A stretch of 64,000 nt of DNA from Prevotella sp. MGM2. GTDB taxonomy: Bacteria > Bacteroidota > Bacteroidia > Bacteroidales > Bacteroidaceae. Both the position numbers and the translations under genes were made by a program. A model generated the notes under the pieces. That model searched no databases. It saw nothing but the letters and a program-made list of their open reading frames with translations, and was not told the DNA's origin. This document shows positions 1 to 64,000 of this stretch, in pieces (position 1 is the stretch's first letter; every line of letters starts with the position of its first letter). The stretch spans positions 1 through 64,000 of the forward strand of contig NZ_BEWW01000322.1 in NCBI RefSeq assembly GCF_002933955.1. The letters run 5' to 3'.

Positions 1-53
1 CCAAAGGGGTCAGTCCCGCGTGCCCGAAGGGGTCAAACTCACGCGCCTTTTCC
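1..53. other. Foreign junction sequence truncating the integrase
   Basis: The integrase reading frame is family-like down to about position 54 (TFRHTWATI) and then runs into unrelated residues and a stop at 39-41. Bases 1-47 contain two imperfect copies of a roughly 23-base unit built on AAGGGGTCA followed by a GC-rich CGCG segment. Short repeated units at an edge would fit the end of an IS21-type insertion sequence, but no transposase is in the window, so identity is only a guess. A chimeric contig end is an alternative. Confidence 0.45.
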
Positions 54-1112
54 AATGGTAGCCCACGTATGCCGGAATGTATAGAAACAATAGCAGTCTT
101 CTTTTTCCATGCCCATATCCCTGCAAATTTTGCGGATACCGTGGTTCACGTTCGCATTGAAACTGTCGAAATCACAGTATCGCTTATGGAAGTTAAACAG
201 GTATTCGTCTTCTTCGTCCGAAAGATACTTGTCAAAGGTTGATTGGATAAACGGTTCTATCCGCATCTCCATATAGGCTTCATCCCTTCTGCTGTGCCTG
301 GTCTTCGCCCTCTTGTAACCTATTACGCCGTTATTGTAGTCTTTCTTTTTCAGACTATACAGGTCTACCGTATTGATGCCACCGATACAGAGTGAGAGAA
401 GTGCAACATCCCTGCCAAGTTCGGGTAAGGAGGAAATCATCTTGGTTTGAGGCAAAGGACGGTTGAAGAACTCCCGGCAGGCTTCTGCGCTTATGGCACG
501 TTTCAACGTGGTGTCAGACTTCGGAATTTGAATCTTTAACCAAGGATTGAATTTGATGCGTATGACACCACGTTCCTCGTCATTCAACTCGATGATAGCC
601 TTCTTGAAGATTTGACGGATACAAGTGGGGTACATTTCCTTTGCACGATTCGTTTGAGATAGATGCTCTATCCATTTTCTCAATACAGATGATGTAAGAT
701 GGTTAAACATAATTTTGTTCGTTCCCAGATAGCGTTCCAAATGATTAACCGAGAGTTGATAGTTCTTTGCTGTACGCTGACGACCTTGGGACTCCATTTT
801 CCCAATAAATGATTTCGCATATTCGCTAAAACAAACTTCCTCGTCTGCCTTTAACAAATACTCTAAAACTTCTTTTATACCCCAAAGAGACACGTCTGTT
901 CGGTTTAACCGATCCGTGTATTGTCTAATTAGCATAGCACAATACTCATTGACGACCGGATCTGTCAGTTCGCCATTACTTGTGATATGTTCCGCATCAA
1001 CGATTTTATTCGTTTTGATGTACCCCGGTTTTCGATTGTGCACAATTCTGATGTACACAGAGTAGAAGCCATCTGTTCTCGGCTTTCTTACCATTGCTTT
1101 TAGTGTTGTCAT
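39..1112 (-). pseudogene. int: Tyrosine-recombinase integrase, 3'-truncated
   Basis: A 357-aa remnant of a Bacteroidales phage/conjugative-element integrase of the tyrosine recombinase class, which would recombine attP with attB. The N-terminal arm-binding segment (residues 1-75), the SAM-like core-binding domain (about 90-190) and most of the catalytic domain are present. Catalytic Arg and Lys candidates and the box II start TFRHTWATI are visible. Right after that motif the frame changes to unrelated residues (GKGA) and stops, so the final HxxH/W region and the nucleophilic tyrosine, normally about 50 residues further on, are missing. As it stands the protein should be inactive. The gene is more AT-rich than the phage genes to its right. 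Confidence 0.85.
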
Positions 1113-1143
1113 ATCCTATCAGTTTATTACAGTGAAATTATTG

Positions 1144-1184
1144 GTGTAAGCAGGTGTAAGCAGGGGCTATTTTAGTGTAAGCAG
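1144..1184. repeat. Three direct repeats GTGTAAGCAG
   Basis: Perfect copies lie at 1144-1153, 1154-1163 and 1175-1184; the first two are adjacent and the third follows an 11-base gap. They sit 31 bases upstream of the integrase start codon. Directly repeated decamers beside an integrase gene resemble arm-type integrase sites or excisionase sites. That role is inferred from position only. Confidence 0.6.
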
Positions 1185-1252
1185 AGAGTAATCAAATACG
1201 TTCATTTCGCTCATTTTTTGCGGTCAAGTGAACGAACCGTCCAAACGCAACT

Positions 1253-1291
1253 CAGGCTGTAATTACCGCTAATGCAGTGAATTACAGCCTG
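1253..1291. terminator. 12-bp hairpin, possible terminator or att structure
   Basis: CAGGCTGTAATT at 1253-1264 pairs perfectly with AATTACAGCCTG at 1280-1291 around a 15-base loop. There is no long T-run on either side, so Rho-independent termination is not certain. It lies downstream of the lysogeny operon and upstream of the integrase, both read leftwards. Confidence 0.45.
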
Positions 1292-1518
1292 ATATTAATA
1301 TTTATATGTATCGGACTTTAGTCCTCTATTGCAGCCTGCGCCGCGCTCGAAAAGCACGTAATATCGGATATTTAGAGCGGCCTTGTAAGTTTCCTTACAT
1401 TTTGGCTAATCATTCATTTTTGATTCATTGTTTTTGACGGTCTAACAGAGAGGGCGGAAACCCTCTATTTCTTTCAGAAATGCCCCTCTGCCGGACTTTG
1501 TGCGCTCGGTTGAGGGTT

Positions 1519-1932
1519 TTATTGTTTTGGCGACTGACGCGCCTGCAAATGCCTTAAAATCGCTTCCTGCTCTGCGGTCTTGTCGTATCGGTCTATTGCG
1601 GAGTATGAACAGAACCGCTTTGCCCACTGGCGAAAGGTATTGCACTCACCCGTCTCCGGGTCGGTATATTCGTCATCCCACATCTCGCAGAGAGAAGCGT
1701 ATGCCTCGGCAGGGTGTGAGCCTATCGCGTCCACAACCTCGGTCGGATACTGGCGCATAATGATGTCAATCCATTCGTCCATGTCAATGCCGGGATTCTC
1801 ATGCAGGACGTTCCATGCCGCCGTCTTGAGTTCGCCGTAGAAGTCCGGCTCTTCCTCGTCAAGCATATTGTCAAGTGCCTCAACAAGGGATGCCATTTCT
1901 TCGTCCGATATGTTGTAGTTGCTTTTATTCAT
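1519..1932 (-). CDS. Hypothetical acidic protein of the lysogeny operon
   Basis: A 137-aa strongly acidic protein with no domain I recognise. The N-terminal third is rich in Asp/Glu (DNMLDEEEPDF), the middle is Trp-containing and helical, and the C-terminus is Gln/Arg-rich. The start codon overlaps the stop of the preceding gene (ATGA), so it is the third gene of the repressor operon and is probably expressed in the lysogen. Confidence 0.75.
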   Translation of the reverse strand: MNKSNYNISDEEMASLVEALDNMLDEEEPDFYGELKTAAWNVLHENPGIDMDEWIDIIMRQYPTEVVDAIGSHPAEAYASLCEMWDDEYTDPETGECNTFRQWAKRFCSYSAIDRYDKTAEQEAILRHLQARQSPKQ

Positions 1933-2213
1933 ACCTCTGACTTTTTGTTTTTTATAGCAACATACTTGGAATGATTCAAGATTTCGACATCTCTTGGAGA
2001 TAGAAGCGTCTTGTTATCTTCAATCATTTCTATTAGTTCGTTGAGTGCTTCGCTCTGTTCGTTCAAGTCAATCTGTAGGGATTTGAGTTTGCTCTCAACA
2101 GTCTGAACATACTCTGACTTATCATGCTGTCTATTCAGAATTTCTCTAATTGAGTATAGTTCAGCAAATATAAGCAAACCGACAATTATAACAGCGATAC
2201 TGAAGCCTGTCAT
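1929..2213 (-). CDS. Membrane-anchored coiled-coil protein
   Basis: A 94-aa protein with one N-terminal membrane helix (about residues 4-22, IAVIIVGLLIFAELY) followed by a predicted coiled coil (about 30-70). No family is recognised. It overlaps the repressor gene by one base and the next gene by four, so the three are co-transcribed. A small membrane protein expressed with the repressor could act in superinfection exclusion, but nothing in the sequence proves this. Confidence 0.75.
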   Translation of the reverse strand: MTGFSIAVIIVGLLIFAELYSIREILNRQHDKSEYVQTVESKLKSLQIDLNEQSEALNELIEMIEDNKTLLSPRDVEILNHSKYVAIKNKKSEV

Positions 2214-2611
2214 TATTTCCCTTTCAGTTCCTCGATCCGTTCTTTGAGTTCTGCAATTCGCTCGTCCTTTTCCTCAATCAACTGCTGGAGCAACTTCACA
2301 CGCTCGGCAAGGACAGCATCGCCGACAACCACCGAAACATCTCCGCTATCAGAGGCAGGAGAATAGTCCCCCTCGGTATGAACCTCTTTTTTGGGCGATT
2401 CTTCTCCCGTAAGTAACCAACGTGCATCAACATCGAGGGTGACCACAATTTTTGTAACCATGTCCACACTCGGTTTACTACGGCGTTGCTTGCTCAAATA
2501 ACTCGACATCCCAGTAGGTGGTAAGCCTATTGATTTAGCAAAAGCAGCCTTATTACCATCAAAACGCTCATTGACAAGCATTTCAATTCGGTCATTGATA
2601 GTTTCAGCCAT
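2213..2611 (-). CDS. XRE-family phage repressor
   Basis: A 132-aa DNA-binding protein. The helix-turn-helix lies at about residues 20-60 (KAAFAKSIGL, then SSYLSKQRRSKPSVDMVTKI) and ends in the DARWLLTGE motif common in Bacteroidales phage repressors. A linker of about 40 residues leads to a C-terminal coiled coil (about 105-132, charged heptads), probably for dimerisation. There is no LexA/CI-type peptidase domain, so RecA-driven self-cleavage is not expected. The gene is divergent from the early operon and probably represses it. Confidence 0.88.
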   Translation of the reverse strand: MAETINDRIEMLVNERFDGNKAAFAKSIGLPPTGMSSYLSKQRRSKPSVDMVTKIVVTLDVDARWLLTGEESPKKEVHTEGDYSPASDSGDVSVVVGDAVLAERVKLLQQLIEEKDERIAELKERIEELKGK

Positions 2612-2661
2612 AAGCCAATATGTTAAAAATTCTTAATTGTTTATCAATGTTGGGAAATTGC

Positions 2662-2693
2662 TTTGGTAAATCAATTCAATTGCATTACCTTTG
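2662..2693 (+). promoter_or_regulatory. Early rightward promoter (Bacteroidetes type)
   Basis: TTTG at 2662-2665 is followed after 20 bases by TACCTTTG at 2686-2693, matching the Bacteroidetes consensus TTTG-N19-21-TAnnTTTG. It points at the first early gene. The promoter covers an in-frame ATG at 2691, which therefore cannot be the start; the ATG at 2733 is used instead. Confidence 0.8.
2672..2682. promoter_or_regulatory. Candidate repressor operator CAATTCAATTG
   Basis: An 11-base inverted repeat (5-bp arms around one C) lies between the -33 and -7 elements of the early promoter. A repressor bound here would block RNA polymerase, as expected for a lysogeny switch. Only one copy is clear, so this is a candidate. 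Confidence 0.4.
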
Positions 2694-2732
2694 CATTCAA
2701 ATTTACTAAAAAGTAATCAAGCTACCACAAAA

Positions 2733-2927
2733 ATGGAACTAAAAAAACTCAAAACCGCTTCACTCGCCGATGCGCTCAAGGAAATGAATGTCGGAGAAAC
2801 GTGCATAGCCCCCGATGGATATGCACCTGCAACGGTCATCAAGACCTGCTCTGAGTTAAAGGACAAAGGTTACCTTTTTCAGACTTCGCAACGCGCCGGA
2901 GTACAAATCATCACGCGATTGAAATAA
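2733..2927 (+). CDS. Small early protein, first gene of rightward operon
   Basis: A 64-aa protein beginning MELKKLKTASLADAL. It contains a segment (IAPDGYAPATVIKTCSELK) that could fold as a short helix-turn-helix, then a basic C-terminus. By position, first gene across from the repressor, a Cro-like or anti-repressor role is possible but not shown. The start was chosen because the upstream ATG lies inside the promoter. Confidence 0.7.
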   Translation: MELKKLKTASLADALKEMNVGETCIAPDGYAPATVIKTCSELKDKGYLFQTSQRAGVQIITRLK

Positions 2928-2938
2928 ACAATTGAATT

Positions 2939-3136
2939 ATGGCAAAGCACGGAATTTTCTACGCACTCTGCGACCTCTTCAACGAGGGCGAGGCGGTGGT
3001 CAGCATCGACAACGCCAAACAGGTAATAACCGCAGCTCGGCACACTCTTCCCGAATTTGTGGTCTGCGCAGGGTTATTCGACCCCGATAGCAAGACAATC
3101 GAACTCTATGTGGAGAACTACAAAGACGCAAAATGA
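2939..3136 (+). CDS. Hypothetical small early protein
   Basis: A 65-aa protein (MAKHGIFYALCDLFNEGEAV...) with no recognised domain. It starts 11 bases after the preceding stop and its stop overlaps the next start, so it belongs to the same operon. Confidence 0.7.
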   Translation: MAKHGIFYALCDLFNEGEAVVSIDNAKQVITAARHTLPEFVVCAGLFDPDSKTIELYVENYKDAK

Positions 3137-3273
3137 TGAAGACCACTGAGCAGAAGAGAGCGCAGGCACAGCGCATAGTCAATCTGATTGACACTCGCGG
3201 CGACTGGGTCAACCGCCTCTACCGCTTCACCCAGTTCCTGCTCAAATACCACCCCTATTTAATAATCAAGTAA
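3133..3273 (+). CDS. Hypothetical 46-aa basic protein
   Basis: A short frame beginning MMKTTEQKRAQAQRIVNLID and ending YHPYLIIK, with a stop at 3271-3273. Its ATG overlaps the stop of the preceding gene (ATGATG), the same coupling seen across this operon. No domain is recognised; the basic N-terminal helix might bind nucleic acid. Confidence 0.6.
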   Translation: MMKTTEQKRAQAQRIVNLIDTRGDWVNRLYRFTQFLLKYHPYLIIK

Positions 3274-3292
3274 CATCAAACCGACAATAGAT

Positions 3293-3529
3293 ATGAAAAA
3301 GTACATTCTTACCCTCGCACTCGCAACCGCCCTGCTGACCGGTTGCACCACCAACAAGGTTGCCCTTGACGACCTCCGCGCCGAAATCTCGTGGAACGCC
3401 TTTTGCGATGCCCACGGCTACGACCGCAACGACAACACCTATCAAGCAACCAATGAATACCTCGATACTTGGTGCGGCTCCGTGGACGAGGAAGCCGCCT
3501 TCATCAAGGCAGGAGTTGAACCCTATTAA
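3293..3529 (+). CDS. Small lipoprotein
   Basis: A 78-aa precursor with a classic lipoprotein signal: positive MKK, hydrophobic helix, then lipobox LLTGC with the acylated Cys at residue 18. The mature part is about 60 residues, acidic, with two further Cys. It would be anchored in the host envelope. An exclusion or envelope-modifying role fits phage lipoproteins but is not shown here. Confidence 0.78.
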   Translation: MKKYILTLALATALLTGCTTNKVALDDLRAEISWNAFCDAHGYDRNDNTYQATNEYLDTWCGSVDEEAAFIKAGVEPY

Positions 3530-3540
3530 ATCCCACCGCC

Positions 3541-3759
3541 ATGCTACACAAGATAGAAAAGATATACCTCATCGCGCAGGTCACATTTTCAGTACTCGTG
3601 ATTCTTTTTGGATTTAGTTACGGCATTCGTTGCCTTGTAGCTAATCAGATATTCTGCGCCCTCTGCTTCGCCGTAATAGGATACGTCAGCGGATACCGTC
3701 TGCTGTTCAAGGCTTCAATGGCAGAACTCCGAGAATACAAACAGCGTGTTGGCAAATGA
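3541..3759 (+). CDS. Small two-helix membrane protein
   Basis: A 72-aa protein with two hydrophobic segments (about residues 8-30 and 36-55) and a charged C-terminal tail ending YKQRVGK. No family is recognised. It follows the lipoprotein gene and its stop overlaps the next start (ATGA). Confidence 0.68.
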   Translation: MLHKIEKIYLIAQVTFSVLVILFGFSYGIRCLVANQIFCALCFAVIGYVSGYRLLFKASMAELREYKQRVGK

Positions 3760-4034
3760 CATTTCTCCAGTTCGCCGACAAGAGCGTACCCTACGGCGTA
3801 TTCGTGAAAGATGTAGCCGCTGAGGTAGCCGTATTGCTCCAACAATTCAAGGACGACCCCGAATACATCAGCCAAAACAAGGCTTTTGCGATTTTCGGCA
3901 GGGCAAACGTGGAGCGGTGGCGCAGGCAGGGCAAAGTCACCCCATGCAAACGTCCTGGCAAACTGGAATACCGTACGGCAGACCTGCGACTGCTCCAACG
4001 GACACAACAGGACTACTTAGACCCATCGAAGTAG
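3756..4034 (+). CDS. Helix-turn-helix protein, excisionase-like
   Basis: A 92-aa protein whose middle (about residues 43-78) reads FAIFGRANVERWRRQGKV then KRPGKLEYRTADLRLL. This is the pattern of a winged helix-turn-helix such as phage excisionases and MerR-like proteins: recognition helix with Trp-Arg-Arg, a short wing, then a tyrosine-arginine strand. It could bind att or promoter DNA. The target is not known. It overlaps the preceding gene by four bases. Confidence 0.7.
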   Translation: MTFLQFADKSVPYGVFVKDVAAEVAVLLQQFKDDPEYISQNKAFAIFGRANVERWRRQGKVTPCKRPGKLEYRTADLRLLQRTQQDYLDPSK

Positions 4035-4041
4035 TCATCAA

Positions 4042-4135
4042 GGGAGAATACAACCAAGCGGCCGAGGTGACCAGTAGGTGAAAGCACTGGTGCGGTAAAA
4101 CGCCATCGCAGGTTCGACTCCTGCTTCTCCCACCA
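4042..4135 (+). tRNA. Class II tRNA-like gene with enlarged anticodon loop
   Basis: Acceptor GGGAGAA (4042-4048) pairs with all seven bases of TTCTCCC (4125-4131), followed by A and an encoded CCA (4133-4135). The T arm is GCAGG-TTCGACT-CCTGC (4108-4124). A D arm ACC-N10-GGT (4053-4068) has the usual AGCGG core. A variable arm GCG-GTAAAA-CGC (4092-4103) is of class II type. The anticodon stem ACCAGT/ACTGGT (4070-4075 with 4086-4091) closes a 10-base loop AGGTGAAAGC instead of 7, so the amino acid cannot be assigned. TGA (Ser) or GAA (Phe) readings are possible. It may be a functional phage tRNA, a degenerate one or a tRNA mimic. Confidence 0.65.
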
Positions 4136-4168
4136 ACGAGACAACAAACATTTTTAATCTCTCAAAAT

Positions 4169-5194
4169 ATGAGCAAAATCAATCTTACCGTTGAGCAAAT
4201 CAACGACCTGCAACCGCAGGACATCGCCACGAATGATTTTGTGCGCGACAAGTTCATCCAAATCTACGAAGCCATGTGGACACCCTCTACTGGCGTGTCC
4301 GGCGAAGCCGCCTATGAGCGCGAAAGCCGTAACTTCAACCGCATCCTCGCCGAGAAAGAGGACATCCGTAAGAGCTGCACCCGATTCTCGCTCTTCACGG
4401 CATTCCTTGACGTGGCTATATCGGGTCTCTCCCTTGACGCAGGAACTCGTGCGCAGGCATACCTGCTCTCTCGCTCCATCGCCGTTGACTCCGACCTCGA
4501 TCAGCAGGGCAACAAGAAAAACAGATACGAAACCCAGTGCGTCCTCACCATCTCCGGCTACGGCGAACTCCTGCACCGCGCCCGTGTCGGCCAGATACGC
4601 CACGCCGACAACCCAGTCATCGTATATGCCGAGGATGAGTTTGAGTTCGGAGAGCGCAACGGCAACAAGTTCGTGAACTACACCTGCCGTCTGCCCCATA
4701 CATCGGGCAACATCGTAGCCTGCTTCATGAAGATTACACGCGCTGACGGCTCGGTTGACTATGCTGTCATGCTTCCCGAGGACTGGAGCCGCCTCGCAGG
4801 TTACTCAGCACGTCAGAACCGCAAATGGGATAATCAGAACCGCCGATGGGTTGAGGGTGCGCCCAACGCCCTCTACGGACAGCGCGGACAGGACAACACA
4901 TTCAAGATTGATACTGGCTTCCTCATCGCCAAGTGTATCAAGCACGCTTTCAAGTCATACCCGAAAGCGCGTGTCGGCCGTGCTACCCAACTGGAATCAC
5001 AGCAGGTCGAAGAAATGGAAATCAGCGATGGCATCTACGGACTGGAGGACGGCTCTTCCGTCAACACCTCAACTGGCGAAATCATGCCCAAGCAGGACAC
5101 TGGCTTTGCCCCTGCCCCCGACACATCCAACGGCGTGACAATCGACCCCGAAGCCTCTGCCGACAACGCAGGTGGTAACGATGACGTATTCTAA
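4169..5194 (+). CDS. recT: RecT-family single-strand annealing protein
   Basis: A 341-aa phage recombinase that anneals complementary single strands exposed by the partner exonuclease. The core (about residues 60-265) shows the RecT pattern: AISGLSLDAG near residue 85, the RYETQCVLTISGYGELLHRA segment, and the KCIKHAFKSYPKA helix near 255. The acidic C-terminal tail (about 280-341) ends NDDVF, similar to the acidic hydrophobic tip of SSB, which recruits partner proteins. It leads a recombination set with the coiled-coil gene and the nuclease downstream. Confidence 0.88.
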   Translation: MSKINLTVEQINDLQPQDIATNDFVRDKFIQIYEAMWTPSTGVSGEAAYERESRNFNRILAEKEDIRKSCTRFSLFTAFLDVAISGLSLDAGTRAQAYLLSRSIAVDSDLDQQGNKKNRYETQCVLTISGYGELLHRARVGQIRHADNPVIVYAEDEFEFGERNGNKFVNYTCRLPHTSGNIVACFMKITRADGSVDYAVMLPEDWSRLAGYSARQNRKWDNQNRRWVEGAPNALYGQRGQDNTFKIDTGFLIAKCIKHAFKSYPKARVGRATQLESQQVEEMEISDGIYGLEDGSSVNTSTGEIMPKQDTGFAPAPDTSNGVTIDPEASADNAGGNDDVF

Positions 5195-5218
5195 TAACCC
5201 TTACAATACCAAAGTACA

Positions 5219-6433
5219 ATGAGTGAAACTAATAACAACCTGCCTATCCTGCGCGAAGAGAACGTGCAGATGATAGTGCAAAGCGCACCCAACGCCTACA
5301 ACACCAACTCGCTCTCATCCATGCGTTGCGCAGACTTCGGCAAGAATCTTCTTGACGAGATAGAACGTTCCGGCATGACCGATGAACTGGACAAACGATG
5401 TGCCGACTACATAGACAAGGCGAAACGTACTCTCAAGGCGATGAATGAACGCCGTGCGCCGTTCACAAAACTCTTCGACCAGATACGCTCCGAGTTCACT
5501 GGCATGGAGAACACCATCGACCCGACCAAAAAGGACACCGTGCCTTATCTGATTCAGCAGAAGCGCAACGCCTATGCCGCCAAAAAGCGTGAAGAGGCTG
5601 AACGCGCACGCCAAGAGGAAATGCGCCGTCAGCAACGCGAACAGGCTATTGCCCGATACACGCAGGAAGCCGAGGACGACTACCGCCGTCAGTTCGACAG
5701 CACCGTCACCTCCACCATCAACGAACTCACCAGCCTCAACCAGTCGCTCACGATCGAGAACTTTGACGAGGTCAGCGAGAAACTCAAGAACTTCAAGACT
5801 ACCCTCGGCAACGAGTGGTTTCAGCATTGCCAGTCCTACGCCCACAAGCCGTTTGAAATCAGCGATGGCGAGGCTATCAAGATTCGCCAGTCTATCCTCA
5901 ACCGCCTCTCCACGCAGTTCAAGGCGCAGTACTCAAGCGAAATCGGGGAATACCGCGACACCATTACTGACGCTCTGCCCTCAAAGAAGCGTGAACTGGA
6001 GCGCATGGCGAAAGCCAGTGCCGAGGAGCAGGCACGCATGAAAGCCGAACTGGAGGCCCGCGAAGCTGCGGAAACCCGCCGTCTTGACGAAGAGCGCAAG
6101 CGCAAGGAAGAGGAAGCGCAGGCCGCCAAGAAAGCACAGCAGACCGCTACCGAAATGGACGGACTTTTCGGCCAGGCCGCCGTTGCTACCCCGGTAGGCT
6201 ATCAGCCTAAGACCGCCGTCCGCAAGCGCGTTGTCACCGACACCCCCGACGGCATCCTCGCCGTGGTATCAATGTGGTGGTCGAAAGAGGGCCGCTTCCT
6301 CTCAATGGAAGAACTCAGCAAGATTTTCAAGAAGCAGATTACCTTCTGCGAGAAACTTGCCAACGACAAGGACAACCCCGAACTCATCAGTTCGCCTTTC
6401 GTGCGCTACGAGGACGAGGTTAAAGCAAAGTGA
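5219..6433 (+). CDS. Coiled-coil protein of the recombination cluster
   Basis: A 404-aa protein, mostly helical and highly charged. Coiled-coil stretches lie at about residues 120-155 and 255-310 (runs of Arg, Glu, Ala). The C-terminal 60 residues form a compact domain (SMWWSKEGRFLSMEELSKIF). No enzymatic motif is seen. Its place between RecT and a RecE-like nuclease suggests a bridging or accessory role (inference). Confidence 0.75.
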   Translation: MSETNNNLPILREENVQMIVQSAPNAYNTNSLSSMRCADFGKNLLDEIERSGMTDELDKRCADYIDKAKRTLKAMNERRAPFTKLFDQIRSEFTGMENTIDPTKKDTVPYLIQQKRNAYAAKKREEAERARQEEMRRQQREQAIARYTQEAEDDYRRQFDSTVTSTINELTSLNQSLTIENFDEVSEKLKNFKTTLGNEWFQHCQSYAHKPFEISDGEAIKIRQSILNRLSTQFKAQYSSEIGEYRDTITDALPSKKRELERMAKASAEEQARMKAELEAREAAETRRLDEERKRKEEEAQAAKKAQQTATEMDGLFGQAAVATPVGYQPKTAVRKRVVTDTPDGILAVVSMWWSKEGRFLSMEELSKIFKKQITFCEKLANDKDNPELISSPFVRYEDEVKAK

Positions 6434-6435
6434 GC

Positions 6436-7092
6436 ATGAACAATCCCGATGCATACTATCAGCGCAGTGAGGTCAGCAACTCCGACCTCACTGCCTTGAA
6501 AGAACTCCTGCACCCTCGCCCGATGTTCGGTGACCGCGAGGCGGCTTTCCGCTTCGGGTCTATCGTGGACGCTATCATCACCGAACCCTCGCGTGTGGAT
6601 TTCCTGCGCATGACGATTGATGGCGAACCGGTTGACGAGGACGAGTTTCTCCATGCACGCGAAATGCAACGCGCCCTCCGCGCCGAGGCACGCCGTGACC
6701 CATTCCTCGCCAAAGTCCTTGAACTTGCCGACACACAGCGGTTCATGGTCAACAAGGCGCAGGAGTTTGAGAACGGCGGCTTCCACTTCACGCTTGACAC
6801 TCGCTGTAAGTGGGACTGGTGGTTGGATGCCGCACACTTCGGCGGTGACCTCAAGACCTGCGCAGCATCAACCCAAAGGGAGTTTGAGGATGCCGTTGAC
6901 TTCTTCGACTGGGATAGGAGCCGCGCATGGTACATGGACATAGCCAAGTCCAACAAGGATTTCATCTATGCCATCAGCAAGAAGAACTGCAACATCTTCA
7001 AGTTATTCATCAACCGAGGCGATGCCATCTACAATCGCGGACGCGAAAAGTATGAAGACCTCGCTTTCAAATACTGGGCTTTCACCTTATGA
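6436..7092 (+). CDS. PD-(D/E)XK exonuclease, RecE-like
   Basis: A 218-aa nuclease expected to resect double-strand ends for RecT. The conserved opening YYQRSEVSNSDL and FGSIVDAIITEP, followed by the FGGDLKT catalytic motif (about residue 137) with Asp and Lys, matches PDDEXK_12-type phage exonucleases. A frame-consistent GTG lies six bases upstream at 6430, but the ATG at 6436 is preferred. The stop overlaps the helicase start. Confidence 0.8.
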   Translation: MNNPDAYYQRSEVSNSDLTALKELLHPRPMFGDREAAFRFGSIVDAIITEPSRVDFLRMTIDGEPVDEDEFLHAREMQRALRAEARRDPFLAKVLELADTQRFMVNKAQEFENGGFHFTLDTRCKWDWWLDAAHFGGDLKTCAASTQREFEDAVDFFDWDRSRAWYMDIAKSNKDFIYAISKKNCNIFKLFINRGDAIYNRGREKYEDLAFKYWAFTL

Positions 7093-8549
7093 GCAATCTT
7101 CAGCATAAACTCAAGGTTGAGCCGTACCCTTACCAAAAAGAGGGTATCGAGGCAGGACTGAAGTGGAAACGCTTCCTCATCGGCGATGAGCCGGGACTGG
7201 GCAAGACGCTCCAAAGCATAGGCGTGGTTGACACAGCCAACGCCTACCCCTGCTTGGTTATCTGTCCGTCCTCGCTCAAAATCAACTGGCAACGTGAGTT
7301 TGAGAAATTCACCGACAAGAAAGCACTGGTGCTTGACAACTCCGTGGCTACCACATGGCCCTATCTCCTGCGGATGGGTATGCAACAGGTCGCCATCGTC
7401 AACTACGAAAGCCTGCGCAAGTTCTTTGTTTGGGATATTCACGCACGCAAGGGTCAATCGTTCCGCCTCAAAGACGTGGTGTTCTGCCCGGACATCCAAA
7501 TCTTCAAGTCGGTAATCATTGACGAGAGCCATAGGGTCAAAGACCCCTCGGCACAGCAGACAATCTTTGCGCGTGGCATAGTCGAGGGCAAGCAGTGGCG
7601 CATACTCCTTTCGGGTACGCCTGTTGTCAATCGCCCTGCCGACCTCATTGCGCAGCTCTCAATCATGGGGCGATTGGCAGAGTTCGGCGGTAGATCTAAA
7701 TTCCTCGCCGACTACGGCGGTGGAGAAATCACCAAAGAACGCCGGGGCAAAGATGATGATGACGAGCCTCGCAATCTTGACCGCCTTTCGGCAGAACTCT
7801 ACTCGCGGTGCATGATTCGCAGAGAGAAAGCAAAAGTGCTGACGCAGCTCCCCGACAAGACACGGACAGACCTCTATGTTGACATATCCAATCGTGAGGA
7901 GTACGCACTGGCGGCCGAGGACTTGGCAGAGTACCTGCGTACCTATGCCAAATGCGAGGACTACGAGATACGCCGTAAGATGCGCATGGAAGCGTTGGTG
8001 AAGTTCATGACCCTACGCGCCCTCTCGTCAAAGGGAAAGGTCAGGCAGGCGGTTGACTTTGTCAAGACGTTCCTTGCCAATGGCAAGCCCCTCATACTCT
8101 TCTGTTCCCTGCATGAGATTGTGGACGAGTTGAAAAAGGCTTTCCCGAAAGCGGTCAGCGTCACCGGGCGCGATTCCATGATGATGAAACAGGCGGCTGT
8201 TGATGCGTTCCAGTCGGGAAAGGCGCAACTGATAATCTGCTCCATCAAGGCCGCAGGTGTCGGTCTTACCCTCACGGCTTCCTCCAACGTGGCATTCGTG
8301 GAATTTCCGTGGACGTATGCCGACTGTTGCCAGTGCGAGGACCGTGCGCACCGCATAGGGCAAAAGGATAATGTCACCTGCTACTATCTAATCGGCCGTC
8401 ACACTATCGACCGAACCCTCTACGACATCATCCATAAGAAGAAATCAATCGCCAACCAGATAATGGGTACTGACGATGACATTCCGACCGATGAGATGTA
8501 TTTCGACCAACTGGCAGACCTGTTCCTGAATTCCGACCCCGATGGCTGA
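7089..8549 (+). CDS. SNF2-family DNA helicase/translocase
   Basis: A 486-aa superfamily II ATPase. Walker A is GDEPGLGKT (about residues 32-40), the Walker B box is IIDESH (about 145), motif III is SGTPV (about 176), and motif VI is CEDRAHRIGQ (about 429-438). This is the SMARCAL1-like class of annealing or fork-remodelling helicases common in phages. It overlaps the nuclease gene by four bases, so it probably acts in replication-linked recombination. Confidence 0.9.
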   Translation: MSNLQHKLKVEPYPYQKEGIEAGLKWKRFLIGDEPGLGKTLQSIGVVDTANAYPCLVICPSSLKINWQREFEKFTDKKALVLDNSVATTWPYLLRMGMQQVAIVNYESLRKFFVWDIHARKGQSFRLKDVVFCPDIQIFKSVIIDESHRVKDPSAQQTIFARGIVEGKQWRILLSGTPVVNRPADLIAQLSIMGRLAEFGGRSKFLADYGGGEITKERRGKDDDDEPRNLDRLSAELYSRCMIRREKAKVLTQLPDKTRTDLYVDISNREEYALAAEDLAEYLRTYAKCEDYEIRRKMRMEALVKFMTLRALSSKGKVRQAVDFVKTFLANGKPLILFCSLHEIVDELKKAFPKAVSVTGRDSMMMKQAAVDAFQSGKAQLIICSIKAAGVGLTLTASSNVAFVEFPWTYADCCQCEDRAHRIGQKDNVTCYYLIGRHTIDRTLYDIIHKKKSIANQIMGTDDDIPTDEMYFDQLADLFLNSDPDG

Positions 8550-8703
8550 TGTCTGCAAGACCGACCTGCAAAAGGTCATTTCCTACCTCGATGAGGCTGC
8601 GAAACTATATGACGCGCTCCCCATGCAGAAATGCAAGTGCCGGGCGTACATGATAAACCAGTTAACAACCAAATTAAAATCCAAACTCAATGACAAAAAA
8701 TGA
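8542..8703 (+). CDS. Hypothetical 53-aa protein
   Basis: A short frame starting MADVCKTDLQKVISYLDEAA and ending in a Lys-rich tail, stop at 8701-8703. It overlaps the helicase stop by eight bases and the HU-like start by fourteen. It has three Cys, two as CKC, but too few for a clear zinc site. The tight overlap with both neighbours argues that it is real. Confidence 0.6.
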   Translation: MADVCKTDLQKVISYLDEAAKLYDALPMQKCKCRAYMINQLTTKLKSKLNDKK

Positions 8704-8977
8704 TTTGGCAAGAGAGGTGTCGGTATCAGAGAAACTGCACCTTTCGACAGCAGTAAAGGCGGTGGACGGAATAATCCGTGTCATCAAGGAAGCACTCGCC
8801 AAGGGCGAGGAAGTAACCCTGCGCGGCTTCGGAACTCTCTCCGTAGTACAGCGCGAGGAGCGCAACGCGGTTCACTTCAAGACCAAAGAGCCGATTGTCG
8901 TTCCTGCACACCGCACCGTGAGAATCAGAATCAGTAAAGAACTCAAAGAACAACTCAACAATGGCACAGTGGATTGA
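8690..8977 (+). CDS. HU/IHF-family DNA-binding protein
   Basis: A 95-aa histone-like protein. It begins MTKNDLAREVS, has the helical dimerisation domain, and carries the GEEVTLRGFGTLSV turn (about 40-53) typical of HU. A beta-arm follows (REERNAVHFKTKEP), and HRTVRIRISKEL closes the fold. The family bends DNA and assists recombination, replication or packaging. Confidence 0.88.
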   Translation: MTKNDLAREVSVSEKLHLSTAVKAVDGIIRVIKEALAKGEEVTLRGFGTLSVVQREERNAVHFKTKEPIVVPAHRTVRIRISKELKEQLNNGTVD

Positions 8978-9590
8978 AGTCAGAGCGCGTTACGACAAGA
9001 TGATGGAGAACGGCTCGGTAAAGAAAGTAACCGAACCCTATCTCGTTGACGCGCTGTCCTGCACCGAAGCAGAGGCAAGGGTAACTGAGGAACTCACGCC
9101 CTTTATCAGCGGAGGCGACTTCCGCATTTCATCGGTAGTCACTACCAAAATCTCGGAAATCTTTTGGGATGCGTCCGGCGACCGCTTCTACAAGGTTAAG
9201 GTCAATTTCATCACCCTTGACGAAAAGACCGCTACCGAAAAGCGGACGGCAACCTACATCCTCGTGCAGGCTTCCAGTTTCAAAGAGGCATACGACAATT
9301 TCATTGACGGCATGAAAGGTACGATGGCCGACTATGAGATTGAGGCTATCAACGAAACAAAGTTGGTCGATGTGTACCGCGCCAACCTTGCCTCGGAAGC
9401 CGAAAGGGAAGCCGACAAGATGTTGCGTGACCCCAAAGTTCAGCGTCACGTCAAGAAGTTCGTAGATGCCTGCGCCGAGGGCGGTGTTGAGAGTGTCACC
9501 ATGACTGCCTGCGATGGCAGGACAGTCAAGTCTGCCACGATCGAGATTCCCCAAAAGGGTAACAAGCCTAAACCAAACGACAATGGCTAA
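8961..9590 (+). CDS. DUF4494-family phage protein
   Basis: A 209-aa protein whose first 150 residues match the DUF4494 pattern: WIEVRARYDKMMENG, KKVTEPYLVDALSCTEAEAR, then a beta-rich middle and ADYEIEAINETKLVDVY. The C-terminal 60 residues are an added Lys/Asp region. The family is frequent in Bacteroidales phages and mobile elements with no established biochemical role. It overlaps the HU gene by 17 bases. Confidence 0.8.
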   Translation: MAQWIEVRARYDKMMENGSVKKVTEPYLVDALSCTEAEARVTEELTPFISGGDFRISSVVTTKISEIFWDASGDRFYKVKVNFITLDEKTATEKRTATYILVQASSFKEAYDNFIDGMKGTMADYEIEAINETKLVDVYRANLASEAEREADKMLRDPKVQRHVKKFVDACAEGGVESVTMTACDGRTVKSATIEIPQKGNKPKPNDNG

Positions 9591-10026
9591 GCGTGCTAAC
9601 AGAGTGGCTATGCTTGCCCGGCTCGGATATGAGGTTAAGAAAGATGCACTCTCTGCGCTCTCTGCCCCTGCCAAAAAGAACAAGTACGGCGCACAACGTG
9701 TCGGCGGTCATGCCTCTCAAAAGGAGCATGACCGCTCCAACCAACTCAAGTTGTGGCAACGCGCAGGTGTCATCTCCAATCTCTGTGAGCAGGTGTCCTA
9801 TGAACTTATCCCTGCCCAGTATGGCGAGTGCGGCACCGACCTCAAAGGTAAACCGGTCCGCGTCTGCCTTGAGAAAGCCTGCAAGTACATTGCCGACTTT
9901 GTCTATACCGACAACGAAACCGGGCAGACCATAGTTGAGGACACGAAAGGAGTTCGCACAAAGGAATATATAATCAAGCGGAAACTAATGCTATATCTGC
10001 ATGGCATCCGCATAAAGGAAGTCTGA
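9583..10026 (+). CDS. DUF1064-family nuclease-like protein
   Basis: A 147-aa protein with the DUF1064 pattern: NKYGAQRVGGHASQKEHDR (about residues 25-43), LWQRAGVISNL, ADFVYTDNETGQTIVEDTKG (about 106-125) and the closing RTKEYIIKRKLMLYLHGI. The spaced Glu, Asp and ExK-like VEDTKG resemble PD-(D/E)XK endonucleases such as Holliday-junction resolvases. The start at 9583 overlaps the previous stop by eight bases; a longer upstream frame would run inside the previous gene. Confidence 0.8.
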   Translation: MAKRANRVAMLARLGYEVKKDALSALSAPAKKNKYGAQRVGGHASQKEHDRSNQLKLWQRAGVISNLCEQVSYELIPAQYGECGTDLKGKPVRVCLEKACKYIADFVYTDNETGQTIVEDTKGVRTKEYIIKRKLMLYLHGIRIKEV

Positions 10027-10029
10027 ACT

Positions 10030-10614
10030 ATGGACCGTGAGAGTTTCATATTCTACCGCAGCTTCTATGAGGCTATCAAATGTATGCCCACTGACGTGCA
10101 GGCTGAAATATATCCAGCCATCTGCGAGTATGCTTTGTTCGGGAAACTGCCGAAGAATCTTTCCGAGGTTGCCAAAGGTATGTTCACGCTGATTAAGCCT
10201 AACATTGACGTGAACACCGCTCGGTTTGAGAATGGCAAGAAAGGCGGTCGCAAGAGCCGAGCCAAGAAGCAGACCGCCACAGCCGAACCTGCCTACACCC
10301 TTACCTATGAGCAGGAGGTGGAGCAGATGAGGTCTGATGAGAAATGGCGCAAAACTATCTGCGAGGATTTCAACATCACTGCGGAAGAGTATGAAAAACG
10401 CCTCTCTCGTTTCCTCGATCGCTGTAACGAAGATAAGACACGCAAGGGCAAGGAGCATCATGATAGTTTCGTGGACTGTCAGAGCCATCTGCGATACTGG
10501 ATGTCCAAAGCATACGCTCACCAACAAACATCAACCCCTGCGCCCGAAGATGATGCAGTTCCTTTCCCGGATAGGGGTGATTCTTTCGGTGGCGTGGACT
10601 ATGACGAACAATAA
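10030..10614 (+). CDS. DUF6291-type replication protein
   Basis: A 194-aa protein. The N-terminal part (FIFYRSFYEAIKCMPTDVQA, about residues 6-25) and the GKKGGRKSR basic patch (about 69-77) are typical of phage proteins placed before a DnaC-like loader. The C-terminal helical region (about 95-165) resembles a DnaD-type domain. By position it is a replication-initiation factor that may load the helicase with the next gene (inference). Confidence 0.7.
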   Translation: MDRESFIFYRSFYEAIKCMPTDVQAEIYPAICEYALFGKLPKNLSEVAKGMFTLIKPNIDVNTARFENGKKGGRKSRAKKQTATAEPAYTLTYEQEVEQMRSDEKWRKTICEDFNITAEEYEKRLSRFLDRCNEDKTRKGKEHHDSFVDCQSHLRYWMSKAYAHQQTSTPAPEDDAVPFPDRGDSFGGVDYDEQ

Positions 10615-10616
10615 CC

Positions 10617-11444
10617 ATGAGTTACATAACAGAAAATACAACTGGACTGACACCCGAAATGATTGCGCAGGTCTACGAGAAACGGCGCAGGGACGCTCTG
10701 CGTGACGAGCAGATGAAGATTGACAATGCAATCAAGCAGGTGCAGCTTGATGTGCGCAGGGCTGCCCAGTCTTTCCCCGACCTGTCCGACCCCGACATAT
10801 TCAAATGGCACTGGAACTTCCTGCATCAGGTAGCCGAGGACATCGTTCTTGCACCTCAACGGCGCAAGTTCGTGGTCGATGACCACAACAAGCAGATAAT
10901 ACTCTTCATGCTGTATTACTTCAACAACTGCGCCCTCGCAGAGCAGGTGTTTCCCGACAAACGCTACAAACTTGCCAAGCCCCTGCTTGTGCGCGGTGAA
11001 AAGGGAGTCGGCAAAACATTCCTCATGCAGCTCTTCTCCGAGTACCTGCGCAGGACAAAGAACCCCAACTTCTTTTTCAACGTGTCGGTTACGGAAATGG
11101 TGAACTACTATACCATCAACAACAACCTCAACCGATACACCTACAATGACCGCTCCGGAACAAAAGAGGATAACACCTTTGACGGCTGTCGCCCCTCCAA
11201 TGTTTGCCTCAACGATGTCGGATTGCAGACACAGACTTTCTTCGGCCAGAACACCAAGCAACTGGTAAGCGAGTTTATCCATGCACGCTATGAGATATGG
11301 ACGCAGTTCTCCTGCCGGGGTCATCTTACCACCAATCTATCCGTGCAGGCCCTCGCCAAAGAATTCTCCGATGCCTACGGGCGCACGGTCGATAGGTTCA
11401 AGTCATACAACATAATCGAAATGACCGGTTCAAGCCGTAGATAG
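10617..11444 (+). CDS. DnaC-like AAA+ ATPase (helicase loader)
   Basis: A 275-aa ATPase. Walker A is RGEKGVGKT (about residues 126-134), and a Walker-B-like strand is VCLNDVGLQ (about 199-207), with Asn-Asp in place of the usual Asp-Asp or Asp-Glu. Sensor-type residues TTNLS lie near 240. The layout matches phage DnaC/IstB-like loaders that deliver the host replicative helicase. No DnaB is encoded here, so the host helicase is the likely partner. Confidence 0.8.
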   Translation: MSYITENTTGLTPEMIAQVYEKRRRDALRDEQMKIDNAIKQVQLDVRRAAQSFPDLSDPDIFKWHWNFLHQVAEDIVLAPQRRKFVVDDHNKQIILFMLYYFNNCALAEQVFPDKRYKLAKPLLVRGEKGVGKTFLMQLFSEYLRRTKNPNFFFNVSVTEMVNYYTINNNLNRYTYNDRSGTKEDNTFDGCRPSNVCLNDVGLQTQTFFGQNTKQLVSEFIHARYEIWTQFSCRGHLTTNLSVQALAKEFSDAYGRTVDRFKSYNIIEMTGSSRR

Positions 11445-11446
11445 CC

Positions 11447-11656
11447 ATGACACCTACTGAAGAAGTTATCGTAACCCACGCTCAGGAAGCCAACCACAAT
11501 GCTGAACGCGCCTACTGGTGGATGAAAGGTATCGACCGCGAAGAGGCTCAACGCCTCGGCCTGTCCGACATGGTTCAGTCGGTACTCTCGCTCCTGCAGA
11601 AGGTTGACAACATCACTATGGACATTCAAATAACAATTAAACAAAAATCAAAATGA
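11447..11656 (+). CDS. Hypothetical small helical protein
   Basis: A 69-aa mainly helical protein (MTPTEEVIVTHAQEANHNAE...). No domain recognised. It starts two bases after the loader gene and its stop overlaps the next start. Confidence 0.62.
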   Translation: MTPTEEVIVTHAQEANHNAERAYWWMKGIDREEAQRLGLSDMVQSVLSLLQKVDNITMDIQITIKQKSK

Positions 11657-12018
11657 CAATCGTAACACCACTATCAATCTGCCTCACGGTCGTTTGTGCG
11701 TTCCTGCTGGGTCGCTCTGCAGTCATCAGTACCCGGCGCGACAACTACAACAAGAAACTCAAAGCCGAGGTCAAGAAACTCAACCATCGCCTCGATCGCA
11801 TTGCCGATTCCTCAAAGTACGACCGCTACTATGAGATTGAAGAGGATGCAAACGCCTACAACGTCAACATGAAAGTCTATGTGCGCGTATCTTCCTACGC
11901 AGGCGAACACATTGACACCTGCTGTTACTGCCTCATCAAGCAATTCCCCTTTGCCGATGACAAGGAGTTTGCCAAACGTGAAGCCGAGGAACTCCTCGAT
12001 AAACTCAACGAGAAATGA
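11653..12018 (+). CDS. Membrane-anchored protein with charged domain
   Basis: A 121-aa protein with one N-terminal membrane helix (about residues 5-24), a basic coiled stretch (about 30-50), then a small soluble beta-rich domain ending in an acidic helix. It overlaps both neighbours by four bases. Function unknown. Confidence 0.65.
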   Translation: MTIVTPLSICLTVVCAFLLGRSAVISTRRDNYNKKLKAEVKKLNHRLDRIADSSKYDRYYEIEEDANAYNVNMKVYVRVSSYAGEHIDTCCYCLIKQFPFADDKEFAKREAEELLDKLNEK

Positions 12019-12341
12019 AAATCCTTGATTTAGTTGTAAAGCATAAGTGGTACGACATGGAAGAGTCCGGCGAAAAGCCGGAAGAATACCGCGCACTCTC
12101 TGACCATTGGGTAAAACGATTCCTCCGTATTGACACTGGACGAGAGGGAGCATTGAGGTATCTTGCATCGCTTCCAACGAACCAAGTGTGGCAGGAATAC
12201 ACCCATGTCCGCTTACATAGAGGCTATACATCAACAACAATGCTCTTTGAAATTAAGAGTATGCACATAGGTGTCGGTAATCCCGACTGGGGCGCACCCA
12301 AAGAAGAAGTATTCATCATAAAATTAGGAGAACTAATATGA
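12015..12341 (+). CDS. ASCH (PUA-like) domain protein
   Basis: A 108-aa protein with the ASCH signature at its start, KHKWYDMEESGEKPEEYRA (about residues 9-27), and the closing strand pattern VGNPDWGAP...FIIKLGE. ASCH domains are related to PUA folds and bind RNA or modified nucleosides. Phage copies are often single-domain. Its target is unknown. Confidence 0.78.
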   Translation: MKILDLVVKHKWYDMEESGEKPEEYRALSDHWVKRFLRIDTGREGALRYLASLPTNQVWQEYTHVRLHRGYTSTTMLFEIKSMHIGVGNPDWGAPKEEVFIIKLGELI

Positions 12342-12505
12342 GAGTAAGAATCGCACTAAAAATCTTTAAGGCAGTTGGAGAGTATTCCGGCTGGGAACGC
12401 TTCGATATGCCTTACACTGGTAAGCAGATATATGCAGCCGCCAAACGTCTGCTTCCTGTGCAGTGGCGCAAGGGATATAAGGGGTGGCATCGTGTAACCA
12501 AATAG
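12338..12505 (+). CDS. Small basic 55-aa protein
   Basis: A short frame MRVRIALKIFKAVGEYSGWE... ending GWHRVTK, with a stop at 12503-12505. It is very basic and rich in aromatics. Its ATG overlaps the ASCH stop. No domain recognised. Confidence 0.6.
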   Translation: MRVRIALKIFKAVGEYSGWERFDMPYTGKQIYAAAKRLLPVQWRKGYKGWHRVTK

Positions 12506-12535
12506 CAAGGCATCGCCGAAGTCATGACAATTCTG

Positions 12536-12544
12536 AAAGGAGGT
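12536..12544 (+). promoter_or_regulatory. Strong Shine-Dalgarno AAAGGAGGT
   Basis: A near-perfect anti-16S match lies four bases before the ATG at 12549. Such sites are rare in Bacteroidetes genes and in this window, so the following gene may be translated at a high rate, or the segment may come from a different source. Confidence 0.6.
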
Positions 12545-12548
12545 AAAA

Positions 12549-12875
12549 ATGATAAGTAAAGAAGATGCACGCCTGCTGTATAACCTCCACTCGCAGATAG
12601 AAACAACTCAGACCATAATATCAGACTTGGAAGAGTTTGTGAAACAGCAGGGCGAAAAAGTCCCCGACATCATAGACAAAAACTATAACACCTATGGTAG
12701 TATCTCAATTGATATTCCCTACTTTGAGAGTGGCAAGTTCTCAAAACGAGGTGCAAGAGTTTACAACATCAGTTACAACGCGGCTATGCGCGTGCTGAAG
12801 AATCACATTCGTAACCTTAAAAAGCAAGTCAAGGCATTAAGCGATAGACTTGAGAAAGGAGATAACAATGATTGA
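12549..12875 (+). CDS. Hypothetical coiled-coil protein
   Basis: A 108-aa protein with helices at both ends (about residues 3-38 and 80-105) around a beta-like centre (YGSISIDIPYFE). No family recognised. It follows a strong ribosome-binding site and overlaps the next gene by eight bases. Confidence 0.65.
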   Translation: MISKEDARLLYNLHSQIETTQTIISDLEEFVKQQGEKVPDIIDKNYNTYGSISIDIPYFESGKFSKRGARVYNISYNAAMRVLKNHIRNLKKQVKALSDRLEKGDNND

Positions 12876-13140
12876 ATTACTTGTAAACTTCGCTTCCTTA
12901 ATCATTTCGGCAGTAATAATCACTATTATCATCAATCGCATTGAGCGCAAAAGGCACGGAGATTATCACATAACCTGCGAGTATATGCGCTACCGCTACT
13001 CATACAGCAAAATGGACGAGTGCATCGCCGAACTCTGCAAGCTGGGTGCTGATGGTTGGGAAATAGCAACCTGCGCAGGCGAAGATAGTTTCGCAGCTTA
13101 CCTCATACTCAAACGTGAAACCCTCCACACATCTAAATAG
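12868..13140 (+). CDS. Membrane protein with DUF4177-like tail
   Basis: A 90-aa protein: an N-terminal membrane helix (about residues 3-22), a basic stop-transfer segment, then a domain whose end (LGADGWEIATCAG...AAYLILKRE) resembles DUF4177 proteins. The ATG at 12868 is chosen over an upstream TTG because AGAAAGGAG precedes it. Confidence 0.62.
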   Translation: MIELLVNFASLIISAVIITIIINRIERKRHGDYHITCEYMRYRYSYSKMDECIAELCKLGADGWEIATCAGEDSFAAYLILKRETLHTSK

Positions 13141-13142
13141 CC

Positions 13143-13370
13143 ATGACTATCGCAAAACAACTCGCACTCGTTCTTGTCAAGGAGATTATCGCCAACAAGA
13201 GGAGCAGCCACATCTCGCCGGACTACGCTCTGCGCAATGAGGTCAACTTATTGCTCGGCCAGGCACTCGATTCACTGGTCGCTGATGGCTCTCTCATTCA
13301 GCGCAGCGCATCGGTAAACCGTTATCAAGCTTATGAGATTCCCCAAACGCCGTGCCAACCTGCTCTATAA
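13143..13370 (+). CDS. Hypothetical 75-aa protein, possible winged helix
   Basis: A small protein with two helices and a C-terminal hairpin-like segment (LDSLVADGSLIQRSASVNRYQAY) that could form a winged helix. No family match can be claimed. Confidence 0.6.
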   Translation: MTIAKQLALVLVKEIIANKRSSHISPDYALRNEVNLLLGQALDSLVADGSLIQRSASVNRYQAYEIPQTPCQPAL

Positions 13371-13476
13371 GCTGCGCCGTAAAGGGATTGAGGCTGACAC
13401 CAAACAACGTGTCATCTTCATTCCCTACGGCGAAGAGCCTCGGCAATACGTGCAGGCCGGTCCGGCTCTGCCGTGA
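13333..13476 (+). CDS. Hypothetical 47-aa basic protein
   Basis: A short frame MRFPKRRANLLYKLRRKGIE... with stop at 13474-13476. The N-terminal half is strongly basic. It overlaps the previous gene by 38 bases in another frame, so confidence is modest. Confidence 0.5.
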   Translation: MRFPKRRANLLYKLRRKGIEADTKQRVIFIPYGEEPRQYVQAGPALP

Positions 13477-13506
13477 GTTTTATTTCAGTATTCAATTCAT
13501 TATCAC

Positions 13507-13737
13507 ATGAAGAAAGACGGCAATCGAATATCGCTAACAATAAAAGAGGCGGACGAGATAAGAGAATACCTCGAAACTCTTTATGCGATGGAAGGAACGC
13601 TTGACGAGGATTTCAATTCCGAATGTCATCGGGCAGGATTCTATGCCCGGAATATGTGTAAGTTAATCTATGGGCATAGACATCCGACATGGGATGCTGC
13701 AGGCCAAGTCGAATCTAAATACAATCCATTGATATGA
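13507..13737 (+). CDS. Hypothetical 76-aa protein
   Basis: A small acidic protein (MKKDGNRISLTIKEADEIRE...) with a helix-rich start and an aromatic/His segment (IYGHRHPTW). No domain recognised. Its stop overlaps the radical-SAM start. Confidence 0.62.
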   Translation: MKKDGNRISLTIKEADEIREYLETLYAMEGTLDEDFNSECHRAGFYARNMCKLIYGHRHPTWDAAGQVESKYNPLI

Positions 13738-14637
13738 ACATAGGTATAGTTGACGTTGATGGGCATAACTTCCCCAACTTCGCACTCATGAAAATATCAG
13801 CGTGGCACAAGTCGCAAGGCGACAATGTGGAGATAGCGTTGCCCATGTTCGGCAACTATGACCGCGTATATCAGTCCAAGATATTCACGTTCACTCCCGA
13901 TGAACAAACCGACTGGCAATGTGAAGTTGTCAAAGGTGGTACTGGCTATGATATTCACAGCCGATTGCCCGAAGAGATTGAGCAATCCACGGCAATGGAC
14001 TATTCAATCTATCCCCAGTATCCTTTCTCGATCCAATTCTTTTCTCGCGGTTGCATACGGCATTGTCCGTTCTGCCTCGTCCATGACAAAGAGGGCATGA
14101 TTCGTCCTGTTGAACCGGTCCAACTCAACCCCAATGGAAAATGGATAGAGGTGCTTGACAATAATTTCTTCGCCAATCCCGAATGGAAGAGCGCGATTGA
14201 TTACCTCATCAAAGCCGGGCAGAAAGTAAACCTCCACGGCGTGGACATAAGAATCATGAACGAAGAGCAGGCATATTGGCTCAACAAACTGCGTCTGCGC
14301 CGGAACATACATATCGCATGGGACTTGCCTGCCATTGACCTTACCGAGAAACTACGCGAGGTCACACGCTACTTAAAGCCATACAAAATCATGTGCTATG
14401 TACTTGTCGGCTTCAACTCCACCATAGGGCAAGGATATGTTTAGGATTGAAACGCTCCGCTCCTTTGGTATCAAACCATACGTCATGCCATACCGCGACT
14501 TTGAAAACAAGCGCACGCCCTCGCAGTATGAAAAAGACCTCGCCCAGTATGTCAACAAACCAATGATATTCAAATCATGCACCTTTGCAGAGTTCTCTCC
14601 ACGCAAAGGCTTCAAATGCCAAACCTATCTCCAATGA
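13734..14637 (+). pseudogene. Radical-SAM protein split by a frameshift
   Basis: Frame 1 (13734-14444, 236 aa) carries the [4Fe-4S] motif CIRHCPFC (about residues 108-115) after an N-terminal B12-binding-like segment (IGIVDVDGHNFPNFALMKIS). It ends IGQGYV-stop, while frame 2 (14437-14637) continues the same protein as DMFRIETLRSFGIKPYVMPY. Dropping one G in the caaggat at about 14432-14438 would join them into one protein of about 300 aa. The C-terminal part is well conserved in composition, so the shift is recent or a sequencing error. The family is SAM-dependent; the substrate is unknown. Confidence 0.78.
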
Positions 14638-15128
14638 GCAATACAGATTTCAAATATCCTGCCTGCGGCTTCTGCCGTAACTTCCAATGGGAAGCAGGCA
14701 ACACTTCATCGGCGCAATGCAGTGAAATGCACAGAGAGGTCACAGCCAATGGTGATGTATGTGGCTTTTACAAAGCCGCGTGTAACGAGCAAGCGATAAA
14801 AGAATACATGGCATTTCAAAAAATGTTGATAGAGGTTGATATGCGTCCAAAGTTGCACTATAGCCCCTATGTAGATGCTTGTGGAAATAATTATGAAGGA
14901 CTTAGCCGTTCTGAATGCATGGATGTTTTAGTTAACCACGTTGAGGAATATGGGCTATGGTATGAACTTGATGTAATGTTCGACCCCTTTGGTAATGGTT
15001 GTGATTTCTTCTTTGCTCCTGATGTTATGTTCCATTTTTCGGCGGATGAGTACGAGGCATTTTATGCCCGGATTAGCAACGCCATAAAGAAATTTCATGA
15101 ACAATTCAATGAAACTCCGCGTCTTTGA
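14634..15128 (+). CDS. Hypothetical Cys-rich N-terminus protein
   Basis: A 164-aa protein. The first 50 residues hold CGFC, then single Cys residues (QCSEM, DVCGFYKAAC), suggesting a metal or Fe-S site. The rest is mixed alpha/beta with many aromatics. The ATG at 14634 overlaps the previous stop and replaces an upstream ATG at 14577. It shares 20 bases with the methyltransferase gene. Confidence 0.65.
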   Translation: MSNTDFKYPACGFCRNFQWEAGNTSSAQCSEMHREVTANGDVCGFYKAACNEQAIKEYMAFQKMLIEVDMRPKLHYSPYVDACGNNYEGLSRSECMDVLVNHVEEYGLWYELDVMFDPFGNGCDFFFAPDVMFHFSADEYEAFYARISNAIKKFHEQFNETPRL

Positions 15129-16647
15129 AGCCTTTGCAGGCTACGGCTCTCAGTCTATCGCCCTTGAGCTGCTTGCCCAAGCGTTCCCCGATTTCCAGTT
15201 TGACACTGTCGGAATTTCGGAGATTGACAAGAACGCTATCAAGGCATATCGTACACTTCACGGGAATATCATTCCCAACCACGGCGACATAACCAAGATT
15301 GACTGGACGCAGACAGCCGATTTTGACCTGCTTACATATTCGTTCCCCTGTCAAGACATTTCTTCGGCAGGCAAACAGCGTGGCTTCACCGAGGGTAGCG
15401 GAACACGCTCGTCCTGCTTGTGGGCCTGTGCCGATGCCATTGAAACAAAGCATCCCCAGTTCCTGCTCATGGAGAATGTAAAGGCACTCGCCACGCAAAA
15501 GAAATTCAGCGATGACTTCCGCAGGTGGCGTGAGTGGCTGATAAAGCACGGTTACACCAACTACTATGCCGTCCTCAACGCAAAGGACTACGGCGTGCCG
15601 CAGAACCGTGAGCGCGTGTTCATGGTGTCGTTCCTCGGCGAACATACTCCGTTCTATTTCCCGGCTCCCTTTGAACTGACGCGCCGACTGAAGCACGTCC
15701 TTGAAGATGAGGTTGACGAGAAATACTGGTTACAGCAGGAGCAGATTCAAGCCTTGATAAAGCACAACGAACGCAAGCAGTCCGAGGGTTGCGGATTCAA
15801 GACGAACTTTCAGACTGGCGAGGGCATAAGCGGTGCTATCAAGACCAAAGAAGGGAGCCGCGAATATGATACCTACATCAAAGTGCCGACCTACGGCAAC
15901 AGCCGCCTCAACGCCATGATTGCCGACGGCAAGATTGACCCGGAGCAGACGTTGTGGATTGACTGCTACAACCAACGTGTTGACCCCGACATAGCAGGCA
16001 CGATACTGGCTCGAGTAAATGCTACTGGGCATTATCTCATATCCGACCCTCGCGGCTGCGCCATGCGCGGCCGCCCCGATGCATCGGGGCGAAATTCACA
16101 GCAGATCGAACTTGGTTCGGATGTTGCCAACGCTCTCACGTCCGTCCAAAAGGACAGCATGGTAGCCGAGGCGCGTGTCATACAGGTCGGCAACCTCATA
16201 GAGGATTCCGCTTACAAGAACCCTCATCGTGGGCGCGTCTATTCCGTTGAGGGCATCGCCCCCTGCCTCAACTGCAACGAGGGCGGTCAACGTGAAGTCA
16301 AGATTATACAGCGCGGTCACGGATATGCCAAAGGCGGTGTATTCGATATTTGCCCGGCTCTCACCACCTCAAAGTGGCAGGACAATCACTTTGCCCTCAT
16401 TGAGTACTGGATTCGCAAACTCACTCCGCGCGAGTGCTTCCGCTTGATGGACGTACCCGAACACTATATCGACCGACTGCTGTCCACAGGAATATCCAAT
16501 TCGCAGCTCTATAAACTTGCAGGCAATTCTATCGTGGTCGCCTGCCTCTTCCACATCTTCCGAAAGATGTTCTGCGAAACGGCAAGGGGAAGCGGCTCTC
16601 CGATTGCTCATAGCCGTGAAACCCCGGCGCAGTTGTCGCTTTTCTAA
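15109..16647 (+). CDS. C5 cytosine DNA methyltransferase
   Basis: A 512-aa enzyme that transfers a methyl group from SAM to cytosine C5. Motif I is FEAFAGYGSQS (about 6-16), motif IV is FPCQDIS with the nucleophilic Cys (about 79), motif VI is MENVKAL (about 120), motif VIII is QNRERVF (about 166) and motif X is YKLAGNSIV (about 470). A long variable target-recognition region lies between VIII and X. No endonuclease is adjacent, so it is likely an orphan protecting phage DNA from host restriction. An ATG at 15097 is an alternative start. Confidence 0.92.
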   Translation: MKLRVFEAFAGYGSQSIALELLAQAFPDFQFDTVGISEIDKNAIKAYRTLHGNIIPNHGDITKIDWTQTADFDLLTYSFPCQDISSAGKQRGFTEGSGTRSSCLWACADAIETKHPQFLLMENVKALATQKKFSDDFRRWREWLIKHGYTNYYAVLNAKDYGVPQNRERVFMVSFLGEHTPFYFPAPFELTRRLKHVLEDEVDEKYWLQQEQIQALIKHNERKQSEGCGFKTNFQTGEGISGAIKTKEGSREYDTYIKVPTYGNSRLNAMIADGKIDPEQTLWIDCYNQRVDPDIAGTILARVNATGHYLISDPRGCAMRGRPDASGRNSQQIELGSDVANALTSVQKDSMVAEARVIQVGNLIEDSAYKNPHRGRVYSVEGIAPCLNCNEGGQREVKIIQRGHGYAKGGVFDICPALTTSKWQDNHFALIEYWIRKLTPRECFRLMDVPEHYIDRLLSTGISNSQLYKLAGNSIVVACLFHIFRKMFCETARGSGSPIAHSRETPAQLSLF

Positions 16648-16677
16648 ACTTAAAACATCATAACAACTAATTCCCAA

Positions 16678-16685
16678 TATCTTTG
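16678..16685 (+). promoter_or_regulatory. TAnnTTTG -7 element
   Basis: TATCTTTG ends four bases before the ATG at 16690. No clear -33 TTTG is seen at the right distance. A transcript starting just downstream would be near leaderless for this gene, so the call is tentative. Confidence 0.35.
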
Positions 16686-16689
16686 CTCC

Positions 16690-17064
16690 ATGATTAAACT
16701 GTTGGAACATAATCGCCGACCCGACATCTCTTTCAGCCGCAAGAGAGGTACTATCCGCATTACGGCAAGGGTGGCGCGTGTCCTCGCCCTGCGTCCCGGT
16801 GATGCAATCAACATAGCCGTCAGTAACGGCGAGTATTACCTGCACGCCGTCCATATCACAAACGGCATCGGACGGTTTGAGGCGCAGTGCTGGCCCACAA
16901 AGAAAGGGAGCGGTAACTACTGCGCCAGTTGCGTGCGCCTATGCCGTTCCCTGCTTGATTCCGTAGGTGTCAAGGCTGACAAGGTCGCCTACATGGTCGG
17001 CCAGGCATTCGAGCGCGACAGCACTACCTATGTTCCAATCATAACTCTGCATCCGCTACTATGA
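16690..17064 (+). CDS. Hypothetical protein before tail gene
   Basis: A 124-aa basic protein. A central strand-rich part (GTIRITARVARVLALRPGDAI) recalls AbrB-like swapped-hairpin folds, and it has three Cys (YCASCVRLC). No firm family. It overlaps the next gene by four bases and may be a virion or late regulatory protein. Confidence 0.62.
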   Translation: MIKLLEHNRRPDISFSRKRGTIRITARVARVLALRPGDAINIAVSNGEYYLHAVHITNGIGRFEAQCWPTKKGSGNYCASCVRLCRSLLDSVGVKADKVAYMVGQAFERDSTTYVPIITLHPLL

Positions 17065-19742
17065 ACAAAGATGTAAAATACAATGGCTACTCCGCACAGC
17101 CGTCCGACTATGAATGTCAGGACGGCGACCTTGCCGTAGCCATAAATCTTGTGCCGGAAGATGGTGCGCTTAAACCAGTCCTGCCTCCGAAAGTCGGGGG
17201 GCAGGCTTCGGACACAATCGGCAACTGCGTTTATATCCACAAGAATTCGGGCTACACACATTACATTGTCCGCAACGGCAATTCGTTCAGTTGGTACGAT
17301 AAGTCAGCACCCGACACGCTGACAACAATCGGCTCGATCTCAAAATACATCAAGGTCACATCGGTAGGCAACACGCTCATATTCCTTACTGATGACGGTA
17401 TGCAATACTACCTTTGGAAAGGAGGCACCACCGGGTATCTCTATCTGGGCAACAAGATTCCCGAATGCCCTATCTCGTTTGGATTGCAGGGGAAGATGGT
17501 GCGTACCGATGAGTTCTCAATATCCTTTGATTCCATCAAAGAGGGCGACATTTGGAACGAGTTTACCGACAACAACAAGACACGCATAACCGACCAAGTG
17601 TTGGCGCACATCAATAAGTTCATCGCTGACGAGTCAACCAACAAGGGAAAGTTCATATTCCCTTTCTTCGTCCGCTATGCCTATCGTCTGTATGACGGCT
17701 CTCTCACAATGCACTCTTCTCCGGTTCTCATGATTGCTTCCTCCGACCTCGCTCCGCAGGTCTTTTGGTCGCACATTACTGGTAAGGGTAAATACACCGA
17801 TGCGCAACTCCGTGTCTGCGCTATGGTGCATACGCTTGACTACGCCGTCATTCTCCAGTCACGGCTTGATATGCTCAACAACTGGAAAGATATTGTCCGC
17901 TCGGTCGATGTCTTTATCTCCAAGCCCATATACACCTACGACCAAAACGGCAAGTGTACCAAATTCGCCAACTCCGAGGGCTATAACTCCTATTGCGTCT
18001 GCAAGCATACCAATCAGGCCGTATCTACCTCCACATATCCGTTACGCTATCAGCGTCACACATTCAACAAACTCTACGCTTTCACATTCGACCCGACCAA
18101 CCTCACATATCCGATGGGCCGCTTGATGATTCCGCGCCGTAGTGTCGATGCGGTCAAAGAGGATATTCGCTCCACCGCGCAGTTCTACCTGCTTGAGAGT
18201 ATCAAGGTAGAGCAGCTTACGACCACGCGCACGGCACTCAATGTAGAGGAAGATTATCTTCAGTCGTTGGTGACACGCGAGGTAATGACGGATGACTACG
18301 ACAGCCACGATACTCTGATTCCGCGCTATTGCTTCACCTACAACTCACGCCTTAACCTCAGCAACATATCGAAGCGTCTGTATGCGGAATACAATGCCGG
18401 GGCATTGATGACACACACCGATGGATATATCGGCAACTGGACAGATACGCCATCGGACTTTTTCGACAACACCGCAGGCGTGAGCGTTTACTTCTTCATC
18501 AAGCAGGACGGCAAGGATATTGTTGTGCAGGGTGAAAGTTGTGCCATGTCCCGTTATAAGGCCCCGTTCCTGTACCTCTACTATCCGAATGTGAACGCAT
18601 ATAAGGCGGTGATTGTGTCATGGTACGGTGTGCCCATGTACTATGAGGTTCAACTGGAGCAACACGGATTCCTCAACGGCTCGTTCTATTTCGCAGGTTG
18701 GGAGAATCCGAGTATGAACGGCAATATGCCCTCGGCAAGTTCCAACGCCGACCGCACGATAGAAATCCCTAATAAGATTTACACGTCCGAGGTCAACAAT
18801 CCTTTTGTGTTTCCGCTTCTCGGCATCAACACAGTCGGTACTGGGGAAATAAAGGGCATCTGCTCGGCGGCAAAGGCTCTCTCCGAGGGTCAGTTCGGAC
18901 AGTTCCCCCTCTATGCTTTCACGTCCGAGGGAGTTTGGGCGTTGGAAGTGTCGGCGACTGGCACATATACGGCGCGTCAGCCTATCACGCGCGATGTCTG
19001 CATCAACGCTGATGGAATAACTCAACTGGATAATGCGGTGCTGTTCCCCACGGATCGAGGCATAATGTTGATTTCGGGTTCGCAGACACAATGTATTTCA
19101 GAAAGCATAAATTCTGAGTATCCGTTTAATGCCCTTGACCTGCCCGGCTTTGACAAACTGCACGATATGTTGGGGCATGACCCGGTTACCGACAAGTGCC
19201 TGCCGACACTACCGTTTACGGAGTTCCTTAAGCAATGCCGAATGATTTACGATTATGTGCATCAGCGCGTCATCGTCTATGCTCCGAATATAACCTATGC
19301 CTATGTGTTCTCGTTGAAGTCTAAACTATGGGGCATGACGTTCTCAAACATCGCCTCACACCTCAACTCCTACCCGGAGGCTCTTGCCGTTGACAAGGAG
19401 AATAACATAGTGAACTTTTCGGAATCGGACGAAACGCAGGTCAAATGTCTGTACGTTACACGTCCGCTCAACCTTGATACCGTCAATATCCACAAGACCA
19501 TTGACAGCATCATTCAGCGCGGATTCTTCCGAAAGGGCAATGTGGCAACCGCACTCTACGGCTCACGCGATTTAGTCAACTGGTATCTGATATGGTCAAG
19601 CAAAGACCACTACCTGCGCGGCTTCCGTGGCACGCCCTACAAGTATTTCCGCATTGCAGGTGTCGCCACGCTCGATGCTGATGAAAGTATCTATGGCGCG
19701 TCTGTGCAGTTCACTCCGCGCCTCACCAATCAACCGAGATAA
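17061..19742 (+). CDS. Large beta-rich virion protein, probable tail hub/nozzle
   Basis: An 893-aa protein, last of the rightward arm. It begins MNKDVKYNGYSAQPSDYECQ, and the EDGALKPV segment followed by repeated short strands (such as IVRNGNSFSWYD, TLIFLTDDGMQYY) suggests a beta-propeller or sandwich build like P22-type tail stabilisation proteins. The middle has a SSDLAPQ-type region, and the end (VATALYGSRDLVNWYLIWSS) is domain-like. No enzyme motif is visible. Its size and place before the terminator mark it as structural; the nozzle/stabilisation role is an inference. Confidence 0.55.
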   Translation: MNKDVKYNGYSAQPSDYECQDGDLAVAINLVPEDGALKPVLPPKVGGQASDTIGNCVYIHKNSGYTHYIVRNGNSFSWYDKSAPDTLTTIGSISKYIKVTSVGNTLIFLTDDGMQYYLWKGGTTGYLYLGNKIPECPISFGLQGKMVRTDEFSISFDSIKEGDIWNEFTDNNKTRITDQVLAHINKFIADESTNKGKFIFPFFVRYAYRLYDGSLTMHSSPVLMIASSDLAPQVFWSHITGKGKYTDAQLRVCAMVHTLDYAVILQSRLDMLNNWKDIVRSVDVFISKPIYTYDQNGKCTKFANSEGYNSYCVCKHTNQAVSTSTYPLRYQRHTFNKLYAFTFDPTNLTYPMGRLMIPRRSVDAVKEDIRSTAQFYLLESIKVEQLTTTRTALNVEEDYLQSLVTREVMTDDYDSHDTLIPRYCFTYNSRLNLSNISKRLYAEYNAGALMTHTDGYIGNWTDTPSDFFDNTAGVSVYFFIKQDGKDIVVQGESCAMSRYKAPFLYLYYPNVNAYKAVIVSWYGVPMYYEVQLEQHGFLNGSFYFAGWENPSMNGNMPSASSNADRTIEIPNKIYTSEVNNPFVFPLLGINTVGTGEIKGICSAAKALSEGQFGQFPLYAFTSEGVWALEVSATGTYTARQPITRDVCINADGITQLDNAVLFPTDRGIMLISGSQTQCISESINSEYPFNALDLPGFDKLHDMLGHDPVTDKCLPTLPFTEFLKQCRMIYDYVHQRVIVYAPNITYAYVFSLKSKLWGMTFSNIASHLNSYPEALAVDKENNIVNFSESDETQVKCLYVTRPLNLDTVNIHKTIDSIIQRGFFRKGNVATALYGSRDLVNWYLIWSSKDHYLRGFRGTPYKYFRIAGVATLDADESIYGASVQFTPRLTNQPR

Positions 19743-19776
19743 CTCATGTACTAATTCAATATCTATTGTAAGACGA

Positions 19777-19811
19777 GAAAGGCCGCCATGCGTGATGCAC
19801 AGCGGCCTTTC
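19777..19811. terminator. Bidirectional terminator between convergent arms
   Basis: GAAAGGCCGC (19777-19786) pairs perfectly with GCGGCCTTTC (19802-19811) around a 15-base loop. The stem ends in T-rich sequence on each strand. It lies between the plus arm ending at 19742 and the minus arm ending at 19829, so it can stop both. Confidence 0.85.
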
Positions 19812-19828
19812 GCTTTGATATGGCAACA

Positions 19829-20353
19829 TTAAAAAGGGTGCATACGTCTGCGTGCCTTTGCTATCCTGTTGTGCAGGTTTATCCGTATCTCGCTCTCCGC
19901 GTCCTCGGCTTTGGCTTCCCATACCTGCGCCTTTGCGGTGTTGGTAATAGTCAGCCAGTCGGCCACAGCCTTGCAGACAAGGTATTCGTGGATGAGGTTC
20001 TCAAGCAGGTAGAGTGTGGTCTGCGAGAAGTCGAGCGGTACGCTCAACACTATCCCATAGACAGGCGGCTCACGCAGGTTGTCGTTCAGTTCCGTGCGGT
20101 GCAGGTCGTTCTTGGTGTAGGGATAAAGGAGTTCCCTGCATTTGCACACGGTCAGATTCAGCACTCGCGTCACACGGTCCACGTTTCCGTCCTCGCCCAC
20201 ATCCTGCACCATGTGGCGGTTGTGGTTGCTTTCCGTGTCCATGACGCTACCCTCTATAAAGGCATAGTTCTTTATGTCATACAGCAGTTGGTCGCGCTTG
20301 AACCCTAACACGGCGTTGAGCCTGCCGTCCTTTTCTTCCAAAAAGCAACTCAT
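19829..20353 (-). CDS. Tandem paralogue 3, probable virion/neck protein
   Basis: A 174-aa protein, the last and most divergent of three adjacent related genes. It shares a C-terminal pattern with the two upstream: VADWLTITNTAKA then a helical acidic segment and an Arg-rich end. The N-terminal part (KRDQLLYDIKNYAFIEGSVM) matches the same part of the neighbour (SWLLYDIMNETFLRGRTI). Function unknown; late position and three copies fit an adaptor or tail-completion role. Confidence 0.62.
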   Translation of the reverse strand: MSCFLEEKDGRLNAVLGFKRDQLLYDIKNYAFIEGSVMDTESNHNRHMVQDVGEDGNVDRVTRVLNLTVCKCRELLYPYTKNDLHRTELNDNLREPPVYGIVLSVPLDFSQTTLYLLENLIHEYLVCKAVADWLTITNTAKAQVWEAKAEDAESEIRINLHNRIAKARRRMHPF

Positions 20354-20364
20354 GGAACCTGGGA

Positions 20365-20874
20365 TTAGTTGGTGGGACGTGCCGGGCGGCTACGCTTGCT
20401 CACGGTCTGACGGATTAACTCCATGTTCTTGTTTGCAAGGGCGTAGTATTGCTCCGCGTCTGCCTTGTTGGTAACCATGTACCAGTCGGCGATAGCGGTG
20501 TTGGCGAGATATGCGTGGACGGCTTCGCCTACGCCGGTTGTCGCGGCTTCGTTGAAGTTGCTCGGCATGGTGAGATTCAGCACAAGGTCATGGCTTCCGT
20601 CATAGTGACTGTTGTCGGTCGTTGTGCCGTTCTCGTTGAGATACTCGCCCAGTTCGGTCTGAACCTCCGCAAAGGCTCTCTTGACTGAGCGGAGTATCTT
20701 CTCGCGGTTTTCCTCGTCCTCCGAGGCGAACATACTTGCAACCTCTTTGTGGTTGTCTTTGTTCTGAATGGTACGTCCGCGCAGGAACGTTTCATTCATG
20801 ATGTCATAAAGCAGCCACGAGATTTTGATTGTGGCTGTGACTGGTTTCTTTGCGCCTAAAGTGGGGTTTGGCAT
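20365..20874 (-). CDS. Tandem paralogue 2, probable virion/neck protein
   Basis: A 169-aa protein sharing IADWYMVTNKADAEQYY and the ending RPARPTN with its neighbours. The N-terminal ISWLLYDIMNETFLRGRTI matches the third copy. A duplication of a structural gene with later divergence is the simplest reading. No known domain is recognised. Confidence 0.65.
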   Translation of the reverse strand: MPNPTLGAKKPVTATIKISWLLYDIMNETFLRGRTIQNKDNHKEVASMFASEDEENREKILRSVKRAFAEVQTELGEYLNENGTTTDNSHYDGSHDLVLNLTMPSNFNEAATTGVGEAVHAYLANTAIADWYMVTNKADAEQYYALANKNMELIRQTVSKRSRPARPTN

Positions 20875-20897
20875 AGTTCGTAGTTATTAAATGTTGA

Positions 20898-21461
20898 TTA
20901 GTCGGTGGGGCGTGTCGGCTTTCGGCGGCTGTAGAGTAACCTCTCGGCGGTTTCCATCATGTCGGCCGCCTGCGTGAAGTAGTCCTTTGCCTCGCCTTTG
21001 TTTGCGAATTTGAACCATTGCCCGATGATCGAGGCAATGAAGAAACTGCGCAGGGTTGACTGGACGCTTGCGGTCAGCACCTTGTCAAACGACTTGCTGA
21101 CCTCTATGACGGCTTCGTAACCGGTCCTGCCTAATGTTACCGGGGGGAGAACTGGGGGTAAAGCATTTGCGTTTTCAGACTGCGTTGATATGACCGGTGG
21201 TGTGGGTGTCGGGTCAATTATAGCAATGGTGCTGATGAGTTTTGTCCTACCCGACACCAGCATTTCCTTTAGGTTCTCGTTGGTGGCGGACACAGACTCT
21301 TCCCAAAACCTGCTCAATTCCGCGAGGTCATCATCGGCCGCAAGGATGCGGTCGCGTGCGCCCTCGTCGCCGTCTATCAGTTTAGACCCTGTGTAGTCGG
21401 TCGCCTTGGCCACCTCTTCGTATACATCGTCTTGAAATATCTGTATGGTGATTGTTTCCAT
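20898..21461 (-). CDS. Tandem paralogue 1, probable virion/neck protein
   Basis: A 187-aa protein, first of the three. Its C-terminal region IGQWFKFANKGEAKDYF then RKPTRPTD aligns with IADWYMVTNKADAEQYY then SRPARPTN of the second. A Pro/Thr-rich linker (about residues 83-105) separates an acidic N-terminal part from the shared domain. It overlaps the upstream gene by one base. Confidence 0.65.
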   Translation of the reverse strand: METITIQIFQDDVYEEVAKATDYTGSKLIDGDEGARDRILAADDDLAELSRFWEESVSATNENLKEMLVSGRTKLISTIAIIDPTPTPPVISTQSENANALPPVLPPVTLGRTGYEAVIEVSKSFDKVLTASVQSTLRSFFIASIIGQWFKFANKGEAKDYFTQAADMMETAERLLYSRRKPTRPTD

Positions 21462-22045
21462 TATAAATCAATGATTGAATAGGTCAGACTGATTCCGATG
21501 AACGGCTCAAAGCCGTGTGGCGTATAGCCGAAGCCGACTGTCGGCCCTATGTGCCACCGCTTGGGAGGCTTCTTTATAGTCACTATCTCGCGCCGGGGAT
21601 ATACGAACAGGCTGTCAAGGCTCGGATAAACACCGCTGACGTATGCCTTGTAGTCCTCTCCCTCATAGACGTTCTGCGTGATTGGCAGCTGTAATGTCAG
21701 GCTGTCGGGTGTTGTCACTTCAACGTCTGCGCTTGTCAGTTCGGCGGTGTCCGCTCTGATGTCGGGCAGGTTCTCAATCCCTCGGTCAATGTATGACGTG
21801 GGGATTGTAACCTTTTTAGAGCCTACCTGCTGTGAGTGGACAGGCGCAGGCTCGATGTAGGGAATGGTGTCATATATCGTGATGGTGTCGGTTTCGATTG
21901 CCTCTCGGCCTGGGATGTTGTCGCCGGGCGGTGACTGGCACTTGTGGAGATACGCGCCTGCCGCCATGCAAGCGACAATTACAAGCACTATGGCAAGGAT
22001 GTCCTTGACCTTGCGAATTATTTTGCGTGGTGTGTCGCTTCTCAT
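21461..22045 (-). CDS. DUF6808-type envelope protein, spanin candidate
   Basis: A 194-aa protein. A basic N-terminus (MRSDTPRKIIRKVK) is followed by one membrane helix (about 15-35), then a periplasmic part with Pro-rich and beta segments ending in a transmembrane-strand-like GPTVGFGYTPHG...SLTYSIIDL. The ATG at 22045 overlaps the amidase stop. In Bacteroidales prophages such genes follow the endolysin, which suits a spanin or outer-membrane disruptor; this is inferred from context. Confidence 0.68.
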   Translation of the reverse strand: MRSDTPRKIIRKVKDILAIVLVIVACMAAGAYLHKCQSPPGDNIPGREAIETDTITIYDTIPYIEPAPVHSQQVGSKKVTIPTSYIDRGIENLPDIRADTAELTSADVEVTTPDSLTLQLPITQNVYEGEDYKAYVSGVYPSLDSLFVYPRREIVTIKKPPKRWHIGPTVGFGYTPHGFEPFIGISLTYSIIDL

Positions 22046-22713
22046 TTCTTGTGGTTTTTGATGTAGTTGATGATTCCGTTGGCATGGAGTTCCACGATTG
22101 CCTTTGTCCCCTCTTCCGAGAGCAGGAAGTCGCAGTCTGCCTTGTTGTCTTGGAAGAGCGATTCGGTCAGCACAGCCGGGCATTTGGTGTGGACGAGGAT
22201 GTAGAACCGCGCCTCATAGTCTGGGTCACCGTCACTCCAGTCTGCCCTCATGGGCTTCTGTCTGCTGTCGTATGCGCCCTGCGCCTGCAAGAATGGGAAA
22301 CGCTCTTTGTAGTCTTTCAGCCCCTCGTCAGCGGCTTTCCAAATCTCGGTGGCGAGGTCGTCAGCCTTAGTCCTGCCCGGCGAGGTATAGACACACCAAC
22401 CGCCTGCGCTCTTCCACTTGCCGTCCGCGCCTGCGGCGTTGCAGTGGATGGAAACGAGCAGAACATTCTCCTTGCCGTATTTGTCGCAGTAGGCATTGGC
22501 TCTGCGGCACCTTTCGGGCAGGCTTATGTCTTTATCCTCCTCAACGAGCAGATGCGCCTCTATCGGTGTTTTGGCATTGACCATGCGGCTGTTCAATGTC
22601 TTTACCAATCGGCGTGCTATCTCGCGGCTCTTGAGATACTCTTTGAGTTTTCTGTCGGGGCTACACTTGCCGGGGGTGTCGCTCCCGTGTCCATTGTCAA
22701 TAAGAACTATCAT
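22042..22713 (-). CDS. N-acetylmuramoyl-L-alanine amidase (endolysin)
   Basis: A 223-aa Amidase_3-type enzyme that cuts the amide bond between N-acetylmuramic acid and the peptide stem. Zinc ligands are visible: DNGHG at residues 6-10 (His), SIHCNAAG near 88 (His) and the catalytic Glu in LTESLF near 182. There is no signal peptide, so it needs the upstream holin to reach the cell wall. Confidence 0.9.
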   Translation of the reverse strand: MIVLIDNGHGSDTPGKCSPDRKLKEYLKSREIARRLVKTLNSRMVNAKTPIEAHLLVEEDKDISLPERCRRANAYCDKYGKENVLLVSIHCNAAGADGKWKSAGGWCVYTSPGRTKADDLATEIWKAADEGLKDYKERFPFLQAQGAYDSRQKPMRADWSDGDPDYEARFYILVHTKCPAVLTESLFQDNKADCDFLLSEEGTKAIVELHANGIINYIKNHKK

Positions 22714-22719
22714 ATCTAA

Positions 22720-23169
22720 TTAGTGATGAGGTGATACTTCGCTTTTGGTAGAGATTACACCGATAATCTTTTCTGCATCTTTTTTTGATGTTGCTGCGAT
22801 GATGCCATCTATAATTTCGGGCAAATCAATAAGATGGCTTTTCCTGCGTTTGGCGTGTTCAAACATACTGATTATCTCTACGACAATCAGGCCCATGCCG
22901 AAAAGCAATGCCATGAACGGCAGGAAATAAAAACTGAACAGGAAGCCGAGGCAGTCTGCCAAAAAGCCTATCAGCAAAAATCGCCAGTACTCGCTTACTT
23001 TGGCGATGGTTACTCGCAACTTATGGGAGTGAACCCGTTGCCCAGTTCGTTTCGCTGTGTATACTCCGTCCCATAGGTCAAGCATTATGGCCATGATTAC
23101 CAAGAGCGACACGGCGAAAAACACCCCGATGAAGAAGTATCCTTTCTCTAATGATAAGATTGATTCCAT
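22720..23169 (-). CDS. Phage holin
   Basis: A 149-aa membrane protein with helices at about residues 10-30, 62-82 and 84-102, the conserved loop LDLWDGVYTAKRTGQRV (about 31-47) and a charged C-terminus. This is the holin family found before amidases in Bacteroidales prophages. It forms holes in the inner membrane at lysis time. It is the first gene after a late promoter at 23195. Confidence 0.82.
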   Translation of the reverse strand: MESILSLEKGYFFIGVFFAVSLLVIMAIMLDLWDGVYTAKRTGQRVHSHKLRVTIAKVSEYWRFLLIGFLADCLGFLFSFYFLPFMALLFGMGLIVVEIISMFEHAKRRKSHLIDLPEIIDGIIAATSKKDAEKIIGVISTKSEVSPHH

Positions 23170-23194
23170 GATGATTTATCGTTTTGGTTCGGCG

Positions 23195-23247
23195 CAAAGT
23201 TACCCATATACTATCCCTGCCACGCTTTAACTTTTGTGACGCGACAC
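23195..23247 (-). promoter_or_regulatory. Late promoter A (holin-lysis operon)
   Basis: Read on the minus strand: the upstream element GTCACAAAAGTTAAAG (23240-23225) and the -7 TAACTTTG (23202-23195). The first G of GTCAC is 38 bases before the -7 start. GTCAC extends into an imperfect dyad GTGTCGCGTCAC (23247-23236). The -7 ends 26 bases before the holin ATG. Confidence 0.75.
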
Positions 23248-23285
23248 AAGGACGGCGCAAGATTGCTCCTGCGCCGTGTCTGCTT

Positions 23286-23771
23286 TTAACGATATGAGAG
23301 TATCAGAATCAGTGATGCGTATAGGTTGTATAGTAGTCCGGCTTCAAGCCAAAAGACAAAGTGCCTGCGGTCTGTTGCCAGGCCGATGAGCGTTGCCGTG
23401 AGTGCTATGTATGGCACTCCGCTTGTCAGTATGAGCCATGCCAGTGCTGACAGCCCCAGTATTATGGCGGCTCCGCTGTGGACGTGGTTCGTCAGTTCCT
23501 CGCGGAAAGCAGGAGCAGCCGCCACAAATAAGATAGAGGCGACTATGAAGAATGCCACGAACTGATAATTGTCGGGCGTGACATTGAGCAGAGGCACAAG
23601 GGCGAGTGTTCCGGCGGTCGCCGTGCAGGTCGGGAAGAGCCACTTTTTCTGCGTCTTGTAGTAGGTTTCGCTGATAGATGTCGGCACTCCTACGTTCAGA
23701 AGGTACGCTATGAGATACAGCGTCATGATGGTGCATGACATCGTCACGCATATAAGTTCCGCTATCATCAT
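23286..23771 (-). CDS. Hypothetical integral membrane protein
   Basis: A 161-aa very hydrophobic protein with five or so membrane helices (about residues 5-28, 48-66, 70-90, 100-118, 120-155). No family recognised. It overlaps the preceding gene by four bases. A second holin, antiholin or exclusion protein are possible roles. Confidence 0.65.
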   Translation of the reverse strand: MMIAELICVTMSCTIMTLYLIAYLLNVGVPTSISETYYKTQKKWLFPTCTATAGTLALVPLLNVTPDNYQFVAFFIVASILFVAAAPAFREELTNHVHSGAAIILGLSALAWLILTSGVPYIALTATLIGLATDRRHFVFWLEAGLLYNLYASLILILSYR

Positions 23772-24259
23772 AGTGCGTTCTCGAATTTAGTCCAGTCAAT
23801 AGCGGCTTTCTCCTGCCACGATTTATTGTAGCACTCCTGCGAGAACATCATGAGAGCGTCCGTGAAACTCTCAAATTCCTCGGCATCGGCGAAATAATGG
23901 AAAGCAGGAGAGCCGTCAGGGTAATCTCCCAGTTTGAATTTGAGGGGGAACATGGCGGCTCCCAGTCGCGGTATCTTGACCGACAGCCCGGTTATGTTGC
24001 GCTCTGCTTCCTCATCGTAGCGGACAGGCACGCCTTCCCACTGGAAGCCGTTGCGCTTACGCTCGTCAGCGTCTGCCGAGAGTTGCGCGTTGATGACTGC
24101 CTTTATCTCGTCAAGGGTCGGTCGGCGGTTGAATGTATGGCGATACTCGTATGTGCTTCCCTCTGCCGTTGTATAAAGACCGAAGAAAAGCACCCATGTG
24201 TTGCGCCCTGTTCGTTGCAGGCTGTCCTGCCTTACGGTTGTGCCAAATATCTTTTCCAT
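23768..24259 (-). CDS. Hypothetical protein, first gene after late promoter B
   Basis: A 163-aa soluble protein beginning MEKIFGTTVRQDSLQR. It has a conserved-looking core (TYEYRHTFNRRPTLDEIKAV) and Trp-rich segments. No domain recognised. A TTG at 24283 in the same frame lies inside the promoter, so the ATG at 24259 is the start. Confidence 0.7.
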   Translation of the reverse strand: MEKIFGTTVRQDSLQRTGRNTWVLFFGLYTTAEGSTYEYRHTFNRRPTLDEIKAVINAQLSADADERKRNGFQWEGVPVRYDEEAERNITGLSVKIPRLGAAMFPLKFKLGDYPDGSPAFHYFADAEEFESFTDALMMFSQECYNKSWQEKAAIDWTKFENAL

Positions 24260-24280
24260 ATCGTTATATGATTTTTGGCA

Positions 24281-24333
24281 CAAAGATAAGGACCTGCGCT
24301 TTGCAGACCCTTTTAAGTTTAGTGACGTGTCAC
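24281..24333 (-). promoter_or_regulatory. Late promoter B
   Basis: On the minus strand: GTCACTAAACTTAAAAG (24326-24310) and the -7 TATCTTTG (24288-24281). GTCAC again starts 38 bases before the -7 start. Here the dyad is perfect: GTGAC-N2-GTCAC on the plus strand at 24322-24333. It drives the gene at 24259. Confidence 0.78.
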
Positions 24334-24352
24334 GCTTTGGGGTGTGATGGTA

Positions 24353-24556
24353 TTAGGTGAACGAGAATTTCTGCTTGTTGCCGTCAAAGATTTCGCTCAC
24401 GATGGTTGTTTCAAACGGGAACCCATCCTCAATGTCCGAGATTTGGTCAAGGATGTTCTTCATCTCTTCGCTTGCGGTGAAGAATTTGCCCCACTCGCCG
24501 GTCGCCTTGACCTTGAACGATACGAGATAGCGGCTGTTGCCGTATGAGGTGTCCAT
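24353..24556 (-). CDS. Small protein downstream of the DGR reverse transcriptase
   Basis: A 67-aa protein (MDTSYGNSRYLVSFKVKATG...) with beta strands and one helix. The frame stays open and protein-like (NKELEIHDYEVE) upstream of the ATG, but I find no start codon there. It lies 41 bases after the reverse transcriptase and could be a DGR accessory gene, although it does not resemble the usual Avd four-helix protein. Confidence 0.55.
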   Translation of the reverse strand: MDTSYGNSRYLVSFKVKATGEWGKFFTASEEMKNILDQISDIEDGFPFETTIVSEIFDGNKQKFSFT

Positions 24557-24597
24557 CTCTACCTCATAATCGTGTATCTCTAACTCTTTGTTTTGGA

Positions 24598-25830
24598 TTA
24601 CGGCATGACTTTGCCGGGAAAGCGGTTCTTCCCATCGGCAGGAGTGTATGTCACTCCCATTTCTGAAAACTTTTTCATACGTTTACCAGTGATTAAGTGA
24701 AATATATACTTACAGTCGGCATGGCACGCCATACCCTTGAATGAGCCTATGATTTCCTGTCTGCGTTTCCGCGATTTCACCTTTGCCAGTTTACGGGCCG
24801 CGTTCTGCTTCGTGCGCCTGCGTATCCGGGCATAGTCGCCGAAATTCACATAACCAAGTGCGTCCATCCCTGCTGTTATGGGCGCAATCCTTTCGCTCGG
24901 CTTTATTGTCAGTCCGAGTTTTGAACTCTCTTCATGTAAGCACTCCCTTAATCTCCATAACTCTCTTTTACTTTCTGCCAGTATAAACGTATCGTCACAA
25001 AATCTGAAATAGTAAGTCGCTCCGTGTTTCTCGATCATGGCGTGGTCGAGGTCGTTCAGATAGAGATTGCCGAAAAACTGCGATGAACGTAAGCCCTTGC
25101 TGATACCTATGTCCCCATCGGGGTGCAGGGCTTTTACGAAATTCCGCAACATCGGTAATAGTATCGGGTCGGATATGTATCGCTCTATAATAGCAATCAT
25201 ATCGTCATGAACTATGTGGTCGTAATATCCTTTGTAGTCCGACTGGTAATAATACTTCAGATTCGGGTTAGCCTCTATCGCGGCTTGTATCTCATGGAAC
25301 AATCCGTGTGGGCCTCGTCCCTTTATGGAAGCGGCCGTGCTTTCAATCAGTACTGGAGCAAGCCGGGTTTCTATGACTTCCATAATGCTGTTGCTCCCCA
25401 TGCGCTCTACGACAATGGGTGCTTGTACTGTCCTTATCTTCGGGCCGTCCTGCGTATCAAAGGATGTCAGTTTGGTTATACGGAATTCTCCACTGCTTAT
25501 AGAGTGTTTAAGCTGCTCTATAATCTCTTTCTTCTTACGCACATATCGCGCCTGCCTCTTGGTGTATTCTTTGCCGTCAATGACAACGGTATCCTTTTTC
25601 TCGCTGTCCGATGCCGACTGGCGCAGGTTGCTTATTACGCGATTGAACGATGATATTAGATTGGCTTCCGTGATTATCTCCGGGATAAGATTGCATAAAG
25701 GATAGTTGACCGAGGGGCAATCCTCGGTCAACTCCATGAATGTTGCTATGTCTGTGACCGCCTTCCGGTCCTGTGGAGAGAGGCATTGCCCCTCTCCACT
25801 GTTGGTTATAATGTTCTTCCGGCTTTCCAT
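24598..25830 (-). CDS. DGR reverse transcriptase
   Basis: A 410-aa RNA-directed DNA polymerase that copies the TR transcript with errors at adenines. RT motif A is YYYQSDYKGYYDH (about residue 193-205, catalytic Asp). The fingers/palm motif 4 reads GLRSSQFFGNLYL with SQ in place of the SP of retron and group II enzymes, which is the DGR hallmark. The catalytic box is FCDD (about 277-280), where most have YxDD. The ATG at 25830 (MESRK) is chosen; a longer frame from 25920 would start at the end of TR and its extra 30 residues look unlike protein. The 93-base gap to TR may act as the TR RNA spacer. Confidence 0.93.
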   Translation of the reverse strand: MESRKNIITNSGEGQCLSPQDRKAVTDIATFMELTEDCPSVNYPLCNLIPEIITEANLISSFNRVISNLRQSASDSEKKDTVVIDGKEYTKRQARYVRKKKEIIEQLKHSISSGEFRITKLTSFDTQDGPKIRTVQAPIVVERMGSNSIMEVIETRLAPVLIESTAASIKGRGPHGLFHEIQAAIEANPNLKYYYQSDYKGYYDHIVHDDMIAIIERYISDPILLPMLRNFVKALHPDGDIGISKGLRSSQFFGNLYLNDLDHAMIEKHGATYYFRFCDDTFILAESKRELWRLRECLHEESSKLGLTIKPSERIAPITAGMDALGYVNFGDYARIRRRTKQNAARKLAKVKSRKRRQEIIGSFKGMACHADCKYIFHLITGKRMKKFSEMGVTYTPADGKNRFPGKVMP

Positions 25831-25923
25831 ATTCTTATGCTGTTGCCGAGGCGCAAACCCCTCGGAGAGTGCTGTGCCTGTCGCGCAGGCGTGCAGGGTC
25901 ATCCGATTGTGTTTAACCATTCA

Positions 25924-26039
25924 GAATTTGAGCCGACCACCGTAGTTCGTGTTCGAGTTCGAAGAAGCGTTGTTCGCGTTCGCATAAGCGAGGCCGCCAT
26001 TCGCATTCGAGTTGTTGCCCGACCGCAAAACCACACGGC
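25924..26039 (-). repeat. DGR template repeat (TR)
   Basis: 116 bases aligned to VR without gaps (offset +282). All 14 mismatches fall where TR has T on the plus strand, that is adenine on the coding strand. TR has 26 such adenines. In the VR reading frame TR would encode eight substituted Asn codons (AAT/AAC), plus Thr, Tyr and Lys codons, and then a stop (TTC TGA), so TR itself is not translated as a fibre end. AAY codons can vary widely without making stops, a known DGR design. Confidence 0.95.
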
Positions 26040-26066
26040 GCGCGGGGTTATCTGCCTTTCAAGGTG

Positions 26067-26074
26067 CAAAGTTA
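26067..26074 (-). promoter_or_regulatory. Promoter of the TR-RT transcript
   Basis: TAACTTTG on the minus strand ends 28 bases before TR begins, so a transcript would start just upstream of TR and run through TR into the reverse transcriptase. No good -33 TTTG is seen. It lacks the GTCAC element of the late promoters, so DGR expression is probably separate from the late genes. Confidence 0.65.
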
Positions 26075-26115
26075 CAAAATTTTCGCCTAACTCGACTCGC
26101 TTACGCGAGAAAAGG

Positions 26116-26151
26116 AGAGGGAGCAACCTCCCGTTGGTCGGTTCTCCCTCT
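26116..26151. terminator. Hairpin between fibre gene and TR
   Basis: AGAGGGAG (26116-26123) pairs with CTCCCTCT (26144-26151); inside, AACC and GGTT extend the fold. On the minus strand it is followed by CCTTTTCTC, on the plus strand by GCGCTTTTTT. It can end the fibre transcript 28 bases after the stop codon and insulate the TR promoter. Confidence 0.7.
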
Positions 26152-26178
26152 GCGCTTTTTTCGTGGGGACGAGTTCCG

Positions 26179-29100
26179 CTATCCGACAATGACGAATTTT
26201 CCGCGGAAGGCGAGCCGACCACCGCAGCTCGCGACCGAGCTCGAAGAAGCGTAGCTCGCGCTCGCATAAGCGAGGCCGCCACTCGCACTCGAGTTGTTGC
26301 CCGACCGCAAAACCACACGGCCACGGAAGCCGGGCAACCAGTGTCCTGCCGCATAGTGGGTAGTGTATCGGCTTGTGTCGGTCTGATGCACCTTACTTGC
26401 AAGAATGTCACACTTTGCGCCGTGGACTACACGCACCACGCAGTTACCGTTGCCGGTTACTGTCTGCACAACACGTTCCGTCTTGGTGATTGGGTCATAG
26501 ATATGAGCCTTGTAATCAATCGGGTCATCGTTGTTGTTATCAAGACAGCGGTTTTTATAGAATTCGGCATAACTCTTAACGTTGCAGGCGATATAGTCCA
26601 TCCACTCCGAGTCACAGCCGACATAGTGCTTGAGTCCCAGTATTGAGTTCATGGCATTGCCGACATATTCCGTGTCAGCCATACCGATGGAGTCACGGCT
26701 GTTCAGCGTTGCGTCATGCGCTCCGTTGCCGACAACAGCCTGCTCGTTGGTCGTTCCGCTCAATGCCCACCATAGGTTGCTGATTTCCTTGTGCTGTTCG
26801 TAGTCTTGCAACTGATAGCCTGCTCCGCGCCTGCGAGTGCTGTTTTGGAAATCCTTATCCGTGTAGTGGATTGTGCCGACTGGGGTTTCGGTCGGGTTGC
26901 CGTCTGAATCATGCGCCCACTCGGACGAGGTGGTTGAATTGCCGTCACCTTTTTTGGAACGGATAGCACCCGAAAGACTGCGAGGCATTTTCAGTCCGTC
27001 AATAGTAATCGGGTATGTTCCGATGAGGCTGTCGTTCTCGCCGACCGTGTGTTCAGTCCATTCGGGTTCGATCGCCTCAATGTGTGAACTGTCAACGGCA
27101 AGACACATGATGTCGCCGATGTCGCGGTATGAGGTGAAGTACATCCACTTTGCACCGCTCGGCACATCGCAGAAGACGTAGTTGCCGATTGAGAAATCAA
27201 AGTAGGTGTGGCTTACCTGCATGATGAACGAGCCGACAATCTTGCCGTCAGCGTCAGTAAAGACTGCGCCGAGGCGTGCGTGGTTCAGTCCGGGCCAGCG
27301 TGCCTGCTTCATGCCCTCTACGTCCATGCGATAGGCGTTAATGTTGGAGGCTGTGGCGATGACAGTATCATCAATGGTTTCTCCAACCTGCGCTTCGTCT
27401 GCATAGACCCCGGTGTTTTCAGCATAGAGCAGTTCCGAAAGCATAGCCTTAACGCTCTTGTTGACGGTCGATAGAGGTTCATTCTCCGTGGTAGAATACA
27501 AGATATATTTCTTCTGATTCTTGTAATCGTTCACCCCCTTGTACCAGTGGTGCGGCAGGTGATGGAAGATGTCGAAACCCTCTCCGGCTTGGTCGGAGTT
27601 GTCAAAACTTTCGCCCGAATTGAGGTAGCCGAAATCGGTGTCGCTCAACTGCACTCCCTCCATTTGATTGAGTTTGGAGTTGAACGTACACTTGTAGGCG
27701 TGAATACCCTGCTTGATTTTGAGGGTGTGACCGCTCGGCGCGAATGCCTTGTTGTAGTCTGCGCCAGTCTGATTTTCGGGGTTACTGTACCTCTCGCAGA
27801 AATCTCCGCCGATGATGTCATCAATCTTCAGCAACGAGAACTGGGAGTTGATGAGGTCGAGTTCGGGGAAATAGTTGCTCAGCGTTGTCATGCCTGCGTT
27901 GCCGTCCGTGTCAGTGTCCTCAATGAGTTCCGACAATATCCAACGGCCCGTGATGCCCGAACACTGTCCGCTCTCTTCGTAGGCTTTGCCAGTCGCGTCA
28001 AGTCCGATGGCGCCGGTCTTGCGCAGCTGACGGAGTACCGACACACTGGCGGTCATGTTGATGTTCGGAATGCGAACCTCGCGGATTGCTCCTGCCTCTG
28101 CGATTGTCATCACAAGGCTCTCCACGTCCACGAAGTCGCAACCCTCTACCCACAGACGGTTGATGCCGTTGACGCTTGCCAGTGTCAGACCGCCGGGATA
28201 TGTGAGCCTCGGCAGGTTCACAAGTTCCAGTTTGGTTACTGACGCAGGCAGTTTCAGCGTTTCGATAGGCGATGTCTGCGCAAGGTCGCAGTTGGTAAGC
28301 AGTGTGTTGCTTGCGTTGATTGATTCAATGCGCGGACAGCCCTTTGCATCAATGCCAGTAGCAGTGGTGTTGCTCACGTCAAAGATGCGCAGGAACGGCA
28401 TATCTCCCAACGTCAGGTTGCCGAGAGGATTGAAGCCGTTGAGCGCGGTGTTCTCGGTGTGCTTGTCACCGCCCAGTATGATTTCTTCGGCAAGCTGCAA
28501 CTTGCTCAAATCGTCAAAGTGGAACGCGAGGGACATTTCCGAAAGGTCAATCTTGCTCATGCGCCCAGTCTGATAGATGTAGAGCAGTGCGCCTGAGTCA
28601 TGGGCGAAAAGCGTGAACGCGTGGGTCTGTCCTGCTTCCAAAAAGACGGATTCCGACAACTGACCGCTTGCGTCATTACCGATTCCGAAATATCCCGGAG
28701 CTGCTGCGGTGATGTAGATTTTAGAATCGGCTTTGATGGCAGACACACGTCCGCTCAATGGATTGGTAAAGAAGTCGCCTGTCTGATAATAGCCGTCACG
28801 GATTGCCCAACGCTGTTCGATGAATCGGGGCAGTGTTGTCAGTCCCAGGCCGTGAAGCGCGTAGAAGTACGGCAGGTTGGCTATGCCAGTGTGGTCAATG
28901 TACTTGCGCTCTCCGTCATACGATGATACGACTTTGGGCCAGAATTTCAGACGCTTCTCCACAAAGAAGTATAACGCTCCATCGGGCGAGAACGGAACGA
29001 GGGTCTTGCCGTCTATCTGCGCTGTCTGATTACGCATTCGGTTCACAACACTCTTCAGTGATATGGTGGTCGTGCCGAGGTCGTTGCTGTTCCAGCACTC

Positions 29101-32100
29101 CTGCTGACGGTCCATGTTGTTGAAGAGTACCGAGCCGTAACCCATGTAGGGATTGGTATAACCGGTAGCTTCATCAGTCATCTTGTTGGGGTCTACCTCC
29201 GCGTCTATGTCTCGGCCGCCGTCATTGTCTGCGCCGTTGCAGGTGTCACAGTCATATACCTTGTTAAGATACATTCGGGTTGGCTCCATATTTCGGTAGC
29301 CGGAGTAAACGCCGTTCTCTACCGAACAGCCGTCCTCCAAGAAGAACATAGGCTGCATATTCTTGGCTCGTTGGTCAACAGCCGCGAGATAGTCAGTAAA
29401 GGCGGTGTATGCCATTGCGCTCTCAAGCGACATATAGCGGTAGGCGTTCTCTCTCCATATCTTCTCCCACCCGTTGACTTTGGAGTAGTCGCAGGAGTTG
29501 AAGAAACGAAGCATATTGAAGAGGTCGTAGGGTACTTTCTTGCCGAGTGCCAAATCCTCTTGGAGTTGGTCATCGTCAATCATGCACTCAAAGTAGTACG
29601 TCCATGCAGGATATTCCGTAGCCGCAAGTCCGAGTTTGCGAACCCATGATGAAATCTGTGTTGACGGCTTCATCATGTCTTCAATAGTCGCTACACCCTG
29701 CCACCAGTCCATACCTGCATATTGCAGTAGTTCGTAACCACTCACCGGGTTAAGCACATCGCCGGTCACAACCCACATGCCGTCAACCTGCTTCATTGAG
29801 CCAGTCGAACGTGTCCATGCGCCGTTCTTGTAGCGGTAGATAGCATAGTCGCGTCCGCAATACTGTGATATGAGATACACATTCTTTTGGGCGGCCTCTG
29901 TATTTGTTTCGGGGTCTGCCTTGAAACGAGCCTCGGTTTGCGCGAGGGTTTCATCGGGTGTGCCGAAGTATTCCACAAAGTCTCCGTAGTTGAGACAGCC
30001 TTTGTTATAGCCGGGTGTATCCTTGAAGCCGAGGGCGGTCTGCTCTCCCTTGTCCTCTTTCCAGTTGCCCTTGGCATGAAACCATGCGTCCTGCAAGGTG
30101 TCGGTCGTGGCGCGGAAGCAGGCTATCGGGTGGTTCTTTGTGGAATGGTCCATCTGACGACCCGTGATAACGTCTCCGTTGGAAAGAATCTGACGCCCGT
30201 CAAAGGCTCTTTGCGCCGGGGTCATGTATGACGAGCCGAGAGAGCGGAATGTGGCGTTCATCATATCGCACACGCCGCAGTCGTTGGCATTGGAACTGTC
30301 GGAATAATCGACTTTGACAGTAACCACGTCAATAAAGTTACCAGTCTCAGCGCAAAACACCTTTCGGTCAGCAGCAGCCTTGATTGCGTTGCGTCCAAGT
30401 TCGGTGCTGTCATCGGGATTGAGCAGGGTGACGGTCGCTTTAAGTCCTGTGGTCTTGTTCTTCTTGTTGAAGTTGAAGCGGTCGTTCTTAATGGGTCGCT
30501 GTGCCGAAGTCGTTCCCTGCCTGCGCCAAAGCACATTCACAGCCTTGAAGTTTACTTCCGGATGCTGTGGGTTGAAGTAGTACAGCGTGCAGGCAAACTG
30601 GTCGCTTGTTGATGTACCGCCGTTCAGAGCATAGTCGAAATTATTGAATGTGGTCTGGTCGGCGACAATCACATAGTAAGGTATACCTTTGGCCGCCATA
30701 AGGCTCATGGACGGCTTGCCTGTCGTATCCAGTACATTCTCTTTGTCATACTCCGCTATCATGGCGCGGACATCGCTCAACTTGCAAAGGTAGTTGCGGA
30801 ATGCCTGCAACCATTCCATATAGGAGTTGTAGGCCATGATGTAGTTGAGGTTGAAATCGCCGTTCTCGGAGTTGAACGTGATTGTCCTGTTCTGACGCAG
30901 TGCGCTCGTTCCCGGCTGATAGCCTATGGCGGCGCACTCCTCGCCGTTGACGTAGAGTTTGACAAAGGAGTAGTTCGTTCCGCTGGATGCGTCTGAGGCT
31001 TTGTATGTGACATACTTGCTCCCCGGCTCAACGACAACGGCGACTGTCACTTTCTCTCCGCATTTGAAGCCTACGCGCTGTCGCCTCGGCGTGCCGTTAA
31101 GCACTGTCAGCACAATCTCATTGCCACGTATATAGAAGCCGACACCTGCCGCAGGGTCGTAGCACTCGCAGAGCATAGCGTTTCTATCCTTGATACTCTT
31201 GGTGGAGAATGCCAACTGGATGGCGGCTCCGCTCGTTTCAAGGGCAGAGGGCGAGAACGGCGCATAGGGTATCTCCGCTTTGACATTTTCGGCGATGCGC
31301 AGGACATTCTCACCGAGGACGGACACAAAGCCGTTGGAGCTCCAGTTACTGCCGATGACCTGCATCGTGTAGCCGTTGTCCTTGATGGTGTGGTCGCTCT
31401 CGCTGTTGTTGCGTGTGGAGAAATCGTAGGCGAAGAGTGCGCCCTCTTTGATCTCAGCGTCAATGGCCGAACCCTCGACCGTGAGTGTGATTGTATAGGA
31501 CTTGGATGTTCCGCTCTGTGCGTACACGTCAAAACTCTTGCTTCCGTCCGAGGCATAACCTTGAATCTGCTTCGTTACATTGAGCGTCTGACTGGTTTCG
31601 CAGTTGGCGGTAGTGGCTATATGTCCGTCAATCATTACCTCAATGGCTGTGCGTGTTTTGCCCGGAGTGTAAGCTGCGACATCAAGCGCGATGGAATCAT
31701 ACAAGCGCACTTTACCCTCGTTGCGGTCATCGTATCGCATGACTACAATCGGCGTGCTGTTGTTTGCGTCAACGCACATCACGGCTGTGTAGATTGTATT
31801 GCCTGTCACACCCGAAGCAATGTCTTTGCCTTGAATGCGCAGGGGGTATGCGCCGTGCGTCAGTTGTTCGGAATTGCCGAACACGTTGTTCGGGTCAATG
31901 CTGATGTTGTGGCTGTACTGGTCTGTGACCGTAGCCGTGCCGAGGGTGTGCCATGCGCCGTTGTAGAACATCTCGGTTGTCACCAGTATGCCCTGTTTGG
32001 TGCTGACGTTGTTTTCAAACTTATACATCGGCAGGCTCTTCTCGCGTCCTCCTGCTTCAAGAGCGGTGGCGGCTGAGTAGTTAAGTGCCTGCACACAGGT

Positions 32101-34581
32101 ACACGTCACGTCAACGGCGGTAACGCTGATTACACGAGTGCGCTCGTTGCCGTCCGCGTCAGTGGCTTTGATTTTGTAGTCCTTGCTCGATGCCCCGGTT
32201 ATGAACTCGGTAAAGTCAAATTCAAATTTGAGGTCATTGGCTGATGTTGAGGACGGCTGATTGACAACCTCACTCCACAACTCTATATTGGTGGTCGGGT
32301 CGATGATACTCAGTGAGCGGATTGTTCCCAGTACCTCATCTTCGCCGTCATAACTTACGCTCTTGATGGCGGCCGACAAAACGATTTTACCACCATACGC
32401 GCCCCATACGGCAGAGTCGCAGTAGATGGTGAGTGTGCTTCCGCTCTGACCGCCACCGCCGTTGCTCTTGGGTATCTTCACGGAATCGCCGAGAGGTTCG
32501 CCTGCTTTAGTTACGGCTTGTATGATATAATCCGATGGGGCGGGTTCTATCTGCAAGCCTCCGAATGAGCGTTGTTCCATATCGTACGCGCCGCCGGTTG
32601 ACAATGCTTTAGTGCCGTTTACCTCTGGCTCGTTGCCGAGTTCAAAAGTAGAGCCACCGCCACCGCCGAAGTCTGGCCATAGGTCATCGCCGTTTGTCGC
32701 GGATATATCCTGCACCTGCCCACGGAACTGCTTTGTCTCCCATGCATGGGGCGTTTTGGAAGAATCCCTGCGGTAGGTTATGACAAGTCCGGATTTGAGA
32801 TAGTTTACCCCGGTGGTGTCGCGCAGGTCAATGAGTGCCTGTATGGCAAGCGACATGGTGTAGTCTTTATCTTCGCACACCTCATTGACATTCACGATGG
32901 CTTCTGCGCCTGCGCTCATGCCTGCGAGATCGAGCCAGTTTTCACTGCTCAAAACATCTTCCTTTTCAAGTGTCGCGCCGACATACTGGTATATCTTCCA
33001 CGCACCGTGAGCAACGGCAAAGGTAATCTGCAAGCCGAAACCTGCCTTTCCCTGCTCATAGACTATCGCTGGAGCATAATACTTGGTGTCGGTCGGGTCG
33101 TTCAATTGATAGAACAACTTGTCGGGGTCGCTTGTGGGTATTTCCGATGTGAGGTTGAACGTATTGCCGACTGAAGCCCCTCCGACCATTGTCAGTTTAT
33201 CGTTGATAATGCGGTATAGTCCGTCTGCCATACGATATAGACAGCCGGAATTATACGTCATGTCAGAGTTATATTCTTCTTCAGGGAGGTCATAAAAATT
33301 GGTGTTGCCAAAACTGCGGAAATACCAACCGCCCTCTTCATTCGGACAAAGCCATACACCACTTTTAGGTGTAGTGCCGGTTCCATCCCATTGACCGTCA
33401 CAAAGCAGAATCCCTAAGTTGCGCAATCGGTTGGCTGTGTTTTTTAGATTTTTCTGCAACTGCGCTCCTTCATCGCCGGGGAACGCCGTGTTTGCTGTAC
33501 GACCCAGTGCAAGGTCATTACCAATGATGACAAGTTGTGTGCCACTCCAACGATAGGTTTTATTATCTGAGGTAGAAATATACACCTTGCCACCTTCGGG
33601 GATTCTACCTTTTGCGTCACCTTCACCAAAGGAGCCACCGTCAAGCCAGTTGTTGTAGTAGGTGAATTTTGATGTGATGAGTGAGGCTGTTCCGTCCGTA
33701 AGTTCCCAGTAATCCACAACGTTCAATAGAGGCAACGCCTCAACGCTCTCTGCGGTGGCGGTGGCAGGAGTGTTGAGTGTCTTTATCGGGCGCAATATCT
33801 GCTCTCTCCATTGTGTACGCTGTTCATCGGGTATGGCCAAATGCGACACTGCAAGAATAAATCGGTTGCGGTCGCTGTCATAAACCACCATACAACCGGC
33901 ATCAGTTGATTTTTTGTTCGCTGATTGTGCAAGCGGTGTTATGTCGGAGACTATGGCATTGAACTCTACGACATCATCAACGAAGCCGGGAAGCTGCGCT
34001 GACGGAACTTTGCCGTTTGCGTCAAGAGAGGCCAGGCCGTTAGCCTTGCCCTTGCTGTTGTTGATGCTCTGAATGCTTGTCTCAGCATTGGTCACGCGAG
34101 TTTTCAGGCCGGACACATCGGTCGTGAGCGTATTGACCGAACTGCCGATAGTGTTTATCTGCGTGCGTATCTGCTCAATGCTCTGTGCGTTTGCCGATAC
34201 ATCTTTCGCCAGTTCTTTCAAATCAGCGTCAAGGGCCGCAACGGCATCGTTGTACTGTTGGCTGTCAATGGTCGGGTTGCCTGCCGATTCGCCGGTCGCT
34301 ACCCATGCACCGCCGTCTGCGATGTATAGGGGCGCAGGCAGGGTGTTGCCGACTAATGCCCACCAACCGTCATGCGGTAACGGATATGCCTCACGGAGTT
34401 TAGTCACGTCAAGGAAGATACCTTTGTTGGGGCCTTTGATGTTTCGGGCATCAAGCCATCCCTCAACTTTCAGATTCTTCTTGACAGTCGTATTCCCCTG
34501 TATGGTCGCGTTACCGCCTGCGGTGACGTGTCTGCCGATAGCCACATCACCCTCAATTTCGGTTGTCTTTATCTGACTCAT
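26179..34581 (-). CDS. Giant tail fibre/adhesin diversified by the DGR
   Basis: A 2800-aa receptor-binding protein. The N-terminus (about 1-60) has short repeats typical of a fibre trunk (DVAIGRHVTAGGNATIQGN), followed by a helical coiled stretch (about 120-190). A LamG-like sandwich lies at about 1080-1260 (ALFAYDFSTRNNSESD). A leucine-rich-repeat-like part follows at about 2050-2200 (LRIFDVSNTTATGID). The C-terminus carries a C-type-lectin-like fold (GFRGRVVLRSGNNSS...) whose tip is VR. The LamG, LRR and lectin assignments are by eye. By analogy with Mtd of phage BPP-1, VR residues contact the host surface. It overlaps the preceding gene by four bases. Confidence 0.88.
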   Translation of the reverse strand: MSQIKTTEIEGDVAIGRHVTAGGNATIQGNTTVKKNLKVEGWLDARNIKGPNKGIFLDVTKLREAYPLPHDGWWALVGNTLPAPLYIADGGAWVATGESAGNPTIDSQQYNDAVAALDADLKELAKDVSANAQSIEQIRTQINTIGSSVNTLTTDVSGLKTRVTNAETSIQSINNSKGKANGLASLDANGKVPSAQLPGFVDDVVEFNAIVSDITPLAQSANKKSTDAGCMVVYDSDRNRFILAVSHLAIPDEQRTQWREQILRPIKTLNTPATATAESVEALPLLNVVDYWELTDGTASLITSKFTYYNNWLDGGSFGEGDAKGRIPEGGKVYISTSDNKTYRWSGTQLVIIGNDLALGRTANTAFPGDEGAQLQKNLKNTANRLRNLGILLCDGQWDGTGTTPKSGVWLCPNEEGGWYFRSFGNTNFYDLPEEEYNSDMTYNSGCLYRMADGLYRIINDKLTMVGGASVGNTFNLTSEIPTSDPDKLFYQLNDPTDTKYYAPAIVYEQGKAGFGLQITFAVAHGAWKIYQYVGATLEKEDVLSSENWLDLAGMSAGAEAIVNVNEVCEDKDYTMSLAIQALIDLRDTTGVNYLKSGLVITYRRDSSKTPHAWETKQFRGQVQDISATNGDDLWPDFGGGGGSTFELGNEPEVNGTKALSTGGAYDMEQRSFGGLQIEPAPSDYIIQAVTKAGEPLGDSVKIPKSNGGGGQSGSTLTIYCDSAVWGAYGGKIVLSAAIKSVSYDGEDEVLGTIRSLSIIDPTTNIELWSEVVNQPSSTSANDLKFEFDFTEFITGASSKDYKIKATDADGNERTRVISVTAVDVTCTCVQALNYSAATALEAGGREKSLPMYKFENNVSTKQGILVTTEMFYNGAWHTLGTATVTDQYSHNISIDPNNVFGNSEQLTHGAYPLRIQGKDIASGVTGNTIYTAVMCVDANNSTPIVVMRYDDRNEGKVRLYDSIALDVAAYTPGKTRTAIEVMIDGHIATTANCETSQTLNVTKQIQGYASDGSKSFDVYAQSGTSKSYTITLTVEGSAIDAEIKEGALFAYDFSTRNNSESDHTIKDNGYTMQVIGSNWSSNGFVSVLGENVLRIAENVKAEIPYAPFSPSALETSGAAIQLAFSTKSIKDRNAMLCECYDPAAGVGFYIRGNEIVLTVLNGTPRRQRVGFKCGEKVTVAVVVEPGSKYVTYKASDASSGTNYSFVKLYVNGEECAAIGYQPGTSALRQNRTITFNSENGDFNLNYIMAYNSYMEWLQAFRNYLCKLSDVRAMIAEYDKENVLDTTGKPSMSLMAAKGIPYYVIVADQTTFNNFDYALNGGTSTSDQFACTLYYFNPQHPEVNFKAVNVLWRRQGTTSAQRPIKNDRFNFNKKNKTTGLKATVTLLNPDDSTELGRNAIKAAADRKVFCAETGNFIDVVTVKVDYSDSSNANDCGVCDMMNATFRSLGSSYMTPAQRAFDGRQILSNGDVITGRQMDHSTKNHPIACFRATTDTLQDAWFHAKGNWKEDKGEQTALGFKDTPGYNKGCLNYGDFVEYFGTPDETLAQTEARFKADPETNTEAAQKNVYLISQYCGRDYAIYRYKNGAWTRSTGSMKQVDGMWVVTGDVLNPVSGYELLQYAGMDWWQGVATIEDMMKPSTQISSWVRKLGLAATEYPAWTYYFECMIDDDQLQEDLALGKKVPYDLFNMLRFFNSCDYSKVNGWEKIWRENAYRYMSLESAMAYTAFTDYLAAVDQRAKNMQPMFFLEDGCSVENGVYSGYRNMEPTRMYLNKVYDCDTCNGADNDGGRDIDAEVDPNKMTDEATGYTNPYMGYGSVLFNNMDRQQECWNSNDLGTTTISLKSVVNRMRNQTAQIDGKTLVPFSPDGALYFFVEKRLKFWPKVVSSYDGERKYIDHTGIANLPYFYALHGLGLTTLPRFIEQRWAIRDGYYQTGDFFTNPLSGRVSAIKADSKIYITAAAPGYFGIGNDASGQLSESVFLEAGQTHAFTLFAHDSGALLYIYQTGRMSKIDLSEMSLAFHFDDLSKLQLAEEIILGGDKHTENTALNGFNPLGNLTLGDMPFLRIFDVSNTTATGIDAKGCPRIESINASNTLLTNCDLAQTSPIETLKLPASVTKLELVNLPRLTYPGGLTLASVNGINRLWVEGCDFVDVESLVMTIAEAGAIREVRIPNINMTASVSVLRQLRKTGAIGLDATGKAYEESGQCSGITGRWILSELIEDTDTDGNAGMTTLSNYFPELDLINSQFSLLKIDDIIGGDFCERYSNPENQTGADYNKAFAPSGHTLKIKQGIHAYKCTFNSKLNQMEGVQLSDTDFGYLNSGESFDNSDQAGEGFDIFHHLPHHWYKGVNDYKNQKKYILYSTTENEPLSTVNKSVKAMLSELLYAENTGVYADEAQVGETIDDTVIATASNINAYRMDVEGMKQARWPGLNHARLGAVFTDADGKIVGSFIMQVSHTYFDFSIGNYVFCDVPSGAKWMYFTSYRDIGDIMCLAVDSSHIEAIEPEWTEHTVGENDSLIGTYPITIDGLKMPRSLSGAIRSKKGDGNSTTSSEWAHDSDGNPTETPVGTIHYTDKDFQNSTRRRGAGYQLQDYEQHKEISNLWWALSGTTNEQAVVGNGAHDATLNSRDSIGMADTEYVGNAMNSILGLKHYVGCDSEWMDYIACNVKSYAEFYKNRCLDNNNDDPIDYKAHIYDPITKTERVVQTVTGNGNCVVRVVHGAKCDILASKVHQTDTSRYTTHYAAGHWLPGFRGRVVLRSGNNSSASGGLAYASASYASSSSVASCGGRLAFRGKFVIVG
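26206..26321 (-). repeat. DGR variable repeat (VR)
   Basis: Encodes residues about 2754-2792 of the fibre. Compared with TR it has 14 coding-strand changes: ten A to G, two A to T, two A to C. They alter 11 residues: Asn to Ser at 2765, 2767, 2774, 2776, 2781 and 2785; Asn to Tyr at 2777; Asn to Val at 2783; Thr to Ala at 2784; Tyr to Cys at 2786; Lys to Ala at 2791. None is silent. A perfect palindrome TTCCGCGGAA (26199-26208) sits at the VR end, where the homing signal (IMH) is expected. Confidence 0.95.
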
Positions 34582-35213
34582 ACTAAAAGTTGTTTGCTAA
34601 GTTCTGACATTACTGAGGATAGTTCGCTCTGACCGATTGTGGCAAGTACAAGCGAGGCGGCTTGATAGACCACCGACATATAGCACCGCTCCGGGATTTC
34701 GATACCGCCGTCACAATCCACTTTCGGTAGAGGGATATAGACGGCCTGCTCAACGGTCGCGGTCTTGTCCTTGCAGGAGAATAATTCCAGCGCACGGCCC
34801 TCGGCTCGGCTGACAATAGCCACAACTGGTTTCTGCGGATTTCCTCGCAGTCCCTTGTAGCGTGAGAATTGCAGCTGATACTGAGGGTCGGCGGCTGTGA
34901 TTGGTTCATACACTGGTCGCTCCCAATCACTCATTTTGAAGATTAATAGGCGCATGAAATCTTCGGGCAGGAGTGTCCAGCCCGAACCTTTGCTTCGCCA
35001 AAAGACGGCATCGCCGAATGGCAGACCGCCGTCAAGCAGGTGCGTGGGTGCTTCGGTCACAACCCTGCGCACAGCCTCGACAATCTTGGAGCGCACAATA
35101 TCGTTCAGCGACAGGGTGTCAATATCCTCATCGGCTACCAGTTGTTCGCTCGTCTTGTTTTCGTCTATGGCGATACGCACGTCACGCGCGATTTGCAGGA
35201 TTTTATACACCAT
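34578..35213 (-). CDS. Probable head-tail connector or adaptor
   Basis: A 211-aa protein starting MVYKILQIARDVRIAIDENK, mostly helical at the start, then a beta-rich middle (PQYQLQFSRYKGLRGNPQ) and a helical end. It lies between capsid-cluster genes and the fibre, where adaptors are usually found. No firm family match; the role rests on position and size. Confidence 0.55.
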   Translation of the reverse strand: MVYKILQIARDVRIAIDENKTSEQLVADEDIDTLSLNDIVRSKIVEAVRRVVTEAPTHLLDGGLPFGDAVFWRSKGSGWTLLPEDFMRLLIFKMSDWERPVYEPITAADPQYQLQFSRYKGLRGNPQKPVVAIVSRAEGRALELFSCKDKTATVEQAVYIPLPKVDCDGGIEIPERCYMSVVYQAASLVLATIGQSELSSVMSELSKQLLV

Positions 35214-35225
35214 ATCGCCGGACGT

Positions 35226-35789
35226 TTACACGAAGATTATTTCTACGTTGTGGACCTTGCCTGCGTTGATGATGTCCTCGCGGTTGCGCAGCTTGCTACG
35301 GACGTAGCCGAAAGTCTGCTCAAGGTAGTCCTTTGCATCATCGTTGCAGGAAAACTCCACCTGCGTGAGCGGTGCGGTCGGCGCGGATTCTTCGGGCTGT
35401 TCCTCGGATGTCGCGCCGTCCTCGGCGTTGACCTCGGCGGCCTCTGCTTCCTCGGTAGGTTCGGGGACTTTCTCGGCTTCTGCCGTGGGCGTGGGCGCAG
35501 GATTGCGCCGCTCTGCGATTGCAGTAGCAGGCTTGGGTCGCTCGATGTGGATTTCTTCATCCAGTTCTATGGTTCGGACAATGCGGATGCGTCCGCGCTT
35601 GAACTCGTTGCTGTTCTCTATTGCCTGCTGAATGAGGAAACTACTTGTGGTATATGTGGCAGGTGTCACGCCGATGGCATTCATACTGCCTCCAGTAAAT
35701 GTAACCTTGAGGGTATTCTTACCGAAGCGGATGATGCTCTGATATTCCATCATGCCCGACACGCCGTAGGTTATTCTCTTTTTTTTCAT
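35226..35789 (-). CDS. Capsid-cluster protein with acidic linker
   Basis: A 187-aa protein: a beta-rich N-terminal domain (about 1-80, MEYQSIIRFGKNTLKVTFTG), an Ala/Glu/Pro-rich flexible linker (about 90-140), and a C-terminal helix-strand domain (about 145-187). The linker between two small domains suggests a head decoration or fibre protein. No family recognised. Confidence 0.6.
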   Translation of the reverse strand: MKKKRITYGVSGMMEYQSIIRFGKNTLKVTFTGGSMNAIGVTPATYTTSSFLIQQAIENSNEFKRGRIRIVRTIELDEEIHIERPKPATAIAERRNPAPTPTAEAEKVPEPTEEAEAAEVNAEDGATSEEQPEESAPTAPLTQVEFSCNDDAKDYLEQTFGYVRSKLRNREDIINAGKVHNVEIIFV

Positions 35790-35808
35790 TGTTGTGGCAT
35801 TTATTAAA

Positions 35809-35841
35809 AGAGGCGGACGGCATTTCTACCAGTCCGCCTCT
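35809..35841 (-). terminator. Hairpin after the capsid gene
   Basis: AGAGGCGGAC (35809-35818) pairs with GTCCGCCTCT (35832-35841), loop 13. On the minus strand TTTTAAT follows. It lies 27 bases after the capsid stop and would limit read-through into the downstream genes, keeping capsid transcripts in excess. Confidence 0.75.
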
Positions 35842-35868
35842 CTGTTGTTTACTTAGTCTTGATGGGCC

Positions 35869-37446
35869 TTAGACGCTGATTACATCGCCAACCTCATACT
35901 CGCTCCACGTTGTTGTGGTCTTGGTGGTCGCGGAAGCACCCTCACCTGTGGTAGTGGTGGTGTTCTTGGCACGCCAAAGCGTACCCTTGACAGCGGTGGC
36001 TGCGATACCGGGGCAGTCGCTCAGCAGGTAGTAGATACCGCCGTCAACCGGGGATTCGGGGGCAGTAGAGCCTTCGTAGAACAGATAGTGGGCTGCGTCC
36101 TCGTTGACGTTGTCGTTGGCGGTGGTGTCCTCGCCGTTGATCCATAAGTGGCAAGAACCTTTGAGGGCGATTGCATCCCATGTGAGAATGCTCTCGCGTG
36201 TTGCCTCTTCGCCCTCCACGCGGTCAGACGATGAGTGTTCCGCGGCGAGAACGTAACGCACAAGGCGGTCGGGCGAAAGCAAGAATGCCGAATTGCTCCA
36301 GCCGAGGCGGTCAAAGGTCGGCTCACGCTTGAACTCGATGTCGCCGAACACGGTGTGAATGGCGGTGACGGTCCATCCGAACTTGTTGGTCTTGACGTCA
36401 ATCTTGACCTCCGGGTGCTTCGAGAAGTCGATGCACTGGATGTTCTCAAGGAAGTTCTTGCCGCAGAGGGCCAGGCCACTGCTCGGAACATCCTCGCCGG
36501 TGAAGAACATCTTGGCAAGGGCGATGAACTCTTCGTAAGTCCACTTGCCGATGTGCTGAATCTCTTTCTTCACCTGATAGCGCACGCCCTCGGAGAAGTA
36601 GATGTCCTGCACGCCGACTTCGGGTGTGTTCACCTTAATCTTGCCCTTACGTCCGGCAAGCAGGGAGCGGTTGGTGTCGCACTTGAACTTGGTAAGTGCG
36701 GCCTCGGCGATGATTGCCTTGGTGAACGGGATGCGTTTCTTGACGGCATCGAAGTAGTCCGACACGATGCGGTTCATGCCACGCTTCTGCAAGAACACGC
36801 GAGTGGGCTGCGGAACAAAGAGGTCGGGGTCAACTTTCTTCTGCGTTTCATAGAGCGCGTTGCCGAGCAGAATGAGTTTCGTTCCGGCAGGAATTGCAGG
36901 CGTAGTGCAATACTCAGCATCAGTGGTTGACTTGGGACCGTTCACGGCGCGACAGATGGGATTGCCTGTTGTGGGGTCGTGACCGACAACAAACAGCATG
37001 AGGTCTTTGCCGGGCGTTGCCTTGCTTCCGTCCTCGGTATAGCCGTCAACGCCAACGGCAAGCAACGTGCCGTAGGGGCGCGGAATCTGCTGGTCGTCGC
37101 CGTCAAGGGAAACTACGAACTGATTGCTTGTGCCTTTGGCAACGGCGGCGGTTGTGGTCACGCAGGTGCGAGGCTCGTCAATCATGTAGTGGTCAACTTC
37201 GGGCGATGTTACCTTGACACGCTTTGCTTTCAGCGCAATCTGCATGAGGGGTGTGTCATCGCCCTTAAACTTGTAGAGTTCTTCGTCAAGGTCGGGCTGC
37301 ACGAGGTTTCCACCGTCAATGCCGCCAGTTGCCCCTGCGAGATTGCTCACAGTAGCGGCTGCTCCGCTTACCTGCGAACTGACTCCGGCTGAGCCGGGGG
37401 TCGGGGTGGGATTTGTACCACCAACAATTACTGTTTCTCCGTCCAT
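35869..37446 (-). CDS. Major capsid protein (HK97-type)
   Basis: A 525-aa protein directly downstream of a scaffold-like gene. After a Gly/Pro/Thr-rich N-terminal arm (about 1-50) come an extended-loop-like region (LDEELYKFKGDDTPLMQIAL), the spine-like segment (RVFLQKRGMNRIVSDYFD) and a domain with VRYQVKKEIQHIGKW. The C-terminal 100 residues (ANDNVNEDAAHYLFYEG... TTTTT) look like an added surface domain. Gene order and length support the capsid call; a DUF5309-like fold is my guess. Confidence 0.75.
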   Translation of the reverse strand: MDGETVIVGGTNPTPTPGSAGVSSQVSGAAATVSNLAGATGGIDGGNLVQPDLDEELYKFKGDDTPLMQIALKAKRVKVTSPEVDHYMIDEPRTCVTTTAAVAKGTSNQFVVSLDGDDQQIPRPYGTLLAVGVDGYTEDGSKATPGKDLMLFVVGHDPTTGNPICRAVNGPKSTTDAEYCTTPAIPAGTKLILLGNALYETQKKVDPDLFVPQPTRVFLQKRGMNRIVSDYFDAVKKRIPFTKAIIAEAALTKFKCDTNRSLLAGRKGKIKVNTPEVGVQDIYFSEGVRYQVKKEIQHIGKWTYEEFIALAKMFFTGEDVPSSGLALCGKNFLENIQCIDFSKHPEVKIDVKTNKFGWTVTAIHTVFGDIEFKREPTFDRLGWSNSAFLLSPDRLVRYVLAAEHSSSDRVEGEEATRESILTWDAIALKGSCHLWINGEDTTANDNVNEDAAHYLFYEGSTAPESPVDGGIYYLLSDCPGIAATAVKGTLWRAKNTTTTTGEGASATTKTTTTWSEYEVGDVISV

Positions 37447-37473
37447 GGTTGGAAAAATTTTGTGATTAAAGAT

Positions 37474-37644
37474 TTATTTATTGTCGTTTTCAATGAAATT
37501 GCCTTTGCCTATTCCACCAGTCGCGGATGCAAGATTGCTGACTGACGCGGTCGCGCCTGCAACATGACTGCGGATTCCTGCCGACCCTTTTGTCGGTGTG
37601 ACCTTATAGCCCTCATCGGGGCAGTGTACCACAACGCCGTCCAT
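37474..37644 (-). CDS. 56-aa protein resembling the capsid N-terminus
   Basis: A short frame starting MDGVVVHCPDEGYKVTPTKG and ending FIENDNK. Residues 21-47 (SAGIRSHVAGATASVSNL then ASATGGIGKG) match residues 19-45 of the major capsid protein (SAGVSSQVSGAAATVSNL then AGATGGIDGG), and both start MDG. It lies between scaffold and capsid genes. A duplicated capsid leader is the simplest explanation; a competing assembly factor is possible. Confidence 0.7.
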   Translation of the reverse strand: MDGVVVHCPDEGYKVTPTKGSAGIRSHVAGATASVSNLASATGGIGKGNFIENDNK

Positions 37645-37646
37645 GA

Positions 37647-38387
37647 CTACATGGCTTCGCTGGCGAGGTCAAACATAGACTGCTCTTTGCGTGTCGGAGC
37701 TGCGCCCTGTCCGTTCTTGCCGCCGATTGGGGCTGTGCCGTCACCTTTCTTGCTCTTGCGCAGTTTCTCCACAACTTTTGCGTTGCGTCCTGCTATCTCG
37801 CCCTCTTCACCTGCGGCCGCTACATCGGCATCGTAGTTGAGGGCCTTGCTGGCCATGTCAAGAGTTTCGGTGCTGAACTTGCCCATAACGCCGTCACGGA
37901 CTATGCCGAGGAGGAGTTCAACGAGTTTGTCAATCTGCTCATCGCTCATGCCGCGCTCGGCCTGGAACTGACGGAGAGTTTCAAGAGTGGTGTCCATGTT
38001 CTTCTCATACTCTTCGTCCAGTTTCTTGGAGTTGGCTACGCGCTCGACATAATCCTTATTGGCTTCGGCAATCTTGTCCTGCATTTCGGGGTCGTCAAGC
38101 ACGTCCTTGATTTCCACGCCGAAGTTGCGCACAAGACCGAGAACCGGGTCAGTGCCGTTATGCATATCGGTGAGGAACTGCGCACTGCGAGGGTCGGCCG
38201 CGAACATATCCGACAGAGATTTCTCCCTGCCGCGATACCCCTCCAACTCTGCCTCGTAATTGTCGTAATCATCGGAAATCTGTCCGTAGATTTCCTCATC
38301 GTCCTCGAATTTCTTTTCGGGGTATTTCTTGCGCAGCCGTTCAAGGTGTTGGTCGCGCCTGCTCTTAACTTCGTTAGTATCAGCCAT
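37647..38387 (-). CDS. Scaffolding protein
   Basis: A 246-aa acidic, almost wholly helical protein with coiled-coil segments (about 60-150) and a basic C-terminal tail (KVVEKLRKSKKGDG...APTRKEQ). Acidic coiled coil plus a basic C-terminal capsid-binding tail is the usual scaffold design. It is the first gene after late promoter C. Confidence 0.75.
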   Translation of the reverse strand: MADTNEVKSRRDQHLERLRKKYPEKKFEDDEEIYGQISDDYDNYEAELEGYRGREKSLSDMFAADPRSAQFLTDMHNGTDPVLGLVRNFGVEIKDVLDDPEMQDKIAEANKDYVERVANSKKLDEEYEKNMDTTLETLRQFQAERGMSDEQIDKLVELLLGIVRDGVMGKFSTETLDMASKALNYDADVAAAGEEGEIAGRNAKVVEKLRKSKKGDGTAPIGGKNGQGAAPTRKEQSMFDLASEAM

Positions 38388-38425
38388 TATTTTGAAAATC
38401 TTATGGTTGGGTCATTATCTATGCG

Positions 38426-38471
38426 CAAAAATAAGTCTATAAATTCGGGCGCGACTTTTAAGTTTTGTGAC
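38426..38471 (-). promoter_or_regulatory. Late promoter C (scaffold-capsid operon)
   Basis: On the minus strand: GTCACAAAACTTAAAAG (38471-38455) and the -7 TATTTTTG (38433-38426). GTCAC starts 38 bases before the -7 start, as in promoters A and B. Only one half of the dyad is conserved. The -7 ends 39 bases before the scaffold ATG. Confidence 0.78.
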
Positions 38472-38481
38472 GTGAATTGGT

Positions 38482-38489
38482 TAACTTTG
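38482..38489 (+). promoter_or_regulatory. Terminase promoter -7 element
   Basis: TAACTTTG faces right, 35 bases before the small terminase ATG at 38525. It lies eleven bases from the GTCAC element of promoter C, so the divergent capsid and terminase operons share one control region. Confidence 0.65.
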
Positions 38490-38524
38490 CATAGGAACTA
38501 CCAATCAACATCGCAATGGAATAG

Positions 38525-38971
38525 ATGGCTAAACATTTCGGCTCTATAATGGATTTCACGAGCCAACGCAATGATGACCTCATGCGTGCATATCGTGAAC
38601 AACTCGCCTTGGCGAATTACATTATTATGCCCGAAATTTTTGAGAAGGTGGCTGAATCACCTGCAAGACGCTTCTGGGTTTCCGAAGAGCGGGCCACCGT
38701 GGAGGTGGCGCGTATGTTGGTTGGAAAGCCGTTTTCGCGTATGCGTCAGAACAAACGCGAGATGTTTGAAGAGATATTTCGCAGGTACTTGGCTCTCCGC
38801 GATTTGCACCCCGACAAATCACTCTTTGAACTGGTGTCAAGGGTTGTCCATCAGCCTGCTCCGAAATTCTATCTTACACCTCGCACAGTAGGAGAATTCA
38901 TATACCGCATTAAGAATGGTTGGTATGACAAGCAGTTTGACCGATATAGACAAGATATTGACGGAGAATGA
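38525..38971 (+). CDS. terS: Small terminase subunit candidate
   Basis: A 148-aa helical, basic protein just before the large terminase. Segments RRFWVSEERATVEVARML and MRQNKREMFEEIFRRYLAL look like DNA-binding and oligomerisation helices. The call is mainly from position and size. The genes overlap by about 47 bases. Confidence 0.65.
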   Translation: MAKHFGSIMDFTSQRNDDLMRAYREQLALANYIIMPEIFEKVAESPARRFWVSEERATVEVARMLVGKPFSRMRQNKREMFEEIFRRYLALRDLHPDKSLFELVSRVVHQPAPKFYLTPRTVGEFIYRIKNGWYDKQFDRYRQDIDGE

Positions 38972-41036
38972 CCGCCGTAATGAGGTGATGTATGCTTCGT
39001 TCAACCCGATTACTGGAGAGGGTTCTATTGGGGAAAGGGTCAAGGTGTCTATCTCCGACTTCGTCATGCCGGTCCAGTGGTTGCCTGATGAAATGATGTC
39101 TATCCCTTTTGTCAGCAAACTGGTTAAGGCAGGCTCTATTGACAGATTCCTTTCGGATGTCCTGCACGTTGAGCCGAACGATACAGACCATGACAAGGTT
39201 TCCGAGAAGTTCATACGCCTGCGCTATCGGCACGATTTCGCTTTTTGGGCCGCAACCCTTGTGTGGATTCACAACAAGGATGCAGGCTCTGACGTGCTGT
39301 TCCGGCTACGCTATCCGCAACGCATACTGGTGTCGCGCTTTGAAGAGAAGCGAAAGGCAGGCTTGCCTATACGTCTTATCCTGCTGAAAGCACGTCAGTG
39401 GGGCGGCTCCACTACGACCCAGTTGTATATGGCATGGTTGCAGTTCTTTCACAAGCGAGGGCTGAACTCCCTTATCATCGCACATCAAGGCACGGCATCC
39501 GATGAAATCAAGGATATGTTCGACACGATGATAAAGGAATACCCGATTGAATTGCTCTACGACATGGGCGCGTCATACGACCGCAATGCCCCAAAGATGG
39601 TAGGTGTCGGTAAGTCCGGGTCAACATCGCGCGTACCACAGCGCAACTGCAAGATTAAGATTGGTACTGCCGAACGTCCTGACGGTTGCCGTGGCGGTGC
39701 TTATTCGCTCGTCCATCTCTCCGAGGTCGGGATATGGAAAAAGACTGACGGCAAATCTCCCGAAGATATTGTGCGCTCTGCCTGTTCGGGTATTCTCCTG
39801 CGTCCGCTCACAATGATTGTGATGGAATCAACTGCAAATGGTACTGGCAATTTCTTCCACACCGAATATTCTGCGGCCGTTGACCCTAATACTCCATCCC
39901 AGTTTGAGGCGTTGTTTATAGCATGGTTTCAGATCGAGCAATACTCTCTGCCGTTTGAGAGTGGCGAGGAGTTGCGAGATTTCGCAAAGTGGCTCTATGA
40001 TAACCGGGAAAATGACAATGTGCTGTCATCGCGTGAAGAGTGCGGAAAGTATCTTTGGTGGCTGTGGGAAAAGGGTGCGTCACTGGAAGCAATCAACTGG
40101 TACATCAAGGAGCGTAGCGGTAAGAACGACCACGGCATCATGGCTTCCGAGTTCCCCTCGGATGATGTTGAGGCTTTCGTTCATTCCGGAACAATGGTGT
40201 TCGACAAATATCAAGTCGAAGAATTTGAGAACGCCTGCCGTCCTCCGCGCTACATCGGCGATGTATATGCGGATAGTGATGAGGGCGAAAAGGCTCTTGA
40301 GAACCTGCGCTTCCATGAGGACAGGCAGGGGCAGTTCTGCATTTGGGTAAAGCCCGAAGATGATGACGAGGTGGAAATAACCGACCGATACCTCACTGTC
40401 GTTGACGTGGGCGGTCGCTCGGCAAAAGCCGACTGGTCTGTGATTCTTGTTATCGACCGTCTGAATATGATAGAGGGCGGTCGCCCGGCTGTTGTAGCCC
40501 AGTGGTACGGACATTGCGATATTGACCGCCTCGCGTGGAAAGCTGCGCAGGTGGCGGCTTACTACAATGAATCGCTCCTTGTCATAGAGAGCAACACACT
40601 GGAAACACATGACCGAGAAAGGCAGGTTGAGGGTGGCGACCAGTCGCAATATATCCTCAATCAGATTTCAACCATCTATCCCAACCTCTATGCACGCCGT
40701 CAGTCCGAGGACGAGATTAGGCAGGGCGTTCCGCGCAAATATGGCTTCCACACCAACATTGCCACAAAGCCGATGATTATCTCAACGCTCGTCAAAGTCA
40801 TACGCGAACACCTCTACACGGAACGCGACAAGCGGTGTCTTGATGAATATCTGACCTATGAGCGTAAGCAGAACGGCGCGTATGGGGCTATCATCGGCAA
40901 ACATGATGACTTGCTCATGACACGCGCCATCGGTATGCACATCTGCTTCTATGAAATGGATATGCCTCGGATTATTCCCAAACAGCATGGCCCGGCGAAA
41001 AAAAGAAAAGGCCCCGTTTCCGAGGCCGTTTTCTGA
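38925..41036 (+). CDS. terL: Large terminase subunit
   Basis: A 703-aa packaging motor. The ATPase part has a Walker-A-like KARQWGGST (about residue 155) and the ESTANGTGN coupling motif (about 300). The nuclease part has VDVGG (about 492), IESNT (about 560) and HDDLLM (about 660), giving the three acidic clusters of the RNase-H-like fold. The ATG at 38916, three codons upstream, is also possible. Its gene is on the plus strand while portal and capsid are on the minus strand. Confidence 0.9.
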   Translation: MTSSLTDIDKILTENDRRNEVMYASFNPITGEGSIGERVKVSISDFVMPVQWLPDEMMSIPFVSKLVKAGSIDRFLSDVLHVEPNDTDHDKVSEKFIRLRYRHDFAFWAATLVWIHNKDAGSDVLFRLRYPQRILVSRFEEKRKAGLPIRLILLKARQWGGSTTTQLYMAWLQFFHKRGLNSLIIAHQGTASDEIKDMFDTMIKEYPIELLYDMGASYDRNAPKMVGVGKSGSTSRVPQRNCKIKIGTAERPDGCRGGAYSLVHLSEVGIWKKTDGKSPEDIVRSACSGILLRPLTMIVMESTANGTGNFFHTEYSAAVDPNTPSQFEALFIAWFQIEQYSLPFESGEELRDFAKWLYDNRENDNVLSSREECGKYLWWLWEKGASLEAINWYIKERSGKNDHGIMASEFPSDDVEAFVHSGTMVFDKYQVEEFENACRPPRYIGDVYADSDEGEKALENLRFHEDRQGQFCIWVKPEDDDEVEITDRYLTVVDVGGRSAKADWSVILVIDRLNMIEGGRPAVVAQWYGHCDIDRLAWKAAQVAAYYNESLLVIESNTLETHDRERQVEGGDQSQYILNQISTIYPNLYARRQSEDEIRQGVPRKYGFHTNIATKPMIISTLVKVIREHLYTERDKRCLDEYLTYERKQNGAYGAIIGKHDDLLMTRAIGMHICFYEMDMPRIIPKQHGPAKKRKGPVSEAVF
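41006..41034. terminator. Weak hairpin at the terminase-portal junction
   Basis: AAAAGGCC (41006-41013) pairs with GGCCGTTTT (41024-41032) with one bulged G, inside the last codons of the large terminase. A-rich before and T-rich after, it could end transcripts from both directions at this convergent junction. Confidence 0.45.
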
Positions 41037-41053
41037 TTGGTGTACTGGGGTTG

Positions 41054-43006
41054 TTATGCTGCAAGCATACGCTGTGCCTGCTGTGCGGCTTGCATATTCG
41101 CGCCCTGCTGTGCCTGCTGTGCCAGTTCGGGCGAAATCCCTTCGGGCATCTGACCCTGCTCCAGTTGTTCGCGTTGGCTCTTGATGCTCTGCAAAAGTCC
41201 GTCCGCAAATGGGAAGTCACCGTGTTCAAGCAACTGCTCTATGGAGATTGCCTGCGCTTTCCACAACTCCATCAGCATATCGTTCACAATTGCGCGGTAT
41301 GCAGGCGTTGACGTGCTTTCTACAATAGACAGGTCAAACTCAACGTCACGGATTTTCCGTGGGTCATACTCAACGATAGCCGAGTTCTTGCCTGCGATGT
41401 TGAACACTCTCGGAGTTTCGTAGTATTGCTGAATGTTCTTGACATCCTTTGTCGCGCCATCTCTGATGAACGAAGAGAACGTATCGAGCAGGTCAAGCAA
41501 CGAGGTTGTTGCGTTCTGCGCCTGCTGATTGTAGAGGCTTGCTGACATTCCCGAATAGCCAGGCTTGCCCTGCAATGCGCCGTTCACGCCCGATATGTCC
41601 TCAAAGAATTTCAGCTGCATATTCAGCAACTCGGTTATGCCTATCTGCGTGCAGTTGTTGGCAACCTGCTGTGGCAGGGCCGTGCCTGCCTTTGGCTGTC
41701 TTATCATTATCACGCCGTTGAACCGCGCCCACTCGTCTGCAATATCTTCTATTGTCATTCCTTTTGGCAGGCAGTCCTCCGGGAAGAGAAGCACACCCTT
41801 TGCACTCGCACGCATAATCCAGTCGTACATCGTGATGAGGCGGTTGGTGTATCGCTGTTGGTCGATCACGTTGCTGACTAAAGAATGAATTTCTCCGTCA
41901 ATGAACGGATACGCCTTGAAAACGTATGGGTGGCTCTTGTGTTCGTAGGGCGTTTCTCCCTCTTCCAGTATGTCGCCGAAAGGAGAGAGCAGATAATAAT
42001 ACCAGTAGGAGTCCATGAACCATTCGCACTGAATCAGAGGAACGTCACTCTCGTCCATGCCCAATTCCTGCGCCTCGCGCTTTCGCTCTCGGTTCACACT
42101 GCCGACAAATTCCTCATAGTCCTCCAGTTCGATTTTGAACACATCGCCGTTGTTTATATCGTGACAGCGGTAGCGAGGCTTGCTCTCCTTGCGCCACACC
42201 TCAATCACACGGCATCGGGTAATGTCGCGTGGAACGAGGAAATCATAGTATCCCTGCAACGGATGACCGAAAGATTCAAATGCCGCGCCCAATGCATTCT
42301 TGTCACGGGCATCTTTGTATATGTCCGCAAGACGTTTGTAGTCTGCCGGATTATGCGCGAACCGCTCACACAATTCTTCAAACGATACGTCATGCACCTC
42401 TCCGAGGCAGGACACGTCCCATCCTCGGAAGTCGCGCATATTGTTATCTATAAAGAAATTGTTAGGCTGAACATAGTCCGTCCAACAATCCAGTTTATCA
42501 TTGCGCCAGCCATACCACTTGCGCTGTACGACAAAGCCGGAGATTAAGAACTCTTCCATGCATCGGGCGTTAATCTCGGTCATGCGGTTGAGCTGCATAT
42601 TGCATTGCAGGACGGTTGACATGGTTTCGCCGTATTTCTGCTCGTCGCGGTCACGCGCCGTGCAGGTCGGCTCTTTGGCCTGACTGCGGTACACGCCCAG
42701 TACAGCCTGCACCATTCGGCGGATAAGGTTGTTCTTCAGTGCGACATTGCCCTGCGACTTGATGTAGTCCTCTTCCCTCATCATCTTGCCGTCAACGCAT
42801 ATCAAGTCATCCCACTGCCTGCCGTAGGTATAGTTCTTGTTGCGCTCTCGGTCTTGACGGAATGTCTCCATTGCCTGCCAATATTGTTGCGCTTCCCATA
42901 GAACATCAAAGGCTCGGTTGCGCCCCGTACTCTTGGCGCGTGCCACGCTGTCCAGTTCACTCTTGGGCATTACGCGGCTTGCTTTATGTAATTTCTTCTT
43001 TGCCAT
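41054..43006 (-). CDS. Portal protein (P22-like)
   Basis: A 650-aa protein that forms the DNA entry vertex. It starts MAKKKLHKASRVMPKSELDS and has the WEAQQYWQAMETFRQDRERN and NYTYGRQWDDL segments typical of long portal proteins of podoviruses, then NVIDQQRYTNRLITMYDW (stem helices) and GKPGYSGMSASLYNQQAQN. The end is Gln/Ala-rich (QQAQQGANMQAAQQAQ). A longer frame back to 43063 would include promoter sequence, so the ATG at 43006 is used. Confidence 0.85.
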   Translation of the reverse strand: MAKKKLHKASRVMPKSELDSVARAKSTGRNRAFDVLWEAQQYWQAMETFRQDRERNKNYTYGRQWDDLICVDGKMMREEDYIKSQGNVALKNNLIRRMVQAVLGVYRSQAKEPTCTARDRDEQKYGETMSTVLQCNMQLNRMTEINARCMEEFLISGFVVQRKWYGWRNDKLDCWTDYVQPNNFFIDNNMRDFRGWDVSCLGEVHDVSFEELCERFAHNPADYKRLADIYKDARDKNALGAAFESFGHPLQGYYDFLVPRDITRCRVIEVWRKESKPRYRCHDINNGDVFKIELEDYEEFVGSVNRERKREAQELGMDESDVPLIQCEWFMDSYWYYYLLSPFGDILEEGETPYEHKSHPYVFKAYPFIDGEIHSLVSNVIDQQRYTNRLITMYDWIMRASAKGVLLFPEDCLPKGMTIEDIADEWARFNGVIMIRQPKAGTALPQQVANNCTQIGITELLNMQLKFFEDISGVNGALQGKPGYSGMSASLYNQQAQNATTSLLDLLDTFSSFIRDGATKDVKNIQQYYETPRVFNIAGKNSAIVEYDPRKIRDVEFDLSIVESTSTPAYRAIVNDMLMELWKAQAISIEQLLEHGDFPFADGLLQSIKSQREQLEQGQMPEGISPELAQQAQQGANMQAAQQAQRMLAA

Positions 43007-43031
43007 TGTAATTGGTATATTATGGACGGTG

Positions 43032-43039
43032 CAAAGATA
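43032..43039 (-). promoter_or_regulatory. Portal promoter -7 element
   Basis: TATCTTTG on the minus strand ends 26 bases before the portal ATG and lies 29 bases past the stop of the polyvalent gene. It lacks the GTCAC element at the 38-base distance. It would allow portal expression apart from the giant gene. Confidence 0.6.
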
Positions 43040-43067
43040 ACACTCTGCATCGTCCACAATCATTTAA

Positions 43068-46000
43068 CTATTGCTGTATGTATTCCTCTGCGAATCGTTC
43101 CTTCATTTTGTTGACCTGCACAGAATCATGAGCGACTTTCATAAGTGATACAACCTCCCGTTTGAGCCTGCGCATTTCTTCCTCGTATGTCGCCCGTTCT
43201 TCATCGGCGATTTCAGAGTCTTTTGTCGCTCTGTTCAACCAGTTGTAATCGGTTATATACTCATCCATCACATCATGCCTTGCTCCGTCTCTCGAATGTT
43301 TCAGAGCATCAAGAAAAATACTGTACCTGTCTGAGCCTCGCTCTGCCTCGTCCTCGTATTTACGCAAAAGGGTGTGAGTGCGTCTGTATTCCTCAAGATA
43401 TTTGAAGAAGTCCGAGTTTATTTTTTTCTCGGCGGTTCGTTCGTCTCCCATCTTGACAAGCCTGTTCACCAGAAGGATGCTGCTCGGGTCATACTCCCGC
43501 TCTCCGAGCATCGTCTCGCCGGTCTTGACCATCTTGTTGATTACATTTGAGTAGCCGCCGAAGTAACCGTTAAGAAGGTACTCCAGCTGCGCGGGGTTGA
43601 AATTCGCCCATCCTGCGGCATAGTTGTTCCCTCCGCTTGCCTCGTTAGCCCATCGGGATAGTTCAACGAGCTGAGTGTTGGTGCGTGGATATGCTTTTGT
43701 CCATTCGGGCATATTCTTGTTGAACGGAGTGTTTTTGTAGATGGGCAATCCTGTCCATGATGTATTTGTAGCTGTTTCCACCATGGGTTTAAACGCACTC
43801 GGAACGAATGCATGCAGTCCGCCTCCTCCCTCCATGAAGTCAAGAGGAAGCAGTTGCGAGAGTTGGGATGCTGTCTCTTTCGCCAGTTCTGCGTCTGAAT
43901 ACTCTTCCCTTCCTGATGTCACACTGTAAGCGAGTTCTCCAAGACCATAAATTGCCCGGTATTCAACCGGTAGTGGAATTGTTAGCCATTGTTCGCCGAA
44001 GCGGAACATCAGATTCGAACGGCGCGTGTACTTCGGTACGTTATAATATCCATTCTTATCCTCATCATCTCCGTCATCCGCCAGTAACGCCATTATATAA
44101 CCCAACAGCAAAAGTGAGGTTGCGGCTGTGATAGACTTGACAGGGTGCTTGCGGAATGCCTTGCCGAAGTTCGCCGTGCCTTGTATGGCAGCATTCCAGA
44201 ACACATAGAAACTCCTGCCGAGACCGGAAGTGAATCCGGCAGCTTTGCCTGCAAAAGTCTGTCCCGTTGCATCCATGAATTTGCTGCCAGCTCCCTTCTT
44301 GTTGAAATTGACGGATATTTCCTTTGCATCATACGCAGACCTCTGTACGTCTCTTCCGACCTCTCGCGATGTTATGAAGGCCGCGAATCGCGCACTGTTC
44401 TCCACTGCCCGGTTTATCTGGTCGAGGTTGTTGCCGATAAGACCAAGAATACTCATCGGATTCAGCTGCCCCCTGCGGGCCTCTTTCATTATTTTTGATA
44501 CAAGCTTCTTCTCCTGTTCAAGATTCCGCTGCAAGGTATAGCCGGTCTCACCACCCCAATGCATGAACTCATAGAACATTCTGTGCATTGGATTGCGCAT
44601 ATCAAGTTTATTCGCCTCATATAGGTGCAGAAGCTCGACCATGCGTATGGGATTGACCTTGGCGTGGTTCTTGTGGAATCTCATCGCATAACCTTGATTC
44701 TCCTTCACATGTACCATCGTGTTGGAATATATCAGGTCTCGGATAAAGTTCGACACAACAAAGTCGGGGTTTCGTGTGGTGTAGAGCTGGCTTAACTCCC
44801 GGTTGACGGTTGAGGCTATATTGAACACTTTGCCGATAGCACCGTTGAGGTCATTGTCGGGATTGGTAAGCCCGTTGACTGCCTGAGCAGCCCTCGGATT
44901 GCCGTTGATGGTGATGACATAACTCTCGCCGTTGCGTTTCACTACCACTTGATGTTCTTTGATATTGCCGTCAACAATACGATACGGTATGCCGATAGCG
45001 TCTCGTCCTCGCTTATACTTGTCCGGTTCCGATTGCGACAACGACTCCATGCGCTCCTCGAAATCCATCACAACTTTGTCTATCTCATCCGGTGTCATGT
45101 TTTCGTCCACATCGGCAAAGACAGGCTTCCATGTATCCGTAATTTCGTCATGGACCAGCCATAGTTTATTCACGCTTGCAAGGTCGCTCGGATGATTCTG
45201 AACATATGTGAGGAATTTCTGCTTCATGACGTTGCGGTTACCTTGTATGATACTGTTCTGCGCCATATAGGCAATCGTGGCCAGTGGGTCATCCGCCTTA
45301 GATTTTCGCCCTTCCGCTTTCTTTATTGGACTGCTGAACGCACCCTTTTTGCTTGTCAGATAGCCATACACATCATCGCTCGTCTTCTCGTCAAAGCCTT
45401 GCAGTGGAATGTAGAAGTTATACATATCTCGAATCTTCTCATACTGCGCCTTGCTTATCAAACCGCAATTATAGATTTTCTGCAAAGATGTTTTGGTAGC
45501 TTTGTTTACTGCACTCCACAATGCAGGGATATCTGTTGAATGCGCCGCCTCGTAATCGTCAACCATTTGCTGCGCCACGATTTCAGCGTTCTGCCAGTCC
45601 GTCTCTCCGGTCAGACCGCATAACCCGGCAAAGTCTCGCTCTGATTCTTCTCCATTGGCAATAGCTTCATTACGCATATAGGCATTACGCTCCAGTCCAT
45701 GCTTGGCCATCATATAGTCCAACAGCTCTTCACGTCCTCTTTTATCACCGGACATGCGAGCGGCTATATCAAGGAGAGGGCGCAGGATGCGATGTTCATA
45801 CTCGTCCATTTCAGCATGGCTCTTACTGCTCATAAGGTTTTCTGCTATGTATGCGTTCTCAAAACTTGACACATCCTCTATGTCGCGTTTTGCACCTTGA
45901 CTTTCCACGGCTTTGTAGAATTCCATAAGTCCTCGCATGGAATCCTGCATAGCCTCGGTAAACTGGTACATACTTGACTGTATCTGCTTCTCATACATGG

Positions 46001-49000
46001 CACGAGCCATCACCGGGACGCGCTCCACATAGTCAGCCCCGTCTCTGAATCTCACATCTTCGTCTCCGTCAAATGTCGGATTCTCAAAAGTTTTTATTAC
46101 CTTTGCAACATCTTCCAAGTCAAGATAGTCAACGTCAGCGAGAATCGTTCGCTGTTTGTCTATTAAGGCTTGGATTTTTTGTTTGTCTGCATAAAGCAGC
46201 TTCCCTTGCGAAATCCAGTTCAGCCATTCGGCGTTGTGCTTGGGGAATACATTTCTTACGCTGTTTATCTCCAGCGCTTTGCCATTGACAATCGGATTTA
46301 GGGAAAGTCCTACGATAAATTGCTTGCCATTGCTTTCAATTCCCACAATAATATTCTGCATCTTCCCCTTGTTGCCGTAGGCGAATACTGCCATAGGGGT
46401 CTGCAGTTCCTTCACAAGATTCCGTATCTCCGCCAAATCAAAATCATGCCCATATTCGGTTGCTTTGGCACGTAGTCTTGTGGCAGACATCTGAATAGGC
46501 AGATTGGGAACACCGGTGGAGCGTAAAATGTTACTTGGCATTCCTAACTGATAAATATGGCCGTCAGGAAGATTCCCATCAACCTGCCGCTGTAATTCTT
46601 TATTGAAACGATTGTTGGCGTCCTCAATTTTGGCAGATTCGCTCAACATAGCCTCGCCCCATCCCGTACGGTGACGCATAACGGCATCCTCGGCATCGGC
46701 GAACACGCCGCCTTTGCCCTGTTTATCGCGCATATTCTTCCATGACTTGAAGAGGATATATGAAAGGTCTTTATCGTTGAGGCGTATGCTCTTGGCAATT
46801 TTTAAACCGCTCAGGAATTTGTCCAGGAACGATTGAACCTTTGCCTTGATTTTACCCCAGAGCGTCAGTTCGTCACGGCTCATCTTCTCAAAACCCTCGC
46901 TGCCGATACGACCGGCGAGATCTGCCATATATTCCTCAGTGGCTTCCTTGCGGAAATCCTTGCGCTTTGCTTCGGCCTCAACTCGCGCCTCTGCCATGTC
47001 GGTGTAGTAATTGGCGTTCACATCTTTCCCGGCTCGCTCGTGTGCCTGTGCCTTGCGAGTGCGCAGGCGGTCGGCTTCCTCGCTCACCATTCTGTCGGTC
47101 ATCTTGTCAATGACTTTGCGGATGGGATTTGAGGCATGGTCGTAAATCTCGCCGAGGAATTCATCGAAGCGTTCCTCTCCTACGAGCGCACGCAGGCCCT
47201 TGTGTCCTGCAACTTCATGGACAAACGTATTGTCCACATCGGCTACATTGACGTTGTTAGGCAGGACGATGACAACCTCATCATCCTTTGCGCTCCACCA
47301 GCCTTTGGCACGCCTCTCTCTGCGAGTGGGGAGTGCATCGGCCTCTTCCTGCGTCCTTACAATACGGACTGGGGTGTTGGCTCTTGCCGACAGGTCGGCG
47401 ACACGCGCTTCTTTGGCTTCGGTCGATGATTCGTAAGCGTCAAGGTAGGCGCGTGCCTTTTCAAGACCTGCGTCCCATTCGCCTGCGTTCACTCGATCGC
47501 GCAGCTCATTGAGCATGGGTATGTCGGCTTCTGCCACGCTTCCGCTGATGTCACCGAACTTTGCGCCACGTTTGGCGAGTTCGGCACGGAGCATCGGGGG
47601 AACGGCATTTATGGGGAACGTAATCTTTTGGTTGCCCACGCGCTCCATGATGAGGTCTGCAACCTCGCTCCACGGAACAATGCGCCCCGGCTTGAAATAG
47701 CGCGACAGCATGGTCTGAACCTTGGTGTCATCGCTCAACTGACCGTTGACGCTTCCGCTGTGCCAGTCCATAAGACCTACGGAATCCTTTGCGCCCTCGG
47801 CCTGATAGCCGCTCGTTTCCTCGCTTTCGGGATAGTAACCCTCGACAACAAGAAGTTCGGGTCGGTCGTAGGCGGCTGTGAACTGGTCGTTGAGCGGAGA
47901 GGTACGGATATGGAAATATGGATTGTAGGCCACATCCCCGGTGGTGCGTCCGTTACCCTGCACAAGGTCGGCTTTGCCGTTCTCCTTGCGCATACCCTCT
48001 TCGCTCTGCTCCCAACGGCTGAATATCATCGGCGCACGCCATTCTCCGTTCTGCTTGGCGGTCATGGGTGGCAATACGCCCATGTTCGCCCACTGCGAGT
48101 AGCGGTAGCCTTTCTTCAGCGGCTGTGCGTCAAGGAAGTCAAGCAGTTCACGCTCGGCGACAAGGCGATACTTATTGCCGTCCCCTGTGGTCGGGGTGTC
48201 AGTGCTGTCCTCATCGGTCAGAGTGATGTCCGAAGCGGTTTCTACCGATTTGTCAAGTTCGGCATACTTGGCTTCTTTCTCTGCCAATTCTTTCTTCATG
48301 GCTTCCTCATACTTGGCAAGACGCTCTTTGGCTTCTGCCAGTTCCTGCTTGTGTGGGAACTCACGGCCGTTGCGCTGTTCAAGTTGGGTTCGTTCCTCGG
48401 TGTAATGAGCGAGTTGCTGTTGACCCCTGCTAAGGAGTTCACGGCTCTCTCTGCCAGTCACAATGTCCTCGGCGATTTTCTGCATTATGTTCTTTAGACG
48501 GTTGCCCTTGATGGCTTGGTCTTTAATGCCGAGTTCCTCGCAGGAATATGTGACATTGCGCTCCGGCTCAAACGTCAGAGTACCCTGACCCTTGCTGTCA
48601 ACGGTTCGGCTGACGGTCGTTGTGACCTCAAATTTCAAGCCGTCAACATCGACCACAAGTTTACTGGTGTAGTTGTCAGCACCCTCACGGACATTCTCGG
48701 CCGCCTCGTTCATCTTGGCATTCTGCTCTTTGAAGAAATCATCCATAGCAGCCACGCTGTCGAATGTGAGTTTGCCGATGGTTATCTTCTTGATAGTGCC
48801 GTCGGGGAAGTGTGAACCGATTATTTCAAGGTTCTTGGTTTCAATCTCGATGCGGCGTTCAGCACCTTTGATGAAGCCCTCAACCTTTGGCAACTGGTTG
48901 TGAACATAAATCTGATCGAGGTCGTGACCTTTCTGCTTGGCGGTAAGATTACGAACCTCGCGCTCGGCTTGATTCTTCAGTATGGCATACTCACTGCCCG

Positions 49001-52000
49001 AAAGTTGCGCGGTCATGTCGCCGAAAGAATCTTCTTCCTCTTCCAGTACGCGGTTTTCCATTGAGTTCTGCATCATCTTTGAGCCGTTCATGATTGAATC
49101 GGCTATCGCGCCTTTGGTTTTAAGACGCTGATATGCGGTTACGTCAAGGCTGTCCTCAACACCGAAACGGATAATGCGGACCGGTATGTCCATATCCTTG
49201 TGCAGGTTGCCCTGTCGCAGGGCGCGTCCGTTGCGCTGTGTGTAGTCCATCGGGCGGTTGGGCGCGTCCACATGGATGAGGGTGTGCAGGCGTTCCTGTA
49301 TGTTCACGCCAGTACCGAGAGTAAAGGTTGAACCCATGATGACACGGATTTCACCTGCGTTGACTTTCTCGAAGATGTCCAGTTTCCTCTTGACAGTCAT
49401 ACCCGGCTTGATGACAACTATCTGCTCGGCAGGAACGCCCTCGGCTATGAGTTTCTTGCGAATGTCCTCATAGAGGTTGAATCCGCTCTGCTTATTCTGA
49501 TAGTTGTCGGAGAAGATTGCGACTGTGCCTTTGTATTTCTCGCTGTCGCGGAGTGAGCGCAAGGTTTCGCGCACGGTCGCATTGGTCTTGCTGTTGGGGT
49601 CATCTTCGGCGTTGGGAACGACAAGGCGCACGTCAACGGCGGCTGCCTTTGCAATGCCGTACATCGTGAGCGGAATATGGCTGTTCTCTTTCTTCTCCTT
49701 GCCAGTCATATTGTCGTAGCGGTCAAGTTCTGCCTTGACGTACTTCATGACACTGCGCATGGCGCGGGTTTGCGGCAGGTAGATGTCCTGTGGCTTACCG
49801 CCTTCCATATCGGGAATCTTGTCGCTTACACCGCCTGCCTCGCGTGTGAGGACAGTATCGGCGACACTGCTCCATATACGCACGAGTTCGGGCAGGTTCA
49901 CATATCCGGCGAAGCGGTTGTTCTCTTTGAACTTGCCGTTGGTCGAGAACTCTACCATCTGCGCGATGTTGCCGAAGTTGCGGACAAAATCGTCAAAGTA
50001 GTAGATGCCGTAGGATTTCATCGTGTCAACTGGCATGAGATAACGCATGAACGTCCATATCTCGGCGGCTGTGTTGGAGATAGGCGTACCAGTCGCAAAC
50101 ACTACGTTGCGTCCGTTATTGCGCTCCATGACAGCCTGCGCCTTTAGGAACACACCCTGCGACTTCTTGCTGTATGAGGGGTCAACGCCTTTCACACCGC
50201 GTTGCATGGCGGTGGCGAAGCCGAGGTGCTTGTATTCGTGGGCCTCGTCCACAAGTATGGCGTCAATGCCCATATCGTCAAAGTTCTCCACATCGTCAAC
50301 CTCGCGGTCGAGCATTTCCAGTGCGCGAACCTCGGCGTTCTGACGAGTGGTGGCCTCGCGCTTCTCATCGCGTTTCTTCTTCTTGCCCTGCATGGTTTCG
50401 GTCAGTTCGGCAAGTCGCGCTTCCTGCTCGGCAAGTTCCCTTTCGGCTTGGCGAACAATCAAACTGCGACCGTCTGAATCAGCCTCGCGCATGGCTTCAA
50501 GAACTTTCATCTTCTCTTCGATGATGTCCTTGACGTATGCCATTTCGCGCTCCTCGCTGTCGGGGATGCGCTCAAATACGGACTGGGGAACGACAATCAT
50601 GTCCCAGTCGTTGTACTTGATTTTAGCATAGAAGTTCTTGCGGCCCTCGGCTGTGCGGTCGGCTTCCTCAATCGTCAGCACCTTTGCATTTGGATAGATT
50701 TCCTTTGCGCTCTCCACAAACTGACCGACTGTCGCGTTCTGAACGACAATCATAGGCTTGCGTGCTGTGCCGAGTCTGCGCATTTCCATAGCCGTGGTGA
50801 TGAGTGTATAGGTCTTGCCAGTACCTACCTCATGTGCAAGCAGGATAGGTTCGGTAGTTCCTCTTACCACGGCTCTGCCTTGATGAGGACGCAGGGCAAA
50901 GGGATTGCCGTGCAGCTCGCTTACTTGACCGCCGAAGTGCTGGGGAACGAACTCGTCCGGGATAGACATAGGCACATAGTTGTTGAACTGGTCGTTGTAG
51001 GTTTGCTCGATGCGTGCCGACATTGCAGGGTCAGCCTGCATATGCTCACGCGCCCAGTCCTTGAACTCTGCGCGTATCTCGTCAACTTTGGTGCCGCACT
51101 CGGCGGTGGCCGCCTTGTCGGTTATCGTTTTGGTTGAGCCGTCATAGTGCTTCTCGGTCTTGCTGACGGTTATCTGCCTGTTGGTGATGGCGGCTTCAAT
51201 GAGTTCGTGACCCATGATTGTCTTGTCACACATCTTGCTGACAACAGCCATAGCGCGGTTCTTCTCGTTGAATGTACTCCACGGAGTTTTCATGAACCAT
51301 GTACCGCCTGCGTTGGTGAGAGTGACGCGCAGACCAGTCTTTTCAAACACGAAGTCCTCATATAGTTTCGGCTCGATCCACGATGAACCCAACGAGAACT
51401 CAATGAGGTGCGCAGGTATGGTCATCGGCATAACTCCCTCAAGAGCCTTGATATTCGCGTCATACCTGCCGTCAGCATTATTCTCCTGCGCAATATGCAA
51501 TTTCTCGCGCACATTTCCCGAAAGGTATTTGTACGATACCTCCATTGTGCCGGTCGACGGATTTTCAAAGCCGGGTCCGCTTGACACGATTTCGCGCTTC
51601 ACCTCCTCGGTCGGTTTGCCGAGGGCCTGGCCGATATATTCAACATCAACACCGCCACTCTTGTATAGGCTTGCGAGGATAGCGTCTTTGATGGTGGTAG
51701 GCTGTGGCTCTTTCTCGGTGTCAATAACTCGGTGGCTGAAGATGTCAGTCTTGCCGACCTTGACAACCTTGTTGCCCTTCTTATCGCCTTTCTCGGAATA
51801 AGTTTCCAGTGCAAGGATGCTTGAGAAGTCAACATCGTTGCGCAGGAATGAGATTGCGGTGTTCTTATGCAGGTTGCCGTAGGTGCGTGTGAATGTGTCA
51901 AAGGCGCGGTTCAACTCTTTCAGAAGAGGTGCAAGTCCCTCGTCACCCTCATTGCTCGACTGGTATTCAAGCACATCAGACAACGCTTTCTTGATAGCCG

Positions 52001-55000
52001 AGTATGCTTTGAAACACTCCGCTTTGGTGTGACCCTTGACCTTGTTTTTGTTCAGTCCGAGGGGAACAGCCTCGCCCATTCGTGCCATGCAGAGTTCGCC
52101 CTGCGAGTTCAGCACCATGCTTCCCTCCTTGACACCCTCGCCGAGTTGCTCATTGATTCGGGTTATCTCATCTTCGACTTTCGGCGCGGCTGTGGCTTCC
52201 TCTTCCATGTCGGCGAAACTGCTTGCCCATTCGGACAACATCTTCGACTGTTCCTTTTCCTTGACTGGGAAGAGGGCGCGACTGGTCGGGAAGCGTGTTT
52301 CACCACGCTCAAAGTTGAACATCATCTCGCCTGCCATATTCTCCGGATGTTCCGCAAAATATTTGTTGTACATCATGCTGTACTGCTTGATGACGGGAAT
52401 TTCCTGACCTTTGACCTTGCGAGTGTCGCCAGTATCATAGTCAGCCACGCGCACACCTATTGCATCCGTCACGTCTATGGCATTAGGTGAGGGCTTGCCG
52501 TTGACGCGCTTGCGCACAACGATGATGTCCGAGGTTGCCCCGGTGCCTCCGAATGTCTTGTTGTGCATACGGAAAGCACCTACAACGTCAGCATTACCCT
52601 CGCCGATAATCCAAAGGCGAAGTTCCTTTGAGTTGTCCATCGTGCCGCTTGACGTGATGAATATGCCAATACCGCCCTCGCGGAGTTTGCGGATATTCTT
52701 CGCAATGCAGAAATCGTGGATGTCATGGAATTTCTTGGAGAGGTCTTTGTCGCCTGTCTCGTCAAACACTTTCGCACCAGTTATGAAAGGCACGTTGGTA
52801 ATGGCGAGGTCAACGGTGCCGTTCTGCACTCGCGTTTTCTCAAAGCCTTGTATCTCCACCTTGGCATCCGGGTAGAGCAACGAGAGGATTCCGCCAGTGG
52901 TGCGGTCAATCTCAACGGCATGGATTGAGCTGCGCTCACTCATGTCGGTAGGCATAAGTCCGATGATATTGCCGATACCTGCTGACCCCTCAAGCACGTT
53001 GCCGCCCTTGAAGCCCATAGCGCGTGCTACATCCCACATGGTGTCTATGACCTCGGCAGGAGTGTAGTAAGCGGAACGGCGGCTGTCCACAGCGTCTTGA
53101 TAGCCGTCCTCGCCCAGTAGTTCTTTCAGACGTTTGGCAATCGGGTTCGGAGTATAGCCCTGCTCATTGAAAGCCTTGCCCAGTCCACCCCAACCGCTGA
53201 ACTTACGGAGTACGGCCATCTGTTCGGGTGTGGCGGTTTCGCCTGCGTCAAGCAGTCGCTTGGCAAGTTCGATCGCTTCCATATTGGCCTTGATGCGTGC
53301 GTCCTCGCCTTTGGGGGCATAGTCAACGCCACGCTCGGCATGGTTGTTGCGGACATTCTTCCGCTCCGATTCGGGGACCGGCTCAATTACTGGTTGGCTC
53401 TTAGGCTTTCGAGGTACGCCTGCGCCTCGCTCTCCGTCAGACATAGGATTGACGCTACTACGTCCACCCATTCCTCGTCCGTCAGTTCCTTTAACTTCAT
53501 TCCGTTGGCTCTCTCCCAACGGTTCATGCGATTGAGGTTCGTGTCCTCTTTCTCGCTCGGCAGTGCCGGGGCGAGGTTGTACGTCAGTTTCTTCATGATT
53601 GCTTGAGTTTTGAGTGTTATCGAATAGGCCGCCGAACAAATCTCCGACAGGTTGTTCCGGCTTCAAAGTTACATCTTTTTTGCGAGAACTTCGCTTCTTC
53701 TCCTGTGCGGCTCTTGCTACACGCTTTGCCTCGCCGAAGATTCCATCGGCAGGCTTGACGCGGCTCCAGTCTCCCTTTTCTGACATGACATCCTTGACAG
53801 CCTCAAAGATAGGCCCACCGTCAGTGTCAAAATCTTCTATCTTGACTTTCTCCCAATTGCCGTTGCCGTAACGGTCCCACATGACCTCATCGCCGACCTT
53901 GTAGCCGTTGTGAGTCACGTCTACTTTTCGCTCTTCGGCAAGCTGCGCTTCAACTTCGGGAGTGATGGTATATGGAGATTCGCCACGTTCTGCCATATCA
54001 GACCATTCATGCCAAAGCTCATCTACAGACTTTTCTTTAGGAAGATAGTCGCGTGTAATCTCTTTTACCCTGCGCAGAAAATCGGCATAGGTTGATTCAA
54101 CCGGGGCATACATATTGTAGCCCCAACGTTCCATACCGCTCCCATTCGGATTTTCCACCCGGTATAGTATCCGCTCAACGGCAAGATTGTCACCACGTCT
54201 ACGTGTGCCTCTTTCTGCAACTGGTTCAAGACCGATATAGATGGCGAGTATTCTTCCCTCGTTGAGAGGGAGATTTACAATTACGTCACCACCTGCCGGG
54301 GCGATGTTCGCTCTTACCGCAGTGCCTTTCTTGACTCTCTTGCGGCCGAGCGTGGTCGCACTCGTGACTTTAATGTCAATGCCGAGGTCGTTTACCAACT
54401 GCTTTGCAAGTTTTGTAGCATCTGCCACGGCTTTTTTCTCTGCTGTGAGCATATAGCCGTAACTCTCATGGAACTTTGAATCGTCCTCAACGGCTTCATA
54501 GTAGCCGAGGACTGCCAGTTGGTCGTTGATCTCGTCAAGTGTTTGGTCAATCAGTTCTGAGGCTCGGTTGAGTTCGCCTGCGTCTGCTGAAGTTTCTGCG
54601 ATACTTTCTGCCTCGCCTGCAACAGCCTCTGCTTTTTCTGCAAGAGCTGCTGTATCTGCTTCTGTCTGCTTGTCATTTTCTCTTCGGTTTTTGTTTCGGG
54701 TTTCGGTAAGTTCTTTCTGCGCCTGCGCGGATGCGGTTGAGGCTTTGCGCTCTTCCACAATCATAGCCGCCTGCGCGATTGGGTCAGCCTGCTTCTTGTC
54801 GAAGTTCTGCACGTCAAACGTGGCAACCTGCTCGGTCGGTGTAAAGGTATATTTGTCATAGCCGGGTGTCCAGCGTGCGCCCTCATAGAACGATTTGAGC
54901 CACGGACGTATCTTGTCGCCCAACAATCCCACCATCTTGGTGGCATAGTCGGGGAATGCCGTTGTGCCTCGCTCGATAAGACCCATAGCAAGACGGATGC

Positions 55001-58000
55001 CTGCGGACTGGATGCGCTGACGCTCCTGCGCTGTCAGTTCGCCGGGGTCGCGGAACTTGATGTTGGTGTCGCCCTCGTCATCGCCTATGCCCAACAGGTC
55101 GCGCAACTCGTCAGCCAAAGACTTCATTTCGTCATCGCTGATTTCGTGCTGTTGCTCCGGCTCTGCCTTGACTGGTTCGGCGTGGTCGCTCAACTTGGTT
55201 TCTCCTTTGGTCGACAGGTCGGTCATCACATCTTCAAGGCTGACGCGGTTGATAGGTGCTTTCTTCGGCTTCCGTGCAGGCTTCTTCTCCGCAGGAGCCG
55301 CAGGAGCGACAGCCTCACGGAGTTCCTCGGCGGTCATTGGCTGTGCGTCCGCAACCGCTTCTTCGTTGCCAATCATCTCGGCGAGTTGGCGTGCGGCTTC
55401 CTCACTGCGCATCATGTAACCGCCCTGCTTGCGGTCATACCAACCGCGAGAGGTTTTCTTACCCTCGGTGAGAGGCTCACGCGCGAATGTGTCAAGAGCC
55501 GCCTTTTGCTCGGCGGTCAGTTCGCGGTTGAACTTGACAAGGTGAACATCGCTCGTCTTGCCTTTCTTGTTGGTGTAGGTTGTCGGCGTAATGGTGTACG
55601 GTTCAGAACTTTCCGCGCTCTCCGTTTGTTTATCTGCTGACAAAGTATTAACTTTGCGGTCAGAAGGCGAGTCGAGCGTAGGGCCGGAAAGGGCACCGGC
55701 CTCCTCCGAAGATTCGGAGGGCAGTATGAGGGATTGCCCGTCCTCACGCTCTTTCCCCTTAACATTATTGTCGGACGTAGGAACAAGGTCCGGTCCCTCC
55801 GATTCACTCGGAGCCTCGGTTAAGTACCTTTCAGAACTGGGGGACAAACTTTCAGAGAGATGTAGAATTTTACCATTCTGCATCTCTTTCTTTATTGCTT
55901 TACCCTCGGCTTCATGGCTGCTTATTGATACCTCCATGCCGTCACGCTGAACGGTTACAGATTCAAAATGCACAAGACGGCTTCCATCGGATTTGATGAA
56001 CGTCTTTACAAACAGATATTTGCTGTCTCGCTCTGCACCTTCAGCAGGTGCGTTTTTCTCAATGATGACATCGGGAGTGTTGAGTGTAGGATGTATCATG
56101 CTGAAATACTCTGTCCTTTTCAGTGAGTAGAGTTTCAGCAACTGGTTTGCACCCATCTTGACAATGCCTATGGGAGTTTCAACAGTGCCGTCCTCTCCGA
56201 ACTGGGCAATCCAGTTTTCGGGCGTGAGTTCAATTGAGGGAGCGACTTCGGCGGTTGCTTCCATTCGTGCAATCAACTCCGTTGCTTCCTGCTCGGTGAG
56301 TGAGCGTCCAATCATGCCGTTGCCCTCAATAGCCTTGACGCTCTTGTACTCGGCAAAGGGCTTGGTCTTACGTCTGCTCGACTGAATCCACTTCTTGAAC
56401 TCTTCCTTGCTGACGTGGGTAATCGCGCCGAGACCGGTCCAACCCGGCTCATAGTTGGAGAGGTATGCGTAACGCGCGGCCTGCTCCGTGGGGAAGCCGT
56501 ACATAACCTTATGCTCGTCAAACGAGCCGTCCTCGTTCACTTGGTCAACGACAAACACATCGCCCTCTTCGGGAGTGTCGGAAAGGAACACGTCAATGTG
56601 GTCGCCGTCCACGCCCTCAGTCCCACGGATATATCCGTAGTCGTTCTGCATGGTAGTTTCCCACGGCTTGCCGTCCGCTCCAGTACCTCGGCGTACACTA
56701 CCTTTGGCGTTCTCAATGCTGACGTTGTAGCCGTCAACCTTGCGATGTTCCATCTTGTAGTTGCCTGCGGCTTTCTGCGCCTCAGTCGGTTCGGACTGCA
56801 TACCTCCGTCAACCTTTAGCTCGGCGGACGGATGTCCATCAATATACTGGGCAATCTCGGCGATGTCGCCAAAACGCTTGCCGTCAAATTCAAAGTATGA
56901 GCCTGTGTAGTGTCCGTCCTCATTGGGTGCGTCAACTTGCGTAACTATGTGAGTGCCGTCAATGATGATTTCACACTTATAAGTGGGCTTGTCACTGTCA
57001 CCCTCTTCCCAGTCGTTTTCAGTAATCTCAACACGGGCCGCGAGTGCCTGCTCTTCGGGAGTCAGTTCCTCGCGAGTGCCTGCTACTGGCTGTTGAGGCT
57101 CTGCACTGCGTTCAACATCATTCGGAGTTTGTTCACTTTCTTGGTCTCGTCCAAGCTGTTCTGCTTCTGCTCTGCGCTTGCGTTCCGCAATGGCAGCTTC
57201 CACGAGTGCCTGCTGTTCTTTGGGGGTTGCATTTCTGAAATGTTCGTTTACATTGGTGAGTATTTCTTCTTTTGAGGGGATCGAGCCTGAAAACATGTCA
57301 AGTTGACCGCCCGAAGCTTGTGCAGCCTCGTTGTTGTATGAGGTCAGCACCTTGCGCAGGTCGCTCGGCTTACCGCTGTTGAGAATGTCTGCAAGCAGGA
57401 GTGCGGTCGCGTCAGTCACACGGCTGTCTCCAAACTCATCATCAAACAATCCCTGCATACGTCCGAAGGGCGACACTGGCATTCCATCGGTATATACGTC
57501 CGGCATAGCGGCCTTGGCGCGAGTAACAAGGTCTACAGCCTTTGCAAGTTCCTCGCTGATGTCGTAGCCGTTTCGGGCAAGAGTGCGGTTATTGGCAATC
57601 TCATTCAATCCCATAACGATTGACTGGCGAAGTGTCGGCATAGAGATTATCTGACGCACTGCATCGGGCGAGGTTTGGAACACCTTGCCGATAAGAGTGT
57701 TTTCGATAAGTTCCTTTCCTGCGGCCGACAACGCCGTGCCTGTCCGCAGTTCGGGCATCTGCATATCGTTGATGACTCCTGCCTGCATGAGTGCGCCCAG
57801 TGCGTGAGCTACGGCTTTCTCGTCAGCATAGTAGTCCGAGAGGCGGTCGTAACGGCTGATGTCGTTGACAATGACGTTGAACACATTGTCGGGGACAATC
57901 TTTCCGAGTTTCACGGCGGCTTCGGGCTTGCCCTGCGATTTCTTCTCCTGCGCGTTGAACCGAGCAAAGGTTGTGGCATCGTAAGGAAGAGCCTCGTCCG

Positions 58001-61000
58001 GCACGAACACCACGCGCGGATTCTTCATACTTGCCACCTGCTCCGGGGTAAAGCCGTATTTCTTGTGTCCGAACTGCGCGAGGTAGTCATTGTATGCCCT
58101 ATCTGTGCCTTGACGCGCTGCGAGGTCGCCCGACATGGTGCGATTGTTGCCCGACAGCACCACGCCGTCCTTGCTCACTATTACTGGGTCTTGCAGGGCG
58201 CGGTTGTCATAGTTGCCTGCCATACCCTCAACTTTCTGCTGTGCGTCCTTATCACGCTGATAGTCGCGGTCGTTGACGCTTTGGCCGTTCTCATCAATCG
58301 GGAAACCCTCGGTGGGTGCATAAGCATTGTTCACATCATGGCTCGGCGAGGCGGCTCCTGCCTCGGTCAGAATGTATCTGCCGGAGATAGTAGAGCCGTC
58401 GGGCAGGGTCAGAGCGTCCTCGTTACCCTCCACCTTAGGAGCGGACTCCCAACGCTCGCGTATCTTCGGATTGACGGCATGAACGCCGATGCGCTCCTGC
58501 TCGGCCTGCTTCTCTGCCTTGATGCGCTGTTCCTCTTCAAATCGGGCGACAGCCTTATCATGGGCGATTGCGTCACGCTGACGGCGTTCCTCTTCCTGCT
58601 GACGGCGCAGCTCGGCTTTGCGCGTGTTGTGGACGGCAACAATGCCGTTCCATGCGTCAATGCGTGCCTGCGCCTCGGCAATCTGCTGATTGTACAGGGC
58701 GAGGTCGTTCTGATACTGCTCGGCTGCCTTGCGCTTGGCTTCTGCCATGGCCATGGGCGAACCTTTCAGTTTGGGGGCCTTCATTGTCGGCGGCTTCTTA
58801 TTGAGAGCTTCGAGGTCGGCGGTCGCCTGCTGAACCTGCGCCAAAGCGATTTCAACGGCATCATCCTCACCGCCGACAGCCTCAACAAGACCATCCCAGG
58901 CCGTTTCCTTATCCACGGCTTCAAAACTCGGCTCTCCTTTCTCGTTGAGAGGAATGCGCGAGAGTGCGGTCTGCTGTCCGTTTTCTACACTTGGGACCGT
59001 TTCGGGCGCGGTTTCTGCGTCTGAAACTGGGTTTTCCGTAGGATTGGGAACGCTTTCGGGCATTTCGGGAACGCTCTGCGCTTCCATAGCCCTGTTCTGC
59101 TGTTCGTATTCGTAAGCCTCAAGCAGACCACGTCCGAAGTCAGTCAGACGGTTGGAATCGGCGCGGAGGTTCTCAATCTCGGCGTTTAGTTTGACATCAT
59201 CGAAATTCTTTGCATCGTTCAGTCCGCTTTCATAGCCTCGGTCATACGCCTCGGTGTCGGCGGTCGCAGGTGCTTCCGCTTCGGGCTGGGCAAATGGGTC
59301 TATATCGTCCTGCTGTGGCTCTTCTCCCTCGGCAGATTCTTCGGGGGCAACGGCATTGTCGCCAAAGATATTCATCTGCTCCTGCTCGATCACCGACAAA
59401 GCGGTGTCCAGTTCGTCCTGCGGATTGACAGCCTCGGACACTTTGAAGATTTGGTCGGGGGATGTAAACTGATATTCCCCGGTCTGCGCGTCCATGACAA
59501 CGACACTCTCCGAAGAGTTGTGTACGTCAACGGCTGTGCCATCGGGGAACATTACAACATCACCCTTGACAATATAGACCGGTCGGTCATCCACTTTCAT
59601 GGTGGCAGGAATAATCACGCCATTGTCCTTGTGGGTGCGCTTGGCAACACTTTCCTCAACCTCGGCACGCTTGCGGTCGGCAACCTCGTTGGATGCGTCC
59701 ATAACGCCGTCAAGAGCCGCCTTCGCATTGATGTAGTAGAGGACAGCGTCTTTCTGCTCAATAGTCAGTTCGGGGTCATTGACCAACGCCCACGGATTTT
59801 CATTCACATGGAACATATAGTATTCGGCTTCAGAACCGAAAGCGTCCTCAACCGCTTGGTATGCTTCCTGCATACGCAGGGCGATAGCGTCCACGTCTGC
59901 CTGCACGGTCGGGTCGCCCTCTTCAAAGCGTCCGAACAACTCACGGCCCTGCTCATATTGGCTTTGCGCCTCTGCCTGCTCCGCAGTAGGCTCTGCGGCC
60001 TGCTGACGTACCTCTTCGGGAAAGAGCCGTTCAAGATACGTCTTGACGGCATCCTGCTCCGCTTTGGTGCGCTTGCTTGGCATCTTGCGCAGGACTGCAT
60101 CTACATCAATGCCAGTTTCCTCTTTCAGAGCCTCGCGGATTGCTTCGGGGCGATAGCGGTCGGCAATGTCGCGGTTGCGCTCCATAGCATCATCAAGGAA
60201 CTCAACCAACTGCTTCTGTGATTCGGTCACGTCCTTGTTACCGGCCTTGACTTCGCGATAGATTCTCTTGATGGTTGCAGGGTCGGCACCGGGCGACACC
60301 TCGCTGATAGCGGCATCAAGCACCATGTCATCGGCAACGGCCTCCTTGTACCGCTCACCAACGTCCACCGAGTTGAGTTCTGCCTGACGCATGATGTTGT
60401 CGGTTTCCTGCTTGGCTTCCTGCTCGTTCTTGAACGTGCGACTGGTAACGACCTCGCCATTGGCGGCTATGGAGTTGACGGTCACACGTCCGTCAGCGTC
60501 CGTGTTGGTGGTGTAACCAGTAACGGAAGCCATCGGAAGTCTGCGCCCAGTAAGTATGTAGTAGGCTTTTGCGCGTGCGGACTGGCTCACATTGCCGTCC
60601 TGCATGAGTTCTTCCATTGAGGAATAGCCGTCAAATTCGGGATTACGGCTGATTGTTTCAGCCTCAACGCGCTCTGCTCTCAACTCAATCGCTCCCTCGG
60701 TAGGGTTTGGTTGAGATACTTCCTGCACTCGGTCACGGCTGAACAGGTCGGCGAGTTCGCCATAGCCTGCCCTGCGCAGCTCTTCGCGCTCATCGGTGGT
60801 AAACCGCATTGCCTCTGCTACACGTCCGGCATCGTCAGCCCCTGTGAGATTGTTTATGTTGGCAGGGTCAAGAGCCTTGCGGATTCTCTCCTCGAAGTCC
60901 ATGCGGTTGTGGTTGCGCTCTGCCTGCGTCAGCGGTCGGCCGTTGACTGGCTTGACTGGGCGCAAACTGGCGATAACTCGCGGTGCGCTCTTGAGTCCGT

Positions 61001-62909
61001 GCTGTGCCTTGAAGCCTAACATCATCGCCATATTGTCAGTCCACACGTCCATTGCATCGGCATCGCCGTTTATCCATTCGGGAACGGAGAATATTGTACC
61101 CTCGGCAAGGGTCGATACTGCAACCTCGCCGAGGCGCACGCCTGCCTTGCCTGCTGTGGAGGTGGTTGCCTTGACAGTTTTGTCAGCGACATTGCCGATG
61201 ACTGGCGACAATGTGCCAGTCACGCTACCGAGTATGAGGCCATGACCGCCTGCGCTCAACACCGCTCCTGCTGAATAGCCCTCGTTCTCTCCAGTTTCGG
61301 GGTTGATGTGACCGCCGTGCAGGAACTGGCTCTCGCCCTCTTTCAGCATTTCGTATGTGGCGAAGTTGCCACCGCCTGCGGCTGCCCCGGTGATGATACG
61401 ACCAGTTAGCGAGGACGAGAAGAGGCGTGAGCCTACCTGCGTACTCATTGACGTGGCGGCTCTGCCTGCTACGATACGACCGCCGATGTTGATTGCTCCT
61501 TTGCCTGCGAGTGAGCCGACACCGCCCGACACCCATGTCACGGGGTCAACCGCCATGCCAGTAACGGTGCCTGCAATCTGTGCCACGTAGTGATTCTTGC
61601 CGTACTCGCCCATAGCGGCCTCGTAAGCTGCAAGGTCGCCACTCGTTCCTGCTTGGCTTCGGGCAAGACCTTTGCTGATTGAGTTAATCACGTTCATGTC
61701 GGCGACTATCCGACCGAAGTATTCCAATGTGCTTTTGGGCGTGTTCTGCTGAACGGCATACTGATACACGGCATTGTCGGTCAACTGGCGTGCCATCTGC
61801 GATGCGGTTGTCTGCAATTCCTCTTCGGATGCGTCAGGATATTGCTGACGCAGGCGGTTGTAGCAGTTGGCGGTAACCTTTGAGCCTGCACGCGCCCACG
61901 CATTGTCCATCATCTTCTGAAGGTCAAAGCGTGTCATGTGGGAAATATTATCGGCATGGCGGTTCATAGACGTTGTAACGATACGCATTTCACGTCCACC
62001 GCCCATAGCCGCATAATTGCTCCATTCGCGGTCGGCATTGCGCTCTTTGTCTGCCTTGTGCTTTTCCTCGGCTTCCTGCCAAAGTTCTGCTACGGCATCA
62101 TAGGCAGGAGCCTGTGCGTCATACTGCGCCTGCATTTCAACATCTTCGGGCTTGGCAGGGTCAAGTCCATTCTGCTTCATGCGGTTCTCGAACTGGTGGC
62201 GCAGGCGATTTTTACGAGCGGTATCCTCGGCGCGGTCAGCCGCGAACTGGCTTGTGGTCAGACTGCCATCGGGCATGAGCCACTGGGTTACTGGCTTGCC
62301 GTCAACATACTCCACTCCATAAGGCTGTGGCGAACCGCCGTCATAAATTTGACCAGATGGAACATTAAGACCCAATCCTGCGGTCGTTTTAGTCCCTGCG
62401 AGTTGTGCTTGGAACTTTTTGGCGGCTCTCTTCTTCCTGCCCTCGGGTGTGAACGGCTCGGTCATGCGCTGAACCTGCGCGATGCGTGCCTTTGACTTCT
62501 GATTGAAGTCGTTGAGCATTGTGTGAATCTGATACGACATCCGTATCTTATCCTGCTCGGTGGGATGCCATGCAGCCTGTTCGGGTTGAGACTGGACCGG
62601 TGCCTGCTCTTGCTCTTCCGCAGTTGCCGAAGCAGGTACGGAAGTAGGGGCTGCGGTCGCGGCAGGTTGAGCCTGCTGTTGTGGTGTCGGGGCGGTGGGC
62701 GCAGGCGCAGGTGTAGGTGCGCCAAATCCGATATTGCTCTCAAAGTCGGCGAACGGTTCCATGTTGTAGCCGTCAGCAACAAGAGCGTCATAAGCGGCTT
62801 TGCGCTTCTTGGGGTCTTTGAGGTTCTCGCGGAACTGCGCCTCTGGCTCCATCGCATAGCCGTTCTTGACAAATGCGTTATATAGATTGGTTACTTTATC
62901 TTCTGCCAT
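43068..62909 (-). CDS. 6613-aa polyvalent protein (ParB-like, DarB-like methylase-helicase, zincin, MuF-C, LPD38)
   Basis: One uninterrupted frame of 19.8 kb. Parts by approximate residue: two short N-terminal repeats (4-63, AFVKNGYAMEP and ALVADGYNMEP); a Gly-rich membrane-active segment (440-610); a DdrB/ParB-like domain with VLSGNNRTMSGD (1500-1870); a pyrophosphatase-like domain (2050-2195); a DarB-like N6-methylase with GSAGIGN and an NVPF box (3200-3400); an SF2 helicase with HEVGTGKT (4029), DEAHEYKH (4224), GTPISN (4275), QRNGRALRQG (4562); a metallopeptidase HEVAGH (5232); a MuF-C-like toxin fold (5440-5590); LPD38-like membrane domain (5620-6613). Such proteins enter the cell with the DNA and counter host defences; P1 DarB shields DNA from restriction. 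Confidence 0.85.
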   Translation of the reverse strand: MAEDKVTNLYNAFVKNGYAMEPEAQFRENLKDPKKRKAAYDALVADGYNMEPFADFESNIGFGAPTPAPAPTAPTPQQQAQPAATAAPTSVPASATAEEQEQAPVQSQPEQAAWHPTEQDKIRMSYQIHTMLNDFNQKSKARIAQVQRMTEPFTPEGRKKRAAKKFQAQLAGTKTTAGLGLNVPSGQIYDGGSPQPYGVEYVDGKPVTQWLMPDGSLTTSQFAADRAEDTARKNRLRHQFENRMKQNGLDPAKPEDVEMQAQYDAQAPAYDAVAELWQEAEEKHKADKERNADREWSNYAAMGGGREMRIVTTSMNRHADNISHMTRFDLQKMMDNAWARAGSKVTANCYNRLRQQYPDASEEELQTTASQMARQLTDNAVYQYAVQQNTPKSTLEYFGRIVADMNVINSISKGLARSQAGTSGDLAAYEAAMGEYGKNHYVAQIAGTVTGMAVDPVTWVSGGVGSLAGKGAINIGGRIVAGRAATSMSTQVGSRLFSSSLTGRIITGAAAGGGNFATYEMLKEGESQFLHGGHINPETGENEGYSAGAVLSAGGHGLILGSVTGTLSPVIGNVADKTVKATTSTAGKAGVRLGEVAVSTLAEGTIFSVPEWINGDADAMDVWTDNMAMMLGFKAQHGLKSAPRVIASLRPVKPVNGRPLTQAERNHNRMDFEERIRKALDPANINNLTGADDAGRVAEAMRFTTDEREELRRAGYGELADLFSRDRVQEVSQPNPTEGAIELRAERVEAETISRNPEFDGYSSMEELMQDGNVSQSARAKAYYILTGRRLPMASVTGYTTNTDADGRVTVNSIAANGEVVTSRTFKNEQEAKQETDNIMRQAELNSVDVGERYKEAVADDMVLDAAISEVSPGADPATIKRIYREVKAGNKDVTESQKQLVEFLDDAMERNRDIADRYRPEAIREALKEETGIDVDAVLRKMPSKRTKAEQDAVKTYLERLFPEEVRQQAAEPTAEQAEAQSQYEQGRELFGRFEEGDPTVQADVDAIALRMQEAYQAVEDAFGSEAEYYMFHVNENPWALVNDPELTIEQKDAVLYYINAKAALDGVMDASNEVADRKRAEVEESVAKRTHKDNGVIIPATMKVDDRPVYIVKGDVVMFPDGTAVDVHNSSESVVVMDAQTGEYQFTSPDQIFKVSEAVNPQDELDTALSVIEQEQMNIFGDNAVAPEESAEGEEPQQDDIDPFAQPEAEAPATADTEAYDRGYESGLNDAKNFDDVKLNAEIENLRADSNRLTDFGRGLLEAYEYEQQNRAMEAQSVPEMPESVPNPTENPVSDAETAPETVPSVENGQQTALSRIPLNEKGEPSFEAVDKETAWDGLVEAVGGEDDAVEIALAQVQQATADLEALNKKPPTMKAPKLKGSPMAMAEAKRKAAEQYQNDLALYNQQIAEAQARIDAWNGIVAVHNTRKAELRRQQEEERRQRDAIAHDKAVARFEEEQRIKAEKQAEQERIGVHAVNPKIRERWESAPKVEGNEDALTLPDGSTISGRYILTEAGAASPSHDVNNAYAPTEGFPIDENGQSVNDRDYQRDKDAQQKVEGMAGNYDNRALQDPVIVSKDGVVLSGNNRTMSGDLAARQGTDRAYNDYLAQFGHKKYGFTPEQVASMKNPRVVFVPDEALPYDATTFARFNAQEKKSQGKPEAAVKLGKIVPDNVFNVIVNDISRYDRLSDYYADEKAVAHALGALMQAGVINDMQMPELRTGTALSAAGKELIENTLIGKVFQTSPDAVRQIISMPTLRQSIVMGLNEIANNRTLARNGYDISEELAKAVDLVTRAKAAMPDVYTDGMPVSPFGRMQGLFDDEFGDSRVTDATALLLADILNSGKPSDLRKVLTSYNNEAAQASGGQLDMFSGSIPSKEEILTNVNEHFRNATPKEQQALVEAAIAERKRRAEAEQLGRDQESEQTPNDVERSAEPQQPVAGTREELTPEEQALAARVEITENDWEEGDSDKPTYKCEIIIDGTHIVTQVDAPNEDGHYTGSYFEFDGKRFGDIAEIAQYIDGHPSAELKVDGGMQSEPTEAQKAAGNYKMEHRKVDGYNVSIENAKGSVRRGTGADGKPWETTMQNDYGYIRGTEGVDGDHIDVFLSDTPEEGDVFVVDQVNEDGSFDEHKVMYGFPTEQAARYAYLSNYEPGWTGLGAITHVSKEEFKKWIQSSRRKTKPFAEYKSVKAIEGNGMIGRSLTEQEATELIARMEATAEVAPSIELTPENWIAQFGEDGTVETPIGIVKMGANQLLKLYSLKRTEYFSMIHPTLNTPDVIIEKNAPAEGAERDSKYLFVKTFIKSDGSRLVHFESVTVQRDGMEVSISSHEAEGKAIKKEMQNGKILHLSESLSPSSERYLTEAPSESEGPDLVPTSDNNVKGKEREDGQSLILPSESSEEAGALSGPTLDSPSDRKVNTLSADKQTESAESSEPYTITPTTYTNKKGKTSDVHLVKFNRELTAEQKAALDTFAREPLTEGKKTSRGWYDRKQGGYMMRSEEAARQLAEMIGNEEAVADAQPMTAEELREAVAPAAPAEKKPARKPKKAPINRVSLEDVMTDLSTKGETKLSDHAEPVKAEPEQQHEISDDEMKSLADELRDLLGIGDDEGDTNIKFRDPGELTAQERQRIQSAGIRLAMGLIERGTTAFPDYATKMVGLLGDKIRPWLKSFYEGARWTPGYDKYTFTPTEQVATFDVQNFDKKQADPIAQAAMIVEERKASTASAQAQKELTETRNKNRRENDKQTEADTAALAEKAEAVAGEAESIAETSADAGELNRASELIDQTLDEINDQLAVLGYYEAVEDDSKFHESYGYMLTAEKKAVADATKLAKQLVNDLGIDIKVTSATTLGRKRVKKGTAVRANIAPAGGDVIVNLPLNEGRILAIYIGLEPVAERGTRRRGDNLAVERILYRVENPNGSGMERWGYNMYAPVESTYADFLRRVKEITRDYLPKEKSVDELWHEWSDMAERGESPYTITPEVEAQLAEERKVDVTHNGYKVGDEVMWDRYGNGNWEKVKIEDFDTDGGPIFEAVKDVMSEKGDWSRVKPADGIFGEAKRVARAAQEKKRSSRKKDVTLKPEQPVGDLFGGLFDNTQNSSNHEETDVQPRPGTAERERGHEPQSHEPLGESQRNEVKGTDGRGMGGRSSVNPMSDGERGAGVPRKPKSQPVIEPVPESERKNVRNNHAERGVDYAPKGEDARIKANMEAIELAKRLLDAGETATPEQMAVLRKFSGWGGLGKAFNEQGYTPNPIAKRLKELLGEDGYQDAVDSRRSAYYTPAEVIDTMWDVARAMGFKGGNVLEGSAGIGNIIGLMPTDMSERSSIHAVEIDRTTGGILSLLYPDAKVEIQGFEKTRVQNGTVDLAITNVPFITGAKVFDETGDKDLSKKFHDIHDFCIAKNIRKLREGGIGIFITSSGTMDNSKELRLWIIGEGNADVVGAFRMHNKTFGGTGATSDIIVVRKRVNGKPSPNAIDVTDAIGVRVADYDTGDTRKVKGQEIPVIKQYSMMYNKYFAEHPENMAGEMMFNFERGETRFPTSRALFPVKEKEQSKMLSEWASSFADMEEEATAAPKVEDEITRINEQLGEGVKEGSMVLNSQGELCMARMGEAVPLGLNKNKVKGHTKAECFKAYSAIKKALSDVLEYQSSNEGDEGLAPLLKELNRAFDTFTRTYGNLHKNTAISFLRNDVDFSSILALETYSEKGDKKGNKVVKVGKTDIFSHRVIDTEKEPQPTTIKDAILASLYKSGGVDVEYIGQALGKPTEEVKREIVSSGPGFENPSTGTMEVSYKYLSGNVREKLHIAQENNADGRYDANIKALEGVMPMTIPAHLIEFSLGSSWIEPKLYEDFVFEKTGLRVTLTNAGGTWFMKTPWSTFNEKNRAMAVVSKMCDKTIMGHELIEAAITNRQITVSKTEKHYDGSTKTITDKAATAECGTKVDEIRAEFKDWAREHMQADPAMSARIEQTYNDQFNNYVPMSIPDEFVPQHFGGQVSELHGNPFALRPHQGRAVVRGTTEPILLAHEVGTGKTYTLITTAMEMRRLGTARKPMIVVQNATVGQFVESAKEIYPNAKVLTIEEADRTAEGRKNFYAKIKYNDWDMIVVPQSVFERIPDSEEREMAYVKDIIEEKMKVLEAMREADSDGRSLIVRQAERELAEQEARLAELTETMQGKKKKRDEKREATTRQNAEVRALEMLDREVDDVENFDDMGIDAILVDEAHEYKHLGFATAMQRGVKGVDPSYSKKSQGVFLKAQAVMERNNGRNVVFATGTPISNTAAEIWTFMRYLMPVDTMKSYGIYYFDDFVRNFGNIAQMVEFSTNGKFKENNRFAGYVNLPELVRIWSSVADTVLTREAGGVSDKIPDMEGGKPQDIYLPQTRAMRSVMKYVKAELDRYDNMTGKEKKENSHIPLTMYGIAKAAAVDVRLVVPNAEDDPNSKTNATVRETLRSLRDSEKYKGTVAIFSDNYQNKQSGFNLYEDIRKKLIAEGVPAEQIVVIKPGMTVKRKLDIFEKVNAGEIRVIMGSTFTLGTGVNIQERLHTLIHVDAPNRPMDYTQRNGRALRQGNLHKDMDIPVRIIRFGVEDSLDVTAYQRLKTKGAIADSIMNGSKMMQNSMENRVLEEEEDSFGDMTAQLSGSEYAILKNQAEREVRNLTAKQKGHDLDQIYVHNQLPKVEGFIKGAERRIEIETKNLEIIGSHFPDGTIKKITIGKLTFDSVAAMDDFFKEQNAKMNEAAENVREGADNYTSKLVVDVDGLKFEVTTTVSRTVDSKGQGTLTFEPERNVTYSCEELGIKDQAIKGNRLKNIMQKIAEDIVTGRESRELLSRGQQQLAHYTEERTQLEQRNGREFPHKQELAEAKERLAKYEEAMKKELAEKEAKYAELDKSVETASDITLTDEDSTDTPTTGDGNKYRLVAERELLDFLDAQPLKKGYRYSQWANMGVLPPMTAKQNGEWRAPMIFSRWEQSEEGMRKENGKADLVQGNGRTTGDVAYNPYFHIRTSPLNDQFTAAYDRPELLVVEGYYPESEETSGYQAEGAKDSVGLMDWHSGSVNGQLSDDTKVQTMLSRYFKPGRIVPWSEVADLIMERVGNQKITFPINAVPPMLRAELAKRGAKFGDISGSVAEADIPMLNELRDRVNAGEWDAGLEKARAYLDAYESSTEAKEARVADLSARANTPVRIVRTQEEADALPTRRERRAKGWWSAKDDEVVIVLPNNVNVADVDNTFVHEVAGHKGLRALVGEERFDEFLGEIYDHASNPIRKVIDKMTDRMVSEEADRLRTRKAQAHERAGKDVNANYYTDMAEARVEAEAKRKDFRKEATEEYMADLAGRIGSEGFEKMSRDELTLWGKIKAKVQSFLDKFLSGLKIAKSIRLNDKDLSYILFKSWKNMRDKQGKGGVFADAEDAVMRHRTGWGEAMLSESAKIEDANNRFNKELQRQVDGNLPDGHIYQLGMPSNILRSTGVPNLPIQMSATRLRAKATEYGHDFDLAEIRNLVKELQTPMAVFAYGNKGKMQNIIVGIESNGKQFIVGLSLNPIVNGKALEINSVRNVFPKHNAEWLNWISQGKLLYADKQKIQALIDKQRTILADVDYLDLEDVAKVIKTFENPTFDGDEDVRFRDGADYVERVPVMARAMYEKQIQSSMYQFTEAMQDSMRGLMEFYKAVESQGAKRDIEDVSSFENAYIAENLMSSKSHAEMDEYEHRILRPLLDIAARMSGDKRGREELLDYMMAKHGLERNAYMRNEAIANGEESERDFAGLCGLTGETDWQNAEIVAQQMVDDYEAAHSTDIPALWSAVNKATKTSLQKIYNCGLISKAQYEKIRDMYNFYIPLQGFDEKTSDDVYGYLTSKKGAFSSPIKKAEGRKSKADDPLATIAYMAQNSIIQGNRNVMKQKFLTYVQNHPSDLASVNKLWLVHDEITDTWKPVFADVDENMTPDEIDKVVMDFEERMESLSQSEPDKYKRGRDAIGIPYRIVDGNIKEHQVVVKRNGESYVITINGNPRAAQAVNGLTNPDNDLNGAIGKVFNIASTVNRELSQLYTTRNPDFVVSNFIRDLIYSNTMVHVKENQGYAMRFHKNHAKVNPIRMVELLHLYEANKLDMRNPMHRMFYEFMHWGGETGYTLQRNLEQEKKLVSKIMKEARRGQLNPMSILGLIGNNLDQINRAVENSARFAAFITSREVGRDVQRSAYDAKEISVNFNKKGAGSKFMDATGQTFAGKAAGFTSGLGRSFYVFWNAAIQGTANFGKAFRKHPVKSITAATSLLLLGYIMALLADDGDDEDKNGYYNVPKYTRRSNLMFRFGEQWLTIPLPVEYRAIYGLGELAYSVTSGREEYSDAELAKETASQLSQLLPLDFMEGGGGLHAFVPSAFKPMVETATNTSWTGLPIYKNTPFNKNMPEWTKAYPRTNTQLVELSRWANEASGGNNYAAGWANFNPAQLEYLLNGYFGGYSNVINKMVKTGETMLGEREYDPSSILLVNRLVKMGDERTAEKKINSDFFKYLEEYRRTHTLLRKYEDEAERGSDRYSIFLDALKHSRDGARHDVMDEYITDYNWLNRATKDSEIADEERATYEEEMRRLKREVVSLMKVAHDSVQVNKMKERFAEEYIQQ

Positions 62910-62921
62910 AGTGGATTATGA

Positions 62922-64000
62922 TTATGCGGTTGGAGATTGTCTGCCGGTGGGGCTGGGTTTGCCTGCATGACCGCCTTTCGTGGTCTTGGTCGATGTACGC
63001 TTTTGAGGCTTGGATTCGGGCGTGCGCCTTGTTTCGGTTGTCGTTGTTTCCGTTTCGTCCTCTTCTTTCCATGTGCCGTGCTGTTTGGCATAGGCTTCTG
63101 CGGCTTCTCTTGTGCGAAACTTATGCTCGTTGCCATGCTCATCCCATGCAGAGAACTCATTTTGATTGGAGCGGCCGTGTGCAGCCGCAGAGGCGCGAGA
63201 GTTGGCGGCCGAAGCGTCCAAACTGCCTTTTCTCGCTTTTTCGGTGGCGATTTTAGCCCGCTGGAGTTCGGGAGCTGCCTCGGCTTCTGCTTTCGCTGTG
63301 ATAGCTTCCTGCTCGGCTCGGTTGGCCTTGCCTGCCTGCTCACGCTGTTTGTCAGGTTGCAGAACAGCCGCCCAACCGTGCGCCTCAGCTTCACGCTGAG
63401 CCTTTTCGCGTGCCAGTTTCTGACGCTCCTGCTGTGCTTCCAGTTCGCGCAAGGTCTTGGCACGCTCATTTTCAAGGTCTCCGAGTTTGAGCGAGAATTG
63501 CAGATACTTGTCGGCATTCTTCTCACGCTCCGCTTTCAGACGTTCAAGGCGTGCGTCAACGGCATTAGTCATGCTCCCTTTCTCATGGTTGTACATATCG
63601 GGAGCATACTGCGATGTAAAATACAGATTGCTCAACGCCGATATGCCGTCACTGACAGCAGCGATAATACGCTTGGATTTCTCCCTGCGCTCACGCTTCT
63701 TTCGCTCTTCCTCGGTTTCGGGGCGGTTGCCCTCCGCGTCCATCCAGTCTTGAATGGTCTTGATTTGTCGGTCAGTACCTGCGGTAGCGTCCACGCGCTG
63801 TTGCTGTTCGGGAGAAACAGCAGGCGTTTGGTGTTCCGTGTCGGTTGAAGCCGCAGGGGAATCCGCAGGTGGCGGTGGTGTGGGCGTAGTGGATGCACCG
63901 CCAGTCGGAGGAGTGACGGTCTGCTGTGCTTCGTAAGCCTCTAATGTGCCGGGGGCAGGGTTGGGTGTCGGTGTCAGTTCGGGTGCGTTGTCACCGCTAT
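62922..64000 (-). CDS. Ala/Glu-rich probable internal virion protein, 5' end missing
   Basis: The frame is open to the window edge, so at least 358 residues are seen and the start is outside. The outermost part is Pro/Thr-rich (PTPPPPADSPAAS), then acidic and basic stretches, a hydrophobic helix (IIAAVSDGISALSNLYF), a long coiled coil rich in Ala, Glu, Lys and Arg, and a small domain (FSAWDEHGNEHKFRTREAAE) near the end. It lies 12 bases before the polyvalent gene. Composition and position suggest an ejected or internal head protein. Confidence 0.68.
   Translation of the reverse strand, partial: SGDNAPELTPTPNPAPGTLEAYEAQQTVTPPTGGASTTPTPPPPADSPAASTDTEHQTPAVSPEQQQRVDATAGTDRQIKTIQDWMDAEGNRPETEEERKKRERREKSKRIIAAVSDGISALSNLYFTSQYAPDMYNHEKGSMTNAVDARLERLKAEREKNADKYLQFSLKLGDLENERAKTLRELEAQQERQKLAREKAQREAEAHGWAAVLQPDKQREQAGKANRAEQEAITAKAEAEAAPELQRAKIATEKARKGSLDASAANSRASAAAHGRSNQNEFSAWDEHGNEHKFRTREAAEAYAKQHGTWKEEDETETTTTETRRTPESKPQKRTSTKTTKGGHAGKPSPTGRQSPTA

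Follow-up and report, generated by a model that had tools for sequence, protein, structure and literature searches.

Whether the 64,000-nucleotide stretch analysed here (the window) still diversifies one of its genes, and with which parts, is the question raised by a locus that a first-pass annotation had called a complete diversity-generating retroelement (DGR) with strict adenine mutagenesis aimed at a fibre tip. We are highly confident that it is a Hankyphage-type DGR (a label coined in the present analysis) carried by a Bacteroidales prophage. The template (TR) and variable (VR) repeats, the adenine bias, one-way transfer between close relatives, the RNA structure and the gene neighbourhood were directly observed, and the window has the Hankyphage-type arrangement of an RT-3 RNA between TR and the reverse transcriptase (RT), with a DUF4376 gene directly after the RT (Table 1).

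Table 1. Features of the locus (window coordinates).
Feature	Position	Strand	Remarks
Prophage span	48..63668		Defined by matches to Bacteroides phage BKO1-TP3 (29 of the 47 proteins searched), order mostly the same
DUF4376 protein gene (phrog_19239)	23768..24259	-	Neighbour of RT; candidate accessory protein or fibre chaperone
RT C-terminal domain, phrog_19665-like	24353..24601	-	Still coded, out of frame with RT
RT frame	24598..25920	-	440 aa as present; start uncertain (25920, 25830 or 25737); shortened by a frameshift near 24603
Structured spacer RNA, Rfam RT-3 (RF03068)	25766..25908	-	57.5 bits against a cut-off of 40.5; between TR and RT
Template repeat TR	25930..26039	-	110 bp; 23 adenines in 13 codons; sequence identical in L005
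Promoter-like TAnnTTTG (Bacteroidota -7)	26067..26074	-	Candidate; reads into TR
Inverted repeat	26116..26151	-	8-bp arms, loop of 20 nt; 60 nt beyond the VR boundary
Variable repeat VR	26212..26321	-	True homing segment, 110 bp; 3' end of target gene
Target gene (phrog_14959)	26179..34581	-	2800 aa; VR at 3' end; C-terminal part possibly C-type-lectin-like

As first reported, TR and VR align without gaps over 116 bases (25924-26039 and 26206-26321, both on the minus strand), and each of the 14 differences lies at a coding-strand adenine of TR and changes an amino acid. A repeat search free of any adenine rule returned the same pair as 25930-26039 and 26212-26321 (90% identical), and within these 110 bp all 11 differences (9 A>G, 2 A>T) fall on the 23 template adenines (hypergeometric P = 3e-9); the rule-free search and this statistic exclude a chance repeat and bear out a DGR with adenine-specific mutagenesis. 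The other three differences form one codon (26209-26211; AAA in TR, GCC in VR). Since the VR side reads GCCTTC in 23 of 23 printed pairs, irrespective of the remaining VR sequence, and RLAF is invariant across 37 aligned target proteins (L013, L014, L036 and L066 excluded), this codon is, judged from the sequences of relatives, 3' of the homing boundary and no product of mutagenesis; the original count of 14 mutagenic differences thus shrinks to 11. Our script for TR/VR pairs extends through template adenines and requires at least 75% adenine mismatches, so that the adenine bias of its pooled tally over 53 loci (641 of 1399 adenine sites changed, against 11 of 4478 others) is partly built into the search. 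It found no pair in 12 of the 65 loci examined (L008, L021, L024, L025, L032, L043, L045-L049 and L055); some of these end at contig borders, L047 and L048 nevertheless have repeats, and L049 (BKO1-TP3) and L055 have long flanks, yet gave no pair.

The search proposed by the first-pass annotation, for the same TR with different VRs, showed that this mutagenesis is recent. The nearest relative, phage contig L005, is 99.6% identical to the window and has the same TR; the 33 substitutions over 9347 bp comprise 18 in VR, none in TR, one (plus a 7-base gap) in the RT frame and 14 elsewhere, a concentration in VR with a Fisher P of 4e-27. Fifteen of the 18 lie at template adenines. In the L005 VR itself, 3 of 19 differences are at non-adenine sites, and the word 'strict' holds for the window VR (11/11) but not for this relative. 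Similarly, ten groups of loci whose TRs agree within two changes provide 28 pairs of VRs: 25 of these show 11-19 differences, of which 10-19 are at adenines, and the remaining three differ by one base (L022/L026) or none (L034/L035 and L042/L067). The last two lie on equally long contigs and possibly represent one record. A constant TR beside a variable VR, between L005 and the window and within the shared-TR groups, is what one-way transfer leaves behind. Because L005 has the same TR but a different VR, the lineage has, as far as sequence comparison can tell, mutated its VR recently, and the VR of the window is the product of one or more earlier rounds of homing.

Whether this copy is active at present turns on the RT. 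Its frame contains RVT_1 and the catalytic DD of DGR-type RTs; the SQ motif noted earlier was found as GLRSSQ (GxxxSQ), invariant in 36 aligned RTs with L005 representing the window, and the best PDB match of the RT model is the DGR ribonucleoprotein RT 8ub7 (E 7e-16). We take 8ub7 to be the ribonucleoprotein of the Bordetella phage BPP-1 DGR, which shares the RT fold and adenine-specific TR-to-VR transfer with the window. However, the loss of 7 bases causes a frameshift that severs a C-terminal domain from the RT; the first ATG in that domain's own frame (24556) lies within the domain itself. It is in frame in 64 of the 66 related RTs read (65, L014 among them, plus L070), gave no Pfam match above cut-off, and our literature search found no description of such a fused domain; homology to the DUF4376 protein was rejected (hhalign probability 0.3%). 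In 384 genomes, 10 of the 11 places that have the domain also have a DGR-like RT; from this near-exclusive association the domain is likely needed, and its loss by frameshift makes present activity doubtful unless it is supplied separately.

We give about even chances to the copy being dead, the deletion having removed a domain that the RT needs and the VR being the frozen result of earlier homing. The near-universal in-frame domain and its association with DGR-like RTs favour this view, but the rest of the RT is intact, with its single substitution relative to L005, and other DGR RTs (L047, L175-L177) have the domain next to them as a protein of its own. In L070, from the window's genus, a stop parts RT and domain, yet 12 of 12 TR/VR differences are at adenines; a split form is conceivable given the separate domain proteins and this adenine-specific pair. 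That the deletion is an assembly error and the real RT gene whole seems unlikely: the genome is a draft of 329 contigs and L005 has a whole RT, but the gap lies outside any homopolymer and L037 has a break within the same domain.

Nor was a gene for the usual accessory protein found. Passages of PMC10053308 state that the majority of DGRs, not all, encode Avd, and the Hankyphage map in part of PMC12135933 includes one; with the bAvd and 23S-IVP-like models used we found none in BK010646.1. Nor did such profile models detect a bAvd or 23S-IVP-like gene in 25 related phage records, some of them fragments (0/7 and 0/18), and the sole bAvd match in the window's genome is on another contig, C283, beside another DGR. 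With the RT domain lost and this bAvd lying elsewhere, this copy of the DGR cannot be called complete. In contrast to the BPP-1 DGR, which uses a separate Avd, the window kind has an RT family with an added C-terminal domain and no Avd found.

What it does have is the RT-3 RNA, which in the window group overlaps the beginning of the RT open reading frame. The region 25693-25923 has a fold z of -5.8. Covariation was counted on a structure taken from the L005 fold, which gives that fold an advantage over slid versions; of the five measures, that of further pair types was not above shuffles (114 of 500 shuffles), helices 2 and 3 show pairing in just 38% and 62% of cells, and helices 6-8 have about 9 rows. 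At all 40 RT-bearing sites with the RT-3 core and 250 nt upstream present (L128 and L138, with almost no downstream DNA, were left out), a TR or template-like stretch immediately precedes the RNA, as an adenine-biased pair at 19 and a template-like stretch at the other 21. Neither occurs at the 15 examined of 18 RT-less RT-3 sites. L032 has an RT with the domain, but RT-3 is not above cut-off there. Among 395 genomes drawn from the phylum, RT-3 was found in the window's own genome only. In the equivalent place, some DGRs with a free-standing phrog_19665 have the orphan RNA RT-17; four further RT-17 sites fall below cut-off, and L188 and L190, with neither RT nor repeats, look like chance matches. 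No paper linking DGRs with RT-3 or RF03068 turned up in a search that did not extend to most subscription papers or to the one cited for the RT RNAs.

A tentative reading, given somewhat less than even confidence, assigns to the orphan Rfam 'RT' RNAs the role of a 3' scaffold within the template RNA of DGRs (RT-3 in a Bacteroidales phage lineage that lacks Avd, RT-17 in relatives), and to the ~105-aa phrog_19665, free-standing in the RT-17 type and RT-fused in the RT-3 type, the job of Avd, the window being a fusion re-broken by frameshift. RT-3 could instead be a separate leader that regulates RT translation and is no part of the template RNA, as its overlap with the RT frame might suggest; the template stretch before it at 40/40 RT-bearing and 0/15 RT-less sites speaks against this, as does the BPP-1 spacer, which in the same place matters for priming, and we consider the leader decidedly unlikely. 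Somewhat less unlikely is a reading that makes the RT domain incidental: the neighbouring DUF4376 protein would be the actual accessory factor, or no more than a chaperone for fibre assembly. Of 64 related loci tested, 63 have its gene immediately downstream of the RT (in the one miss, L014, a separate check detected it), and L070 has the gene too, but it was not found in seven other DGR-type loci (L172, L073, L075, L082, L093, L047 and L048). As none of these has RT-3, DUF4376 follows the window's phage group. A short way downstream of its gene lie lysis genes. With the scaffold and phrog_19665 reading, the comparison suggests what the orphan families RT-3 and RT-17, and a phage protein family that has no name, may do, and how DGRs might work without Avd; the DGR kind is known, and the possibly new part is an architecture that lacks Avd and has a scaffold RNA and an accessory domain of its own.

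In the mechanism that we envisage, a promoter just upstream of TR would yield an RNA carrying TR and then the folded RT-3 spacer. TAnnTTTG is the Bacteroidota -7 consensus; such an element lies 25-47 nt upstream of TR in 12 of 18 loci checked, and the other six are those in which VR and TR are more than 900 bp apart. The RT would copy TR into cDNA, misreading adenines, with priming presumably by the RT-3 spacer, and the cDNA would replace VR at the end of the target gene, beside a conserved inverted repeat that may contribute. The 13 adenine-bearing codons would allow about 4e13 protein variants. The inverted repeat is a candidate target-site hairpin or cruciform, or a target-gene terminator; in 49 of 53 loci the top-ranked stem is this same element, compensated variants included, the exceptions by this rule being L009, L052, L056 and L066. 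Within 110 nt of VR the window contains no perfect hairpin (at least 6 bp, loop 3-8); the BPP-1 hairpin follows VR after a 4-bp spacer, according to a passage of PMC3240598.

The product may bind a receptor. Target residues 1709-2797 match the Hankyphage target (25% identity, E 5e-54, tblastn), which part of PMC12135933 calls a tail fibre, and this homology makes the fibre tip named earlier plausible, no more. The last 480 aa, when modelled, best matched the DGR variable protein of PDB 5vf4 (E 4.4e-4, TM 0.29, with low model confidence in VR); pLDDT is below 50 over 441-450 and 453-465, exactly in VR. The locus would add one more gut phage hypermutating a likely host-contact protein.

Hankyphage (Bacteroides phage p00, BK010646.1), in which DGR activity was measured according to part of PMC12135933, has the same order: a giant target that contains VR, then TR (116 bp as annotated), RT and DUF4376-family gene. 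Its RT-3 scores 146.6 bits against 57.5 in the window, and its RT, 38% identical over the matched region, has the same C-terminal domain whole, whereas that of the window is frameshifted. Hankyphage is a transposable phage (same source, in part), whereas the window phage has an integrase. The ~64-kb prophage is related to the Bacteroides phages BKO1-TP3 (PQ571269.1) and BS-TP4 (PQ571277.1), of the same Hankyphage kind and with similar gene order; their RTs (67% and 63% identical to that of the window) are whole, in 1491-bp genes, whereas the window RT is cut short. BKO1-TP3 gave no second repeat by script, though its locus contains the target as well as the RT, and in BS-TP4 the target is separated from the RT by genes annotated RelE and XRE. 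The integrase of the window is truncated at left by the contig start.

Between the template repeat (TR) and variable repeat (VR) of the window, which align without gaps over 116 bases, there are 14 differences, and as the first-pass annotation had stated, every one lies at a template adenine and alters an amino acid. The last differing codon, however, is AAA in TR and GCC in VR, and because its VR side is fixed across 23 TR/VR pairs and RLAF is unchanged in all 37 target proteins (alignment A2), this codon falls outside the homing segment and is not a product of mutagenesis. The count for the homing segment (110 bp, 23 adenines) is therefore 11 of 11 differences at adenines (P = 3e-9). A>G changes make up 9 of these 11 (26212-26321) as compared to 278/630 in relatives (Fisher P 0.015, post hoc), an excess that may be due to chance.

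The same TR with different VRs, which the annotation had proposed to look for in other genomes, was indeed found. The phage contig L005 is colinear with part of the window at 99.57% identity, with 33 substitutions: 18 in VR (15 at template adenines), one in the frame of the reverse transcriptase (RT), 14 elsewhere and none in TR. Compared with TR, the L005 VR is changed at 19 positions out of 110, 16 being adenines and three other bases, so adenine specificity is strong, yet not absolute. Among relatives whose TRs are within two changes, 25 of 28 VR pairs are 11-19 bases apart, 10-19 of these at adenines, while near-identical pairs are L022/L026 (one difference), L034/L035 and L042/L067 (none). 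Five loci (L011, L012, L019, L050 and L053) have a single common TR, and their ten VR comparisons show 13-19 differences each, every one at an adenine. A pooled tally of 53 loci, whose pairs had been selected by an adenine rule, gives changes at 641/1399 adenine sites and 11/4478 other bases. The lineage has diversified adenine-specifically and one-way, with a conserved anatomy. A search by the adenine rule found no TR/VR pair in 12 of 65 loci; for the template region of BKO1-TP3 no partner repeat was found, though the locus holds target and RT, and one of the two repeats may have been lost. L053 carries a second adenine-biased pair (94 bp, 4/4) downstream of RT, and its DUF4376 frame is short.

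Coordinates of features in the window and in compared loci
Feature	Locus	Position	Strand	Remark
TR	window	25924-26039	minus	
VR	window	26206-26321	minus	
RT-3 RNA match	window	25766-25908		57.5 bits, cut-off 40.5
Gap relative to L005 RT	window	near 24603		7 bases
Stretch colinear with L005	window	17789-27128		
Three tandem genes	window	19829-21461		
Second integrase-like gene	contig C322	65988-67481		L101 1988-3481
Second DGR-type RT	L002	G000:C228:1-3458		
Third DGR	L172	G000:C283:52000-66000		
Second repeat pair	L053	11779-11972		
Shorter VR-TR gap	L052	9602-9946		Duncaniella muris copy
Last repeat	L047, L048	9680-9758		
RT-17 RNA	L047, L048	9780-9868		
RT start	L047, L048	9869		
Weak RT-17 match	L189 (G000:C299)	6756-6880		32 bits

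The RT frame of the window ends after 440 aa, whereas from the same start that of L005 runs to 524 aa; apart from one substitution, the two differ by the gap in the window. The missing part is a conserved domain of ~90 aa, kept in frame by 64 of the 66 related RTs whose sequence was followed through to the end; these are not independent cases since many are close relatives. The exceptions are L037, broken in the domain, and L070 (of the window's genus), with a stop between RT and domain. In the window the domain frame is open for 109 codons, its first ATG lying inside the domain. The copy is probably either unable to diversify now or diversifies via a split RT. RT core and domain occupy separate open frames in L113, L125, L127 and L156, which means that breaks of the RT are recurrent in this group of loci; these split frames could reflect inactivation or programmed frameshifting.

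In a structure model of the L005 RT the domain region consists of strands, one helix and strands (block pLDDT 78-88). In L047, where three repeat copies precede RT, the domain forms a frame of its own (105 aa) that overlaps the end of RT; in L073 it is a separate gene. PHROGs lists it under phrog_19665, with function unknown, and the L005 domain also matches this family (4e-15). With the L047 protein as query, 11 places were recovered in 10 of 384 Bacteroidales genomes, ten with a DGR-like RT within the 3-kb locus (three fused, one the window, six separate) and the eleventh a weak match with stops; two of the six separate domains (L178, L181) were not confirmed by the domain model made for this analysis. 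The 29 matches in phage records comprise 21 with an annotated reverse transcriptase (one 'similar to'), two unannotated ones in which the RT match continues into the domain, and six with a hypothetical protein annotated at the end of RT, five of them named LoVEphage, BI-TP1 or PV4-TP1 kin.

The orphan RNA RT-3 (RF03068), for which the part of PMC7657543 consulted notes a refolded helix with covariation and gives no function, was present in 16 of 20 loci scanned (not found in L032, L073, L075 and L082). In alignment A3 (33 rows) its 45-pair structure is formed in 83.8% of cells, with changes on both sides at 26 pairs compared to 18.5 in shuffles, and pairing falls to 33-43% when partners are slid; the structure derives from the fold of L005, which puts slid versions at a disadvantage, and one of five measures (further pair types, 114 of 500 shuffles) is no higher than in shuffles. 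Bacteroidales hold five RT-3 sites in 4 of 393 genomes, all adjoining an RT with the domain; two are in the window's genome, the window itself and a second DGR-type RT on C228. The latter (50% identical) also has a TR-like stretch and a DUF4376 gene, with no TR/VR pair on its short contig. Searching viral contigs with the RNA core only gave 62 sites, 17 on contigs already known via RT, and a related RT lay downstream in 42 of 60 testable sites. The domain was found in 34/34 RT sites with 1700 nt downstream (in four in a frame other than that of the RT core). Upstream sequence of 250 nt was available for 40 RT sites: 19 showed an adenine-biased pair and the other 21 an equal (C/G)AA(C/T) triplet density (9-13 per 110 nt). 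In the 15 sites examined that lack an RT there was no pair, and such triplets numbered 0-4.

A second orphan RNA, RT-17 (RF03020), lies between the last repeat and RT in L047 and L048, and occurs also in L071/L175 and L181. Above cut-off, 384 Bacteroidales genomes hold three sites, all with a DGR-like RT and two with an adenine-biased pair; four more fall below cut-off, of which one is accompanied by both RT and pair, another by a pair only and two by neither. Neither RNA reached cut-off in L172, L093, L075, L082, L073, L176, L178 and L179. The weak match in L189, below cut-off, lies directly behind an adenine-biased pair (13/13 over 81 bp). No RT was found in this 3-kb locus, which could be a remnant or a fourth DGR of the window's genome.

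Models of the accessory protein Avd (bAvd, PF22296; 23S-IVP, PF05635) had no match in Hankyphage, BKO1-TP3, BS-TP4 and four IMG/VR contigs, nor in 18 further contigs (11-67 kb, certainly including fragments). Where genomes carry other DGRs the same models do detect genes of this type, and in the window's genome they detect a bAvd on contig C283, beside the third DGR. The Hankyphage map in the part of PMC12135933 consulted includes an Avd. The third DGR itself has its bAvd as a separate gene, and 16/16 of its TR/VR differences are at adenines. The window element belongs with the Hankyphage-type DGRs, a known kind; possibly new is an Avd-less architecture with a scaffold RNA and an accessory domain. 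TR and RT-3 would share one transcript, the RT would make cDNA, and VR would be replaced under guidance of its boundary and an inverted repeat, with receptor variation as the predicted outcome.

This 8-bp inverted repeat, 44-80 nt past the VR boundary in 49 of 53 loci, may form a target-site cruciform, by analogy with the part of PMC3240598 consulted, and may equally be a terminator of target transcripts. The DUF4376 gene starts at a median of 71 nt past the RT stop (63 of 64 loci), and the last 480 residues of the target match best, with modest significance, TaqVP, a DGR variable protein. The VR-TR gap measures 933-1012 bp in L009, L010, L011, L012, L015-L017, L019, L050, L053 and L054, and elsewhere among the RT-3-type pairs (the window and L005-L068) it is 229-347. 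A toxin-antitoxin-like pair lies inside the DGR, with Gp49-like and HTH_3 genes in the gap of L010 and genes annotated RelE and XRE in BS-TP4, and the promoter motif before TR is absent in the six long-gap loci checked. In L052 the gap is 57 bp shorter than in L051, and the inverted repeat was not found.

A search with 47 BKO1-TP3 proteins gave matches for 29, spread over window positions 48 to 63668 in mostly kept order, including capsid, portal, endolysin, repressor and integrase. The left-hand integrase is cut because the contig (140,944 bases, of which the window is bases 1-64000) begins there. Relatives with 88% RT identity have as hosts Duncaniella muris and another Muribaculaceae isolate. 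The three tandem genes have mutually similar products (BKO1-TP3 gp35-37 cross-match), with no Pfam family above its cut-off. Just past the prophage on C322, the second integrase-like gene is followed by primase-like and type I methylase genes, a region that is probably a neighbouring mobile element.
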